64,000 bases of DNA from assembly GCF_964275005.1 (NCBI RefSeq), contig NC_092688.1, forward strand, positions 23,737,440 through 23,801,439. Direction: 5' to 3'. Of this stretch, positions 1 through 64,000 are shown piece by piece. The position numbers and the translations under genes were made by a program. The notes under the pieces are model-generated. The model saw only the letters and a program-made list of their open reading frames with translations. It searched no databases and was not told the DNA's origin. How positions within the stretch are numbered: the first letter of the stretch is position 1; every line of letters begins with the position of its first letter. The stretch comes from Diadema setosum (taxonomy: Eukaryota; Echinodermata; Echinoidea; Diadematoida; Diadematidae).

Positions 1-1553
1 TGTTTGGGTGGGTGTTTGAAAATTGAACTGTTATGCCGTTTGTCTGCACATGTAATTGTACATCGCATATTCATCTATGCATACATGTACATACAAGTGT
101 ACACATGTGTACGGTATGTTTTTGAGTTGTACAACTACCAAGAACTTGTTTACATATACTTTCTTTACATACAAAATCATTCATGAGAAGTACAGTATGT
201 TCTTTGGCCCATTTTGATAAAAATAAAACTAGTTCTGTTAATGCACATGAACATTTATACCTGTAGTTTGAACTGTGTAGCAATGAATTTATTTTCTTTT
301 TTTGAACTTCGAAGCAATTTTTTTTTTTTTTACCAAGAATTGTTGTAAAACACAACAAATGAAAAAAACAAAATCTACAGTGGGACCAGGAAGATTTCTT
401 TGTCATAACTTGTAACCAGTTTGTGTTAATCCTGTGTTTTTGATGTGTAATGAGAGTCTACTACACATGGTAATCAGACTGAAATGTGACATATCATATT
501 ATTTCTCTGACATCAACATTCAGAGTCAAACAGTTTACAATGTATTTTGTTTGAAATAATGCACTGTTATTGAACAATGATCATGAACTATCATGAATAT
601 ACAGTAAATGTATTGGATATTACAGTACTTGTACATGTACATATACAAATGAAAGTGTATAATGAAGGAATTTCAAGAGCATGGAGAAACTATAGAACAT
701 TTAATTTCAGTTCCTTATGAGTACTTGGTGGCACAGAGTATCCAACTTTGAAGGCACTTATACACCTGAGGAATTATTTTGAACGTCCTTCCCAGAGTGA
801 CAACTTTTTGACCTCATTATTGGCAGTTGGGAGTGGGTTGCTAGCTTTGAAACTTCCTTGGTAGTTGGTACAACATTAACAGTTTTACCATCATGGCCAA
901 ATTTTTATAATGAAGGCTTAAGAAGTAATGTGATTAAATAATGTACAAATTATATGTTCAAATTACACTACTTGTAGTCCATTTGTTTTCACTTTGCTGT
1001 CTGCTCTTACTGGACATGAAATGATGAAGACTACACAGTGTATTTAACAGAACATATATTGCACATGTACAATGTACATGTACACTGTACATTGTACATT
1101 TCAAAGTACAACAGTGATAAATTGACGTATTTTCTGACCACACCTCAACACTGAAAAAAAAAATCTTAACTTATTTACCAATAATCAGCCGCCATAAACG
1201 TGGAAAAAAGGGTAAAGTCTACTACATTGTAATTACAGCTGTATGTACAAGTATATGTACAATGTTTTAATTTGGATGTGAATTGTAATAGGGGGTTTAA
1301 TCAAATTGCTAACACGTGAGTGTGTGTATGTGTGTGTGTGTGCACATGCGTGTATGCGTTTGTGTGTGTGTGTGTGTGTGTGTGTGCACATGCGTGTATG
1401 CGTTTGTGTGTGTTGTGTGCATGGCCCACACATTTCCCAAGCATAATTTCATGCTGATATCCCCCTTAAATGCTTGTGAATTAGAAACAAACAAGTTGCT
1501 CTGTCATACAGTCTTTTGATATGAATAGGCCTACTTATCTAATAATGTATATA
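1..1553. other. Intergenic, no gene recognised
   Basis: No coding signature, splice pattern or RNA gene is recognisable. The stretch is AT-rich, has short palindromic runs of the TACATGTAC kind (around 635-650 and 1065-1100), and ends at the first inverted-repeat transposon. The open frames are short, low in complexity and show no family motif. Confidence 0.6.
1316..1412. repeat. (TG)n microsatellite
   Basis: An interrupted TG dinucleotide run, with the interruption GCACATGCGTGTATGCGTT appearing twice about 50 bases apart. This suggests a small internal duplication of the microsatellite. Confidence 0.95.
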
Positions 1554-2244
1554 TGTGACACTGCACCTCAAAACAAGCAAAAAGTCGCCAGACATGAATT
1601 TCAAGTTAAGACCATATTCTGAAAGAGCAGACTTTAAGCTTTAAAATGATGTACAACTCAAATCAAATTGACTCTCCTAACCTATCTAAATATTGGAAGG
1701 AAAGCGCAAACCCATGAAAAGTGTGAACTGAGAAAAGAGGCTCTGAAGTACAGTGTCTATTCAAGCGCTTAATCTTTACCAAACCGTGCTGGCTGTGCAA
1801 TGAATGGGACTAAAAACAGGAAGTAAACCGCCAGAGTAACAACAAAAAAAGGGATTATCAGATTAAACTGAAATTAAGCATGCCTCATTCACACATTCTG
1901 TCCTTAATTAATGCCAACTTTCAAAGCAGTAGTACTATCCTTTCAAAAGTTATTAGAGTTGAAGGTGAAGAGTGTGGACAAGGTTTTTCAGAAATGAAAA
2001 AGGGATTCTAAAGACACACCTAATCACACTATTCTACAAAAAATGTTCGAGATAAACTGCTAAAAAACACACTTTCCTGCCCGTTTTATGATCCCAAATT
2101 TTAGCATAATGTAAAAGAAGACCCGCTCTTTCAGAAAATATGAAAAACTCAAGTTCGGCTAGATTGACCCATTTCACTTATTTTCAGTCCTCACGCAAAA
2201 TCAGTGTGTGCGACTTTATGTTCGTTTTGAGGTGCACGGTCACA
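1554..2244 (+). mobile_element. TGTGACC-family inverted-repeat element, copy 1
   Basis: A 691-base non-coding element. Its left end TGTGACACTGCACCTCAAAA and its right end are inverted copies of each other over about 35 bases, with TA on both sides as the likely target duplication. Seven further copies and two fragments occur in the window. No transposase frame is present, so it is a non-autonomous DNA transposon. A TA target is typical of Tc1/mariner-like mobilisation, but the superfamily is inferred from the target alone. Confidence 0.85.
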
Positions 2245-2342
2245 TATACATGGAGCTACTATTTTGAGCAAATACAGGTATGGTTTGCCCAAAAAAAAGG
2301 GAAGATATGATTGGATATATATATATTTATGCATATGCAGAA

Positions 2343-2576
2343 GGGCAGTTCAACCAAAACTGTTCACTTCTGTAATTGCAGAGACCAATCTACCAATATC
2401 TCTGTAGCAAAAATGCCCTTAAGCGTCTTCATCTTGCTTTACTAAATTTAGCTTTATTATCATGAAGACTAACAGACAAAAGACTGAATGACGGGGTATT
2501 CTTACAACAGGGATATTGGTCTGATTGTCTCTGTTACAGAAATTATCAAAGCAAATAGTTTCGGTCTAACTGCCCA
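2343..2576. mobile_element. Small foldback element (about 234 bases)
   Basis: The ends are imperfect inverted repeats of about 75 bases, starting GGGCAGTTCAACCAAAACT on the left and its near-complement on the right. The arms also share a CAGAGA...CCAATAT block. There is no coding capacity. I read it as a MITE; its family is unknown. Confidence 0.6.
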
Positions 2577-2589
2577 GTAGGCCCTTCAT

Positions 2590-3550
2590 GAAGTGGTAAT
2601 AAAATGATAAAAGTTTTACAAACTTAGCGCAATTCTTTAAATTTAGACTGCTCTCTACTAACATTTGGGGAAAAGAACAAGCAAAAGAGGCATTTTCTGG
2701 TTCCTTACAATCATGTACTTCAAAACTTTCCACTACAAATTGTGTAATGTATCCCCTTCACCTTCTCCACCCCTGAATATGCTTGATATCTTGTATACCA
2801 TAGCTAAGTATGGTTCATAGAACCCACATCTCACAGCCCTGAGCTTATATTCCAAAATTACATTGTTACTTAGTGGGCCAGATAATATTGAAAACAGGTG
2901 CATACAAGTGCCTATGTCAATTAAAGAATTTCTTTAATTTCTGAATATTTCATCATACAATATTATTAATGAAGAATAATTAATGACAAAATTATTTCCT
3001 TTAATGAACATGATTGGCACAATCCCCCCAAAAAACAAACAAAAAACACATTGATCCCCTTTACCAACAATAACATCGCCAAACAAATCTTCCAACTCTT
3101 CTTGAGGTCCACATCTCACGACCTTCACAGAGTTCTTTGCAGTTTTATGTAGTGTTTGGACGTTAGAAGTGGCACATCACAAATCATACATCGGCGAGCT
3201 GGCGATTTGTAGCTAGCCATTTCCAATCTCAAGAATAATATTCAAGTAATCATCGAATCTGGGCACAACAAAGTCCAAAACACAACGTGAAAGTAGGTCC
3301 TAGATGACTGCAACCATAACTTTCAGCCAGTCAAAAACGTTGCACGAATCAGCTGTGCAACAATGCATGGTACGGATCACTGAAGTACCGAGTTTCGCAT
3401 TGCATTGTGATCAAAGAGTTGGCTCTTTGATTGTGATAATGTGTGTTGTGCAAAAATGCAGGCATCTCTGTGCACATAATTAGTAATTGTTGCAGATCGC
3501 ACTGTATTCACGGTGCAATGCACACAGCTGGCTGCAGATCGATCGATCCC
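2590..3550. other. Intergenic, no confident gene
   Basis: Nothing firm. On the minus strand around 3216-3060 an ATG-started 31-codon frame with a CMIC motif is followed, one frame off, by a second open stretch that ends at a GTAAAG donor-like site. This could be a decayed zinc-finger-type exon, but the frame break and lack of family support keep it unassigned. Confidence 0.4.
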
Positions 3551-3576
3551 ACAGATCCCACGATCCCACAGAGGGG

Positions 3577-4647
3577 AAAAGTAGTTATGTTTCTTTAAAT
3601 GTAAAGGGATTAAGAGAAAAGGGTAAAAGGCAGAGAATTTTTGCTTGGTGTAAGGAGAAAGGGGCAGATTTTGTATTTTTACAAGAAACATATAGTACAA
3701 GAGATGTAGAAGATAAATGGACATCGGAATGGAACGGTCAATGTGTTTATAGTCATGGAACCTCCCATAGTAAAGGAGTTTTGATTTTGGTTAATTCGTT
3801 AGTAATTTTATTGGAAATGAAAAAGGTGGTAAGTGATGTAGAAGGTAGATATATATTGATGTATTGTAATTTGAAAGGGTTAAGATTGATTTTATGTAAT
3901 GTGTATTTTCCTGTTAGGGGAAAAGAAAAAGAGCAAATACAAATGATAAAGAAGTTAGAGGGACTATTGAGGGAAATGAATAGAGAGGGGGTATCTGTTA
4001 TAATGGGAGGGGATTTTAATATGATCCGTAATGAAGAGTGTGATTATGTTGGTAGAAATAAGTCAATTTGTCAGAGTAGGTTTAATTTGGAAATTGATAA
4101 TTTTATGGAAGTATGGAATTTAGTAGATATTTGGAGGAAGAGAAATCCAACAAAAAAGCAATTTACATATAGACAGAAAGTACCATTTATGCAAAGTCGA
4201 TTGGATTATTGGTTAATTTCAGAAGATTTAGTAGACTTTGTGGTTAAATGTGAAATTATGTCTTCAATTGCTCTGGACCATTCCGCAATAGGGTTAGGGT
4301 TTTTGGATATCCGGGAAAATCAACTAAGAAATAGAAGTTCTTATTGGAAATTTAATAACAGTTTATGTAATGATATGGTTTATGTTCAGCAAATGAAGGA
4401 AGAAATTTTGAAATTAAAGAGAGATTTACAGGAAGAGATTCAGGATAAAAGAGTACTTTGGGATTTTTTGAAATGGAAAATTCGTCAATTTACACAAACG
4501 TACTCTAAGAAAATGTCTAAAAATAGAAAGGAAAGTAGAGAAAAATTGGAAAGAGAGGTAGCAGAGTTGGAGGATAGTTTGATATCTCAGCCAAATCAAG
4601 AAGTATGTAAGAGACTTGAAGAAAAAAAAAAGGGAATTACAGGTTAG
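3577..4647 (+). pseudogene. LINE endonuclease domain (APE type)
   Basis: This frame starts inside the domain at SLNVKGLRE, the usual first strand of an APE-type LINE endonuclease. The expected active-site blocks follow in order: LQETY, GGDFNMI, SRLDYWLIS and DHSAIGL. The domain nicks target DNA to prime reverse transcription. After the domain comes a lysine/glutamate-rich linker that looks helical. The frame is lost at an A-run near 4620-4630 (a run of ten or more A), where the reading continues in the next frame. This is a simple slippage-type frameshift between endonuclease and RT. No initiating methionine is required by the motifs, consistent with 5' truncation. Confidence 0.85.
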
Positions 4648-6502
4648 TTATGATTATGATAAGGAAGGAGTTAAGATTCGCTCCCGCGCCTCTTGGTATG
4701 AAGGAGGAGAAAGAGATGTGAGATATTTTACGCAATTAATGGAGTCAAATAGAAGAAAAACTAATATACAAAAATTGATTAATGAAAAGGGTGATATTAT
4801 TTATGATGAAACTGGTATAATTAATGAAATTAAGGATTTTTATAGTAGATTGTATGCTAAATCAGATGTAGTTTTGAATTCAGATAATGTGTTTTTTTCT
4901 GAGGACTTGCCCAGGTTATCTGAGGAGTCCAAAGATTATTGTGAAGGGTTAATAGTAGAAAGGGAGTGTATACAGGTGTTGGAAAAAATGAAACTGAATA
5001 AATCACCAGGGAATGATGGGTTAACGGTTGAATTTTATAGAATATTTTGGCCGGTTATCGGACAATTAGTAGTAGAAGCTTTAAATGAAGCGTATCATAA
5101 TGGGGAACTATCGGCTTCCCAAAGACAAGCAATGATTATTTTAATTGCAAAAGAAGGTAAAGATGTCTTGCAGATTAAGAATTATAGACCTATTTCTTTA
5201 TTAAATGTGGATTATAAAATTCTTTCTAAAGTTTTAACAATGAGAATTACAGAGGTTTTAGAGGAAATTATAATGGAAGATCAATTGGGGTTTTTGAAAG
5301 GTAGATATATAGGGGAAGCAACACGTATTATTGATGACATGATTTTCCATACTTCCCACTTTAAGTTACCAGGTTATTTGGTTGCAATTGATTTCGAAAA
5401 AGCCTTTGATTCCGTTGCTCACAGTTTTTTACAACAGGCCTTGTTATATTTTGGTTTTGGACCTGTATTCCGAAAATGGATTTCTACTCTTTATAATAAT
5501 GCTCTTAGCTGTGTTTTTAACGGGGGTAAATCGACAGGGTATTTTAAGATAGAAAAGGGGGTTCGACAAGGGGATCCACTGTCACCCTATCTGTTTATTT
5601 TATGTATAGAAGTGTTAGCGCATTCGATAAGAAAAGACAAGGAGATTTCAGGGTTATGTTTTGGAGGGAATTAAGTTAGACAAGTGCTTTATGCGGATGA
5701 TATTACATTTTTGGTACAAGATTTTGAGTCAATCAAGAGGATTGAATTTATTTTTGATTGTTTTCAACGGGTCTCTGGACTTAAACTTAATAAAGATAAG
5801 ATAAAAGTGTTGGAATTGGGAAGTAGTAAAGATAGTGCTTATGATTTTTCTTTTGGACAAAAAGTGATGGAGTTAAAGATTTTAGGGGAATATTTTATTT
5901 TGGATCCAGAGGTGAAAGAAAAATTGAATTATAAAGAAATACTTAGTAAAATAAAGAAATTATTAATATGGTGGAAGCAACGAGATTTGATATTAGTTGG
6001 TAAAATTCAGTTATTGAAGACTTTTATTTATTCTAAATTGATATATGTGGGGTCTCTAACTCCTTTGCCAGAATGTGTATATAAAGAACTGGATTTGGTT
6101 GTTTGGGAATTTATTTGGCAAGGGAAACCAAAAATTAAAAAAACTGTGTTGGTATTAGATTATGAACGCGGGGGAGTAAAATATATGCATTTTTCATCAT
6201 TGATAGACGCTCAAAGAGTAATGTGGGTTAAAAGGTTATTTTATGGTAAACAAGAAATGAAATGGAAACAATATTTTCAGTTTGTTACTAAACATATTGG
6301 AGGTAAATTTATATTTTGTTGTAACTATTTTATTTATCTTTTGAATTTGTCTATACCGCAATTTTACAGGGATCTGTTGAAAACATGGGTGAAAACAAGG
6401 GATTTCAGGGGTAATTATAATCAAATAAGGAAGGAAGTTTTGTTTAATAATAAAATGATTCGCATTGAGGGAAATGCAGTTTTGATGAAAAATTGTTTTT
6501 GA
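4616..6502 (+). pseudogene. LINE reverse transcriptase domain, one in-frame stop
   Basis: Reverse transcriptase that copies element RNA at the nicked target. The RT blocks are visible in order: NKSPGNDGL, YRPISLLNVDYKI, DQLGFLKGR, the catalytic block AIDFEKAFDSV, the GVRQGDPLSPYLF block, and the catalytic LYADD box. A TAA at 5672-5674 interrupts the frame a few codons before YADD; the same frame resumes directly after it, so a single substitution is the simplest reading. The C-terminal thumb-like part (WWKQRDLILVGKIQLLK) continues to about 6490. There a near-duplicate of GAAAAATTG shifts the frame. Confidence 0.9.
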
Positions 6503-7339
6503 AAAATTGTTTTAGATTGGAACATATAATGGATAGGAATGGTAAATTATTTTCGGTTGAATATTTTAATAATAAAGGATTTAATTATTTGAATATTTTG
6601 AGTATTCAGAAGATATATGAGGCGCTTCCAGTTGGTTGGAAAAGGAATACAGAGAACACAGAGATAGAGAAGAATACAAATGTAGATGAAATGACTTTTA
6701 TAAGAAACGGGAAGGAAATTCCTCTGGAAAAGATTACCTCTAAAGACATTTATGTTGAATTAGTGAAGAAAGTAAGTGATGATTCTTCGGTGATATAAAA
6801 AATGAGAAATTTATATTTTTTGTGATTTTTCTAATAGGGATATAAAATGTATTTTTAGTAGGATAAGAAGTAGCACTTTGAGTTCTGCTTTGAGGGATTT
6901 CCAATATAGATTATTGCATGGAATAGTGTACACAAATCATCAATTATTTCAGTTTAAGTTCGTAAATGATAATTTATGTTCTTTTTGTCATAATGAGAAA
7001 GAGACGTATAAACATATATTTTATACATGTGATTTTGCTAGGAAAGTTTGGGGAAAATGTAGTACTTTCTTTGAATATGTTGATTTGCAACAGTTGAGTT
7101 GGGAAGAGATCTTTTTCGGTATAGAGCTACCAGATAAAGGAAAAGCTCAGTTAGTTAACCATGTTATAATTTTGGTGAAGAAATTGCTTTTTTTAGGAAG
7201 GAAAAATAAGACACCCCCAACGGAATATTTCATTAAAAGGTCTATAGAGCAGGATAGGTTAGAAGAAGAAAAATTAGCAGTTATACGTAATACGTTGTCA
7301 ATACATTTACAAAAGTGGGAAAACTGGAAAAAGAATTGA
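6493..7339 (+). pseudogene. LINE C-terminal region with CCHC zinc knuckle
   Basis: The element's C-terminal coding part runs in two frames, 6493-6798 and about 6878-7339, broken around 6800-6880. The second piece holds the CCHC knuckle CSFCHNEKETYKHIFYTC (C-x2-C-x8-H-x4-C), preceded by ALRDFQYRLLHGI, a block common upstream of this knuckle in L1/Tx1-like elements. The end is lysine-rich. The stop at about 7339 starts the 3' UTR. Confidence 0.85.
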
Positions 7340-7973
7340 GAATTTGCTTTACGTTTATTTAACAGAGTATGGTCTGCCGCACATCCACCAGGAAATGCCT
7401 TTTCCACGCACTCGTATTAAGTGTTATAATGTAAGTCAGGACACACAGGTTTCAGTTGCTTTTGAGGTTTTGTTGTGATGGGGGTTCTGGAAGGGGGAGG
7501 GGGGATGGGGTGGGGTAGTAAGGGGGAGAATGGACGGGGGTATTGAGTAGGGGTGGCGAGGGGGTTGTTTTTGTTTTGTTTTTTAACAAAAAACTTCAAT
7601 CAATGGATATTGATATTTTAGGTTGGATTGTATGAAAGCTGAAAAGAAATATTTTTGGGGTAAGTGATTCAGTTAATAGAATTTATTATGTATTGAAAGA
7701 AAAAAATTGTTAAGAGATTGAGAAATTAGTAATGTAAAACCAGAAAAGAAGAGATGTTTATATGGATTGTATATATTGATTGTGAAAAAAATGTACCAGA
7801 GTGTATCAAAACATGTTCAACCGATGTAAAGTTTTGGTATCAGTGTGGCATCCAATGTTGAAAAGGACTATAAAATTGGTCCGGAGATTTTTGTATCAAT
7901 TTATTTGTATATTATGTTTCCATTGATGAAGAATAAAATATTCTTTAAAACAAAAAAAAGAACTCTTTTCTGT
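7340..7973 (+). other. LINE 3' UTR
   Basis: Non-coding tail of the LINE. It has a G-rich stretch (7490-7560) and an AATAAA near 7932, before an A-rich end around 7955. G-rich 3' UTR tracts are common in L1-like elements. Confidence 0.6.
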
Positions 7974-8074
7974 GATCGATCCCTTAGTTTTCATGCATAC
8001 GCAATGAGCTTGCGAGAGATAGGGCATTACGTCAGCATACCTAATATGAACTTTTGACCCTACGCACTGTCAAA

Positions 8075-8207
8075 CCATTCTGGACGTTTTTTTTTTTTTT
8101 CGGACAGGTTTGTTGGCGCCCTCATCGATATCGAGCGGTTACAGGGGATAGCGCGATAAGCTGTGGAGCGCGCGTGGATGCGTAATGATAAAAAAACGTC
8201 CAGAATC
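8075..8207. mobile_element. Very small MITE-like inverted repeat (133 bases)
   Basis: ATTCTGGACGTTTTTTT at 8075 and its exact complement at 8191-8207 bracket a GC-richer core. There are no coding sequences. Flanking duplication is not clear. Confidence 0.5.
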
Positions 8208-8402
8208 TGGACTAGCATGTGACATCTAAGTTATTCACACACTGCAGTAGTCTTCTCATCCAGCGGTTACTGCACAAAAACTTCAAAAATGCATAACTTT
8301 TGAACGGATTGTACGATTTTCCTCAAACTTTCACTGATGTGTTCTACTAATATTGCTACATTCTCTCAATCCTTATGTTTATGAAGGTGAACTTGTCCTT
8401 TA
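8208..8402 (-). mobile_element. Single arm of the AAAGGACAAGTTCACC foldback family
   Basis: This segment matches one arm of the palindromic element at 39627-40185 (shared CAGTAGTCTTCTCATCCAGC and CGGATTGTACGATTTTCCTC-type blocks, and an end complementary to AAAGGACAAGTTCACC). Only one arm is present, so it is a truncated copy. Confidence 0.65.
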
Positions 8403-8572
8403 AATCGACCCGTGACCGACGGGAACTCAACAGAGCATCGCTCGGGCATCACTAAGGTTTTACAGCCTGCTCGACCTCTCTAAAAACTAGGCAGTGACAA
8501 AATTTCAGCGACGACCGAGCAGACTACAAATCGGTCGGTCGCCGCTCTGAGTTGTGACCGTAGCCTTATAGG

Positions 8573-8737
8573 AAAGCAGCGGCAGATCCAGAAGGGGGCG
8601 CACCGGGCGCGCGCCCCCTCTTTATTTTTGATACAAACAAAAGAAATAAAAAGAAAAATGGGGGAGGGGGTGCGTGCGCCTCCTCCTTAATTTTGCAAAG
8701 GCGCCTCCCCTTTACGGGATTCTTGGATCCGCCCCTG
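8573..8737. mobile_element. GGCGGATCC-type MITE, copy A only
   Basis: A palindromic element of about 165 bases with inverted ends built on GGC(G/A)GATCCAGAA and GC-rich inner parts. Copy B lacks it at the matching position near 49320, so it entered copy A after duplication or was lost from B. Confidence 0.6.
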
Positions 8738-8741
8738 GAAA

Positions 8742-8866
8742 AGTCCATTTTGTATCAAGTAATACATCATTTCAAAGCTAAGAGTCTGCTTTTTCAGAAT
8801 CTGCCCTTAAAACTAAAAATCCATGCCTGGCGACGTTTTGCTGGTTTTGAGGTGCAGGGTCATACA
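8742..8866 (-). mobile_element. TGTGACC-family end fragment (predates the duplication)
   Basis: About 125 bases matching one end of the 690-base family (CATGCCTGGCGAC... GAGGTGCAGGGTCA). The same truncated fragment sits at 49326-49453 in copy B, so it was already there when the segment duplicated. Confidence 0.7.
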
Positions 8867-8881
8867 TGTGTATGTGTGTGT

Positions 8882-9362
8882 GTGTCAAATTATGCTAAAA
8901 TGCATGGGAAAAAAGTTGCACTTAACGTTATATTAAGGATATTGTGTACATTTCGTATGCAAGTTAGCAAATGACTTTTTGAATTGTTATGTAATTCTCA
9001 GGAATTTCTTCAGGTTCAATGTGCTTCCCTATTAAACAGATGTTATGCATACTTTTTAAACAATAGGCCTTTTCAATATGAAAATGTTGGTCGAAGCCAC
9101 GTGCTTTTTAATTCCAATTTGGGTTGATCACATTAATGTGCTTATGGCCATTTTGTATCATGCTGGTTCTGCAATTTTTGAGAGAGGGAGAGCTACAGCT
9201 TTCCTTAAAGCTGGGGTTCCGGTTAAGGAACATAAGGAAACTTAGAGCAAAGTTTCAGGAAACTGGAGAGGTCAAAGATCTGATTGTTTGATTATTTGTG
9301 TAAAAGTCAAGCAAATCACTTAAGTGCAACTTTTTTTTCCATGCAGTTTGACATAAAATACA
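8882..9362. repeat. Inverted-repeat-bounded insertion, copy A only
   Basis: Arms of about 38 bases share AAAAAAGTTGCACTTAA and its complement. The internal 400 bases have no coding signature. Copy B has only a CA repeat at this site. Confidence 0.5.
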
Positions 9363-9490
9363 TTTTTTCACGCCAATAATGATATCTGATGGCAATGATA
9401 TGCCATTCATGTTATAAGTAATAAAATTCCCTATCCATTCCCGTTTTAATTATGATATTATCATATATATATATATATATGTATATATAT

Positions 9491-9735
9491 GCAGAGTTTG
9501 TTTGCAAAAACCGATAAGTCCATTTTTGAAGATTTTGAAGTACGGTATCTGTCATAAAATACAATATAATACCTTTTAAATGATATATTGGTCACTACAC
9601 ATAAAGGTACATTTTTGAAGTTATGGTCAAAAGAAGTAAAAATGTTTTTATTATTCTCTTTATTTTTCTTGACCTTTAATCGCAAATATCTCCATTTAAC
9701 AAATATGGACTTATCGGTTTTTGCAAACAAACACT

Positions 9736-9738
<3 letters not shown>
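9491..9738. mobile_element. MITE with GTTTGTTTGCAAAAACCG ends, in a (TA)n tract
   Basis: About 245 bases with nearly perfect inverted ends of 28 or more bases (GTTTGTTTGCAAAAACCGAT). It is flanked on both sides by TA repeats (9463-9490 and 9739-9785), which fits insertion into a TA microsatellite. The open frames over it are non-coding translations of the element and microsatellite. Confidence 0.65.

Positions 9739-9785
<47 letters not shown>
9739..9785. repeat. (TA)n microsatellite
   Basis: An uninterrupted AT dinucleotide run. The isoleucine/tyrosine open frames across it are artefacts. Confidence 0.95.
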
Positions 9786-9787
<2 letters not shown>

Positions 9788-9799
9788 CCAATAAAAGGC

Positions 9800-10831
9800 A
9801 ACAAGTGAACTACTACAACGTCTGCTAAGTATTCCTCTTCCTTTGGCACGACTATAAATATTTGTGTGTACGCAAGTGTGTGGGTGGCTGGGTGTGTGTA
9901 TGTTGTGTGTTTCCACATGCTTTTATATTTACTCGGAACTTGCACGTCGTCTGTAAATGGGAACGAACATTCTCATCATCTAGAACACAACTTTGTCTGC
10001 ATACCCTTGCAAACCGATACAGGCCTAACTAGTAGAACACGTAGAATTTTATGAATTTGTGATGTTTGCATGCATCATGACTACATGTACGTTTAATCAG
10101 ATTCAAACTATTAATGTCCTTTGTGTAATGTTCGGTTTTTCACATACTATTTTGATTTTGTATGTTCCAAAACACATGCGTTCGCGACCAAAGCCAAGAA
10201 GGCCAAACGCTTGGCAAATAAAGTGCGGAGAAGCTAAATCACGTATTAATTGACCCTATTTTATTCCTTAACTTGCATGCATATGCATATCACGAACCAA
10301 TGCAGAACGATTTACATTTATCCACCTAATTTATCCTTGCGCCTATTACAGTGGATCCACAGTGACCGCGGCTGTAAAGTTTCAACGACAGTCACACTAA
10401 CGTTTAGCAACATCACGTTTGTAAAATGCATCATACATTGTACACTGTCCCTTTGTAATGCAATGTACACAATACCTGATACTTACTCAGTATTTGAACG
10501 ATTGAAGCAAATAAAAGATAAATCATAATAACTTATATCGTATGCATTTCTTTCGACCTTTGTTATGCTCTTCCTATTTTAAATGTGCCATTTATTCATT
10601 ATTGAATGCTTACAATTCACACATGGTGTATATGCCTGTCATACTCACTGTTGAATGACTCGTGGACCAGTTGGTCAGATTCCTGGTCTACCTGGCTGGG
10701 ACATGTCCATTTTTGAGAGTTCCTTCTTTCAGACTCTAGCTCGCCAAATGGTTCTGATTGAAAACAGTTTGTATAAATTTATTGCGTACAACAGCAGCGT
10801 CATATTCCCGGGTTTGCTCGAGACTACAGAT

Positions 10832-10875
<44 letters not shown>

Positions 10876-11376
10876 AATAAACGTCAGATCTGAAGAAAGA
10901 CACAGTCTTAAATGTCTGTTCATTGTCTTACTAGCATCCAAGAAATCCGGGTTTTTCATAGATGTAAAACGAAATGATGGTCACCTGGGAAAGCTGTAAC
11001 TAATATGCTCTGTTTAAGAATGATCATCCAATCCTTGTTACGTACAGTACTGTAATTGTGACAATGCTAATTCTGATAAGACTACAAATCACATTTTGAC
11101 ACTGACACTAAAAATAACTTAGTGCAAAATACAAACTAAAAAGATTTTGTTCTGTTATACTTTACTTTACTCATTCCTTGTTTACAAATGATAAGGACGT
11201 GGTCAGCAAACACCCTTTATCAATAATGTAGTACTGTAATCATGCCATTCAAAAACATAATGTTCGTGCAAAAAGAGAACTCTTCTGCTCTTGATTCCCT
11301 AAAACAATGTTATTTAAGCATTATGACACACAAAACATCAACACAAATTTACTTATAATTGTACTAGTAGGCTCAC
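9800..11376. other. Intron/3' flank of half-gene A, no exon seen
   Basis: Collinear with copy B 49540-52430 (minus its inserted element). I searched the minus strand for CCP, stalk or transmembrane exons matching the complete gene and saw none. A pure T run lies at 10832-10874. Confidence 0.55.
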
Positions 11377-11463
11377 CTTGACATTTGAGTCTAACAGCCT
11401 TATTCGATGAACAGTCAGTGAGTGTCAGTTGACAATCCATCAAACGTTGATACGTGCCACCAG
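11377..11463 (-). CDS. Paralogue A exon 4: second half of SRCR domain
   Basis: An 87-base exon between acceptor GCATAG and donor GTGAGC, phase 1 in and 1 out. It encodes the end of the SRCR fold with its last three cysteines (MDC, TDC, LKC). It differs from copy B by TLTD in place of TPAD. Confidence 0.85.
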
Positions 11464-14400
11464 CTATGCATTGATGTCGTGAAACTCAATTACAAAACTT
11501 CAAAAAAACATTGACACACTCATACAATGCAAAGGAGAAAAATATGAAAGTAATATCTTGAAAACAAACATAGTAGACATGTTTCAAATGCATCAAGTCC
11601 ATTTGGAGGTTGAATTAAAAAAAATCGTCCAATTCTGAACTTTGCTTCATTCATTATTCACTAACCGTCTGACAGTTTGAAATAGCGTCGCCTAGTTTTC
11701 GAAATCTACATGATTTCAGAATACTTCATCTTTTGTTTTAGTTTTAGTTTTTACAAATACGCAATACTGCAGTAACCATGAAGACATAATACTAATGAAA
11801 AAAATAATAATTTATACTTTTATAGTTTATTGTTCAAATGTAAGATAACAATCCAGCAGCTCGAAGGCTTATATGGTTGCTTTTACGTACATCACAGACC
11901 TCATAGAATTCACAACTAAATGTACGTTTGCTTGCATAATATGCATGAAATAAAATACGTCACAAATTATAATAAATACACATCAAACTTAATCTTCAAT
12001 AATGGAACTAGTAAATGATGCAAAACAGGAAAATGAGATTTATGAGATGGTATAAGGCAATATGGAGAATAGTGGGCATGGCAGTAAAGAAGCAAGGGGA
12101 GAATTGATTGGTCCCAATCACAAAAACATGGAAACACAATCACGACAATGGGCAGGAATAGGTAATCAATGTATGTCCATATACCAAAAAAAAAAAAAAC
12201 AAACAAACAAACAAACAAACAAAAAACGATGAGAGCGGCAGATAAATCCAAGTAGTACAAGAAAAGGTAGAAGAACGGAATTGTTGATACGAATTGCGGG
12301 ATCACCAGTAACTAGGTAAGGTCGATTGTAGGATCATACAAAATGCAGTAGGTAAAAGCAACCAGAAAAGAAAATGAGCATGAGGGAATACATTGTTTTC
12401 TTACGTTTTCCTTCAATTCAATTCAATTCATTTTTATTTTTCCATCCAACAAAGAGTGAAACAGAATTTTGAGGCCACCATATGAATAACATAGAAAAAA
12501 AAAACCAGATATCTAGAATACGTTAGACTTCCTCATGAAACATGTCAGTATCAGTTGAAACATGGAGAATAAACATTAACTTTAAAAAATAACGGGTCAG
12601 GTAACCCCGCGGCCCAGCTGCCAACCTCGGTCTCCTCGGTTTATTGCCACTTGGTCAATATCAGATGCTCTACTCCCAGTTCGTCTAACACCACTATGGC
12701 TAAACGCATTTGGTCTACTATCAATTTCGTCTAATGCCCGTTTGGTCTAATCTTCACTGGATCTAATGTCCAGTGGTCTCTTCTACAATATTTGTGCCAC
12801 CGCTCTGTATAGTTCTCAATTCTTATATATTGTCTTACCATTAATACACCTAATCTACTTCACATTTTTCTGAAACATTTCTTCCCTTAAACTTTTCTTT
12901 TCTGTTCTTCTCTCTTTTTAAGATGCGCTTTCTCCCAGTTATTAAAAACAATCCCTGAAATAATTCTATCTTCAGCTTACGTGGATCTTCACATGATAAC
13001 TGTCCAGTCCCGCTCCCCGTTACTGCCCGTGGCAATGCTTGAGCACGATACCTCTCAGCCGCTGGGAAGCCAAGCTCTTCGCAGACCAGTTTGGCAGCCT
13101 CGTCGTTAAATCCTTCATAGCAAACATATCTGTCTGTTTCGAAGACGACCAATCCTTCAAGGGGAGAGGGTCCGTCAACCAGTGTCACACTGGGTGTTTC
13201 TGTAGAGCGCATGGTAACAATATGAACACTTTTGAAATTGTAATAGTGAAACTCTGGATTCACTTCTACTTCTAGACTGATGAATGAAATTAAAGCACGA
13301 TGAAAACAGAGTGGGACTTCGGAAGGGTCGCAGTTTCGAAATAACAAGGTTTACCGTTGGGAGTGTTTTATTTTCTACCCCAAGTATACTACTTCTACAT
13401 GAAATAAAGGTTGTTGTTTTCACGTTAATACTTTTAAATTTTACTTTTTAAAACCTTAATGGCAGGCAATGAAGGCTGCAACAACATAAAAAGTGTAGCG
13501 GAGGATAATTATGCTCGTTTTTGACATTGTAAGGCCTGCACTTGTATTGCATTTGCAATCAATATCGATTTCTATTCTGTATTGCTATCTCTCCATAATT
13601 TTGGAACGGAAGACATTTCATAATTCTTGAATTTGGTTTGAGAGAGAGAGAGAGAGAGAGAGAACGGATTGCCAGTCACTCATTAGAAAGAAAAGTTGCA
13701 GTTTGTCCTAAGCCGTGAACTCTTTTTTTGACTTATTCGGTTGCTGGGTGTATAATAGGACTACTGATTTTGAGCGAAATCGTCAAAACCTTGTTGTTAC
13801 AAGTTATTGCAATCTATAGAGATAACAGATTAAAGTAGTCTGTGATTTCTCTGGTACAGACGTATACTATACCTGATAAAAAGAAAATGTAGTTTTCTTT
13901 TATCTTTATAAAATTGCCCGTTATTCTTTTACTTTACAACCGATATGTACATGGAGCCTCATCTCCGGCATAGCTTAGAGCTGATTTTTATTATGTGCTT
14001 TAGGATCTTTATGAGAGGCAATGTAACTTAGTGTGCTTTTCATGAGAACTAAATTCATTTTCAAGATCTAAAGCGAGTTCATAGTACGCTCACTCACTCC
14101 CTCCACAAGGGTCCAAATCTTAATAGCATAGATGGACGATGTAAAGACACTTTCTATATTAGTGAAGGCATGTTTTGACACAGGATGGACTACGGTCGAA
14201 AAAAAAAATGTATCATTCCACTTTCGCTTGTACGTTATTTGATTGCAATCAGTTCGTTATATTTTTTTTTTTAAACCAGAGCATGTCGCTCGTTTTCCTC
14301 TAGTCAACACTTTATGCATTTACTTCATGCGATTAAAAGAAAAAAAAAAACACAACGCTGAATACATCTAGGCTCATGTTCTTATCGAGCACTAATATTC

Positions 14401-15361
14401 ATAGTCATACTGATATCAAGGAATGCTTACCCTCGTAACACGTTGCGCTGATCGTAAATTCCACTGGGTAGGTATATATACCGTAAAGTTACCTTCACCC
14501 GATGGGCAAGTGACAAAATGGGAGAAAATGGGCGACGAAATCGTATAATTATGATTTCAAATGATTTGTTAGCTATCACATCCTGTACATCAAAGGCTGG
14601 GTAACTGATTGGCTTCACTTCAAATAATATTCTCCTCCCGCAAGGTGCTTGAAGAATCCAACTGTCCCTGCTGCGGACGCATATTTCGTCACACGACACC
14701 TCGGTCTTTAATGTTTCCCCCGGACAGTTTAAAGGTAGATCTGCAGTGGATAAAGAGGGGTAGATAAAGTCCATCGTTATTTAGTGATAACTTATGAATT
14801 GAAGAAGAACAAAATTAAATAAAAAGTCAGTATTACACGTGACGCTTAAGGTTACACGTTTGTCTATAAATCTTCTGATATCTCATCTATATTTCTTCGA
14901 TTTGAAATTATATGTCTGCAGGGAAAGATGCTTGGTTTTTCAAGATTCATTTGAAGGCATAAGCTTTTTTCCACTCGGAAAACAAAGGAAAAGTCATTTT
15001 GTAGTATGTGAGGCAATAGATTAGTAAGAAATGGCGATAGTCATAGTGCATGGAAATTGGTTTTAAACATCCGTACTATATTATATACGTGCTTAGAATC
15101 TATTCATATCTGTATTAAAGTATCGAGCTTTTGACAAAAAAAAAAATCGCCAACAAACAATAAAGGAAAGAGAAAGAGAGGGAGTTCCATTTCCAGGAAT
15201 TGGGGGAAAAGCCTTTGCACTCCACAATCCCTTCCACTCAAATACAAATGTCACGCTGCCCCGAACAATAGAGATAAGATATACGTACATGTGTCTCTTG
15301 ACAAAGCGAGCGATTGATAACAGCACAAACAAACGACAGAAATCCATGCTAGGCAGGCCAT
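11377..15361 (-). CDS. CUB-SRCR receptor paralogue A, 5' half only
   Basis: Four exons in the order 15361-15289, 14740-14431, 13228-12981 and 11463-11377 join in one open frame of 239 codons plus one base: signal peptide, CUB-like domain, and a complete group-A SRCR domain. Splice signals and phases (1, 2, 1, 1) are the same as in the complete paralogue at 42-57 kb, with residue changes scattered through all exons and no stop. Homology to the complete gene ends inside intron 4, and a LINE occupies the DNA further left. No CCP, stalk, transmembrane or tail exon is visible within the window. It may be a truncated duplicate, may use 3' exons beyond the left edge, or may make a short secreted form by reading into intron 4, which adds 18 codons before a stop. 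A role in recognition of extracellular ligands is inferred from the domains. Confidence 0.75.
12180..12228. repeat. A-run and (CAAA)n simple repeat
   Basis: Poly-A followed by an AAAC tetranucleotide run inside the intron. A shorter version is at the matching site in copy B (about 53236-53270). Confidence 0.85.
12410..12500 (-). mobile_element. Non-LTR element 3' tail, shared by A and B
   Basis: Read on the minus strand, the stretch ends with TGTTGGATGG...AAATAAAAATGAATTGAATTGAA, a LINE-type 3' end with a short tandem tail. The same tail is at 53420-53500, so this insertion predates the duplication. Confidence 0.5.
12637..12785. repeat. TTTGGTCTAATGCC-type minisatellite, copy A only
   Basis: Five or six diverged short units of the form (C/T)GTCTAATG(C/T)C follow one another between two GGTCTC words. 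Copy B goes straight from one GGTCTCTTCT to the flank at about 53629-53640, so the array is specific to A. Confidence 0.6.
12981..13228 (-). CDS. Paralogue A exon 3: first half of SRCR domain
   Basis: Starts with the SRCR signature (VTLVDGPSPLEGLVVFE) and carries three cysteines (YVC, LVC, LSC) and the ELGF block. The donor is GTAAGC. The exon start is set by phase: the CUB exon ends in phase 2, and the acceptor AAAAG at 13229-13230 gives phase 2, whereas the nearer CTACAG acceptor would give phase 1 and break the frame. Compared with B it has three extra codons in the variable middle (around ERYRAQALPRAVTG). Confidence 0.8.
13636..13662. repeat. (AG)n microsatellite
   Basis: A pure GA run in the intron; a shorter one is at the matching place in copy B near 55025. 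Confidence 0.9.
14431..14740 (-). CDS. Paralogue A exon 2: CUB-like domain
   Basis: A 310-base exon, one codon shorter than in copy B, with acceptor CACTGCAG and donor GTAAGC. It has the CUB-type strand pattern WILQAPCGRRILFEV followed by a beta-rich region. All four cysteines are in the first half. Several substitutions versus B are clustered in the SFEIIIIRFRR region. Confidence 0.75.
15289..15361 (-). CDS. Paralogue A exon 1: signal peptide
   Basis: ATG at 15361 opens a hydrophobic leader (MACLAWISVVCLCCYQSLAL) that ends at donor GTACGT in phase 1, matching the phase of the CUB exon. A second ATG, 13 bases downstream in another frame, gives a longer open frame but cannot be spliced in phase and meets a stop in copy B, so the first ATG is chosen. 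Confidence 0.75.
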
Positions 15362-15720
15362 CCTTCCATCTATTGCGATATTCAAAGTCATTATTTTTGT
15401 CAAAATATTAGCTTCCCGTCGAATCTGATGATTGGTCAGGTCTTTGTGCCGGTTATCCCTGCCTGTGGCTCTTCTGTAATACCATTTTTCAAAACTTAAA
15501 GTTTTACGCCCTGGCTTGCAAGGAGTGCGGAGTGATCGAACCTAATTCTATAATCAGAAACAAATACCACTGTGATTACGGTATAATGGGCAAAAATATA
15601 ACGAAGGGCCGAAGTGCGCTTAGTGAAACTGCGCGGGTACCCTCATTTGTGTGTCAGAGTGCTGAAGATACAGTGACCATTTTTTTTTTTAATGAATGTT
15701 ATGCATTAGTTCAATATTAA
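15362..15720 (-). promoter_or_regulatory. Conserved upstream region of paralogue A
   Basis: About 350 bases upstream of the first exon stay recognisably similar to 57053-57345 in copy B, including ACGCCCTGGC, AGGGCCGAAGTGCGC and TTTGTGTGTCA blocks. That makes it the likely promoter and 5' UTR area. No TATA box or start site can be fixed from the sequence alone. Confidence 0.4.
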
Positions 15721-16383
15721 TAAACGATATGCCCATGAAGTCCCTAACTCCTTTCTCTCCCTCTCTCTCTTTCTCTCTCTCTCTGTCAAACGCAAAGGTG
15801 ATTTATTCATTCTTACTTTCGTATCCCTGTTTGGTTACGGCTTTAGAAAAGTACGTTCAGACAGAATATGGATAAACAAAGAATTGCATTATTGATGTGT
15901 TCTATGAGAGAGCTCATTAAGCTCTTCCATAACTTTCAATTTCGAATTACTAAGAATCAAGCCACTTCAACCAACTGCATGGCGAGGTTTGTGTGATACG
16001 CTGCTGTCTTGATTTATTTCCTCTTTCAAAGATCAGGCAATGCAATCGCAGAAATGTAGTGATGAGAAAATAGAACTGTAATATCACCACCTCTACAGTT
16101 GATAATACTCAAGTCAAAAGCAGTTGGTATCAAATATAAATGTGCACTAAGATCATTAAATTTCATATCAATATTATTGATGATGAATATCATGATCTAG
16201 CTGGAGCTTGTGGTGCTTTATTGGAGTCGCATATTACACATATCCGAATCTCAACATCGTTGCTTGTAAGACACAAATATCAATCTATTAATCAATTTGT
16301 GTAAGGGTGATATTGAGTTGCTGCTAATAATAGCATATTTGCATATGCATATTTCAACGTATTTCGCATTCTAAAACGGTAGG

Positions 16384-16812
16384 GAACATCAACGGACAGG
16401 CGTCATCTCCACTAGACCACCGAGCTTTCGCCAGACAGCAAGTGTTGGTTCTTATCCTTATAGCATGCAGTGGGTACTGCGTAATTATTCAAATTCTTGA
16501 CTTGAATTAGCAGTGATCATTAGGTCGTAGGTTCGAATCATGATCAAGTATGTACGCCCATGATTATTATCATGGCTACTAAAAACACTGATCAATTTAG
16601 TGCTTATTTACGTCGATGTAGGGTTTTTGTCAATCAGTTGCCATGAAAACACCTCGACGGAAGAATTTCTTAAATTTGAATAATTACGAAGTACCCGCTG
16701 CATGCTATAAGAATTAGAACCAACATTTGCTGTCGGGCGAAAGCTCGGTGGTCTAGTAGAGATGACGCCTGTCCGCTGATCAGGAGGTCGTAGGTTCGAA
16801 TCCTGCTGGAGT
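16384..16812. mobile_element. Inverted pair of tRNA-derived SINE heads
   Basis: The arms at about 16388-16500 and 16668-16782 are inverted copies. The right arm reads GCTCGGTGGTCTAGTAGAG followed by GGTCGTAGGTTCGAATCC, which matches the internal A box (TGGTCTAGTAG) and B box (GGTTCGAATCC) of RNA polymerase III tRNA promoters. A third B-box copy is at 16527-16540. The T-arm can pair but the anticodon arm is poor, so this is SINE material and not a functional tRNA. Confidence 0.65.
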
Positions 16813-16984
16813 ATTAGTCTGGTAGAAATGGTGGGTCCCCATGCACCCTCCGAACACGTTTTTAACTTACTTTTTTGTAACCCTTAGGGTTAATGATTTT
16901 TTTTTTTTTGTTCCCAAGAAAAAATTGTGTTCCATGGGAGTCATTGGCGGCCATCTTGGCAGCCACCTTGGATTTTCAGGGAAA

Positions 16985-19642
16985 ATCATTTATTTCCATA
17001 ACTTTTGAACTATACAGCATACAATTACAAATAAAACATTTCTTCAGGGTAAATGTGACACGAGGAATCGATTGAGATGGTTATCGACATGATTTCAGCA
17101 AGTTTGATACAAGAAAAGGCCAAAAATCGTTTACATCGAAAAATACCCAAATAATTTAACTTTTGAACTACACAACATACGGAGACATTTCTTCAGAGTA
17201 AATACGGAATGGGGAATCGTTTGAGATAGTTATTTACATGATTAAAGCAAGTTTGATACAAGTCCAAAAATATGAAAAATTCAGTGTCGTTTACTCTGGA
17301 AATTGCCCAAATAATCCATATATATTCATGACAAATTACATACCTCATAAGGGTGACTAACCACTGTGTCTTAATAGTCTGGTAGGAATGGGGGGGGGGG
17401 GTCCCATGCACCCTCCTTTTTTGCAACACTTGGGGTGTCTAGTTAATGATTTTTTGTTCTTGGGGGGGGGGGGGTCATTGGCGGCCATCTTGGATTGTCA
17501 AGGAAAATCATTATTTTCTACAGCTTTCGAACTACACAACATATACAATAACAAATAAAACATTTCTTCAGGGTAAATGTGGCATGGAGAATTGATTGAG
17601 ATGGTTATCTTCATGATTAAAGCAAGTTTGATGCGAGAAAGTACAAAAAATATGAAAATTTAGTGTCGTTTACACTGTAGAGTACCCAAATAATCCGTAT
17701 ACATACATGATAAACTACCTCACAAAAGTGACTTGACACTTTTTCTCTAGATCATAGCTCAAATATGGTATTTTGTATCAAAAAAACATTCAAGAGAATC
17801 TGAAGAAAAAATAACTCCAATCATTTTGACCCCTCACTTGTTGAAGTCGAATGAAGAATGTAAGCACTATGGCAATATATGTATGCAAATACCCCTAAAA
17901 TAACAGGTGAAAAGAGGTCAAACATACTAATTTTGATCACAACATGTGAAAGTGACTAATCGACAAAAATAAAACCTAAAATTATTTTTTCACACTTTTT
18001 GTGTGCATTCTATTTCATTTCATTTTGTATTCAAAGAGTTTAAGTTGGGGTATTTTCAGGAAAACAATCATTGTACCAAAATGTTCAGTCGATTTCAACA
18101 ATTTAGGTGCCAAAATGTTATCACTAAAACTTATTTAAGATTAGGTTAAAAGTGATTCATTCAAATGTATTTGTTTAAAGCCTTCCTGTCTGAAAGTAAA
18201 CAGATAAATTTCACTTGACAGCCAGAAATCCACTCTGTGAATAGTGACTGCTATATAAAATTTATTTTGGAATATTTGCCTATGAAACGGTATTGTGCTT
18301 ACATTCTGTATTCAATTTCAACAAAAGAAAGTTCAAATTGTTTGGAATTAAGTTTCTTTCAAATACTGTTAAAAGTTGTCTGATACAAGATACAATGTTT
18401 AAGCTATGATCAAAAGACAAAGTGGTTTGTTACATTTACAATATACTTTAATTCCATACTTAATGGAAAACATATACACACGTCACAAAAGTAACAAACC
18501 ACTCTGTCTTTTGATCATAGCTTAAATATTGTTAATTCCAAACAATTTGAACTTTCTTTTGTTGAAGATGAATACAGAACGTAAGCAGAAAAGCGATTTA
18601 TATGCAAATATCCCTAACTAAAAGTAGCAGCAATTCACATTGATATAACGGTCCCTATTCACAGGGTGGATTTCTTCTGTCAAGTGAAATTTATCTCTTT
18701 GTTTTCGGACAATAAGGTTCAAACAAATACATTTGAATGAACTGGTTTTAACCTAATCTTAAATAAGTTTTAATGAAAACATTTGGGCACCGAAATTGTT
18801 GAAATCGACTGAACATTTTCGCACAGTGATCATTTACATGAAAATACCACAACTCAAACACTTTAAATACAAAATGAAATGAAATAGAATGCACACAAAA
18901 CGTGTTAAATTTGATTTTAGGTTTTATTTTTGTCGATAAGTCACTTTCATATGTTGTGATCAAAATTAGTATCATGTGCGACCTCTTATGACCATTTATT
19001 TTAGGGGTATTTGCATATGAATTGCCATAGTGCTTACATTCTTCATTCGATTTCACCAAGTGAGGGGTTACATTGCTTGGAATTAATTTTCTCTTCAGTT
19101 TCTACTGAATGTTTTGATACAACACACCATAGGCATATTTCGGCTATGATCTAAAGTGTGGTTAATCACTCTTGTGAAGTATGGAATTTGTCACGTATGT
19201 AGCATGGATTATTAATACTGTTGGGCAATTTCCAGAGTAAACGACACTGATTTTTGTTTTCATATTTTTGGATTCTTCTTGTATCAAACTTGCTTTCACC
19301 ATGTAAATAACCATCTCAAGTGAATCCTCATGCTGCATTTACTCTGAAGAAATGTTTTATTTGTCCCCGTATGTTGTTTAGTTCAAAAGGTAAACATTTT
19401 GGATTGTTTTCGGTGTAACCGACAATGAATTTTTCATATTTTTGGACTTTTCTATTATCAAACTTGTTTTAATCGTGTAAATAACCATCTCAATCGATTC
19501 CTCATGCCACATTTACTCTGAAGAAAAATGTTTTATTTGTCCCTGTATGTTATGAAGTTCAAAATTTATGGAAATTAACGATTTTCCTCGAAAATCCAAG
19601 ATTGCCGCCAATGACCCCCATGGGACACGATTTTTACTGGGG

Positions 19643-19692
<50 letters not shown>

Positions 19693-20135
19693 CATTAAGA
19701 AGTCATTTTAAAAATGTGTTTGGAGAGTGCATGGGGACCCCCATTCCTACAGTAGTCACTCTTATACTGTACTATTTGTGCAATTTCCAGAGTAAACGAC
19801 ACTGAATTTTTCACATTTTTGGACTTTTCTTGTGTCAAACTTGCTTTAATCATGTAAATAACTATCTCAAACGATTCCCCGTGCTGAATTTACTCTGAAG
19901 AAATGTTTTATTTGTCCCTGTATGTTGTGTAATTCAAAAGTTAAATTATTTGGGTATTTTTTTTTTTTTGGTGTAAACGACACTGAATTTTTCATATTCT
20001 TGGGGCTTTTCTTGTTTCAAACTTACTTTAATCATGTAAATAACATCTTAATCGATTCCCCATGTCACTTTTACCCTGAAGAAATGTTTTATTTGTAATT
20101 GTATGCTGTGTAATTCAAAAGTTATGGAAGTTAGT
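16985..20135. repeat. 3.1-kb imperfect palindrome built from iterated units
   Basis: Arms of about 1.45 kb (16985-18434) and 1.65 kb (18490-20135) face each other around a 55-base centre. The innermost match is AGCTATGATCAAAAGACA and its complement. Within the arms a unit of 170-180 bases (with GTAAACGACACTGAATTTTT and AGAAATGTTTTATTTGT) occurs about three times on the left and four times, inverted, on the right. No coding sequence is seen. It resembles a foldback-type transposon with composite inverted repeats. Confidence 0.8.
19644..19687. repeat. (CA)n microsatellite
   Basis: A pure CA run inside the right arm of the palindrome. Confidence 0.95.
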
Positions 20136-20172
20136 TTTTCACTGTCATTAATTAATTTTTTGACCTCAATGG

Positions 20173-20216
20173 CGACAATTTGTGCAGGTAAAATTAAACG
20201 TATCTGCACAAATTGT
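20173..20216. repeat. Short perfect hairpin
   Basis: CGACAATTTGTGCAG and its exact complement CTGCACAAATTGTCG are separated by 14 bases. The 15-bp stem would fold stably in single-stranded form. No function is assigned. Confidence 0.7.
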
Positions 20217-20329
20217 CGTCGGCCGTTGTTTTCAAGTTGCAGGAGATAATGCTAAGATGCACAACGAATTGTGTGGTTGGGAAGGTTGTTCCCGTGTTAT
20301 GCTTTGGTAGGGTGGGTATGACTGGTAAA

Positions 20330-20720
20330 TGTGATGTGTGTGTGTGTGGGGGGGGGGGCTGCATGGTATGTCTTGTGTATGGTGTGTAGGTACGTATATG
20401 TGACTTGTGTATGCGTGTACGTGTGCGCATGGCTGGGTGTGTGTGTTTGGAGTACACTAAAATGTGTGGAATCTGTGTGCATGTGTGGTGATTGGATAGT
20501 GGTAGTGGTTTGTTTGTCTGTGTGTATACTTGTGCCTGTGTGAGTGTGTGTGTCTGTGTGTGTCAACGGCGTAAATCCGTACTGAGGAGTGGGGGGGGGG
20601 GGGGGATGATTGGCGATAGTCACCATCACCACGATTACAAGCTCATAACCGGACCGGCGCAGCCCGGGGGGGGGGGGGGGGGAGCTTGCCCCCCCCCCCC
20701 CCCCACACACACACACTTTA
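20330..20720. repeat. TG-rich and homopolymer G/C tracts
   Basis: Imperfect TG-rich microsatellite with long pure G and C runs (around 20348, 20590, 20668-20703). The open frames here are low-complexity artefacts, and homopolymer lengths may be assembly-sensitive. Confidence 0.9.
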
Positions 20721-22609
20721 CAGGGATCAAATGTCTTTTCCATGCAAAGTGGGAGGGAAGTGGCAGCAAAAATATGACGACTTTTTGTTCTTGTTTTTGT
20801 TTGTTTGTTTTTTCTTGTCAGCTGATTTTTGGCGGCAAATCAGACCTTAAAAGTATGAAGACTTTTTTTGTAATTGTTTCTCTTGTCTTTTGATGTTCTT
20901 TCTTCTTGACTGACAGGCGATTCCCCCCCCCCTTTCAAAAACGTAGCGCAGCCCTGAATAATGCCCAAATAAATTCAACAAAATGCTAATAAGGATATCC
21001 ATTTCTCGAATAACGTAGTAGATATTTTCCTGTCTATGTGTATTCTTCAATTTTCTTGATTTAAGTCAGTGAAGCAATCATCACAGGGGCATCGCTCCGT
21101 TTTAATGATGGGGGGTAGGGGAGGGACTTTGAGTTTGAATAACTGTGCGAGGGAGCGGAGCGGCGTGGGGGAGGGTGTGAGAGGGGGGTTTCCCCCTCCC
21201 ACACGAGGAAAATTTGGCATTTTCAGACCTCAAATTCAGCGATCTGGTGCACACTTTTGGTAAACTTTGGGATTTTTCTCCTATAAAAAAAACAAGTAAG
21301 AAAAGGAAATATTCATAGATAATTGAATTACTACATCGCGATATTTCAGCTCTTGCTCCGCCTGTGCGACATCACTGTGAAGGCCTACTAAATAGTGGGG
21401 CTATCACCGGCGTAGCCAGATTTGATCTTAGGGGGAGCGGTTAGATGCGAGGGAGAGATGCGAGCGAGGGGGGAGGGTGTGGGAGGAGGTTTCCCCCTCC
21501 CAGAGTGAGAACTTTTTGCATATGTGACCCGCGACAACGGTTTCAGGCAAAAGTCACAAGAGCAAATTTCCTCCTAGGTGGGGTACAAAGATTTTTACCA
21601 TTATTTTTGTCGATTCGGGTTTTTTGCAGAAATCGAATCTTTGATATGTTTTCTACATCTACACTAAATTTCATAGCATAAGACTACGTTTTTCCTATCG
21701 AAAAATGGAATTTTAAGCACCCTATGTTGGATCGCACTCGTCAGTTTCGAGCTTCTTTCGAACGCCGCGCCAATATCCCCAGCGTTGCTACGGCGCAAGG
21801 TCTCCCATGCGATTGGCTGGTGCGTCGCACACATTTACCAGGGAGGTGAGTTGTCTCACCTCCCTGCATTTACATAATTCGGCTTTCGGAGACACCAGTT
21901 GCAGCGTTTGGGGAATGCTTTGTCCACGCATGTATGATTACAAGCTCCATTGTTCTTGCTATAGTGGTTTATACGCTGTAGTGCGTGCTCTTCGTTTGGC
22001 TGTCTATCCAAACTATTCTACCGCAATGTTCGACAACGGAAGTGAAACAAATATCATTTAGCGCGACATAATCGTGTGAAAAAACAAAACAAAAACGATA
22101 GTCTACTTGTACATGTAGTAAAAATTATGACAGCAGACTGACTCAAGGGAAGGTAGATGAGAGGAAAGGAGAGGTCACATGAAACCAGTTCTATTTAAAT
22201 ACTACACATCAAGATCGCACGGAATTAACGAGTCGTGTTTGTTTAATACTGTATAATTAACACCACCGAACAAGGCAACATATGCACGGCTTGTAAAAGC
22301 AAAACAAACAGGAAGCGTGACCTTTGCCAGCACTGGCATTTTTCTGCCTACAAAAGGGTCGCCATTGATAAAGTCAAATCAACAACAATGAAAACGCGAT
22401 TTGTAAATGTGTGGATTCGCCACCTGCTCCTGTTACATGAACATGGTCATGGCGTGTGTATGCCATTGCGTAATGCGTGCGCCCATACACATGTACACCA
22501 TACGTGCAATTATCGTATCCGCCATATTGAAAGACGTAATGGTAAAACAAACCCGAGCGAACTGCATTGTTTTTCGACTCCATACGCTGAGCTCCTAGAT
22601 AGTTGGGGG

Positions 22610-22780
22610 CCTAAGGGCTCAAAATGGGTTGTTTGGTTCAGATTCTTCCAAAAGCATCAAATTTGGCTCATAGGTCCCTTGTACCATGCTCTTTCGATTT
22701 TTGATGGGCGCCAAGACTAAAAACCCTTGGGGCCGCCATATTGGTGGAATCCAATATGGCCGCCATCCGGGTTAAAGGTC
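22610..22780 (+). repeat. Left inner arm of the 6.67-kb element
   Basis: Contains GATGGGCGCCAAG and GGCCGCCATATTGG, with an inverted counterpart at about 27660-27830. This gives the element inner inverted repeats besides the terminal ones. Confidence 0.55.
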
Positions 22781-23104
22781 AACTGCAGTCACAAATTGAA
22801 AAGGTTGATTAATGTCATGAATCCCATGTGGAAGATTTTACGGGGTTAGAGAATGTGATTCTGAATATCATTTCTGCAATTCAGGGTCACTATTACCTCT
22901 AAAGGTCACTTTCAGGGTCAAATAAGGGTCAAATCAGGCATTTCGAAATGGCGTCTGTGAGCATTCAACTGCAATTCACTGGTACCCCTATTTTGTCCCA
23001 TTTGTCATCTCTTCCATACTCCTTCAATGGTCAATTAGGGCCGAGAACGGTACCATCCTCCTACATATCAATAATGATTATGACAAATAAATAGAAAAAT
23101 TATA

Positions 23105-23106
23105 TG

Positions 23107-23143
<37 letters not shown>
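23105..23143. repeat. (TA)n microsatellite
   Basis: A pure AT run; a second one follows at 23270-23320. Confidence 0.95.
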
Positions 23144-23147
<4 letters not shown>

Positions 23148-23269
23148 TATTGAAATTTCGAACACAGAAAATGGGCTTCCATCGGTTTCGTTTTCTTTTC
23201 TCATTTTCTTTGCTCAAAGTTTTCACAATTTATCAATTGTTTCTGGTCAGTTTTTCCTTTCTTTGTTTC

Positions 23270-23270
23270 A

Positions 23271-23320
<50 letters not shown>
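23270..23320. repeat. (TA)n microsatellite
   Basis: An AT run with one G interruption. The open frame ending in isoleucine/tyrosine repeats is an artefact. Confidence 0.95.
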
Positions 23321-23323
<3 letters not shown>

Positions 23324-23330
23324 CATGCTT

Positions 23331-23700
23331 AAAGGTCCTGTTTACCTTTGGGAACAGTGATTTAGAAATTTTTCAAGATATGACATTTAATTCATATGTG
23401 TAGGTCTGTTGTACCACAAAACATCCTATCATATACATTTTTCACGATGAAGCCTAAGATATATAAGAAGATATTTGTATTTTTCTCAATAAACCGTAAC
23501 TGTATACGGTTTAATGTAGAAACATTTTTATTATAACTATTGTTCACATTTTGTATATGCAACAATACTTAACATTGATTTTACCAATTCAAATTTTTTA
23601 CAGTGGTTGTCCTATCCCTAACTCACATTTTAGAATTATTTTAAAGCACTAATGCTGGGTTTTTGTTTTATCTGCAAATGGTAAATTATGCCTTTAAATA
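23331..23700. mobile_element. MITE-like element with TTAAAGG ends
   Basis: About 370 bases starting TTAAAGGTCCTGTTTACC and ending GGTAAATTATGCCTTTAAA, an inverted pair. It is non-coding and nested inside the 6.67-kb element. Confidence 0.5.
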
Positions 23701-23749
23701 CGGCCGCCATCCTATTCCAAGGTTCCGAATCAGGGGCCAATGGCAAAGC

Positions 23750-24140
23750 GGGTAATAAACACGCCTAATCTTATTTTGTCTTCGTTTTTCCTTCTGAAGA
23801 GATAGCTGGATAGCCCGTATGCAACTAGCTGGTCAGTAAATGTACGAATGGGGTGGACCACTTTACTTTACCGGTTTATGCACCTTGAGTTTTCCGATAA
23901 CGGACTGCCGATCCGGGATCTTTTCATGTGTCTAGGTTTGTGATTCTTTCACACAAGGGACTTCCACTTTTTATATCCAAGTGATGAGGTGCAAAGTGTT
24001 GTGCCTCTACTAGAGGGGACGGTATGACAACACACACCATTGCTCAGCTAGACTTGAGATAAGTGGGATTCGAACCCGCGCCGGAACACAAATCTTTAGA
24101 CTGCAAGCCATACGTTACCGACTGAGCCACCGTGTCACCT
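23750..24140 (-). mobile_element. tRNA-derived SINE
   Basis: On the minus strand near 24137-24060 lie GGTGGCTCAGTCGGTAACG (A box) and GCGCGGGTTCGAATCCC (B box) at tRNA-like spacing, followed by a non-tRNA body running left to about 23750. The acceptor and anticodon stems do not pair, which excludes a working tRNA gene. Confidence 0.65.
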
Positions 24141-24755
24141 TTCATGGTCAATTATATAACTTTCCAGCTGGCAAGCGATATGATTCTCCTCCCGCTGAAA
24201 TTGGTGTATGCCTGCTCTCCCTTGCTTCCGGGGAATCGAGCTCTTCAATCCAGGTCAGACCAGTATTCTAGGGGCAGCTGAAGGTTTTTTCTTATCTTTT
24301 CTATTCTCTTTTTATCAAATGAAACCGTTTCTTTACTGAAAGCGCAAATGACTAGGGAAACTGAACACCTATCGATGTTGTATGGGATACTGATCCTGAA
24401 GAAAATAATCTTAACATTTTTACGCAGCAACACTGTGCAGTCCTCTGACAAGAGATGGTGATGGCTCCACTCAAATCTCAAATTATGTTTGGAAGAGCGT
24501 AGCGGCTTCCTGAAAATTAAGATTAAAAAATAAAGAACTGCCCTCATTTATCAGCGCACAGATATCCAAGAATAAATGGGACGGACAACTCATCCTGAGC
24601 ACCTGGTTCGAGACGGAAATATCCAACAGGAATTGTGATCTCACAACCCTTCACCTTTCCAACAACTTAGATGCGATCTATGTAAATATATCCTTACAAA
24701 GGATGACATAATGTTTTCTGAAACCATTTTCTGAAAACAGTATACAATCGCACGG

Positions 24756-24941
24756 ATGAGCATAACATCACATTTTCGGTGGTGTGCTTTTTTTAATCCC
24801 TTTGATCCAAAGGAGTTACGGGTGGGTCGTGGTATTGAAAAGATAAAGGCCTTTTCAGCTCTTTCATGTACAGCATACCTCTCTTCCAGAGCCCAACATC
24901 AGGCACTGACAGGGTGCGACATTACTTCAGATTTGCTTTGA
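24756..24941 (+). pseudogene. Short coding relic with ALTGCDITS motif
   Basis: A 61-codon frame ends in HQALTGCDITSDLL. A (H)ALTGCDTTS motif occurs in multi-copy uncharacterised proteins of invertebrates, and I recall no function for it. No intact domain surrounds it. It may be a fragment of a mobile gene carried by the 6.67-kb element. Confidence 0.25.
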
Positions 24942-25330
24942 TGTGGCATGCAAAATGCCTAATTGATATGGGTCAGCAAACCATGCAGAGCTCACTGACA
25001 CATTAACTACTTTAATAATCGTCGTCATTTCCAGCAAGGACTGATGAGCAACAAGGTTTATGGGGCAGCCTGCGTCAACGAGGGTAGGCATCATCTCGTC
25101 ATAACGTGGGAGCAGATCATCAGAAACCATCCTATCTGATGTGATCCCTGACTTCAGGGAGTGGAGTTGGAGGAAAGATGCCACAGGTACATGGCAATTA
25201 CTAGTACTGTCAGCCACTCTAAGCAATGCTTCAGTACCAAATTTCATTCTACTGCACCACAGCTGTTTCAAGGCATGCATTGGGAGGTGGAGAACATGGA
25301 AATGGAAAAAAAAAATAATGAAATTAAATG

Positions 25331-25391
25331 AATGAATGAATGAATGAATGAATGAATGAATGAATGAATGAATGAATGAATGAATGAATGA
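25331..25391. repeat. (AATG)n microsatellite
   Basis: About 15 perfect tetranucleotide units. The FIHS-repeat open frames on the minus strand are translations of it. Confidence 0.95.
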
Positions 25392-25489
25392 ACGTGAAAA
25401 TGCACAATGTAGAGCTGGTGTCAGATGAGCCATGGTCAGTAGTTTGATAGTGCTGCAAACGGGGGGGGGGGGGGGATTGAGGGCCTATC

Positions 25490-25985
25490 TGACGGGAGGA
25501 GACATTGTGGCAATGCCAGCGTCTCGAAGAAAATATTTTCGCTGTCACAACTAACGCAATTTCCAGGGTGACGTCCAAGACGTCTTCAAACAAAGGGACA
25601 ACTTATTTCCTTGGAAGTCACGGGGATGTTGGCACGGCTTTTGCAGTCGCAGGGACTTATCAGAGACATCTTTTCTCAGCGACTTCTCCCTTTCATCGCC
25701 ATTATGTTATTACGGTCTCCACAAGATGCGGGGACATCTCGAAGATGATGCAGACAATTTTAGTCCCCACGACATGCACACATTGATGGAAACTTCACAG
25801 GGACGTCTCGGAGACAAGCTGGAAGTCGGAATTGTCTCTGCAAAAATTGGAAATGTTCAATTCTGCTGCGAATCCTGGAGATTGGGCTCGTCTCCAGGAG
25901 ACGTACGTCGTAGAGATGTTGCGGAGAGTAGAATTGCAACCTACAGTCTTCAGACCAACGAGATACCAACTTATAAAGTCTTGTG
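25490..25985. repeat. GAGAC/GTCTC-rich stretch
   Basis: Enriched in GTCTC, GAGAC and ACGTC words, with short palindromes such as CGTCTCCAGGAGACG. It is not coding in any convincing frame and may be a decayed repeat. Confidence 0.3.
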
Positions 25986-26039
25986 ATATCATACTAATTT
26001 GCGTCCAAGAACTTTGGAAAGAATCATAAATAGACCCTA

Positions 26040-27080
26040 GAAGGTGTCATGAAAGTTGTACTATAGCATATCTAAGCTGTACCCTGTTAATGGTGTCACT
26101 GTGGCACCTGTGAAATATGCTTGTTCCCTACATGGCGTCACCAGGACCGTCATGTTCTCTGAACGGCATATTTAGCTGTGGAGGCAGATAAATTTCCTAT
26201 AAGGACTTTAGAATCGAACTTTCTTACACAAATTCGAAAATAACAAATTGATGCTAACCTGATGTACTAAAACTCTCTAAAACACGACATATTTTTATTT
26301 CATTTTTTTTTTCATCCAGATTAGGAGTGATCTTCATAATTATTATTCCATTGAATTTAAATCTGAATTATGAATATCTATTGTGATTGAGGATCCCTGA
26401 ACTGCAACAGAGAAATAAAAACACCCCTCTTTTCAGTGGCAACGTCAAGGACGCTGGTAATATAGAGAGTAGCCCCCTCCCCCCCCCCCCGCTTATTGCT
26501 AAACAATATGTTAGGTAGCAATAGGATTCTATTTCTCATGTATGTTTTTATTGCATTTCTTGCAGATGAAGATGAAAATAATGATCCAATAATCAAATCT
26601 TGAAAACTCTTTTAAAGGGCATTACTCATAATTCTAACTAGCTCTTTTGGCTGTCATTAAAGCAAATGCAAATATATTGAATTCCGCAAATATGACCAGT
26701 CGGTGAGGACATTTCCTCTTAGCGCCTGTAATGTAAAAATAATTAATGGAATGATTGTGACATGAACTATGATATTCCATAGCTTTGGACAGAACCTCAC
26801 TTAAAAGCTTGTCTAGCCATATTATATCAAGCTATGATTGAAATGATGCAGAAAAAATTACCGTAAGTAATCATTAAAAATGAAATTGAAGGTTTACCAA
26901 GTCTTCAAATTTGATTGTGAAATAAGGATCTGAGTAAGATCCCTTAAACCCAATTACTCTCAGAAAGGGGTTCTTATTATAATTCATGTGTGTATACCAA
27001 GTGTTTAAAATCTTAACACGAAAGCAGATATATTGATGTTACTCGTGAGAAAGCCCACCTCTCCCTCTCCAACAGCCCTC
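26040..27080. other. Unassigned interior of the 6.67-kb element
   Basis: AT-rich, with a pure C run near 26481-26490. No domain, tRNA-like or inverted structure is recognised. Confidence 0.5.
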
Positions 27081-27084
27081 AACA

Positions 27085-27740
27085 AGTGCAATTTTATTAG
27101 CAGGGCTGGCATTCCTCCTATATTTACTATAGGCAAGCCATTTTCTAAATTACCTATTGTGAATATAATGGTTTGACCCCAAATGACCTTTAGACCTTAT
27201 AAGGAAAAGTTGACATCAGACCATAAAAACAACTTCAGAATCGAATTCCTTGACCCATAAAACCTCTAAAGCTGACTTTTCAAATTATTGTAACACTTTA
27301 AAGGTTTTTTGTTACGGACTGGCCTTTAAACGTAGGTGGCAGCCATATTGGATTTTGCAAATATGACGCCCCAGAGGGCGCCCTTCACAAGAAATACGCC
27401 TTTTTTCAGCCGTCGACAACTGCAATTCTATTACTAAGGCTGGCATTCCTGGAATATTGACCATGGGCAAGCCACTTTTTCAATAAAATGTTATGAATAC
27501 AATGGCTTGACCCCTAAATGACCTTAAGGTGACCTTATAAGGAAAATTTGACTTCAGACCATAAAAACAACTTCAGATTCGAATTCCTTGACCCAGAAAA
27601 CCTCTTAACTTGACTTTTTAAACGATTGTAACCCTTTTATGTTTTCAAATGCAAGTGACCTTTAAACATATATGGCAGCCATATTGAATTTTGCCAATGT
27701 GGCCGCCCCAGAGGGCGCCCTTCTTGGCGCTCATCAAAAA
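27085..27740. repeat. Two tandem copies of a ~325-base unit
   Basis: Unit 1 (about 27085-27410) and unit 2 (about 27410-27740) share GGCTGGCATTCCT, GACCTTATAAGGAAAA, CATAAAAACAACTTCAGA, GGCAGCCATATTG and CCAGAGGGCGCCCTTC in the same order and orientation. They form part of the right inner arm of the 6.67-kb element. Confidence 0.75.
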
Positions 27741-28384
27741 TCGAAATAGTGTGGCTTGAGCTACATGTGTGCCAAATTTTGGTGCTTTTGGAAAAATTTG
27801 AACCAAAAATCCCTTGCGCCCCCCACTAAGAAAGGGTGCCCGGGAAATTTGACTCTCTCAGTGAGCCAATCAGAAGGCGATGTGGTTGCTAGAGGCGGAG
27901 CTTAACATCGATTGGCACCATCGTACGGATGGGTGATTCTCACCTCGCATCGCCGCTCGGACATTGCTTTGAGAAAGAGGTGAATCTTCAAAGCCCGTTT
28001 TCTCGCAATTTTGTCAGGCTAACAACTTCAAAAGTGCATTTTATTTCGCTTTCCATGCCAACTTATGGTGCCAAAGAATGCAAGTGTTTTATATCAATGC
28101 AAAGCTTAGGAAATGGGCAATGTGATTCAGTGAAAAAATGAATTTTCAAAATCCCCGACTTTTGCCTGAAACCGTTGTCGCCGGTCACATATTGATGTTG
28201 TAAATGGTGCAATTTGATTCATTTTTTTTTTGCGTGTTCTATCGACTTGAAACAGTCCAACATGTTTAAGGTAGCAGTATATTTTTATGTAGATTATTAT
28301 TGAACAATTTTGCCTATAAAATGGTGTCATTTAGAGAAACTTCTTGTCTTAATTCTTACACTGAAGATCATGAACGCGAATTTT

Positions 28385-28830
28385 GACATTGTACAGTCCA
28401 AAAGCGGCCGTTTGTAGCTATATATTATATATATATATATATTTCGCTTTGGAAATTAAGGCGGGCGCACCGGGCGCATTTGCTGGCAATTTAATACTGG
28501 CAGCAACATCAGGAGAATGACATAACGATTAAATGCGAGCGAGCGAAGCGAGCGAGCTTGACAATTTTGACATTTTACAGTCCCAACACTGCTTTTTGTA
28601 GCAACATTTTTTCGCTTTGAAAATTAAAGGGGGGGGGGGGGCACCGGGCGCAACTGCTGGCAATTACCCGGCAGCAACATCAGGAGAATAGCATAGCGAT
28701 TAAAGGCGCACCGGGCGCAACTGCTGACAATTACTGGCAGCAACATCAGGAGAATGACATAACGATTCAATGCGAGCGAGCGAGCTTGAAATTTTGACAG
28801 TTTACAGTCCCAAAACTGCCGTTTGTAGCT
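28385..28830. repeat. Tandem GCACCGGGCGCA-containing units
   Basis: Three partial units share TTTGACA(T/G)TTTACAGTCC, GCACCGGGCGCA, GGCAGCAACATCAGGAGAAT and TGCGAGCGAGCG. This belongs to the surrounding G-rich repeat block. Confidence 0.65.
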
Positions 28831-30542
28831 GCAACGGCGTAGCCAGGATTTCATCTTAGGGGGGGGGGCGGTTAGTCTGCGAGGGAGCGAAGCGACCGAG
28901 CCCGAGCGAGCGGAGCGAGCGAGGGGGGGGGGGGGGGAGGGTGTGGGAGGGGGTGTCCCCCCTCCCACGGTAAGAACTTTTTGCATTTTGATGTTGCAAA
29001 TGGTGCAATTTGATGCATGTTTTTGCGCGTTTTATCGACGTGAAACAGTCCCACTTGTTTATTGTAGCAGTTTATTTTGATGTAGATTATTATTGAACAA
29101 TTTGCCTATAAAATGATATAATTTAAATACACTCCTTGTATTAATTCTTTTCACTGAATATAATGAACGCGACTGAACCCGAGTGAGTGGAGTGAGCGAG
29201 GGGGGAGGGGAGGGTGTGGGAGGGGGTGTCCCCCCTCCCACGTGAGAACTTTTTACATTTTGATGTTGCAAATGGTGCAATTTGATGCATGTTTTTGCGT
29301 GTTTTATCGAGTTGAAACAGTCCCACTTGTTTAATTTTGCAGTATATTTTAGTGTAGATTATTATTGAACAATTTGCCTATAAAATGGTATAATTTAAAA
29401 CACGTGCACTAGTCTTCTTGTATTAATTCTTACACTGAATATCATGAACGCTGTCTGTTCAGCAATAAAACAGAAAAAGCATGCACACGAGGGTGTAGAT
29501 ATAGGAGCATATTCCCTCCCACACGAATGTGATTTTGCGTTTTCAGACCTGAAATGCAACGATCTGGTGCACATTTTTTGGTGCAATACTTTTTCATCGA
29601 AGTGTTAAAATCACGGAATTTAGCTCTTATTCCGAATGTGCACCGTCTATGTGTATGTATAAAGTCTGGTGAGGTAGAGCTTAGGGGAAGGGGGATTCCC
29701 CCTCCTGCTCGCGGAGCTTTTGTGTTTTAGAATTGAAATAAAGCGATCTGGGTATAGCCACAGTCTACTTCTATGCATGGCGGGGGGGGGGGGGGAGGGG
29801 GACGAGCAGGGAGAAGGCGTGGGCGAGTGTTATCTCAACCTTTCCCTTCCGATGGAGCTTTTGCCTTTTTAAGGTTGAAATTGAGATATCTCGTATATAC
29901 GCATATTTGATGGAATCGACATTTGGGAAATCACCCAAAAAAAAAAAAGAATGATGGGGGGGGGCCTGAGGGAGGAAAGGGTCGATTAAAAGGGGAAATT
30001 CCCCTTATACATGCTATGAGGGAACCTTGAGTTTTCGGAATATAAGTGATAAGTCTTGTGCACTCAGAATTATTTTTTTGTAAATCTAAAAAGTGTACTT
30101 AGCTAGGGAAAGAGGCACAGGGGGGGGGGGGGGGAGGGTTTGGGAGGGGGATACCCCCTCCCAAGCTAGAGAGATTTTGCATATTTTGAATTGAAATTCA
30201 ACGATCTGGTGCACACTTTGAGTGAAATATTCAAAAAACAAATATCATATTTGATGAAAGGTTTCAAAGGAGACCCGCTTCATGTGCATGCATACAGTAT
30301 ACACGCATTTTTTTTTCCACCTCCCAAATCCCCGGTCAAAATCTTAGGGGGGGGGGGGGCGACCGCCCCATCCCCCCCCCCCCCCCCCCCGGCTACGCCA
30401 GTGATGCTTTGGCGTTCGAGAGAAGCGCGCGAGCGCTGCTAGCACTGTTCAGCAGTATGCTCTCGTCACGAGGCGGGCGTGCGAACGTCATGGCTCATGC
30501 ATTACAGTATGTAGCCTATAACCTATAGGTGGGGATGTAGCT

Positions 30543-30741
30543 GGTCTGATGCGACGAGACTACGAACAGTGGATGCGCGCGAATACACCGCCTATGATCC
30601 AGTTGTTTGTCGTTGTTTTCTTATTTTTTTTTTTTAATCGGTGGCAGTCTTCTTACACGGAAAAAAGAAAACTGCCACCGATCATGGCGCCTAGCGGACG
30701 CGGTAGATGCGTCCACTGTTCGTAGTCTCGCCGCATCAGAT
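30543..30741. mobile_element. Nested palindromic MITE
   Basis: The outer arms match from TCTGATGCGACGAGACTACG to CGTAGTCTCGCCGCATCAGA. An inner palindrome pairs ATCGGTGGCAGT with ACTGCCACCGAT. About 200 bases, non-coding. Confidence 0.65.
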
Positions 30742-30925
30742 GTATCGCTTGGCAAAGACAATTATCTCGCTGCATCATACGTTTATCTTAACAGCAAATT
30801 ACAAAGACAATAACTGCATTCTCCGCCTAGATTATAGGCTATGCAATAATCCATTATGCTGAAATCAATATCGCCACATTTCTTTTTGTTTGTTTTTTTG
30901 CTCCTACATCTTTTTCTTGGGAGAA

Positions 30926-31080
30926 TTTCAGGGGGGGGGGGATATTTGTACAGGCCATCCCCCCCTCCTTCAAAAGTGGGGGGGGGGGATATATCCCCCC
31001 ATCCCCCCCCCCCGGATTTACGCCCATGGTGTGTGTCTGTGTGTTTGTATGTGTTTGGTGTGTATGTGTGTAGTGTGTAT
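30926..31080. repeat. G/C homopolymer tracts and TG repeat
   Basis: Long G and C runs followed by an imperfect GTGTGT tract. All frames over it are artefacts. Confidence 0.9.
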
Positions 31081-31089
31081 GAGTAATTT

Positions 31090-32311
31090 GAATAATAAGC
31101 ATCATACATAGAGAAATGACATGCAGTGCTTGATATATCACTCAAATGAATTACTGACACTGTTGACGGGTATCTTCACCGACCATTGCTTCGTTCTCGT
31201 GAAAGGCTGGGAAAGTTAATGAAACACGGCAACGCATGCACGACGTCAGCACGTTGAACAAATTAATGTTCAACTCACATTTTGATTTACGTGAGCCTCT
31301 GCATACACAGTGAGAGGCCGAGTAGCTGCGCAGGCTCGTCAAGCGCACTTGGGAACCTTTTTTTTTTTTCGCGAAATCATCAGGCTGGGGATTTTCAACA
31401 ATGCCAAGTATATTTTTCTGTTCAGGGTTATAGTAGACTTCGCGTACGTCATAAAATTATGAAATCAAACTTTCGTAAAAAAACCCCAAACATACAACAT
31501 ACTAGATTTATCTTGTCATCTTCTTCAATAAAGCAGCAATAATATTCACAAGCATATTTCTATGCCTGTGTGATCCTCTCAGAAGGGATTCTGATATCTT
31601 TAAAGTACATGTATTACAACGAGAAAATTACATTCATCACCAGATTCACAGGCACTATACAGTTCATTCAACACCCAGTCTTCCACATCGCTTCTGAGCT
31701 AATTGTCATTCCTTCATAACACACAATTCGGCTCTGGGAGGGAACACGTTCAGGCACAAAAATTCGAATAGGGAACTATTTCGAATCTTGTGCTACATGC
31801 ACTGATCTAGATCAGACAGATAGTAGTTTGCCATTATTAAACAACTTGATTGCGTGATGATTATGATATATTCTCACTGTAACGCTACAAAGCAACAGAG
31901 ATATTATAAGCTCGGAAACGTACGTTATAAATAGATGAAGGGTAAGATTGGACGCTATATTACTTGTGCAGCACTGAGATCCCAGCATATCGACGTATGG
32001 TCCATTTCACAATATGTATTACTGTGCAGAACAATGCAGGCCCATGGCAGCAGAGTTAATAGAAAATGGTAATCATGAACGGGAACTCTGAGCGAGTACT
32101 ATCAAAACCGTATCAAGTATCGTGTGTTCCTTTGGATAGTATAGCTACCTTAGTATTTGTTATTTTACGGAAACAAATTTATCTTTAACGAAAACGCATT
32201 TCCTGTAGAATAGAATGTTCAAGAAATTCATGTTTAGAATGTCTTTCAGAGTATTTCTCTTACATTAACATTGTAGCTCATATGTAGGTACGTATATACT
32301 TACCTAATATA
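31090..32311. other. Intergenic, nothing recognised
   Basis: No domain-bearing frame, tRNA or clear inverted repeat was found on either strand. Confidence 0.5.
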
Positions 32312-33003
32312 TATGACCCTCCATCACAAAACCACCAAAAAGTCGCCAGACATGGATTTTCAGTTAAGAGCAGATTCTGAAAGAGCGGACTTTAAACTTT
32401 AAAGCGATGTATAACTCAATTGGAATGGACTCTCTTAACCTATCCTAACATTGGAAAGAAAGTATACACTCAGGAAAGTGTGAACTGAGAAAAGCGGCTT
32501 TGAAGTACAGAGTCTATTCAAGCGCTTAATCTTTACCAAGCCGTGCTATAGCTGTGCGACGAATGGAAAAAAGAACAGGATGTAAACCACCGTAGCAACA
32601 ACAAAGAAGGGATTATCAGATTAAGCTGAAATCAGAAGCATGCTTTATCACCACATTCTGTAGATGATTGATACCAACTTTCAAAGCAATAGCATCATCC
32701 TTCCTAAAGTTTTTAGAGTTGAAATTGAAGAGTGAGGACAGGGTTTTAAGAATGAAAAGGGGACTCTATACGACACAACTCATCACACTATTCTACCAAA
32801 AAGCATTCAAGAAAAAACTAGGAAAAACACAATTTCCTGTTCGTTTTATGATTCTAAACTTTAGTGTAATGTAGAAGAATACTCGATCTTTCAGAAAATA
32901 TGACAATCTGAAGTTTGGCTAGGTTGACCCGCTTCACCTATTTTCAGTCCTCACACAAAATCAATATGTGCGACTTTTTGTTCATTTGTGATGAACGGTC
33001 ACA
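32312..33003 (+). mobile_element. TGTGACC-family element, copy 2 (diverged)
   Basis: Same internal order as copy 1 (AAAAAGTCGCCAGACATGGA near the left; TCAGTCCTCAC and TGTGCGACTTT near the right). The terminal repeats have diverged: the left begins TATGACCCTCCATCAC and the right ends GATGAACGGTCACA. Confidence 0.8.
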
Positions 33004-33248
33004 TTTATATTGCAGTTTGTTTGCATATGACGCAAACACTAGTTCATTCAGTCCTAACACTTGACATAAATGTTCCAATCGTAATGTAGTGTAGACGTCG
33101 AATTCCTTTCAAAATGCATTTAGGTGCATTTCATACGAACTTGAAATTTGAAACACCGACCGACGACTCCAATGCAAATGCTGGCTGTTCTGTTTAGCGA
33201 GAGGAGTGTGTGTGTGTGTGTGTGGGGGGGGGGTTACCTGAAATATAA

Positions 33249-33257
<9 letters not shown>

Positions 33258-33302
<45 letters not shown>

Positions 33303-33326
33303 GTATATATATATATATAAAATACA

Positions 33327-33392
<66 letters not shown>

Positions 33393-33404
33393 ATATAATA
33401 TATC
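33258..33404. repeat. (TA)n microsatellite
   Basis: About 145 bases of AT repeats with a few interruptions. The long isoleucine/tyrosine frames across it are artefacts. Confidence 0.95.
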
Positions 33405-33585
33405 CTATATACATACAGGGCGCAACGGCAATATCGGAAAGGTTTTTCACCGCTGCAAAATTTTGCCCAAATTCCGGATTTGACCGCGCCCGCCGACATC
33501 GTCATTGTAATCACTGTTTTGGTGAGTGTGTCAACATTTTAACCCGTAGTTGAACTTGTTGAACTTGATATGATATTGGCCAATA

Positions 33586-34302
33586 TTGAAGAACATATCG
33601 GCGAGTAGTGCCGCTCTTAATGCAGGGGAATTCACCTCATTATTGTTACTGAAAAACGACGATCTAACTTGGAAATCGATCATGTATAATCTCCCCCCAA
33701 AAGTTCCCAGTTTCATCATCAATGCGTGTGTAGATTCTCTGCCCTCCTACACAAATTTGCACACCTGGGGTAAACGCCTTTAGTGATAAATGTGTCTTCT
33801 GCCCGGGCACCACAGGCACTTTGTATCATAAATACTCTCAAATTGCCCAGTTTTTCTAGATAGATACGAGTGGTGACATTATAATCTGCTGAGGTATATG
33901 TATAAACCATTTCTTGAAAATCTGTCCAACGGGACGATTTACAGTGATTTAGAAGGGCATTCAATCGCCGGGGGCACCGTACCTCCCCATATTATCACTA
34001 CAAGTTTGCGCCCAGATCTTGTTTTCTTAAGGGAAGAAGAAAAAAAAAAAAACAGAACGATTGTCGAACTAACTGTTCCATTTGAAATGAACCTCGAGGA
34101 TGCACATGAAAGGAAAGTAGAAAAGTATAATTCAATTGTGCGGGATATGCAGGGTAAGGGCTACTCAGTGTCATTCTATGCGATAGAAGTCGGTGCAAGG
34201 GGCCAAATAGAGCGGTGTAACAAATGCCGCTTAAAACGTATCCTGAAAACAACAAGTTCCAAGATTCGTCCGATTGATTTCTTTAAGACACCCACCACCT
34301 AG
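33586..34302 (+). pseudogene. R2-type LINE C-terminus with restriction-like endonuclease
   Basis: Three in-order pieces in shifted frames. A thumb-like part has WKSIMYNLPPKVPSFIINA and DSLPSYTNL. A damaged zinc knuckle CVFCPGTTGTLYHKY keeps C-x2-C and H but has lost the last Cys. The third piece carries RPDLVFLRE followed by TIVELTVPFE, the PD...(D/E) catalytic core of the restriction-like endonuclease of R2-type LINEs (R2, R4, NeSL, HERO groups). HERO-type elements are known from sea urchins, but I cannot assign the clade by eye. At least two frameshifts and stops make it non-functional. Only the 3' end of the element remains. Confidence 0.65.
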
Positions 34303-34309
34303 AAGTGGA

Positions 34310-34935
34310 AGTGGAAGCAATACATGTACATTTGTCGCTCCGTCCGTCAGTCTGTAACCATCTTATCTGTATAATCAGGAATGTAATGTATGCGATATAA
34401 TTTCAGAATATTATTTAAAGTATGTTATAGAAATAGAATTGTTTGCATAATATAGGGAGCAGGTGTTTATGGTTTACAACTATGTGGTATTGGTTGCGGA
34501 TTTTTTGTTTTTCTTTTTCGGAGGGGGGCGGAGGAGGAGATTATTCAGAGATAGGAGATGGGGATAGTAGGTGAACGTTTATTTTCTCGCTGCGGTTGGC
34601 TGGGATTTCTTTTTTTTTAAATGTAATTTTTCTTCTCTGTTGGGAAGGGAAAGGAATCTCAGGTCAAATGATATGTTCGGAAAGCCGAGGTTATATTGTT
34701 TTATACTGAGATTATGAGATTGTTGTTATATAATGAAAAATGGATTATGGGTGAATGGTCAACTGAAAAATGTAAAATTCTGTGTTTATAATTTAGTTTT
34801 ATGTTGAAAATGGTTTATAATAATATAGCTGTAAAGATGGGTTTTGATTATTAATTGGTGGTTGTTGGGGGGTAGGGACACAGAGTCAAATAAAGATTAA
34901 GTAGGTGAAGATGTGATGAGATGATGATTGTCAAA
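34310..34935. other. No gene; probable LINE 3' flank
   Basis: AT-rich sequence downstream of the endonuclease fragment. It could include that element's 3' UTR, but no tail is identifiable. Confidence 0.4.
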
Positions 34936-36087
34936 ATAGTCCATGGGCCAAGAGGCGAAAAATTGGTTATTGGTACCATCTCAGGTGGCAATACCTTTTT
35001 GGTGTCATTTTGTTTGTTGGGCATAGATATGCTTATCAAGCTATGATAGCATTTCCAAATGAGTAGCTTAGTCCTAATAAATGAATTTTTAACCAATTTG
35101 GTCTCGTTTTTATATCCCTATACTTCTGAATCGAGGCTAACCGCTATAGAAACAAGAGCACGGTCTTCTGTATGTCCATGGAGCTCATGGTATGTCCACA
35201 GGTGTTCTGTTGAAAACGCGGTGCGCTTAGTATTTATTCAAGGCGGCGAAGGGAACATCCAAAGGGTGATGCTGTCCAGAGCTAAACGCGGTGCGTTTAG
35301 TCTTTGTTCACGACAGCGAAGGGAATATCCAAAGCCTATGATACAGTGTATATCCCTTTATCTCCAAAACAAAAAACAAAAAAGCAATTCCTCGTGGATG
35401 TTATCATATCTAAGGTCCCTAATAAAAGGGATTATCTATACTGTTTTTACACTACCCTTTCAACAAATACGTCAGTTTTAAACAAAAATCACTCTGCTCA
35501 TGTACAATATTATTTATTATAATGTATTGTAGTGTACCTGTACATTGTTTCTGCATTATCGTTCATTGTTGGATGGAAATAAAGCGACAGTGGCGTGGCA
35601 TTAGCGTTTTCACCGTAGCGTTTTCACCGGAAAATGCTGAATAATTGAAAAATGAGGCAAAATCCACTAGGAATTGTTTTTTTTTTTTTCTTTTCTTTTT
35701 AGATAAAGGGATATACACTGTATTATTAGCTTTGGATATTCCCTTCGCCGTCTTGAATAAAGACTAAGCGCTGTGGACATCATAACCCTTGGATATTCCC
35801 TTCGCTGCATTGAATAAAGACTAAGCGCACCGCGTTTACAACAGAACACCTGTGGACATACAGAAGACAGTGCTCTTCTTTCTATAGCGGTTAGTTTCGA
35901 TTCAGGTGTAAAGGGATATAACAGCGAAACCAAACGGGTTAAAAATTCATTTATTAGGACTAAGCTACTCATTTGGAAATGCTATCATAGCTTGATAAGC
36001 ATATCTATGCCCGACAAACAAAATGACACCAAAAAGGTTTTGCCACCTCAGATGGTACCAATATCTGGCCTGGCCCATGGACTAAAA
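34936..36087. mobile_element. 1.15-kb palindromic foldback element
   Basis: Arms of about 400 bases pair from AGTCCATGGGCC (34938) and GGCCCATGGACT (36070) inward, through GAGTAGCTTAGTCCTAATAA and its complement, to ATACAGTGTATATCCCTTTA and its complement. The spacer is about 330 bases. Each arm contains two copies of a GCGAAGGGAA(T/C)ATCCAAAG unit. The two open frames starting MSSLVLINEFL on opposite strands are the same arm translated twice. Confidence 0.8.
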
Positions 36088-36188
36088 TGAATCTGACATT
36101 GATGACAGAGTAGATTTCGTTTTGTTGCCAATAGAGGGAGTTTATGTTTTATAGGTGGACAAATATTTTGGAGAAAACGATTTGAATA

Positions 36189-36882
36189 TGTGACCGTGCA
36201 CCTCAAAACGAACATAAAGTCGCACACACTGATTTTGCGTGAGGACTGAAAAATAAGTGAAATGGGTCAACCTAGCCGAACTTGACTTTTTCATATTTTC
36301 TGAAAGAGCGGGTCTTCTTTTACATTATGCTAAAATTTGGTATCATAAAAAGGGCAAAATAGTGTGGTTTTGTTTAGCAGTTTATCTCGAACATTTTTGG
36401 TAGAATAGTGTGATTAGGTGTGTCTTTAGAATCCCTTTTTCATTTCTAAAAAACCTTGTCCACACTCTTCACTTTCAACTCTAATAACTTTTGAAAGGAT
36501 AGTGCTACTGCTTTGAAGGTTGGCATTAATTATGGACAGAATGAGTTAATGAGGCATTCTTAATTTTAGTTTAATCTGATAATCCCTTCATTGTTGTTAC
36601 TCTGGTGGTTTACTTCCTCTTTTTTGTCCCATTCATCGCACAGCCAGCACGGTTTGGTAAAGATTAAGCGCTTGAATAGACACTGTACTTCAAAGCCTCT
36701 TTTCTCAGTTCACACTTTTCCTGAGTTTGTGCTTTCTTTCCAATATTTAGATAGGTTAGGAGAGTCCATTTGATTTGAGTTATACATCATTTTAAAGCTT
36801 AAAGTCTGTTCTTCCAGAATATGGTCTTAACTAAAAATTCATGTCTGGCGACCTTTTGTTTGTTTTGAGGTGCAGAGTCACA
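36189..36882 (-). mobile_element. TGTGACC-family element, copy 3
   Basis: Full length (694 bases), inverted relative to copy 1, flanked by TA on both sides, and very similar to copies 5 and 6 by eye. Confidence 0.9.
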
Positions 36883-36889
36883 TATGATT

Positions 36890-39010
36890 TGAATGTTATG
36901 TAAGAGGAATGTGTGGCTAGGGTGCGGTAGTGAAGTGAGTGAGAAGAGAGAGTGGACAGTTGCTTGTGAGTCGTGCTGGCGAGAAGGTGCAGACGGGTTG
37001 ACACGCCAAGACCAGGGCTTGAGCATCATTGCGTTAATTCGGCTGGGTCGCTTGGTGCATTCCCCTTGGACACCGCTTGCCGGACATTCAAAAAGAAAAG
37101 GGGACCGAGAAGCTGTAAGTTTTGCAGACTTTGGCAGTATTATTCAATTTAGCACCCGGTAGGAAAGAAGATTTTTTTTTCTGAATTGAGTAGAATAATA
37201 GTAAAGAAATGTTAATGTTAAAGAGTATAACGTAAATACACCATAGTGTATGAGGTTTTTGAAAGTAGCTCGAAATGTTGTTTGTTTTGTGTACGGAATG
37301 AGCCAAAAAATACTTAAGCCAGAAAGAGAACGGGTCTGATAGTGAGACGGTTAGGTTGTTTGTATTACGCCAAAAGTGAGACCGTTTGAGTACAAGAAAT
37401 AGTAATGAGATTTTAATCCGCAACGATGATTTCTGTTTATGGTAATATTTCTACGATGGTTAGTTTATTTTTTTTTTCGATAATCTTAATAACTACGATT
37501 ACGGATTATTACGATCTGCATGTATCGATATACATGTATATGATAAGTGCGAAACGTATGAGGATCGATGAAGTGTAGTTGTGAATCGATTCAGAAAATT
37601 AATGTTTTCTGCGAAATTAGGATGCGAATTTTAGAAACACGAGAAACACAGTGTAAAGAGCATACATGTGAAGTTAGAAACGGAGTATGCAGTGATTGTC
37701 AACGGGAGAGATTTGTACTTTTGGTAGGATAATTTGATCGCTGGATTTTAATAACCGCCCCATTAGTAATGTGATTGTCTAATCAATCGCAGGGGTTATT
37801 TCTGCTTAGTGCGATGCTAGGACATTGCTTATGTATTTCATTGTATGGCAATTTATTGCAAAGGAAGCCGAAAAGTGACACAAACTTTTATGTTCTTTCG
37901 CAAGAAAGATTAAAGTGAATATGAAAGAAGAAAGTTGTTGTGATAGTAAGCTGAGGATATTTGGATATATCTTAATACATTAGTGGAAGGGTAAGCACAA
38001 ATGCTGTATTATCGGAGTTGAGGATTAATGTAGTTGGTTAGAAATGTATTTTGATAAGTGATTTGTTGCTATATTTCATAGCCGTCCCTATCCAGACACT
38101 CGGTATCCAAGACGTATCCGGAGTTGGATACTGTCCAGTCATCGAGTAATCACACGCCCTGCTGTAGACAGAGACAGGCAGACCTCCGCGAAGTGGACAG
38201 TGTACCCACGACTACCGACCGTGTGTATCCGGCCACGCTGTGCTGCCACACCAGTTTACGCTTCAACGCCGCGACGGACTGTAGGAACAGGAGTTAGCCA
38301 CCTCGCGTGAACCGCCGATCCGACGCCAGGATCCGGCTTCGCCTGAGCAATACTATACAGTCATCGCGCGGCTATCGACAACGTGAAAGTGCCTTTAATA
38401 TGCAGGGACTTTATCTATAGGGGGTTTTCAGTTGTAGAAAAATGCACGTGCTTATATAGGGACTTATCAGAATTCAGGATATTATAAAGCAATTCGTTTA
38501 TATGTCCATATTTTATGTCTTGCCTTTTTGTTCCCGAAAGAATATTCTCGGTGACTTTGTATCACAATTCGGGAGAAAACATCCCCCATTGCACCGACTT
38601 TGTTTAAAATAAAAGAGTCGGATGACACGATTGATTTGAAACGATAATTCACTGTGTTGAGTTTATTTTTGCGGTCGTCCCCCGAGAACCCCTTTAATGA
38701 TGATACGGTTTATATATGACATGTTCGTATTTTTTCATCATTTTTTTATTATAATTATTGTATTGATATGATGGAAGATAAGTATACCACTTTTGTTATT
38801 GTAACGCAGTAATGTTATTGATATTTGATTGATTGATTAATATTTGACAGTTTGTGTATGATATGGTATATATGTATTTTGTGTTTCGATAATGTAAATT
38901 TCAACAGTTTTTTTGTACCCCATGTACCTGCCACTCGTTTTGAATGGACCTGGTTTTTTGTATACATGTTATTCTAACACTGTATTGAACTTGAATAAAG
39001 TCATGATTAA
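36890..39010 (+). other. Unassigned; possible transcribed unit or LTR-like DNA
   Basis: Two stretches, 36893-37120 and 38083-38400, are more GC-rich than their surroundings and have compatible donor (CTGTAAGT at about 37115) and acceptor (TTTCATAG at about 38083) motifs. AATAAA signals follow at 38608 and 38993. Neither stretch gives a recognisable protein. A non-coding transcript or the remains of an LTR are both possible. Confidence 0.2.
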
Positions 39011-39428
39011 ACAATATATATGCACACTTTCCCTTTCACACTCAGACCTACGCATCAGAACACACTTGCACACACATGTAAAAGCACACTTATACCATAA
39101 AACTTGTCTCATTTAAGTGACGTGCAATATTTTATTTCTCAAAGAGTATTGGGTATTGTTTCTTGTTTGCAATGTGTTATTGGCTATTATCATACATGTA
39201 TATCATTGCGTGTCATTATGATACAAATATTGTGCGTGTCAGTGCATGTATGCGTACAAGATTATGTACAAGCATCTGTTTTTACGAATATGTGTATACT
39301 ATGTGTTGCTGCTATGTTGTTACTATTTTCTCATTACCATTTTGATTTATCCATTACTATGACACATCTTTATGATTATTGACTCCGGACAATTATGTAC
39401 ACCAAGTAACATATAATCTGTGACTATT

Positions 39429-40676
39429 TGTGATCATGGATCACAAAACAACAAAAAAAACAGCCAATTATGGATTTTCACTTAAGGGCGGATTCTGAAA
39501 GATCTTAGATCTAAAGTGACATATACTTCAATACAAATGAATATTCCAAACCCATCTACATAAGAAAGAAAAGAAAGTATACACTCTGGAAAAGTGTTTA
39601 CTTTAAAACAAAGAGGTTTTGAAGTTAAAAGACAAGTCCACCTTCATATACATATGGATTGAGTGAATGCAGCAATATTAGTAGAACACATCAGTGAAAG
39701 TCTGGGGAAAATCGGACAATCCGTTCAAAAGTTATGAATTTTTAAAATATCTGCACAGTCACTGCTGGATGAGAAGACTACTACAGTGTATGATGTCATA
39801 TGCCTACAACGATATAAGGAAAATATAAAGAGAATTTCACAAAATCTTACTTTTTGAAAAAAGTGCACATTTCCTCAACTCTTCTGTGACGTATGTTGAG
39901 GGTACTATTATTCCCCCTTGCCTTCTGAAAGAGGGAAGTCATGTGTTCTTTTATTATGCGAGAAAAGTGAAAATATATTGAATTGTCGTTATTTTTTTCT
40001 TTTTTGTTGTTGTACACATGTGACATCACAAGCTGTAGTAGTCTTCTCATCCAGCAGTGACTAAGCAGAAACTTCAAAAATTCACGAAGCGGATTGTCTG
40101 ATTTTCCTCAAACTCTTGCTGATGTTTTCTATTATATTGCTGCGTTTACTCAATTCACATGTCTATGAACGTGAACTTGTCCTTTATGTTTCTAGTCAAG
40201 TGCATAATGTCACCCAGATGGCGTCTCTGCACTGCAGAGGTAAAAAGGAAGATGACAATTATAGAACTCCATTGCAGCCATGATGTGAAGGGATTATTAA
40301 AGAAAACTGAAAACTTGCACATCACAAAGTACATTCTATTATTGACCGATACTAACTTCACACGCAATAGCATCACCCTTTCAAGATTTAATAGAGTTGA
40401 AAGTAAAATGTGTTTGAAAGGTTTCTAGTGACCGGGATCCGTAAATTTGATAACGCCTACGGCAGACCGAAGCAAAGTGTTCTAGAAAAAAAGAAAAGCA
40501 AAAAAGATAATGTCCCATCCATTCTATGAGCCCAAACTTAAAAAAAAAAAAAATATGACATAAAATGCTCTTTCAGAAAAAAAGAAGAAGAAGAAAACAA
40601 GTAAAGATTGACAAGGTGTTCCCTTTACACCTGTTTTGGCTTGTTGGCTTTGTTGGCTTTGTCATGCACGTTCACA
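39429..40676 (+). mobile_element. TGTGACC-family element, copy 4, interrupted
   Basis: The left part 39429-39626 and the right part 40186-40676 follow the order of the family consensus: CTTAAGGGCGGATTCTGAAAG on the left; CAATAGCATCACCCTTTCAA, TAGAGTTGAAAG and a GCACGTTCACA end on the right. A foldback element sits between them. The copy is strongly diverged and A-rich in places. Confidence 0.75.
39627..40185. mobile_element. AAAGGACAAGTTCACC foldback element, nested
   Basis: About 560 bases with long inverted arms (190 bases or more): AAAGACAAGTCCACCTTCAT on the left and its near-complement on the right, with CTGGATGAGAAGACTACTAC and its complement inside. It interrupts copy 4 of the TGTGACC family. 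A single arm of the same family is at 8208-8402. Confidence 0.8.
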
Positions 40677-40679
40677 TTT

Positions 40680-42209
40680 ACTCTTCACACGTATGTGATG
40701 TATCACTGTCATTAGTTCATGCACCGCCATTCACACATCTCTGCAAATCTAAAACAACATAACACCATTATCAATATTACTGCTATTAATATCGGCCTCC
40801 AAACAGTATATCCAGCCGCTGTCCTCGCTATTAAACGTGATCAACCACCGACGTAGCAATGGCACAATGTCACAACCGTCTTCCTTTGGGCAATGATACG
40901 GCCTGTCTTGTGCGTTCTAAATTGTTTTTGTTGTTTTTACTGACTCTCCTATAAAGTCATCAAATATTCAATACTAGAAAACACGTTTTTATTAATAGCA
41001 TTGTCATTGAAAATTAATTACGAAATAAATGCATAGAAATGTGATGTGTTACTACATCAACCCGCTAGCTTCTCATGGATTGGTCGTTGTGCGTCCTTAG
41101 CTGGCCAAAGCAAATTACAGTACGTGTACATTGAGTGCACTATTACACCATCTTTTACGTGAAATTTAGACATTTCTCCGGTAAAAACAGACGGACAATG
41201 TCGTAAACGTTCTATTGAATGCGAAAACAAGAATTGCTGCCATCTTAAAACATACACTATTTACACATTTCATAACTTTCCTTTCTACATGACTGTGGAT
41301 AACACACACACACACATACACACACACACAATGTACTTTATCCTGTAGCGCAAGGTAACATGATCAATAACGACTATGCAATTGAAACTAATATCCCACC
41401 CCTCTCTCTCTCTCTCTCTCTCTCTGAGCCACTGCTGCAGTTAAGGATTTAACAAGACATCATTTTGCCGCATGTGTGTATACAAAGTCTGCAAACCCCA
41501 TGGGACCTTTCAGGAATGATCTCGGGAATGTATGATTTGAGATTGCTTAGATCAGAAACTGTTTTTGTAGTCTTCTAACTGTCTACAATGAATGAGAATG
41601 TATAGTAATAGAGTCTTGATTCACTATCTCCTACTTAAAAAACAACAAAAACGCTCCCCTTTTACCTTCAGAAGTAATGTTCCATACCAATTATGCAAAA
41701 AGACACAGGTTGAAAAAAATAATTCTCAAACCTATCTTACAAAGACAACGTCACAGTTCTCATGAGAAATGGTTGAAATGGCATAATGCTGTCAAACACT
41801 TATCGGAGAAAGTGTTTGAATACAGCAATAAACATCGTCTTCCTTTCAAATCGACCGCATGTTACTTGTACTTGTATAATTACATTCATATTTGCTTGAG
41901 ATAATTGTCATTGAATTTGAACTTGAATTTCTGTGCCCTGCATCATAAAATCCGCGAGAGTCGCCAAGAAAGATTTTAGTAGGTAGGTGAGATTCATAAA
42001 TAGAGGATTATCAGCTCTGAAACGAGTGAATCCAACAAAATTGGATATCCCAATTAGACTGAAATAAGAATCAGTGATAACGCCGTGTCTTAAATCTGTA
42101 CTCTTAAATAGAAAGATAAAGCTTCTCTGAAACGCTTTTATATTTTGCTACTGATTGTGCAAACAGAAAAGAAACCATAAACATAAACAGTTGGTTAGGA
42201 AAAACATAT
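40680..42209. other. 3' flank of receptor gene B, no gene recognised
   Basis: Contains the likely 3' UTR of gene B (leftward from 42209). A minus-strand AATAAA occurs at about 40988-40993, but no nearer poly(A) signal is certain. There is a CT run at 41401-41425. A plus-strand frame at 41677-41904 is lysine/histidine-rich without a motif. Confidence 0.4.
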
Positions 42210-43524
42210 TCAGAGATCCATATTTGTATTTGTATTATTAACGTTCATATACAGTTCCTCTTGTGACGTTGCTTTATTGTCAATGTGACCGTCTTTTGTT
42301 TTGTCCACCTTAGCATACAGTTCTTCGCACGTTGCTGGTTTTGCTGCCGAATTTCCCTCAACTGTTTTGTTCACCGTTGCGTACAGTTCTTCGCACGTTG
42401 CTGGTTTTGCTGCCGAATTTGCCCCAACTGCTTTGTTCACCGTTGCGTACAGTTCTTCGCTAGTTGCTGGTTTTGCTGCCGAATTTGCCCCAACTGTTTT
42501 GTTCACCGTTGCATACAGTTCTTCGCACGTAGCTGGTTTCGCTGCCGATGATCCCTCAACTGTTTTGTTCACCGTTGCATACAATTTTTCACAAGGTTTG
42601 GTATTTGAAACATAACTCATGGGACTCTCGCAGTCATAGCAGTCGCTCAAGATGTCATCTATCTTTTTAGGGTGCTTGTCATGGGTGGAAGCTTTATCAG
42701 GATTCAGCAAGTAGTATTCTCCGGAGTCGAAAGCGTCAGTGAACTGTGGTTTGTTTAACGTTTCGATATTATTAGCTTCGTCAGGATGTAGTTGATAATA
42801 GAAGGCATCGTCACGATTGACGGTTGGTAGGGATCCCACGCAGGAATACGATTTGTCATCATTTCTGTCGGAGTGAACTTCACCATGAGAAGAAGGTCCA
42901 GAAGCTGAGAGACCTGTTGGGGGATTTTGCAGTCTCTTATCCAGGAGGGAACGATTGCAGTGATCGTACTCGCTCTCTCTATTGCTAGGAATGTTCTGGG
43001 CAGACTGTTTGACGACATTCAACGAATTATAGCACCTTTCATCAAACAAGCGGGCTTCATCAAAGGATCTAGAGCCTTTTTTCGTCAGCCAATCGTTTCC
43101 ACAGAGGTCTACATCCTGGTATTCACAGTCCTCATAGCAGCTCGCCGTTTGATCCAAAGACGTTTCCTGTACTCCACGGTTCTCATAAACACACGGGATA
43201 CTGACTGATGCGTGTACAGAAGAAGTGACGTTGCTCTCCAATGAGACTGCGCAAAGGGAGACTTGTACGTTTGATGGCTGGGACTGTCCCTTGTCTACCT
43301 CCACAGCGTCTTGGTAGATGTGATAAAGGTTCTCTTGATGAGTCGTGACGTCTCTGAAAATATTTCCATGGCGGTTCTGGGAAGGATGACCCTCTGCTCC
43401 AGCGTCAGTAATAGTAGTGTTCAATACAACATGATCCGCCGAGCTCAAATTTTGGTTTTGATTGTCTATGCGAAGCATCTCCAGTTGTCTGATTGACTGA
43501 TTTGAAATTTGTGAGGATCTGCGT
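42210..43524 (-). CDS. Gene B exon 9: cytoplasmic tail with tyrosine motifs
   Basis: A single 1,315-base exon after acceptor CCGTTACAG, ending in TAG/TAA-type stop after MDL. The tail is Ser/Asn/Asp-rich and apparently disordered. Tyrosine motifs include LYHIYQDAV, VYENRG, CEYQDVDL, CYNSL, EYDHC, YYQLHPDE, EYYLLNPD, SYVSN, four LYATV, one LYAKV and a final ELYMNV. YMNV is a YxN motif of the Grb2-SH2 type; YxxL/V motifs can recruit other SH2 proteins. LYATV has Glu at -2, so it is not a strict ITIM. No kinase, TIR or death domain is seen. Confidence 0.85.
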
Positions 43525-44515
43525 CTGTAACGGCAATTATAAGAAAGATACACTGTTAACTGTTTTGAAAAAAAAAAAGAAGAAGAAACGAAACAGAAGA
43601 CAAACCACCAATAACAACATTGCATTTTCAAGACGGAATGGAAACAGATATCACAAATATACAATTGTGGAATTTATCAACTTGTTTTGGTTTGTCCCAC
43701 GGAAAAATATATAATAAGGACATTGAAATAATGATTGAACATCAAAATCCATTTACACACTTTGAAAATATGGTATGTTTTACTTGAATACATACACATA
43801 CATTTTAATTTTTTACTCAAAGTTTGAAGCATTAATTACATTACTAAAAATGTAGAAAACGACAGTACAATGGCACAAGTAGGAAACAACTTCAACCACT
43901 TCCCGCAGCAATCTCCAAGCACCAACCTCCAACACTTTAACACACATATACACGCATATTATACACGTACACACAATACTGGGTTTATACGGAAACACTC
44001 ACCTTTTCTTGTGATGTCTGCACAATACCATGAAGAGAATTGCAACAAGTATGGGAACAACACACAGAAGAGCTGCTATTGCAAAGGTGTCAACATTGTT
44101 CTCAGGAACTTCAGAAGCTGAAATGGAATTCAGTACAATAAATCTTTGTCACTCTTTGCAAAAAAGTACATTACATTGGAGCGCACATTGCATTGACATA
44201 ATCCCGTAGAGTGCACATTATCGTATCATCAACAAAATAATCCTGAATTGACAGCCCTCAGATGCAAGCACTAAAGACATTATTTTACACATGGAAGGAT
44301 AAGGCACCACTTAATATGCAAATATAAGATATTACCATTACTTGATAATATCAAATTATGGATTTTGCTCTATTATGGAATTGCTCTATTTTAAATCAAT
44401 ATACATGTATTATTGCCTCTGATGTATTAATAGCAAATTGATCAGGTTGACGCAATGACACAGGTTCCTATGTCGAAAACTCTTTTTTTTTTTTCACATT
44501 TCAGGTCGCATGAAA

Positions 44516-44551
<36 letters not shown>

Positions 44552-47500
44552 TGTGTGTAAAGATAAATCTGCTTACAATAATGAACATGAGTTAATATCG
44601 TAAGCAGCAAAACATGGTTGCAATAACCCTTTAATATACAAGATGAAATTAAAATTCTGAGAAAAAAAAAAGAAATTAAACGATGTCAGTAAAATAATCT
44701 CTGCTTCATTATTGAATATATACGTAATGGATATGTGTATAGTTAGATGATATCAAATAATAAGGATATGCAACTCACTTGTAGTCGTTTCGCTTGTGTC
44801 TGGTATGACTACATTTTCAGTTGGATTGCCATCATCTGTTCGTGAAAAAAGCAAAAAGAGCAAGATGATTGGTACAGACAGCCGCAATGATGACATCATG
44901 GTATTTAGACCCACAATGACCTCGTCACCTCACATTGCATTTCATTTCATTTCATTTCATTTTAACATCAAAATAATACAAAATTATTGCAAAATAATAT
45001 CGGCGATTTGAAAAAAGATTTGTAAAAAAAAAATAAATGACATTAGGCAAATATAAATACAAACAAATACATAACAAAAACCCGAAAACACACAACGATG
45101 GAGTAAATACGAAATTTTCATACCTAGTGGCATTGATTTTGCGCATGTTGATAAAGAAAGATTACAAGCAGGATATCATGTCCTTGGAAAAGACTTTCAC
45201 CAGTTATTGTATGAAAGAGTTTATTTCCATAACATGGTCGAACTATTTGCAATAGCCGGAAACACATACATTTTTATGAATATTTCAAATTGAAATTGAA
45301 ATTATGAATTTATTTTTACTTTTTATTTAGGACTTATTGCTACAACATAATGTATCTGTCAAGTCTAGACGGCCCACCTATGCACTTGTGTACAGTTGAT
45401 ACAACTTGACTTTGAACATAATAAAATGTCAAAAGCAGGGAAGAAAGGCAGTCGCGTTGGAATTTTATTCCTTAAATGACAGTGCGATGTACTTCTTTTA
45501 GTTACCAAGCTATCTGCATGACTAACAGTGTACATAGCAATAATTCCATCAACAAAAGAAAGGAAATGGTAAGTTTGAAAGGTTTTTGTTCCTTGTCTTT
45601 TTAACCAAATCTTTTAACAGTGAATAGAGACTGAGCCTCAAACCGTAACCAAAAAATATAAAAAAGCAACACAAAATAAACGAAAAAAGTGATTACACAA
45701 ATCATAAAGCAAACAATGAGAGGGGTACAAAAAGAAAGGTTCACGACTGTAAAGTGGCTGACAAGTCATCTTACTTAGAAACGACGTGGCGGTGATCTCG
45801 GGCAATGTCGTTAGTTCATAAGCAAGCCCTCCCTCGCCTGTTTCATTGGAGGAAATCGGGGGCATTGGAGGAAATCAGGGGCATTGTGAGTAATGACTTA
45901 TATTTGTTTGTCCACAGAATCAGACTTTGTTTTAATATATTTGTAACAGACAAATGTTTCAAAGCTTACTGAAAAAAAAATATATTTAAAGATAAAATTC
46001 CATCATTAGTAGTTTTTACAGCTGTTGGATTCAATATCTCATGGAGCTGAGGTGATTTGCTAAATTAGTAGAGTAGCGTTAGGGTTAACGACACATTTTA
46101 GTCAGATTAAAAAAAAAATGACATAATGCCAAAAGATGCCGAAACACACATCACAAAACAATTACAATTACTCTAACAGTAGCTAGCTTGTAGATATTTT
46201 GAATGCTACTCACTGGAGATGTAGTCTGCATTCTGTGTAGGTGTTGGTTTGGTAGTTGTTCCACCTATGCATTAAACATAGACGTGCAAGACTTGATTCG
46301 GTCTCAAAGTAGTTTGGTAAATTATCCGGCACTCTTTGACAATACGAAACTCTGTCACGATCATTGAATTGAAGAATCGGTAGGTCTTTAAAAACTGCCC
46401 AAAGCGTATGTACATGTATCATAGAAATCTCTCAATCAAAATGACGTAAAATACATTGTACCAGCCCCTGTTGGTATATCTTGGCTTAATATCGGAAATA
46501 AGTTTTCTTTAATTTATCGATTGACAGAATAATGAATAGATCAAAGTGGTGTTTCTGTCTCGTATTTCGGCTAATACTTTTGAATTTCAGCAAAACTGAG
46601 ACATTTACCAGAATTCTATTCTATTTAGTAACACTTATTTGATCTGATTTTTGTTCGTTTTTATCGGTTCCCTCAGTTATAGTGTGGTGTAAAAAAAAAT
46701 TCTGCATTTCATAGTTCTCCTAATCTGATTTATCACGGGACCTGTGGCTCTACAAGCTTGTTTTTACGCAGGTCCTATCATATTTTTGGCATTATGACCT
46801 TAGTTTAACTAGCATGTATACCAAGACAAGCTTTTGTACATTCCGGTGAAATTTCATCTACTGACTGTTCTTTATAATTTTGGTAATTATACTTTATTGT
46901 GCTCTATGTGAGAAATAAAAAAAAAAATCTAAATAAAATGAAAATGAAAGGAAATCTTCAGTCACGATAACGGCTGATTTCCCGGAAATTTGAAGAAACC
47001 CCATAAATTTCCAGCTTTATGTCCAATTGAATGTACGAGCTATCATCCTCAGTTCCTTCTCCTCTTCCTATGCTCCGTGTTATACTGTCCAGTGTTATAT
47101 TCATTGTAGCCAATTGAATGTTTTAATTTTGACAAATACTGGTGTGTATCAATGGCAAACCTTCTGTTTTAGTTTCGGATTTCCAGCAGAAAGGGATTGA
47201 CATGTTCCAGGTAGGAAAGTAAGTCGACCGTCCAGGTAGCCATACACACTGCAGTGTCGCACTGCCACTGATGCTGTAGCCTTCATCACAGGTGAGAGTT
47301 ATCTTGGATCCAAAGTATGTCATATCAGAGTCCCAATGACCATTTTCCACATGACCGGGGTGAACACAAAACCCGACGGAAACTGTCAATTTAAGAAATG
47401 AAATTATGCAGTATCATCTGTCCATCAAGATACTCACAAATGGTTCACGCCCTGATTGTACGTGAGAACTCGAATTGGGTGAAATGGGTCAACCCAAACA

Positions 47501-49450
47501 AACACGAGTTTATCACATTTTTATCATTCGAAAGTTTTGGGTCATAAAACAGATGGAAAATTGTGTTTTTAGCATTTTCCTAGAACATTCGGCGTGGAAT
47601 AGTGTGATAAGGTATATCTTTATAGAGGCCCCTTTCAACTTCTTCAAAGCTCTTTACGCAGTCCTCACTTTTAACTCTAATAACTGTTCGAAGAGGACAC
47701 TGTTTGTTCGGAATTTGGTACTAGAATTGGACAGAGTGTGTTGAGCATTCAAAAAGAGCATTCTTTCAGTGCAACCTGATAATGGTTTCATTGGTGTTGC
47801 TATTCAGTTTTCATTGCGTCCTGTCTTTTTCCCACCCAACGCAGAGAGCAAGGATTGCTTAAGATTAAGCGCTTTGACAGGCCATTAACCTTTGAGCTTC
47901 TTTTCTGAGTACACACTTTTCCAAAATGTGTACTTTCTCTCGTTTATTTAGAGGGTAGGCTTCGGTTCTGCTTGGTGACTGTTCAGCGAGTTTTTTAGCC
48001 AATTTTGGTCGGACACCGACAGGTGACCGACTGATGACCGACCAGGCACAACTGTTTTTTATTTTTTTTTATGACATCGGTTTTAACGCGGAACTAAAAC
48101 TTCACCTGCGACTGACCAGTCTTCACTCGCTGCCCAAAATACTCTTGGTGTACCCCTAGCGGCGACTACCCAGACACCGACCTAATCACGTGAGCGCCGT
48201 CGAACGATTTAGAGAACAAAAATAATAAAGATAAAACTTACAAAAGCACAGAAGAAAACCAAGGGACTAGATGAAGAAGAGGGAAAAATCACAATCTGAA
48301 AGAGGCAGGGGGAGGGATAGAGGCAAGATAACCCTACCAAGTGCTTAGCAGCTTCTATATATGTGACCCTGCACCTCAAAACAAACAAAAAGTCGCCAGA
48401 CATGAATTTTTAGTTAAGACCATATCCTGAAAGAGCAGACTTTAAGCTTTAAAATGATGTATAACTCAAATCAAATGGACTCTCCTAACCTATCTAAATA
48501 TTGGAAAGAAAACACAAACTCAGAAAAAGTGTGAACAGAGAAAAGAGGCTCTGAAGTACAGTGTCTGTTCAAGCGCTTAATCTAATACCAAACCGTGCTG
48601 GCTGTGCGATGAATGGGACAAAAAACAGGAAGTAAACCTCCAGGGTAACGACAATCAAGGTATTATCAGATTAAACTGAAATTATAAATGCCTCATTAAC
48701 ACATTCTGTCCATAATTAGTGCCAACTTTCAAAGCAGTAGCATTATCCTTTCAAAAGTTATTAGAGTTGAAAGTGAAGAGTGTGGACAAGGTTTTTCAGA
48801 AATGAAAAAGGGATTCTAAAGACACACCTAATCACACTATTCTACCAAAAACATTCGAGATAAACTGCTAGAAATACACACTTTCCTGCCCGTTTTATGA
48901 TACCAAATTTTAACATAATGTAAATGAAGACCCGCTCTTTCAGAAAATATTGAAAAGTCAAGTTCGGCTAGGTTGACCTATTTCACTTATTTTCAGTCCT
49001 CACGCAAAATCAGTGTGTGCGACTTTATGTTCGTTTTGAGGTGCACTGTCACATATAGCATTCTCAGCAGGTACATACCCAACGCAGCTGAGGACTAGCA
49101 ATATTGGAGACATGGAAGACAGGGACAACCACTGTAGGACGAACGGATTTAAAGCTAGAAATTCGGGTCATTATGTAACCGACGGGAAATCGACGGAGCA
49201 TTGCTCGGGCATCACTGGGATGTTACAGCCTGCTCGACTGATAGGCAGTGCCAAAATTTCAGTGGCGACAGAGCAGACTACAAATCGGTTGGTCGCCGCT
49301 CTGAGTTGTGACCATAGCCTTGTACTACAAAAGTCCAATTTGTATCAAGTAATACATCATTCCAAAGCATAGAGTCTGCTCTTTTAGAATCTCCACTTAG
49401 GACCAAAAATCCATGCCTGGCGACTTTTTGCTGGTTTTGTGGTGCAGGGT

Positions 49451-49481
<31 letters not shown>

Positions 49482-49491
49482 ACACGCACAC

Positions 49492-49539
<48 letters not shown>

Positions 49540-52500
49540 CTACAACGTCTGCTAACTAGCCCTCTTTTTGAGTCACGACTACAGATAATTATACATTTGT
49601 GTGTACGCATGCGTTTGAGTGGATGGTGTGTGTGTATGTTATGTGTTTCCACATCCTTTTATTTTTACTCGTAGCTTGCATGTCGTCTGTAAAGGGGAAC
49701 GAACAGTCTCTTTATCTAGAGCACAACTTTGTGTGCATACCCTTGCAGACCAATAAATGCCTAACTACTCATTCGTTATGTTTGTAAGCATCATGACTAC
49801 ATGTACATTTAATAATGATTCAAACTAAAAATGTTCTTTGTATGTGTTCGCATTCTCATATACTACTTTGATTTTGAAAGAAATATAATATTCCCGACGG
49901 ATGACGGTTCAGTAGCGACATTCTTCACTTTGTCTTCCTCTACAAATCAAATTTGTTAAGATCGCAACCGCTGATCTGTAAATTAACAAACATGTCGGGA
50001 AAGGGAACCAGTGGGACTCCATCTTGTCAGCTACCTACTGGTTTCCGTGCAGCGACACTACCACCAGGCTGTCCTTGGTTGCCGGCAGTGACACGATGAA
50101 CATGGATCAAATTTTAATACCCAAGCTCCGAAATTCCGACATTGTCATGTTAAGTAGTCCAAAGCGGAAAAGATATATTAAATGAAAGAAAATATAATTT
50201 AATGGGGTGAAAGTTTTTTTTCTTTTTTTAAGATCGCAACCGCTGAATTAATAAAATTAGATTAATGCAAATTAACAAACATGTCGAAAAAAATAAAGGA
50301 ACCAGTGGGACTCGAATCTATTTTCATTTTGTTTGCTGCAAAACACATCCATCCGCAACCAAATCGAAGCAGGCCAAAAATTTGGCAAATAAAGTGCGGA
50401 GAAGATACGTCACCCAATAAGTAACCCTATTTTTATTCATTGACTTTCATGCCCATGCATATCTCGAAACAATGCAGAACGATTTACGTTTATCCAACCG
50501 ATTCATCCCTGCGCCTATATTACTGCGGATCCACACTGACCGTGGCTGTAAAGTTTCAACAGCATTCACACAAACATTTAGCAACCTAACGTTTGGAAAA
50601 TGAATCCTGCACTGTCCCTTTGTCATGCAATGTACACAATAATTCCTGACACTTACTCAATATTTGTACCATTCAAGAAAGAAAAGAGAAAGTATATCGT
50701 ATTTCTTTCGACTTTTGCAAGGGAGAAACTGTATTCCTGTATATTCTTAAGGCAATAAAGAAACTTACTTTGTTAACAATTAATATTAACGTATATATGT
50801 GACCGTGCACCTCAAAACGAACATAAAGTCGCATACACTGATTTTGCGTGAGGACTGAAAATAAGTGAAATGGGTCAACCTAGCCGAACTTGACTTTTTC
50901 ATATTTTCTGAAAGAGCGGGTCTTCTTTCACATTATGCTAAATAATTTGGTATCATAAAACGGGCAGGAAAGTGTGTTTTTTTTAGCAGTTTATCTTGAA
51001 CATTTTTGGTAGAATAGTGTGATTAGGTGTGTCTTTAGAATCCCTTTTTCATTTCTGAAAAACCTTGTCCACACTCTTCACTTTCAACTCTAATAACTTT
51101 TGAAAGGATAGTGCTACTGCTTTGAAAGTTGGCATTAACTATGGACAGGAATAATAATGTTAATGAGGCATGCTTAATTTCAGTTTAATCTGATTATCCC
51201 TTCATTGTTGTTTCTCTGGTGGTTTACTTCCTGTTTTTGACCCATTCATCGCACAGCCAGCACGGTTTGGTAAAGATTAAGCGCTTGAATAGACGCTGTA
51301 CTTCAGAGCCTCTTTTCTCAGTTCACACTTTTCCTGGGTTTGTGCTTTCTTTCAAATATTTAGATAGGTTAGGAGAGTCCATTTGATTTGAGTTATACAT
51401 CATTTTAAAGCTTAAAGTCTGCTCTTTCAGAATATGGTCTTAACCAAAAATTCATGTCTGGCGACTCTTGTTTGTTTCGAGGTGCAGGGTCACATATATG
51501 TATGGCACCAACAATGTATATAACTTATGTGTGTGTGTATCTGCATGAGCACTGATATAATGCAGAAACCAATAAAATCAAATTAAATGAAATCAAACTT
51601 TTGTTATGCTCTTTTAATTGTCAAATTTGTCATCTATTTACTATTGAATGCTTACAATTCACATTTGCCTTTCATACTCACTGTTGTATGACTCATGGAT
51701 CAGTTGGTCAGATTCCTGGTCTACCTGTCTGGGACATGTCCATTTTTTAGAGTTCCTTTCTTCAGGCTCTATCTTGCCAAACGGTTCTGATTGAAAACAG
51801 TTTGTATGAATCTATTACATACAACAGCAGCGCCATATTCCCGGGTGTGCCTCTACAGACGAACATACAGTTTTGTTAAAATAAACGTCAGATCCGAAGA
51901 AAGACATAGTCTTAGATGTCTGTTCATCGTCTTACTAGCATCCATGAAATCCAGGTTTTTCATAGGTGTGAAACAAAATGACGGTCACCTGGAAAAGCTA
52001 TATCCAATATACTCTCTTCAAAAATTATCAGCCAATCCTTGTTACGTAATTGTTACAAACCTAATTCTGATAAGACTACCGATCACATTTTGTCTATGCA
52101 CTTACACTGCCAATAACTTTAATAGTGCAAAATACAAGTTAATATGATTTTGTTCTTTTATACTTTACTTTACTCATTCCTTATTTACAAATGATAAGGA
52201 CGTGACAGCAAACACCCTTTATCAATAATGTATCCAAGGTATTCTATAGATAAGTATATTGCCGCAAAAGCGTATAGTTGCATGTAGGTAAAACCATGCC
52301 ATTTAAAACAGAATGTTTGTGCAAAATGAGAACACTTCCTGCTCTTGACTCCGTAAAACAATGTCATTTGATCATTATGACAAATAAAACATCAACACAA
52401 ATTTATTTGTAATTGCATCAGTAGGCTCACCTTGACATTTGAGTCTAACAGCCTTATTCGAGGAACAGTCAGCTGGTGTCAGTTGACAATCCATCAAACG

Positions 52501-55500
52501 TTGATACGTGCCACCAGCTATGCATTGATGTAATGGAACACAGTTACAAAACTTCAAAAACATTAACGCACTAATTCAAAGCAAAAGTAGAAATTAATTT
52601 GAATGCAATGTCTTGAAAGCAAATAGAATAGACATTGAACGTTGAAGGATGAGGTTGAAGTAAAAAAATTCGCCAAATTCTGTACTTTGCTTAAAATTCA
52701 CTTACCGTCTGACAGTCTAAAAAAGCGTTGCCTAGTTTTCGAAATCTACATGATTTCAGAATACTTCATATATCGTTTAATTTTTTTTTTATATATACGC
52801 AATACTGCAGTCTCCATGAAGACATAACAGTAATGATAATAATGACAATAATTTATTGTTTTATAGTTTACTATTCAAAACAATAAAATGTAAAATAAAA
52901 ATTCAGCAGCTCGATGGCTCATCCGTTTGATTTATCTTACATCACAGACCCAGCACAGACCTCATAGAATTCAGAATAAATGTACGTTTGCATTGCATAT
53001 ATTTATGTAAGATAATAAAATACGTCACAAATCATAATAAAATGCACATCAAACTTAAGTTTCAATAATGGAATAGGTAGATAATGCAAAAAGGAAATGA
53101 TATTTATGAGATGATAGAACGCAATGAAGAATAGCGGGCATGACAGTTGAGAGCAAAGGAAGGTGGATAGGTCGAAAGCACAAAAACATGGAAATGGGCA
53201 GGAACAGGTAATCAGCGCAATTATGTCCATATACAAAACAAAAAAAGAAACATTAAAAAAAATAAGAGCGGCAGAGAACTTCAAGTAGAACAAGAAAGTA
53301 GACGAGCGGCATTGTTAACATGAATTGCGGGATAAAAAAAAATGACGACTGATGGTAGAATTATACAAAATTCAAATGTAAAAACAGCCAGAAAAAAAGA
53401 AATAAGGGAACACAATGTATCCTTCAATTCAATTCAATTCATTTTCATTTTTCATCCAACAAAGAGTAAAACAGAATCATGAGAAAACCATATGAACAAC
53501 AAGGAAATAAAAAAAAATATGTAAGATTTTCACATAAGAATATCATTATCAGCTGAGACATGGGGAATAAAAGATTAACTTTCCAAAATTAAGGGTCAAG
53601 TAACCCAGGGGACCAGCTGCTAACCTTGGTCTCTTCTAAGATATGTTTGCCATCTCTCTGTACAGTTCTCAATTCTTTTTAAATTGTTTTACCATCTACA
53701 ATGTATATACCTATTTCACTTCACATTGCGTTTTATCATTTTCTGCAAAATTTCTTCTTCTGTTTTTTTTTTTTTTTTTTTTTTTTGCTTTTACCCTCTA
53801 AAAAATCTCTGCAATAATTCTATTTTCAGCTTACGTGGATTTCCACAAGATAACCGTCCAGTTCTGCGCCGCGATACTGTTCGTGGCAATAAACTCCCAG
53901 ACGCGCCTGGGAAACCGAGCTCTCCGCAGACCAGTTTGGCAGCTTCGGCGTTAAATCCTTCATAGCAAACATATGTGTCTGGTTCGAAGACGACCAATCC
54001 TTCAAGGGGGGAGGGTCCGTCAACCAGTGTCACATTGGGTGTTTCTATAGACCGCATGATAACGATATGAACACTTTTATAATTTTCAAGTTTAAGTTCA
54101 AGTTGATTTATTCCATTTCCAACAAACAAATAATCAGAAATACCATGAAACACACTTGCATTGTATACACAGATGTCAGGAAATACCACAACGCAAAGAA
54201 CAGAATAACATTACAAAAAAGATACAGGTAAATTATCAACAGAGATACAAATAACTGTTACGTCACTGTGGTAAAGGCAGAAACAAAATTTTGATAATGA
54301 AACTCTGACATCTAGACTAATGAATTAAATTGAAAACCGAGTAAGACTTCGGAAAGGTCGCAGTTTCCAAATAACAAGGTTTACGGTTAGGAGCGTTTTA
54401 TTTTCAACCCCACGTATGTACTCCTTCTACATGAAATAAAGGTAAAATACTTTGCAATTTTACTTCTTAAAACCTTAAAGGGTGTGTACAGTTCTCGTCG
54501 AGGTGAGGATTTAGCTTTTAATGTTTTGCGAGATATTCAGAAACCGCTCTCTGAGATGGCAAAGAGCATGCAATTCTAAGGGGTATCAAAAATTTATTTG
54601 ATGAAAATCGGTTTTGAAATGGCTGAGATATCCAAAAACAAGGTGAAACAAAGAGATCCTAATAAAGTTGTGGCCTGTCGCCTTTTATTATTATCACTTT
54701 TTTTGATATCTCGGCCATTTGAAAACCAATTTTCATCAAATAAACGTTGAATCCTTCTTAAAATTACATGCTCTTTCATATTTCATAAGAGGTACCTCAT
54801 TATCTCACTTAAGAATGTTCAAAACATGAATTCCCACCTCAACCAGTACTGTACAGTCCCTTTAATGACAGGCAATGAAGACTGCAATAACATGTTACAG
54901 TGTAGTGGATGATATGCTCGTGTTTGACATTATACGGCGTACACAATACTGCACTTTCATTCTGTATTGCTTTCTCTCCATAATTTCGTAATGGAAGGTA
55001 TTTTCTAATTCTTGAATTTTGTTCGAGAGAGAGAGAGAAAGCAAAAATAAAGAACGCAGTACCAGTAACTCATTAGAGAGAAAAGTTGCAGTTCGTCACA
55101 ACCCGTGACCTCTTTTTGACCTATTCGGTTGCTGAGTGTAAGACTACTGATTTCGAGGGAAATCATCAAAACCTCACGGTAACAAGTTATTGCAATCTAC
55201 TGGTCTATGGATATAGCAGAATAAAGTAGCCTGCGATTTATTTGGTACAGACGTACACTATACCTGATAAAAAGAAAATAAAATGTTATTTTAGCTAAAT
55301 AAAACTGTGCGTTTTACTTTTACTTTGCAACCGATGTGTACATGCTGCCTTATCTCTAGTATAGCTTTAACTAAAACAGCTGATCATTATTATGTGATTA
55401 CCTTCATAAAATGTAATGTAACATGGTATGCTTTTTATGAGAATTAGATTTATTTTGAGGTCTAAAGCCAATTCATCGTACGCTCACTCCCTCTTTCCAC

Positions 55501-57052
55501 GAGGGTCCAAATCTTATTTGAATAGGTGGACGATATGTGAGAAAACATTCTATATATTTGTAGAGGTATGTTTTGACACAAGATGGACAATGGTCGGGGG
55601 AAAAAAAGAATCATTCCACTTTACCCTGTACGTTATTTGATTGCAATCACTTCGTTGAATTTTCTGTTTTTTAAACCAGAGCATGCCACTCGTTTTTCCT
55701 CGAGTGAACACATTATGCATTTATTTCATGCGTTATTAGAAAAAAATGAGCAACGTGAAAGACAACTAGGCCCATGTTCTTATTAGGATCAAACACTAAT
55801 ATTTAAGATCATACTGATATCAGTGAATGCTTACCCTCGTAACACTTTGCGCTGATCGTAAATTCCACTGGGTAGGTATATATGTCGTATAGTTAGCTTC
55901 ATCTGATGGGCAAGTGACAAAATGGGAGAAAATGGGCGGCGCCATCGCCGAATCGTGAGGGGAAATGATTCCTTAGCTATCACATCCAGCACATCAAAGT
56001 CTGGGTAACTGATTGGCTTCACTTCAAATAATATTCTCCTCCCGCAAGGTGCTTGAAGAATCAAACTTTGCTTTGTGCGGACGCATATTTCGTCATCACA
56101 CCACACCTTGGTCTCTAATGGTTCCCCCATACAGTTTAGAGGTAAATCTGCAATGGATGATAAGGGGTAGATTAAGTCCATCGTTATTTCAGTGATAAAT
56201 CATGAATTAAAGAAGAACAAAAAAAAAAATCAGCATTACACGTGATGCTTAATTTTACATGTTTATCAATAAATCTTCAGATATCTCATCAATATTTCTT
56301 CTTTTTGAAACTGTATGTGACCCGCTGCAACAAAAGGATCCTAAAGTCGCTGACGGGTGCGCCGAATAAATCGAGTTTGAAGTCAGATCACTAAAATCTG
56401 TCAAAACGTTCTGATTTCTGTTTTTTGAGGCCTGAAAATAGCATTTTTTCTGGGCCATGCTTGGCTCGCCCGTCAGCGACTTTAGGTTCCTTTTGTTGTA
56501 GCGGGTCACGTATGTCTGTAGGGCCAGCTGGGTTTTAAGGCATCATATGAGGGTAAAGGCTTTTCCACCTTGAAAAAAAAAAAAATCATTGTGTTGCACG
56601 AGAGCCAATAAATGAGTGAGAAATGGCAATAGTTATAGTGCATGGAAATCGGTTTTAAACATCCGTACTAGATTATTAAAGTGCAAAATGAATCTATCGA
56701 TACCTGTATTAAAGTTTTGAGCCTTTGACAAATATTATACACGACAAAACAACACGAAGCGTAACAAAAAAAAAAAAACAAGCTAGAAAAATCAAATTGC
56801 CAACAAACAACACACAAAAAGAGAAAAAAAGAAAGAACAATATGAAATATGACTTTCCGAATGTTCCCTTTCCAGGGACTGGGCGAAAAAGTCTTTGCAC
56901 TCCCAAATCCCTTCCCCTCAATTACAAATGTCACGCTGTCCCGGCACACAATACTTATCATATTATACTATATACGTACATAAATCTCTTGACAAAGTGA
57001 ATGACGGATAACAGCACAAGAAAACTACACAAATCCATGCTAAGTAGGCCAT
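42210..57052 (-). CDS. Receptor gene B: signal-CUB-SRCR-CCP-TM-tyrosine tail
   Basis: Nine exons (57052-56980, 56147-55835, 54073-53835, 52517-52431, 47382-47161, 46264-46214, 44835-44779, 44117-44003, 43524-42210) give 2,472 bases, 823 codons plus stop, with GT/AG at every junction and matching phases (1,2,1,1,1,1,1,2). Domains by residue: signal 1 to about 22, CUB-like about 25-128, group-A SRCR about 140-236, CCP about 240-303, Thr/Pro stalk about 305-355, transmembrane about 358-380, basic stop-transfer RHHKKR, then a tail of about 440 residues with more than 15 tyrosines. SRCR and CCP domains bind ligands at the cell surface. The tail looks built for tyrosine phosphorylation and SH2-protein docking, so an immune or adhesion signalling receptor is inferred. 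I recognise no named orthologue. The first four exons are duplicated at 11-15 kb. Confidence 0.85.
42290..42605 (-). repeat. Five tandem 66-base coding repeats (LYATV units)
   Basis: The word ACAGTTCTTCGCA (plus strand), or a variant, recurs at about 42317, 42383, 42449, 42515 and 42581, an exact 66-base period. Each unit encodes 22 residues of the form EELYATVNKTVGANSAAKPA. The outer units are more diverged than the central ones. Confidence 0.92.
44003..44117 (-). CDS. Gene B exon 8: transmembrane segment
   Basis: A 115-base exon, acceptor CATTTCAG, donor GTGAGT, phase 1 to 2. The hydrophobic run TFAIAALLCVVPILVAILFM is followed by VLCRHHKK, a standard stop-transfer signal for a type I protein. 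Confidence 0.9.
44519..44560. repeat. (TG)n microsatellite
   Basis: A dinucleotide run in intron 7. Confidence 0.95.
44779..44835 (-). CDS. Gene B exon 7: stalk
   Basis: A 57-base exon, acceptor CGAACAG, donor GTGAGT, phase 1-1, reading DGNPTENVVIPDTSETTT. Acidic and threonine-rich juxtamembrane stalk. Like exon 6 it is a multiple of three in symmetrical phase, so either could be skipped without a frameshift. Confidence 0.75.
44940..44963. repeat. (TTTCA)n pentanucleotide repeat
   Basis: Four or five TTTCA units, possibly the tandem 3' tail of a minus-strand LINE fragment in intron 6. Confidence 0.6.
45000..46200. other. Intron 6 of gene B, nothing else recognised
   Basis: No additional exon with domain content or clear transposon ends was seen. 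Confidence 0.5.
46214..46264 (-). CDS. Gene B exon 6: Thr/Pro-rich stalk
   Basis: A 51-base exon, acceptor TGCATAG, donor GTGAGT, phase 1-1, reading GTTTKPTPTQNADYIS. The threonines are likely O-glycosylation sites in a membrane stalk. The exon is too short for statistical support alone, but the phase and position fit. Confidence 0.75.
47161..47382 (-). CDS. Gene B exon 5: CCP/sushi domain
   Basis: 222 bases, phase 1 in and out, acceptor TTGACAG, donor GTTTGC. The CCP pattern is complete: FCVHPGHVENG, then FGSKITLTCDEGYSISG, then TLQC, a tryptophan-containing end, and IPFC (four cysteines). CCP modules bind proteins or carbohydrates in complement and adhesion proteins. No copy of this exon exists in paralogue A within the window. 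Confidence 0.9.
47460..47965 (-). mobile_element. TGTGACC-family element, old truncated copy
   Basis: The internal order of the family is recognisable inverted (GTGAAATGGGTCAACC, GGAATAGTGTGATAAGG, AACTCTAATAACT, ATTAAGCGCTT, GAGTACACACTTTTCC), but the ends are lost and divergence is higher than in the other copies. It lies just outside exon 5, in intron 4. Confidence 0.7.
48362..49053 (+). mobile_element. TGTGACC-family element, copy 5
   Basis: A well-preserved full-length copy (692 bases), flanked by TA on both sides. It sits in intron 4, about 100 bases outside the duplicated segment. Confidence 0.9.
49326..49453 (-). mobile_element. TGTGACC-family end fragment, partner of 8742-8866
   Basis: The same truncated end, in the same position of the duplicated segment, followed here by a (CA)n tract. 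Confidence 0.7.
49450..49538. repeat. (CA)n and (TA)n microsatellites
   Basis: Dinucleotide runs replacing the A-specific insertions at this position. Confidence 0.9.
49888..50330. repeat. Copy B-specific insertion with internal direct repeat
   Basis: Two copies of a segment containing AAGATCGCAACCGCTGA, AAATTAACAAACATGTCG and GGAACCAGTGGGACTC (about 49959-50018 and 50231-50317). Copy A runs uninterrupted across this site near 10155. GTGGGACTCGAATC resembles an inverted B box, so SINE origin is possible. Confidence 0.5.
50798..51494 (-). mobile_element. TGTGACC-family element, copy 6 (B-specific)
   Basis: A full-length copy (697 bases), flanked by TA. The matching place in copy A (near 10540-10575) has no such element, so this copy moved after the duplication. 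Confidence 0.9.
52431..52517 (-). CDS. Gene B exon 4: second half of SRCR domain
   Basis: 87 bases, acceptor GCATAG, donor GTGAGC. It adds the cysteines MDC, ADC and LKC, giving six in total with exon 3. Six cysteines over two exons is the established group-A SRCR layout; group B has eight, usually in one exon. About 25 bases past the donor an AATAAA occurs in B but not in A. Confidence 0.88.
53420..53500 (-). mobile_element. Non-LTR 3' tail, partner of 12410-12500
   Basis: The same AATTGAATTGAATTGAA-type tail and adjoining sequence as in copy A. Confidence 0.5.
53835..54073 (-). CDS. Gene B exon 3: first half of SRCR domain
   Basis: Encodes a linker and the SRCR start (VTLVDGPSPLEGLVVFE, cysteines YVC, LVC, LSC, and the GELGF block). 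Donor is GTAAGC, phase 1 out. Phase requires the acceptor AAAAG at 54074-54075. A LINE tail inserted 12 bases further upstream has removed the polypyrimidine tract that paralogue A keeps there. The nearer CTATAG acceptor would shorten the exon by 29 bases and break the frame with exon 2. Confidence 0.8.
54087..54286 (-). mobile_element. LINE 3' tail inserted next to exon 3 of gene B
   Basis: A 200-base insertion between duplicated AATTTT words (54081-54086 and 54287-54292). Read on the minus strand it ends GGAATAAATCAACTTGAACT, with a TTGAACTTAAACTTG tail. Copy A shows the uninterrupted site at 13230-13250. It lies 13 bases from the splice acceptor of exon 3. Confidence 0.75.
54479..54861. 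mobile_element. TTAA-flanked MITE (B-specific)
   Basis: 383 bases with inverted ends (AGGGTGTGTACAGT and its relative AGGGACTGTACAGT) and a long inner palindrome (GATGAAAATCGGTTTT and TTTTCATC side). TTAA is duplicated at both ends (54475-54478 and 54862-54865), while copy A has one TTAA at the empty site (13455-13458). TTAA targets are typical of piggyBac and Kolobok transposases. Confidence 0.85.
55835..56147 (-). CDS. Gene B exon 2: CUB-like domain
   Basis: 313 bases, acceptor CATTGCAG, donor GTAAGC, phase 1 to 2. The block LILQAPCGRRILFEV matches the WxIxAPxGxxIxLxF strand of CUB domains, and later blocks (SFPLTIRR, MKLTIRHIYL) fit its beta strands. Cysteines are at LNC, WC, EIC and APC, all in the first half; the second canonical CUB disulfide pair is absent. 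It could instead be a distant beta-sandwich fold. Confidence 0.7.
56316..56510. mobile_element. TA-flanked 195-base MITE (B-specific)
   Basis: Ends TGTGACCCGCTGCAACAAAA and its complement, with a shared inner CTAAAGTCGCTGACGGG block. TA is duplicated (56314-56315, 56511-56512). Copy A has the empty site ATTATATGTCTG near 14910. Its first nine bases equal those of the 6.67-kb element and nearly those of the 690-base family. Confidence 0.85.
56980..57052 (-). CDS. Gene B exon 1: signal peptide
   Basis: ATG at 57052 starts a hydrophobic leader (MAYLAWICVVFLCCYPSFTL) and the exon ends at donor GTACGT in phase 1. The alternative ATG 13 bases downstream runs into a stop, so this start is supported by both copies. 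Export to the secretory pathway is expected. Confidence 0.8.
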
Positions 57053-57345
57053 CCTTCTGTCTGTTGCGATACTCAAAGCCATTGTTTTGTCAAAGTAAGA
57101 ACTGCAAGCTTCCCGTCTAATCTGATGATTGTTCCCGTCTCTGCTATCCCTGCTGGTGACACTTCCGTATAATACTTTTTTTTTCCCAATATTCCAGAAT
57201 TACGCCCTGGCCTGCGACGAGTGCGGGTTGATCAGATGTAGTTCTATAACAAGAAACAATAACCACATTATAATCGATACAAAGGGCCGAAGTGCGCGTG
57301 TTAAAACTGCGCAGGTAACGTCGTTTGTGTGTCAAAGTATAGTTT
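57053..57345 (-). promoter_or_regulatory. Conserved upstream region of gene B
   Basis: Counterpart of 15362-15720 with shared ACGCCCTGGC, AGGGCCGAAGTGCGC and TTTGTGTGTCA blocks. It is the likely promoter and 5' UTR; no start site is defined. Confidence 0.4.
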
Positions 57346-57849
57346 AACAAAATAATTTGCATTCCCCCATAAAATTCCCCCTCTCTCATTCTCTCTTTTA
57401 AACAGAAGGACGACTCATTTGTCTTTACTTTCATATCCTTGTTTGGATACGCCTTTAGAAAAAAGTACTTTCAGACCGAACATGAATAAGCAAAGAATTT
57501 TATTGTGTATGTGATGGATAGTAAGCTCATTATTCTCTTCCATAACTTTCAGTTTTGATTTATTGAGAATCAAGCCACATCAATTCACTGCATGGCAGGA
57601 TTTGTGGGATGTCCTGATGTTTTAATTTATTTCTTCTTTCAAAGAATGTGCAAAGACAGTACAATCGCAGATATATGAACGAGAAGAAACAATAAACACC
57701 ACCTCCACAATCAAATGACAATACCAGATTTGATGCTACCAAATTCAAAAGCAGTATGTAATCCTACTGAATATGAAAATTCATTAAAATCATACTATTT
57801 CATATTGACATTTAGATCTTTTATTGATGGTTGATAGTATGTATGGTAC

Positions 57850-58454
57850 TATCATACGTATGCTTGGGGCTCTCTTTCATTTTTTTTTTCAGTCGCATTC
57901 TTAATAATGTCATCTAGATTTCATGAATGTTGCTTTTCACATATAAATGTGAATCTGATAATAAATCTGTTCAGGAGGAGATAAAGCTGCCGCTACTGAT
58001 GAAAATGACATGACAGTTTGCATTTCATAAATGCATCAACGCGCATCAATGCGCTTTCCAAGTAACGTAGTCAACTGAACTATCACAATTATGTTAATCA
58101 TGAATTGGGCAGACATTAAACAAAGAAACTTGCATATACTGTATGCAGCATATCCCTTTGAGGTTGCACCAAAAAAAAAAAAAATCCTTTATTGTATTTC
58201 AGCTACATATGACACAAAAATATTAATATGCTCATATTGGTGTCGTCTGAAGGATATAGTGATAATGCTTGTAGTATTGTATTGTTTAGACGGAATATCA
58301 GCAGAAAACTCCGTTATCTGGGAAAGCCTCTCTTTGGATGAGAGAATTGATTTTCCATTATTTCATACACAGTGCAAGTGCTTAAAAGTGCAATTTTGAA
58401 GAGTTTAAACATTATCATTTTGATATTATTTGACAATTCAGTGAATGATACGTA
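57850..58454. other. Intergenic, no gene recognised
   Basis: A plus-strand 102-codon frame (58091-58399) has no motif and a poly-lysine run from an A tract. I do not support it as a gene. Confidence 0.45.
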
Positions 58455-59146
58455 TGTGACGTGAGTGACTCCGCATTGAAAAAAAAAGACATGAATTTTT
58501 AGGTAAGGGCAGAATCTGAACGATCAGACGCTGAACTTAAAATGATGCATAACTTAATTCGATACACTCTTCTAACCTATCCATCATGACTGGACACAAC
58601 GCACATCCTCTGGAAAAGAGGCTCTGAAGAACACGGTCTATTCAAGCGTTCAATCTTTACCAAACCGTGCTAGTTGTGAGAAGAACGGGATAAAAACAGG
58701 ATGTAAACCACCGGAGCAACAACATTGAAGAGATTATCAGATTATTAGAAAATAAGCTAAAATTGGGCATGCTCTATTAACACATTCTGTCTATAATTGA
58801 TGCCAGCTTTCAAAGCAAGAATATTATCATTTCAAAAGTTATTGGGGTTGAAAATGAAGAGTTTGAAAAAAAGATTTCCAAGAAATGAAAAGGCGCCACT
58901 AAAACATGCCTGATCACACTACTCTACAAAAAAAGATTGAAGAAATATGCTGAAAACACACTTTCCAATTGATTTTATGATCCCAAACTAAAAAAAAAAA
59001 AAAAAAATGTGTAAAAGACAAATATAAAGAAATATAAAAGAAAATATGAAAACCACAAAGTTGACTTTGTTGACCGTGTCACCTTTTTTTTTTTTTTGAG
59101 TCCTCATGTAAGATCAAGGGGTGTTACGTTTTGTTATATTTGTGAC
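58455..59146 (+). mobile_element. TGTGACC-family element, copy 7 (old)
   Basis: The family order is recognisable (GACATGAATTTTTAGGTAAG at the left; GTTGACC and GAGTCCTCATGTAAGATCA at the right), with A and T runs and a decayed right end. A (CA)n tract follows. Confidence 0.75.
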
Positions 59147-59164
59147 ACACACACACACACACAC

Positions 59165-59345
59165 ACACGAAGGTTCGTTATTCCGAAGGTTCGTTTTTTT
59201 TTTTTTTTTCCGAAGCTTCATTTATCCGAAACACACAATTCCCTGTACCTAGAGGTTTGTTGATCCAAAAATGAAATTCGGAATAACGAACCTTCGAATA
59301 AAGAACCTTCGGACTAAAGAGCCTTCAGAATAACGAACTTTTGCA
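59165..59345. repeat. CGAAGGTTCGTTATTC palindromic repeat
   Basis: Repeated words GAAGGTTCGTTATTCCGAA on the left and inverted copies (CGGAATAACGAACCTTCG, AAGAACCTTCGG) on the right, around an AT-rich centre. This kind of CGAA/TTCG repeat is familiar from echinoid DNA (recollection, not a search). Confidence 0.65.
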
Positions 59346-59384
59346 ATAACGAAATGTAACCCCCTCCCCACACACACACACACA

Positions 59385-59710
59385 CACACACACACCCGAA
59401 ACGATACCACATTCCTTCCTGATGAAATGACTTCCCAATGTTGATAAATAAGACATAATTGACCGTATGCAGAAAAGCAGCATCCGCCCGCACGCAAGCA
59501 CCACTCCGAATTCATAAACAAATCCGCCAAACAAACTCATCAAAGTCAAAGCTGCTGGTAAAATCAATATCAACGTTTATGCCATCAACAGCTTACTAGG
59601 TATCCCTACCCACGCGCAGCTAAAAAACACATACGCAAAAAGCTGACATAACACATTCTTCCATCATACACACACACACACACACACACACGCACGCACA
59701 AACGGACACT
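59385..59710. repeat. (CA)n microsatellites
   Basis: CA runs at about 59368-59396 and 59671-59692, with ordinary sequence between. Confidence 0.9.
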
Positions 59711-59859
59711 AAATTATCATGTGCGCACGCACATACACACTTCCTTGAAACCTCACCATGACTTTTTACATGGCATGTTCCATGGATGTAACCATGTTAG
59801 TTATGTGTTAGTATTTCAATGACTATGTCCAGAACGATATTACCCAGCAAAATGTGCTT

Positions 59860-59960
59860 CGAGGGCGGGCGACAATCCGTGACGCCAACTCCGTCAAGGA
59901 TTGTCGCCCCCGAGCCGGGGGCGACAGTCCGTGTAGGGGCGACAATCCATGTCGCAACAA
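59860..59960. repeat. GGCGACAATCC(A/G)TG reiterated motif with hairpin
   Basis: GGCGACAATCC or GGCGACAGTCC occurs three times, plus an inverted GGATTGTCGCC, around CCCCCGAGCCGGGGG. It can form a GC-rich hairpin. Function is unknown. Confidence 0.55.
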
Positions 59961-60345
59961 ACGACTTAGCTATTCCAGCTTGTGATTGATTATTTCCCTG
60001 AACTTGAATTTTAATTTGAATAACGTCAGCACCACCTAATGAGCTTTCGATGGTGATTGATAAAGGGCGGAGATTATGATATCGTGGCACAAAAGCTTTC
60101 GCTTTGAAACCCAAGTTGCAGGAAGGAGCAGAAATGCCTTTGAAAGATAAATTATCTGACACTTTTATTATGAAAAGATAAAATCTACTGGACCATAATC
60201 TTGATTTTCTCGGTTACGTGTGCTAGCGTTTGACGTGATGGGTCATGTATTTACGGGAAACTAAAACCAAAATATAAGTGAGGATTGAATGAAATAAGCA
60301 ATATTATTAGAAGACATGAAAGATAGTTTTGGGAAATTGGACAAA

Positions 60346-61395
60346 GTTTTGATTTGATTTGATTTGATTTGATTTATTGGTTTCTGTATCATCGTTGTAC
60401 ATATACACATTCATGTACAAACATAAATATAATAATATATATAAGTATTTTCTTGTTCATTGCCTGTGTACAATGTACAGCAAAAGTACAACAAAACATA
60501 CAATGAATAATACAGAGAGGCTACAGCATAAGCGTAGCTTGATTTGCGTGCAGCCCCCGTAGCATAACATAATATTATAATATACATCGGAAGGAGAATA
60601 GGAGGGAGGGATGACTTGCATAGAGATAGGATAGTTGAAAGGAGAACGGGAAAGGAGAGGTTTGTCTGCTTTCACTAAAGGTTTATACAAAGTAAAGTCA
60701 CCTGTATCACTGATTAGCAAGACATGACAAAATATTTCCTCACCGAGGTACAGGTGGACAGTTGATACAGGTCATGGTAGGTTACATAATCATTATTACA
60801 TAATAGGTTAATTGCGTCGATATTTCTATGAAAGAATTTCGTGTATAATACATTAACAATGACAATGGAACTACTGATATTCAGATAACATTGTTTTTAC
60901 AGCCTTCCTAAAAAAATACATGGACTTTAAACTTCGAAATTCAGAAGGAATAGAATTCCATACATCGGGTCCGGTGTGTCTGACAGATTTCAGAGCCATC
61001 ACTGTTTTGGGATAATGCAAGTGAAACTTATCAGATTGTCTTTTTGAATAATAATGTATTTCCGTGTTTAATTGAAATAGTGAGTAAAAAGAAGATGGCA
61101 ACTGACCATTGTGTAAGCGAAACATAAAGAGTGTGTTTTGAAAAAAAAAAAATTAATGTCATTTACCTTAAGTGTTCTTAATTCTGCGAATAAAGGATCT
61201 GAATGGTCTCGATAACCTGAGTTGGTGCATATACGTATAGCTTTCTTTTGAAAAAGTAATATAATATCAATGTGGCTTTTTGAAGTTGCCCATACAATGT
61301 TGCGATAAGAAATGTGCGATAATATCAACGAATTACATAACATAAATAACATATTCTGAGGGACATAATACTTTAACTTCTGAAGTATACCAACA
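60346..61395 (-). mobile_element. CR1/Jockey-like LINE 3' fragment
   Basis: Minus-strand pieces 61352-61130 and 61125-60871 are the C-terminal end of a reverse transcriptase polyprotein (LFQKKAIRICTNSGYRDH, then HYPKTVMALKSVRHTGPDVW). They are followed by a 3' UTR and an (AAATC)n tail at 60346-60374. Short tandem 3' repeats in place of poly(A) are typical of the CR1/L2 side of LINEs. The frames are broken and the element is 5'-truncated. Confidence 0.65.
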
Positions 61396-61503
61396 TTTCA
61401 TTCATTTCATTTTTATTTCATTTCCGGCCAAAGCATATAATATGACAATTTCATATAAACAAATTAAGTACAATGTAACTTTTACATTTCCAAATGAAAT
61501 TTA

Positions 61504-62314
61504 AGGCAGTGTCACACCAGCCTTGCGTGCGACTTGCAAAGAACAATTTTGACTACCCGGAGGTTCCCTTAGAAGATCCGCACATGACAATACCTAGCAT
61601 GTATCTCAAAAGTAGTCGCCCGGACGTGCGCATGCATATTGTGTTACCCGCAACCGTGTTTAGGCCCTGTCACACCTTTCCGGGCAAGCTACTTGGGCTT
61701 GTTACGTGTAGGGATTTTCTAGCATACCGGACATTCCTGAGGGCGGAAAAGGATTTGTGCGAGTCAGCGCATGTGTCTTACTTGCTGGACGCGTTATACT
61801 TGAGAGTATACTGTGTAACCTTTGTATCAGTCGCGTGGGGGCTGACAACTCAGTGAAGGAATTCCTCTAATGGAATGGCTGAAATCTCACAGAATTTCAT
61901 TATCTTGGCTGCATACGGAACTGCGAAGTACCTTCGTGGGAATTGCCTGGGACGTACTGCCGCTAAGGGTCTCCTACTGGCGTTCTGCGTGGACCTCTAC
62001 GGGCATTCCCGCGACTCACCCGGAAAAAGTTTTGGTCATGCTCAAAACTTGGCTGCGGTTAAATCGGACTTGCGTGAGCATCTCCGGGCAACTACGCGCT
62101 AGATACTGTCAGGTGCGGACCAACTGCGGAGAGCTCCGGGGAGTAAATTTGTTTCCCCGCAAGTCAAGCCGCAGAAGTTCCCCAGTACGGTATGACAAGG
62201 CATGAATGAATATTGCAAACATTCTTGTTCGCCCGCTGAAAATCTTCTACGTGCTGGAAACTACCTTCTCGCCACAAGCCCGCGTAGCTTGCCCGGAATG
62301 GTGTGACACGGCCT
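61504..62314. mobile_element. TTA-flanked inverted-repeat transposon in a LINE 3' UTR
   Basis: The ends AGGCAGTGTCACACCA (left) and AGGCCGTGTCACACCA (complement of right) are flanked by TTA at 61501-61503 and 62315-62317, the pattern of PIF/Harbinger targets. A second inner left end, AGGCCCTGTCACACCTTTCC at 61662, matches the right end over a longer stretch (CCGGGCAAGCTAC), so an inner 653-base element may be nested in or fused to the outer one. No transposase is present. Confidence 0.7.
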
Positions 62315-62872
62315 TTAGATACACGTCATTTGTTTACATGAATCAATAAACATACTAGTTGAAGAAATACATGGACAAACTGTGACTGAATCATAACAAA
62401 GAAAAGGTCGGAAATGGAGGGGACTGCTAAAAAGCCAAGCTTGTAGAATGCAGTCCCCTCGTGAGTCGTGAAAATTATAATAATAATGCAACGAGACAAT
62501 TTGACATAATCCTCGGGAAACAGAACATAAAACGAGCACGCACACAAACGCACACACTCTCTTACATACGCGTGGAAAGAATAAACAGGAGGTCAAAGGC
62601 CAGAAGGGGACAGGAAGACAGAGGAAGACAGAGGAAAGGGCAAAGGAGGAAGAGTTCAAGGGTCGATGCCAGGGCACATGACACTTTGGTCTTACCGAGA
62701 AGTGGACCATCTATGAGTGATATATTATAACGGTTATGAAATAAATTAAACAAAGTAAAGACCTTAGCAGCAAAGAAATCAGTTAGCAGCTTTCGAGATG
62801 CAAATCCCCAGTGATATAAGAATTAATAAACATTTTCTTTAATTTCAAAGTAAAAGTGTTGAAACTTAGAGA

Positions 62873-63904
62873 TTAATTTATGCTGCTGTCAAGGGAATTC
62901 CAGAATTTAGGTCCAGCGAAGGAGAATATAGACTTTGCAAAAATCGTCCTAAACAGTGGTAAATGGAATTCATTGGTTTGTCTAGTGGGGTATGAATGTA
63001 CAGTTTTATTTTGAATAAACATGGAGTCAAACGCAAAAGGAAGGGAATGATTTATCAATTTGCACATAAACTGACCTAAATTCAAACAATACAAATCCTT
63101 GATTTTTAAAATATTATTTTGATAAAACAAGTCATTAGTATGACATCTCCACGATTTTCTACAAATAATACGAAGAGTTTTTTTCTGCAATAATAATATT
63201 CTTTCTAGATATGAGGAGTAAGTGTTGCCCCAGGCAAGAATGCCATAGTTCAGATAGGGTAAAATAAAAGATGAATATAACATTAATAAAACATTTTTGG
63301 GGAAATGAAATTTAACTTTATTAATTACGCCGACATGTCTAGAAATTGTACGGCAAACTGAATCAATATGCAAATTCCAGGTGAGTTTATTATCAAGAAT
63401 CAAACCTACAAATTTAATTGAAGAAACTTCTTCTACAACTATATAATCAAAATAAATGTTCTGAGATAACTTTTCCTAAGAATCACTGAAAAGCATACAT
63501 TTAGTTTTTTGAATATTAATTGACAATTTGTTGGCTCTAGTCCAATAAAGTAACCTTTTTTATCTCGATATTCATAGTATCGATCAATAACAGGATCAGA
63601 ACTAGAAAAGAACACATTTGTATCATCAGCAAATAATAAAAAGGAAAGAATATTTGATGAATTTTCAATATTATTGATGTAAAGAACAAATAAAAGTGGA
63701 CCAAGTAAAACTTTCTTGCCATATACCACAAGTGATATCATGCATAACAGATTTATGACCATTAATATAAACAAATTGTTTGCGATTGGTAAGGTAATTC
63801 CTGAACCACTTCAAGGCCATGCCGAATACCATAATGGGAAAATTTGTAAAGGAGTATTTTGTGGTCAATGGTATCGAAGGCCTTGGAGAAGTCCAGGAAC
63901 ACAC
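62873..63904 (-). pseudogene. Reverse transcriptase remnant of the minus-strand LINE
   Basis: Three frames in order carry the RT catalytic blocks named for the parent element (DFSKAFD and FADD), with a damaged GIWQESF in place of the usual PQGS-type block and one frame change directly after it. The 176-codon last piece is the longest intact stretch and ends at the true ORF end (SLDSSIN). Confidence 0.75.
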
Positions 63905-64000
63905 CTATACGTAGTATGATGGAATTTATCAATGGCTTTGAAGACTTTATCTAAGAAAGTAAGGACTACATGAGATGTGTTGTGTTTTTGCCGGAAACCA

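Follow-up and report, generated by a model that had tools for sequence, protein, structure and literature searches.

In most copies examined, the N-terminal domain of a receptor family of Diadema setosum is written in two constrained reading frames, and the change from one frame to the other takes place at a fixed ATATATA motif. One member of the family lies on the minus strand of the 64,000-nucleotide stretch of DNA analysed here (the window; C4:23737440-23801439 of the 912.7 Mb D. setosum assembly used for genome searches). A conserved frame jump in the middle of an exon suggests either that the ribosome is shifted on purpose or that the message is repaired in a new way. A programmed -2 or +1 frameshift at ATATATA appears to be the best explanation, to which we assign a probability of about one half.

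The exons of the original prediction were rebuilt from the letters of the window, and relatives were placed on them by tblastn. The nine exons (57052-56980, 56147-55835, 54073-53835, 52517-52431, 47382-47161, 46264-46214, 44835-44779, 44117-44003, and 43524-42210, minus strand) join with GT/AG at all junctions and in matching phases, giving 2472 nt and 824 codons. The exons themselves are real, but the predicted model is wrong at its N-terminus, and its exon count and the acceptor of its third exon are not supported. Two in-phase exons, 51786-51682 and 45837-45775, had been left out, and both are included in the NCBI prediction P0001, an uncharacterized protein of 641 aa that equals the window translation from MDCQ to the stop codon minus one 22-aa repeat unit. 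Relatives start the first SRCR exon at 54044 (TATAG/AA). The predicted acceptor at 54073 is located 29 nt upstream of it, in the context AAAAG/T and without a pyrimidine tract, and is the one required by phase when a single frame is used throughout exon 2. Different upstream sequences are joined at 54044 in the relatives having the first SRCR exon (P0003, P0008, P0010, and P0011), and in the 11/30 fetched loci that have this exon within reach the frame enters at the AG equivalent to 54044, as judged by eye.

In the revised model, exon 1 (56980-57082, minus strand as all exons that follow) carries the start codon at 57082, or in frame at 57052, encodes the signal peptide and ends in phase 1 at the donor T/GTACGT. 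It is open in the second copy present in the window (15391-15289), and an exon-1-like exon was found upstream of exon 2 in 21/30 fetched loci (E <= 2e-6), including both window copies; one of the 21 loci, L014, has a stop inside it. Exon 2 (55835-56147) encodes a cysteine-containing N-terminal domain. Its 5' part is coding in the frame of exon 1 and its last ~ 45 nt in the frame one base later, with the frame-change site ATATATA (context CGACATATATACCTACCC) at 55877-55883. The group-A SRCR domain is split between exon 3 (53835-54044, phase 1 to 1, defined by tblastn of relatives and Pfam) and exon 4 (52431-52517), in which P0001 begins with MDCQ at 52494. Exon 5 (51682-51786), the first of the two exons missed originally, encodes a 35-residue linker (EPFGKIEPEERN...); it is matched by P0001-P0008 and also occurs in the second copy. 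The CCP/sushi domain is encoded by exon 6 (47161-47382), and a Thr-rich stalk by exon 7 (46214-46264), the formerly missed exon 8 (45775-45837), matched by P0001-P0005, and exon 9 (44779-44835), which is not in P0002 or P0004. The transmembrane helix (hydropathy 3.17 at positions 201-219 of P0001) and a KKRRR stop-transfer sequence are located in exon 10 (44003-44117). Exon 11 (42210-43524), within an open frame of 487 codons, encodes a cytoplasmic tail of ~ 437 residues with tyrosine motifs and ends with the stop codon.

Two additional candidate exons were rejected. A micro-exon at 55263 (GTATAGTGTAC...), which would bring exon 2 and the SRCR exon into phase and continues the sequence YSVRLYQ, was attractive at first and was ruled out because frame 2 is unconstrained past the site and no good donor was seen. 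A 26-nt exon at 52731 receives no support from the donor of the second copy.

The product is therefore composed of a signal peptide, a cysteine-containing N-terminal domain of ~ 100 residues, a group-A SRCR domain, a linker, a CCP domain, a Thr-rich stalk, a transmembrane segment, and a tail of ~ 440 residues. The echinoderm origin and the single-pass receptor with SRCR, CCP, transmembrane segment and long tyrosine-rich tail are supported. The CCP exon alone (47380-47162) scores 31.0 bits with Pfam PF00084 (cut-off 20.7), contains the four cysteines, and has complement regulators as its PDB matches. The SRCR domain of the window gene stays under the Pfam cut-off of 26.1 (21.2 bits, E 3.7e-4), as does that of P0021 (20.8), while relatives P0010 (34.7), P0032 (30.6), and P0033 (32.9) are above it. 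Six cysteines in the order VC..LVC..LSC..MDC..ADC..LKC, typical of SRCR group A, support the proposed class. The six-cysteine criterion for this group is given in the accessible text of PMC10855680.

The CUB identity suggested for the N-terminal domain received no support. No Pfam CUB match was obtained in either window copy or in 21 family members (0/21), and a PDB search with the N-terminal family profile returned 0 chains at E <= 10; an AlphaFold model of the domain, built from 2 sequences, is meaningless (pLDDT 32). Furthermore, the last ~ 17 residues of the supposed CUB domain (LPSGIYDQRKVLRG), together with VHIVIMRSIE, are in a frame not used by relatives; here P0011, P0016, P0022, P0027, P0031, P0032, P0034, and P0035 follow the next frame instead (YDIYTYPVEFTISAKCYE). 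As a separate observation, P0010, P0014-P0022 and some others contain, between the SRCR and CCP domains, an additional cysteine-rich stretch (GFLGCYEGNQQ...CVC...) absent from the window gene. It is reminiscent of WSC domains; when it was scanned in P0010, P0015, P0021, and P0033, the only match was a weak one in P0033 (DUF7091, E 0.17).

In the tail, 15/19 tyrosine columns are at least 90% conserved vs. 199/389 other columns (P0001-P0010; Fisher P 0.019, a value that ignores the relatedness of copies). A 66-bp tandem repeat at 42297-42590 (minus strand) comprises 4.5 copies, each unit contributing one LYATV-type motif. This in-frame repeat is one unit shorter in P0001, and LYATV motifs may thus be polymorphic in number. 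The motif EELYATV is of the YxxV form with E at position -2, and the tail repeat is therefore not a classical ITIM, the consensus of which is (S/I/V/L)xYxx(I/V/L). Inspection by eye disclosed no fit to it among the 19 tail tyrosines of P0001. The last tail motif, LYMNV, fits a YxN (Grb2-type) site. The protein is a putative surface recognition receptor that would recruit SH2 proteins via phosphorylated tail tyrosines, and from architecture and family expansion an immune-signalling role can reasonably be inferred.

According to our searches, the window gene appears to belong to a very large family that has no name and is found solely in Diadema. The whole product has relatives with E values down to 0. 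Among the matches listed, all proteins of the profile search A1 (40/40) are from D. setosum or D. antillarum, and 11 of 16 proteins in the N-terminal search are from Diadema; the other five (P0050-P0054), from molluscs and a sponge, are of the SRCR or neurotrypsin-like type. No convincing relatives outside Diadema were seen among the ~ 8000 best word-sharing candidates scored, a set in which distant relatives may be missed. The statement that the product corresponds to no named receptor is supported. The gene is not undescribed in the strict sense, being already an NCBI-predicted uncharacterized protein of this very large family. Among the titles and beginnings of abstracts listed in literature searches, none described this Diadema family or frameshifting within it.

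Genome searches of the D. setosum assembly disclosed at least 145 stretches matching the tail and at least 150 copies of exon 2 (150 scored of 200 candidates, and again of 235). The family clusters mainly on C4, C17, C24, C16, C7, and C6. Conventional single-exon SRCR arrays also exist in this genome, e.g. at C12:10728775-10793170, where tens of very similar copies are ~ 740 bp apart.

The second member in the window is represented by its 5' half at 10649-15391 on the minus strand (exon 1 15391-15289, exon 2 14740-14431, SRCR exons 13199-12981 and 11463-11377, and linker 10753-10649). It has the same frame change, at 14479-14473, and its sequence of exons 4 and 5 equals NCBI P0004. Its CCP domain or tail was not found by tblastn between window positions 1 and 10649, and its 3' half is probably located beyond the start of the window. 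The window also contains remains of a non-LTR retroelement at 3487-7339 (plus strand), with endonuclease, reverse transcriptase, and zf-RVT matches over several open frames. A repeat of ~ 700 bp, with copies 82-94% identical, is present in both orientations at 51499-50794, 49057-48356, 1549-2248, 32307-33009, and 36186-36885, and two opposed copies of it are positioned inside the intron between 51682 and 47382.

The frame change, the most unusual feature of the gene and one missed in the original prediction, was followed through the copies of exon 2. Among 69 copies that were read, 62 have the same +1 offset, with frame 2 open to the site and frame 3 open after it; L079, which belongs to the 62, carries a 3'-terminal insertion. 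Lengths of out-of-frame copies range from 289 to 304 nt and vary only in steps of three. The explanation by a 5-nt deletion in the window gene was dropped, being superseded by the finding that many copies match frame 2 over their length and that most of the copies examined show conservation of frame 2 as well as frame 3. The query of the 69-copy sample had the window's own frame, which favours copies with the same offset. The search was therefore repeated with the 5' part of another copy, a query neutral to the 3' frame. In this search, the matched 5' part has no stop in 148 of 150 scored copies, of at least 150 that exist. A rank sample was taken from it (every 4th of ranks 1-77, giving 20 copies, and 6 of 18 from ranks 81-149). 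The 26 copies, several of which are shared with the 69-copy sample, comprise 20 with the same offset, 3 in-frame copies, 2 third-frame copies, and 1 that is interrupted. The two third-frame copies, L151 and L157, gained or lost bases at the TA run and are left unexplained by a frameshift.

Copies that read through exon 2 in one frame, which serve as a natural control, were revealed in a search with a piece of P0032. By adding 20 fetched in-frame copies together with L109 and L110, an alignment of 93 copies was obtained, comprising 64 out of frame, 28 in frame (27 of them open), and 1 in the third frame, in proportions set by choice. Neither 69 nor 93 represents a population frequency, because of the query bias in the first and the deliberate picking of in-frame copies in the second. 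Since in-frame copies exist, not all members require the shift. Linkers of the in-frame copies L020, L024, L073, L082, L107, L109, L110, and L115-L134 are very variable in length and sequence. Close sisters can differ in frame state, as illustrated by L073 (in frame) and L103 (out of frame) with a divergence of 6%. A tree built from the 5' part implies at least 11 changes of frame state (24 on average after shuffling), and its midpoint root, the placement of which is arbitrary, is out of frame.

Constraint was evaluated in 61 clean out-of-frame copies (the 69 without six in-frame copies, L016, and L079). In the 5' part, stops are absent from frame 2 (0/61) and its dN/dS is 0.62, while the other two frames have a dN/dS of 0.94 each and stops in 61/61 copies. 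The 3' part has no stops in frame 3 (0/61; dN/dS 0.34), stops in 24/61 copies in frame 2 (dN/dS 1.06) and in 54/61 in frame 1 (dN/dS 2.36). At the site, third-position variability switches phase (permutation P 5.5e-4 and 9.5e-4, with relatedness of copies ignored as in the Fisher test above). In the 93-copy set, dN/dS of the 5' part is 0.49 in out-of-frame vs. 0.43 in in-frame copies, and that of the 3' part 0.31 vs. 0.51. The constraint signal stems from the family and not from the window pair: between the two window copies alone, exon 2 has a dN/dS of 1.2, i.e. no constraint, and its openness has a probability of 0.17 by chance.

These results bear on the possibility that the exon is relaxed or dead. 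Out-of-frame copies would then make no N-terminal domain, the receptor would start elsewhere or the gene would be silent, and similarity would be maintained by recent duplication and gene conversion. Omission of the N-terminal domain from most NCBI models, the dN/dS of about 1 between the window copies, and the frequent switching of frame state are all in line with such a history. Against it, the 5' part is open in nearly all copies scored, both parts are stop-free in 61/61, and dN/dS is similarly low in out-of-frame and in-frame copies, with a mean dS of about 0.6. In addition, the linker of 25 nt is kept in 56/63 out-of-frame copies, and, with a signal peptide in just 4/49 NCBI models, SRCR and CCP domains would be left without export. 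On balance we find a dead exon rather unlikely.

The TA run is near-invariant, synonymous bases included. Along ATATATA, the consensus base is present in 60, 60, 60, 61, 61, 61, and 56 of 61 out-of-frame copies, and the site columns 257, 260, and 261 show one state in 60, 61, and 61 copies. For comparison, only 2 of the 85 frame-2 third-position columns before the site show one state in at least 60/61 copies, and one of these is a gap column. ATATATA is located in the linker of 58/63 out-of-frame vs. 4/28 in-frame copies, and the linker, so uniform in the former, is 21-39 nt long in the latter. The exact motif is absent from 5/63 out-of-frame copies (four read TATATATG and one differs more) and also from L137, L141, and L142 of the rank sample. 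L143, L149, L150, and L085 have TAA as their next zero-frame codon past the site. A TAA directly at the site in a few Diadema copies recalls antizyme sites; in antizyme, a zero-frame stop is positioned at the frameshift site. Downstream RNA structure is not evident: in the two window copies, the 144 nt that follow the site give z of -0.85 and -0.92 and the first 70 nt z of -2.04 and -1.32, and no consensus fold was obtained over 61 copies.

According to the proposed mechanism, translating ribosomes would change frame at ATATATA. A slip by -2 would fit best, because tRNA-Ile on AUA can re-pair perfectly with the AUA two bases upstream. It would need exactly ATATA, bases which are each kept in 60-61 of 61 copies and permit the AUA to AUA step at -2; slippage in vivo is putative. 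The -2 product would be as long as that of the in-frame copy L073 (297 nt vs. 295). A shift by +1 is also possible and is not told apart from -2 at the sequence level; the trans-frame peptide at the site is predicted to be HIYTYPVEFTISAK for -2 and HYTYPVEFTISAK for +1. Starting from ATG 57052, translation without a shift would give a short secreted protein of 136 aa, and with a -2 shift a receptor of 870 aa. Since the unshifted product would be secreted and the shifted one would be the receptor, the site may set the ratio of soluble to membrane product. Tentatively, scores of paralogous nuclear receptor genes may keep a programmed frameshift (-2 or +1) in the extracellular domain, each round of translation yielding either the short secreted product or the complete signalling receptor. 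Such a switch would be common to an immune-type repertoire and repeatedly gained and lost.

The same short TA repeat could lend itself to a correction at the RNA level, by +2 or -1 base at the run (polymerase slippage or editing), in which one extra TA unit would restore the frame; unrecognised splicing could likewise join the two frames. One internal GT/AG pair is conserved, at offsets 38 (57/61) and 241 (55/61), and its 205 nt have the right length modulo 3. Its use would excise sequence that is constrained as coding, and the window gene has a frame-3 TAA straight after the AG. An alternative acceptor might be CCCAG just after the site (offset 270-271), found in 37/61 copies including the window gene, where it could allow an in-phase junction of exon 1 with frame 3; against this, the AG is missing from 24/61 copies and conserved frame-3 codons would be discarded. 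More generally, 26/61 copies, among them L009 and L011 (both window copies), lack any AG in the interval from the last frame-3 stop to the site, and hence have no upstream 3' splice site into frame 3. RNA correction or splicing is, in our estimate, a rather unlikely explanation overall, and either would be as new as a frameshift.

Two other explanations have very little in their favour. The originally predicted reading of exon 2 in one frame to its end, spliced to 54073, is open and matches in phase, equally in the second copy, but its frame past the site meets stops in 24/61 copies and shows no constraint, relatives begin the SRCR exon at the equivalent of 54044, and its AAAAG acceptor has no pyrimidine tract. 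A somatic or allelic change of the TA run, with DNA slippage adding a TA unit and switching receptors on as in a contingency locus, would agree with the different frame states of L073 and L103, but ~ four TA units are a short run for high slippage and 24/28 in-frame copies are without ATATATA, making it highly improbable as well.

A programmed frameshift would also have consequences for annotation. Only four of the 49 NCBI models (P0015, P0016, P0021, and P0022) begin with an exon-1-like signal peptide, as recognized by hydropathy and reading; P0025 begins with another hydrophobic stretch, and six models begin at or near the transmembrane segment. At least 17/49 models begin downstream of the site, 6 at MDC(Q/P) and 11 at a Met encoded by the final codons of exon 2. 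Of these 11, ten start at the Met in a KCYDE-like sequence and P0044 at MFKLKVQCF in the same place. Such starts are placed downstream of the site because in tblastn exon 2 matches relatives in one frame in its 5' part and in the next frame in the last ~ 45 nt, and they give the impression of a frame that could not be traced further upstream. If the frameshift is true, automatic annotation cut the N-terminus off many members in D. setosum and D. antillarum, and a site kept in scores of paralogues offers a natural panel of variants for dissecting it.

Several features of the receptor have counterparts in known systems. Like the Diadema receptor, CD5, CD6, CD163, and WC1 combine an SRCR ectodomain with cytoplasmic tyrosine docking sites; they differ in having group-B SRCR domains and are not known to contain a CCP. 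The putative aggregation receptor SRCR/SCR of Geodia cydonium also unites SRCR and CCP/SCR on one membrane receptor, as here, but has many SRCR and SCR repeats and a short tail and is not known to have a comparable N-terminal domain. In Strongylocentrotus purpuratus, the accessible text on the SRCR superfamily likewise describes a massive tandem expansion of SRCR genes with group-A domains and with Sushi, CUB, and WSC among the partner domains of the repertoire (PMC10855680). The Diadema family differs from it in combining a single SRCR and a single CCP with an N-terminal domain that fits no known class and with a long tyrosine tail. The main text of that article makes no mention of “Diadema”, “tyrosine” or “frameshift” (PMC10855680). 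For D. setosum itself, an RNA run (SRR24694066) is listed in the accessible text of the genome paper (PMC11066563).

Concerning the frame change, shifting by -2 is described in tailed phages such as Mu, in arteriviruses, and in Trichomonas vaginalis virus 1, and no nuclear animal gene is given for it in the accessible text of the same source (PMC5009743). In antizyme +1 and phage or viral -2 frameshifting, both frames are likewise conserved around a fixed site, which is shift-prone there and putatively so in Diadema. Unlike these cases, in Diadema the shift would fall within a structural domain belonging to a large multigene family of receptors. Similarly, the single-base inserts known from animal mitochondrial genes, where translation proceeds by +1 frameshifting, constitute a conserved frame break in constrained coding sequence (PMC5009743). 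They are found in few genes, whereas the Diadema case is nuclear and present in scores of paralogues.
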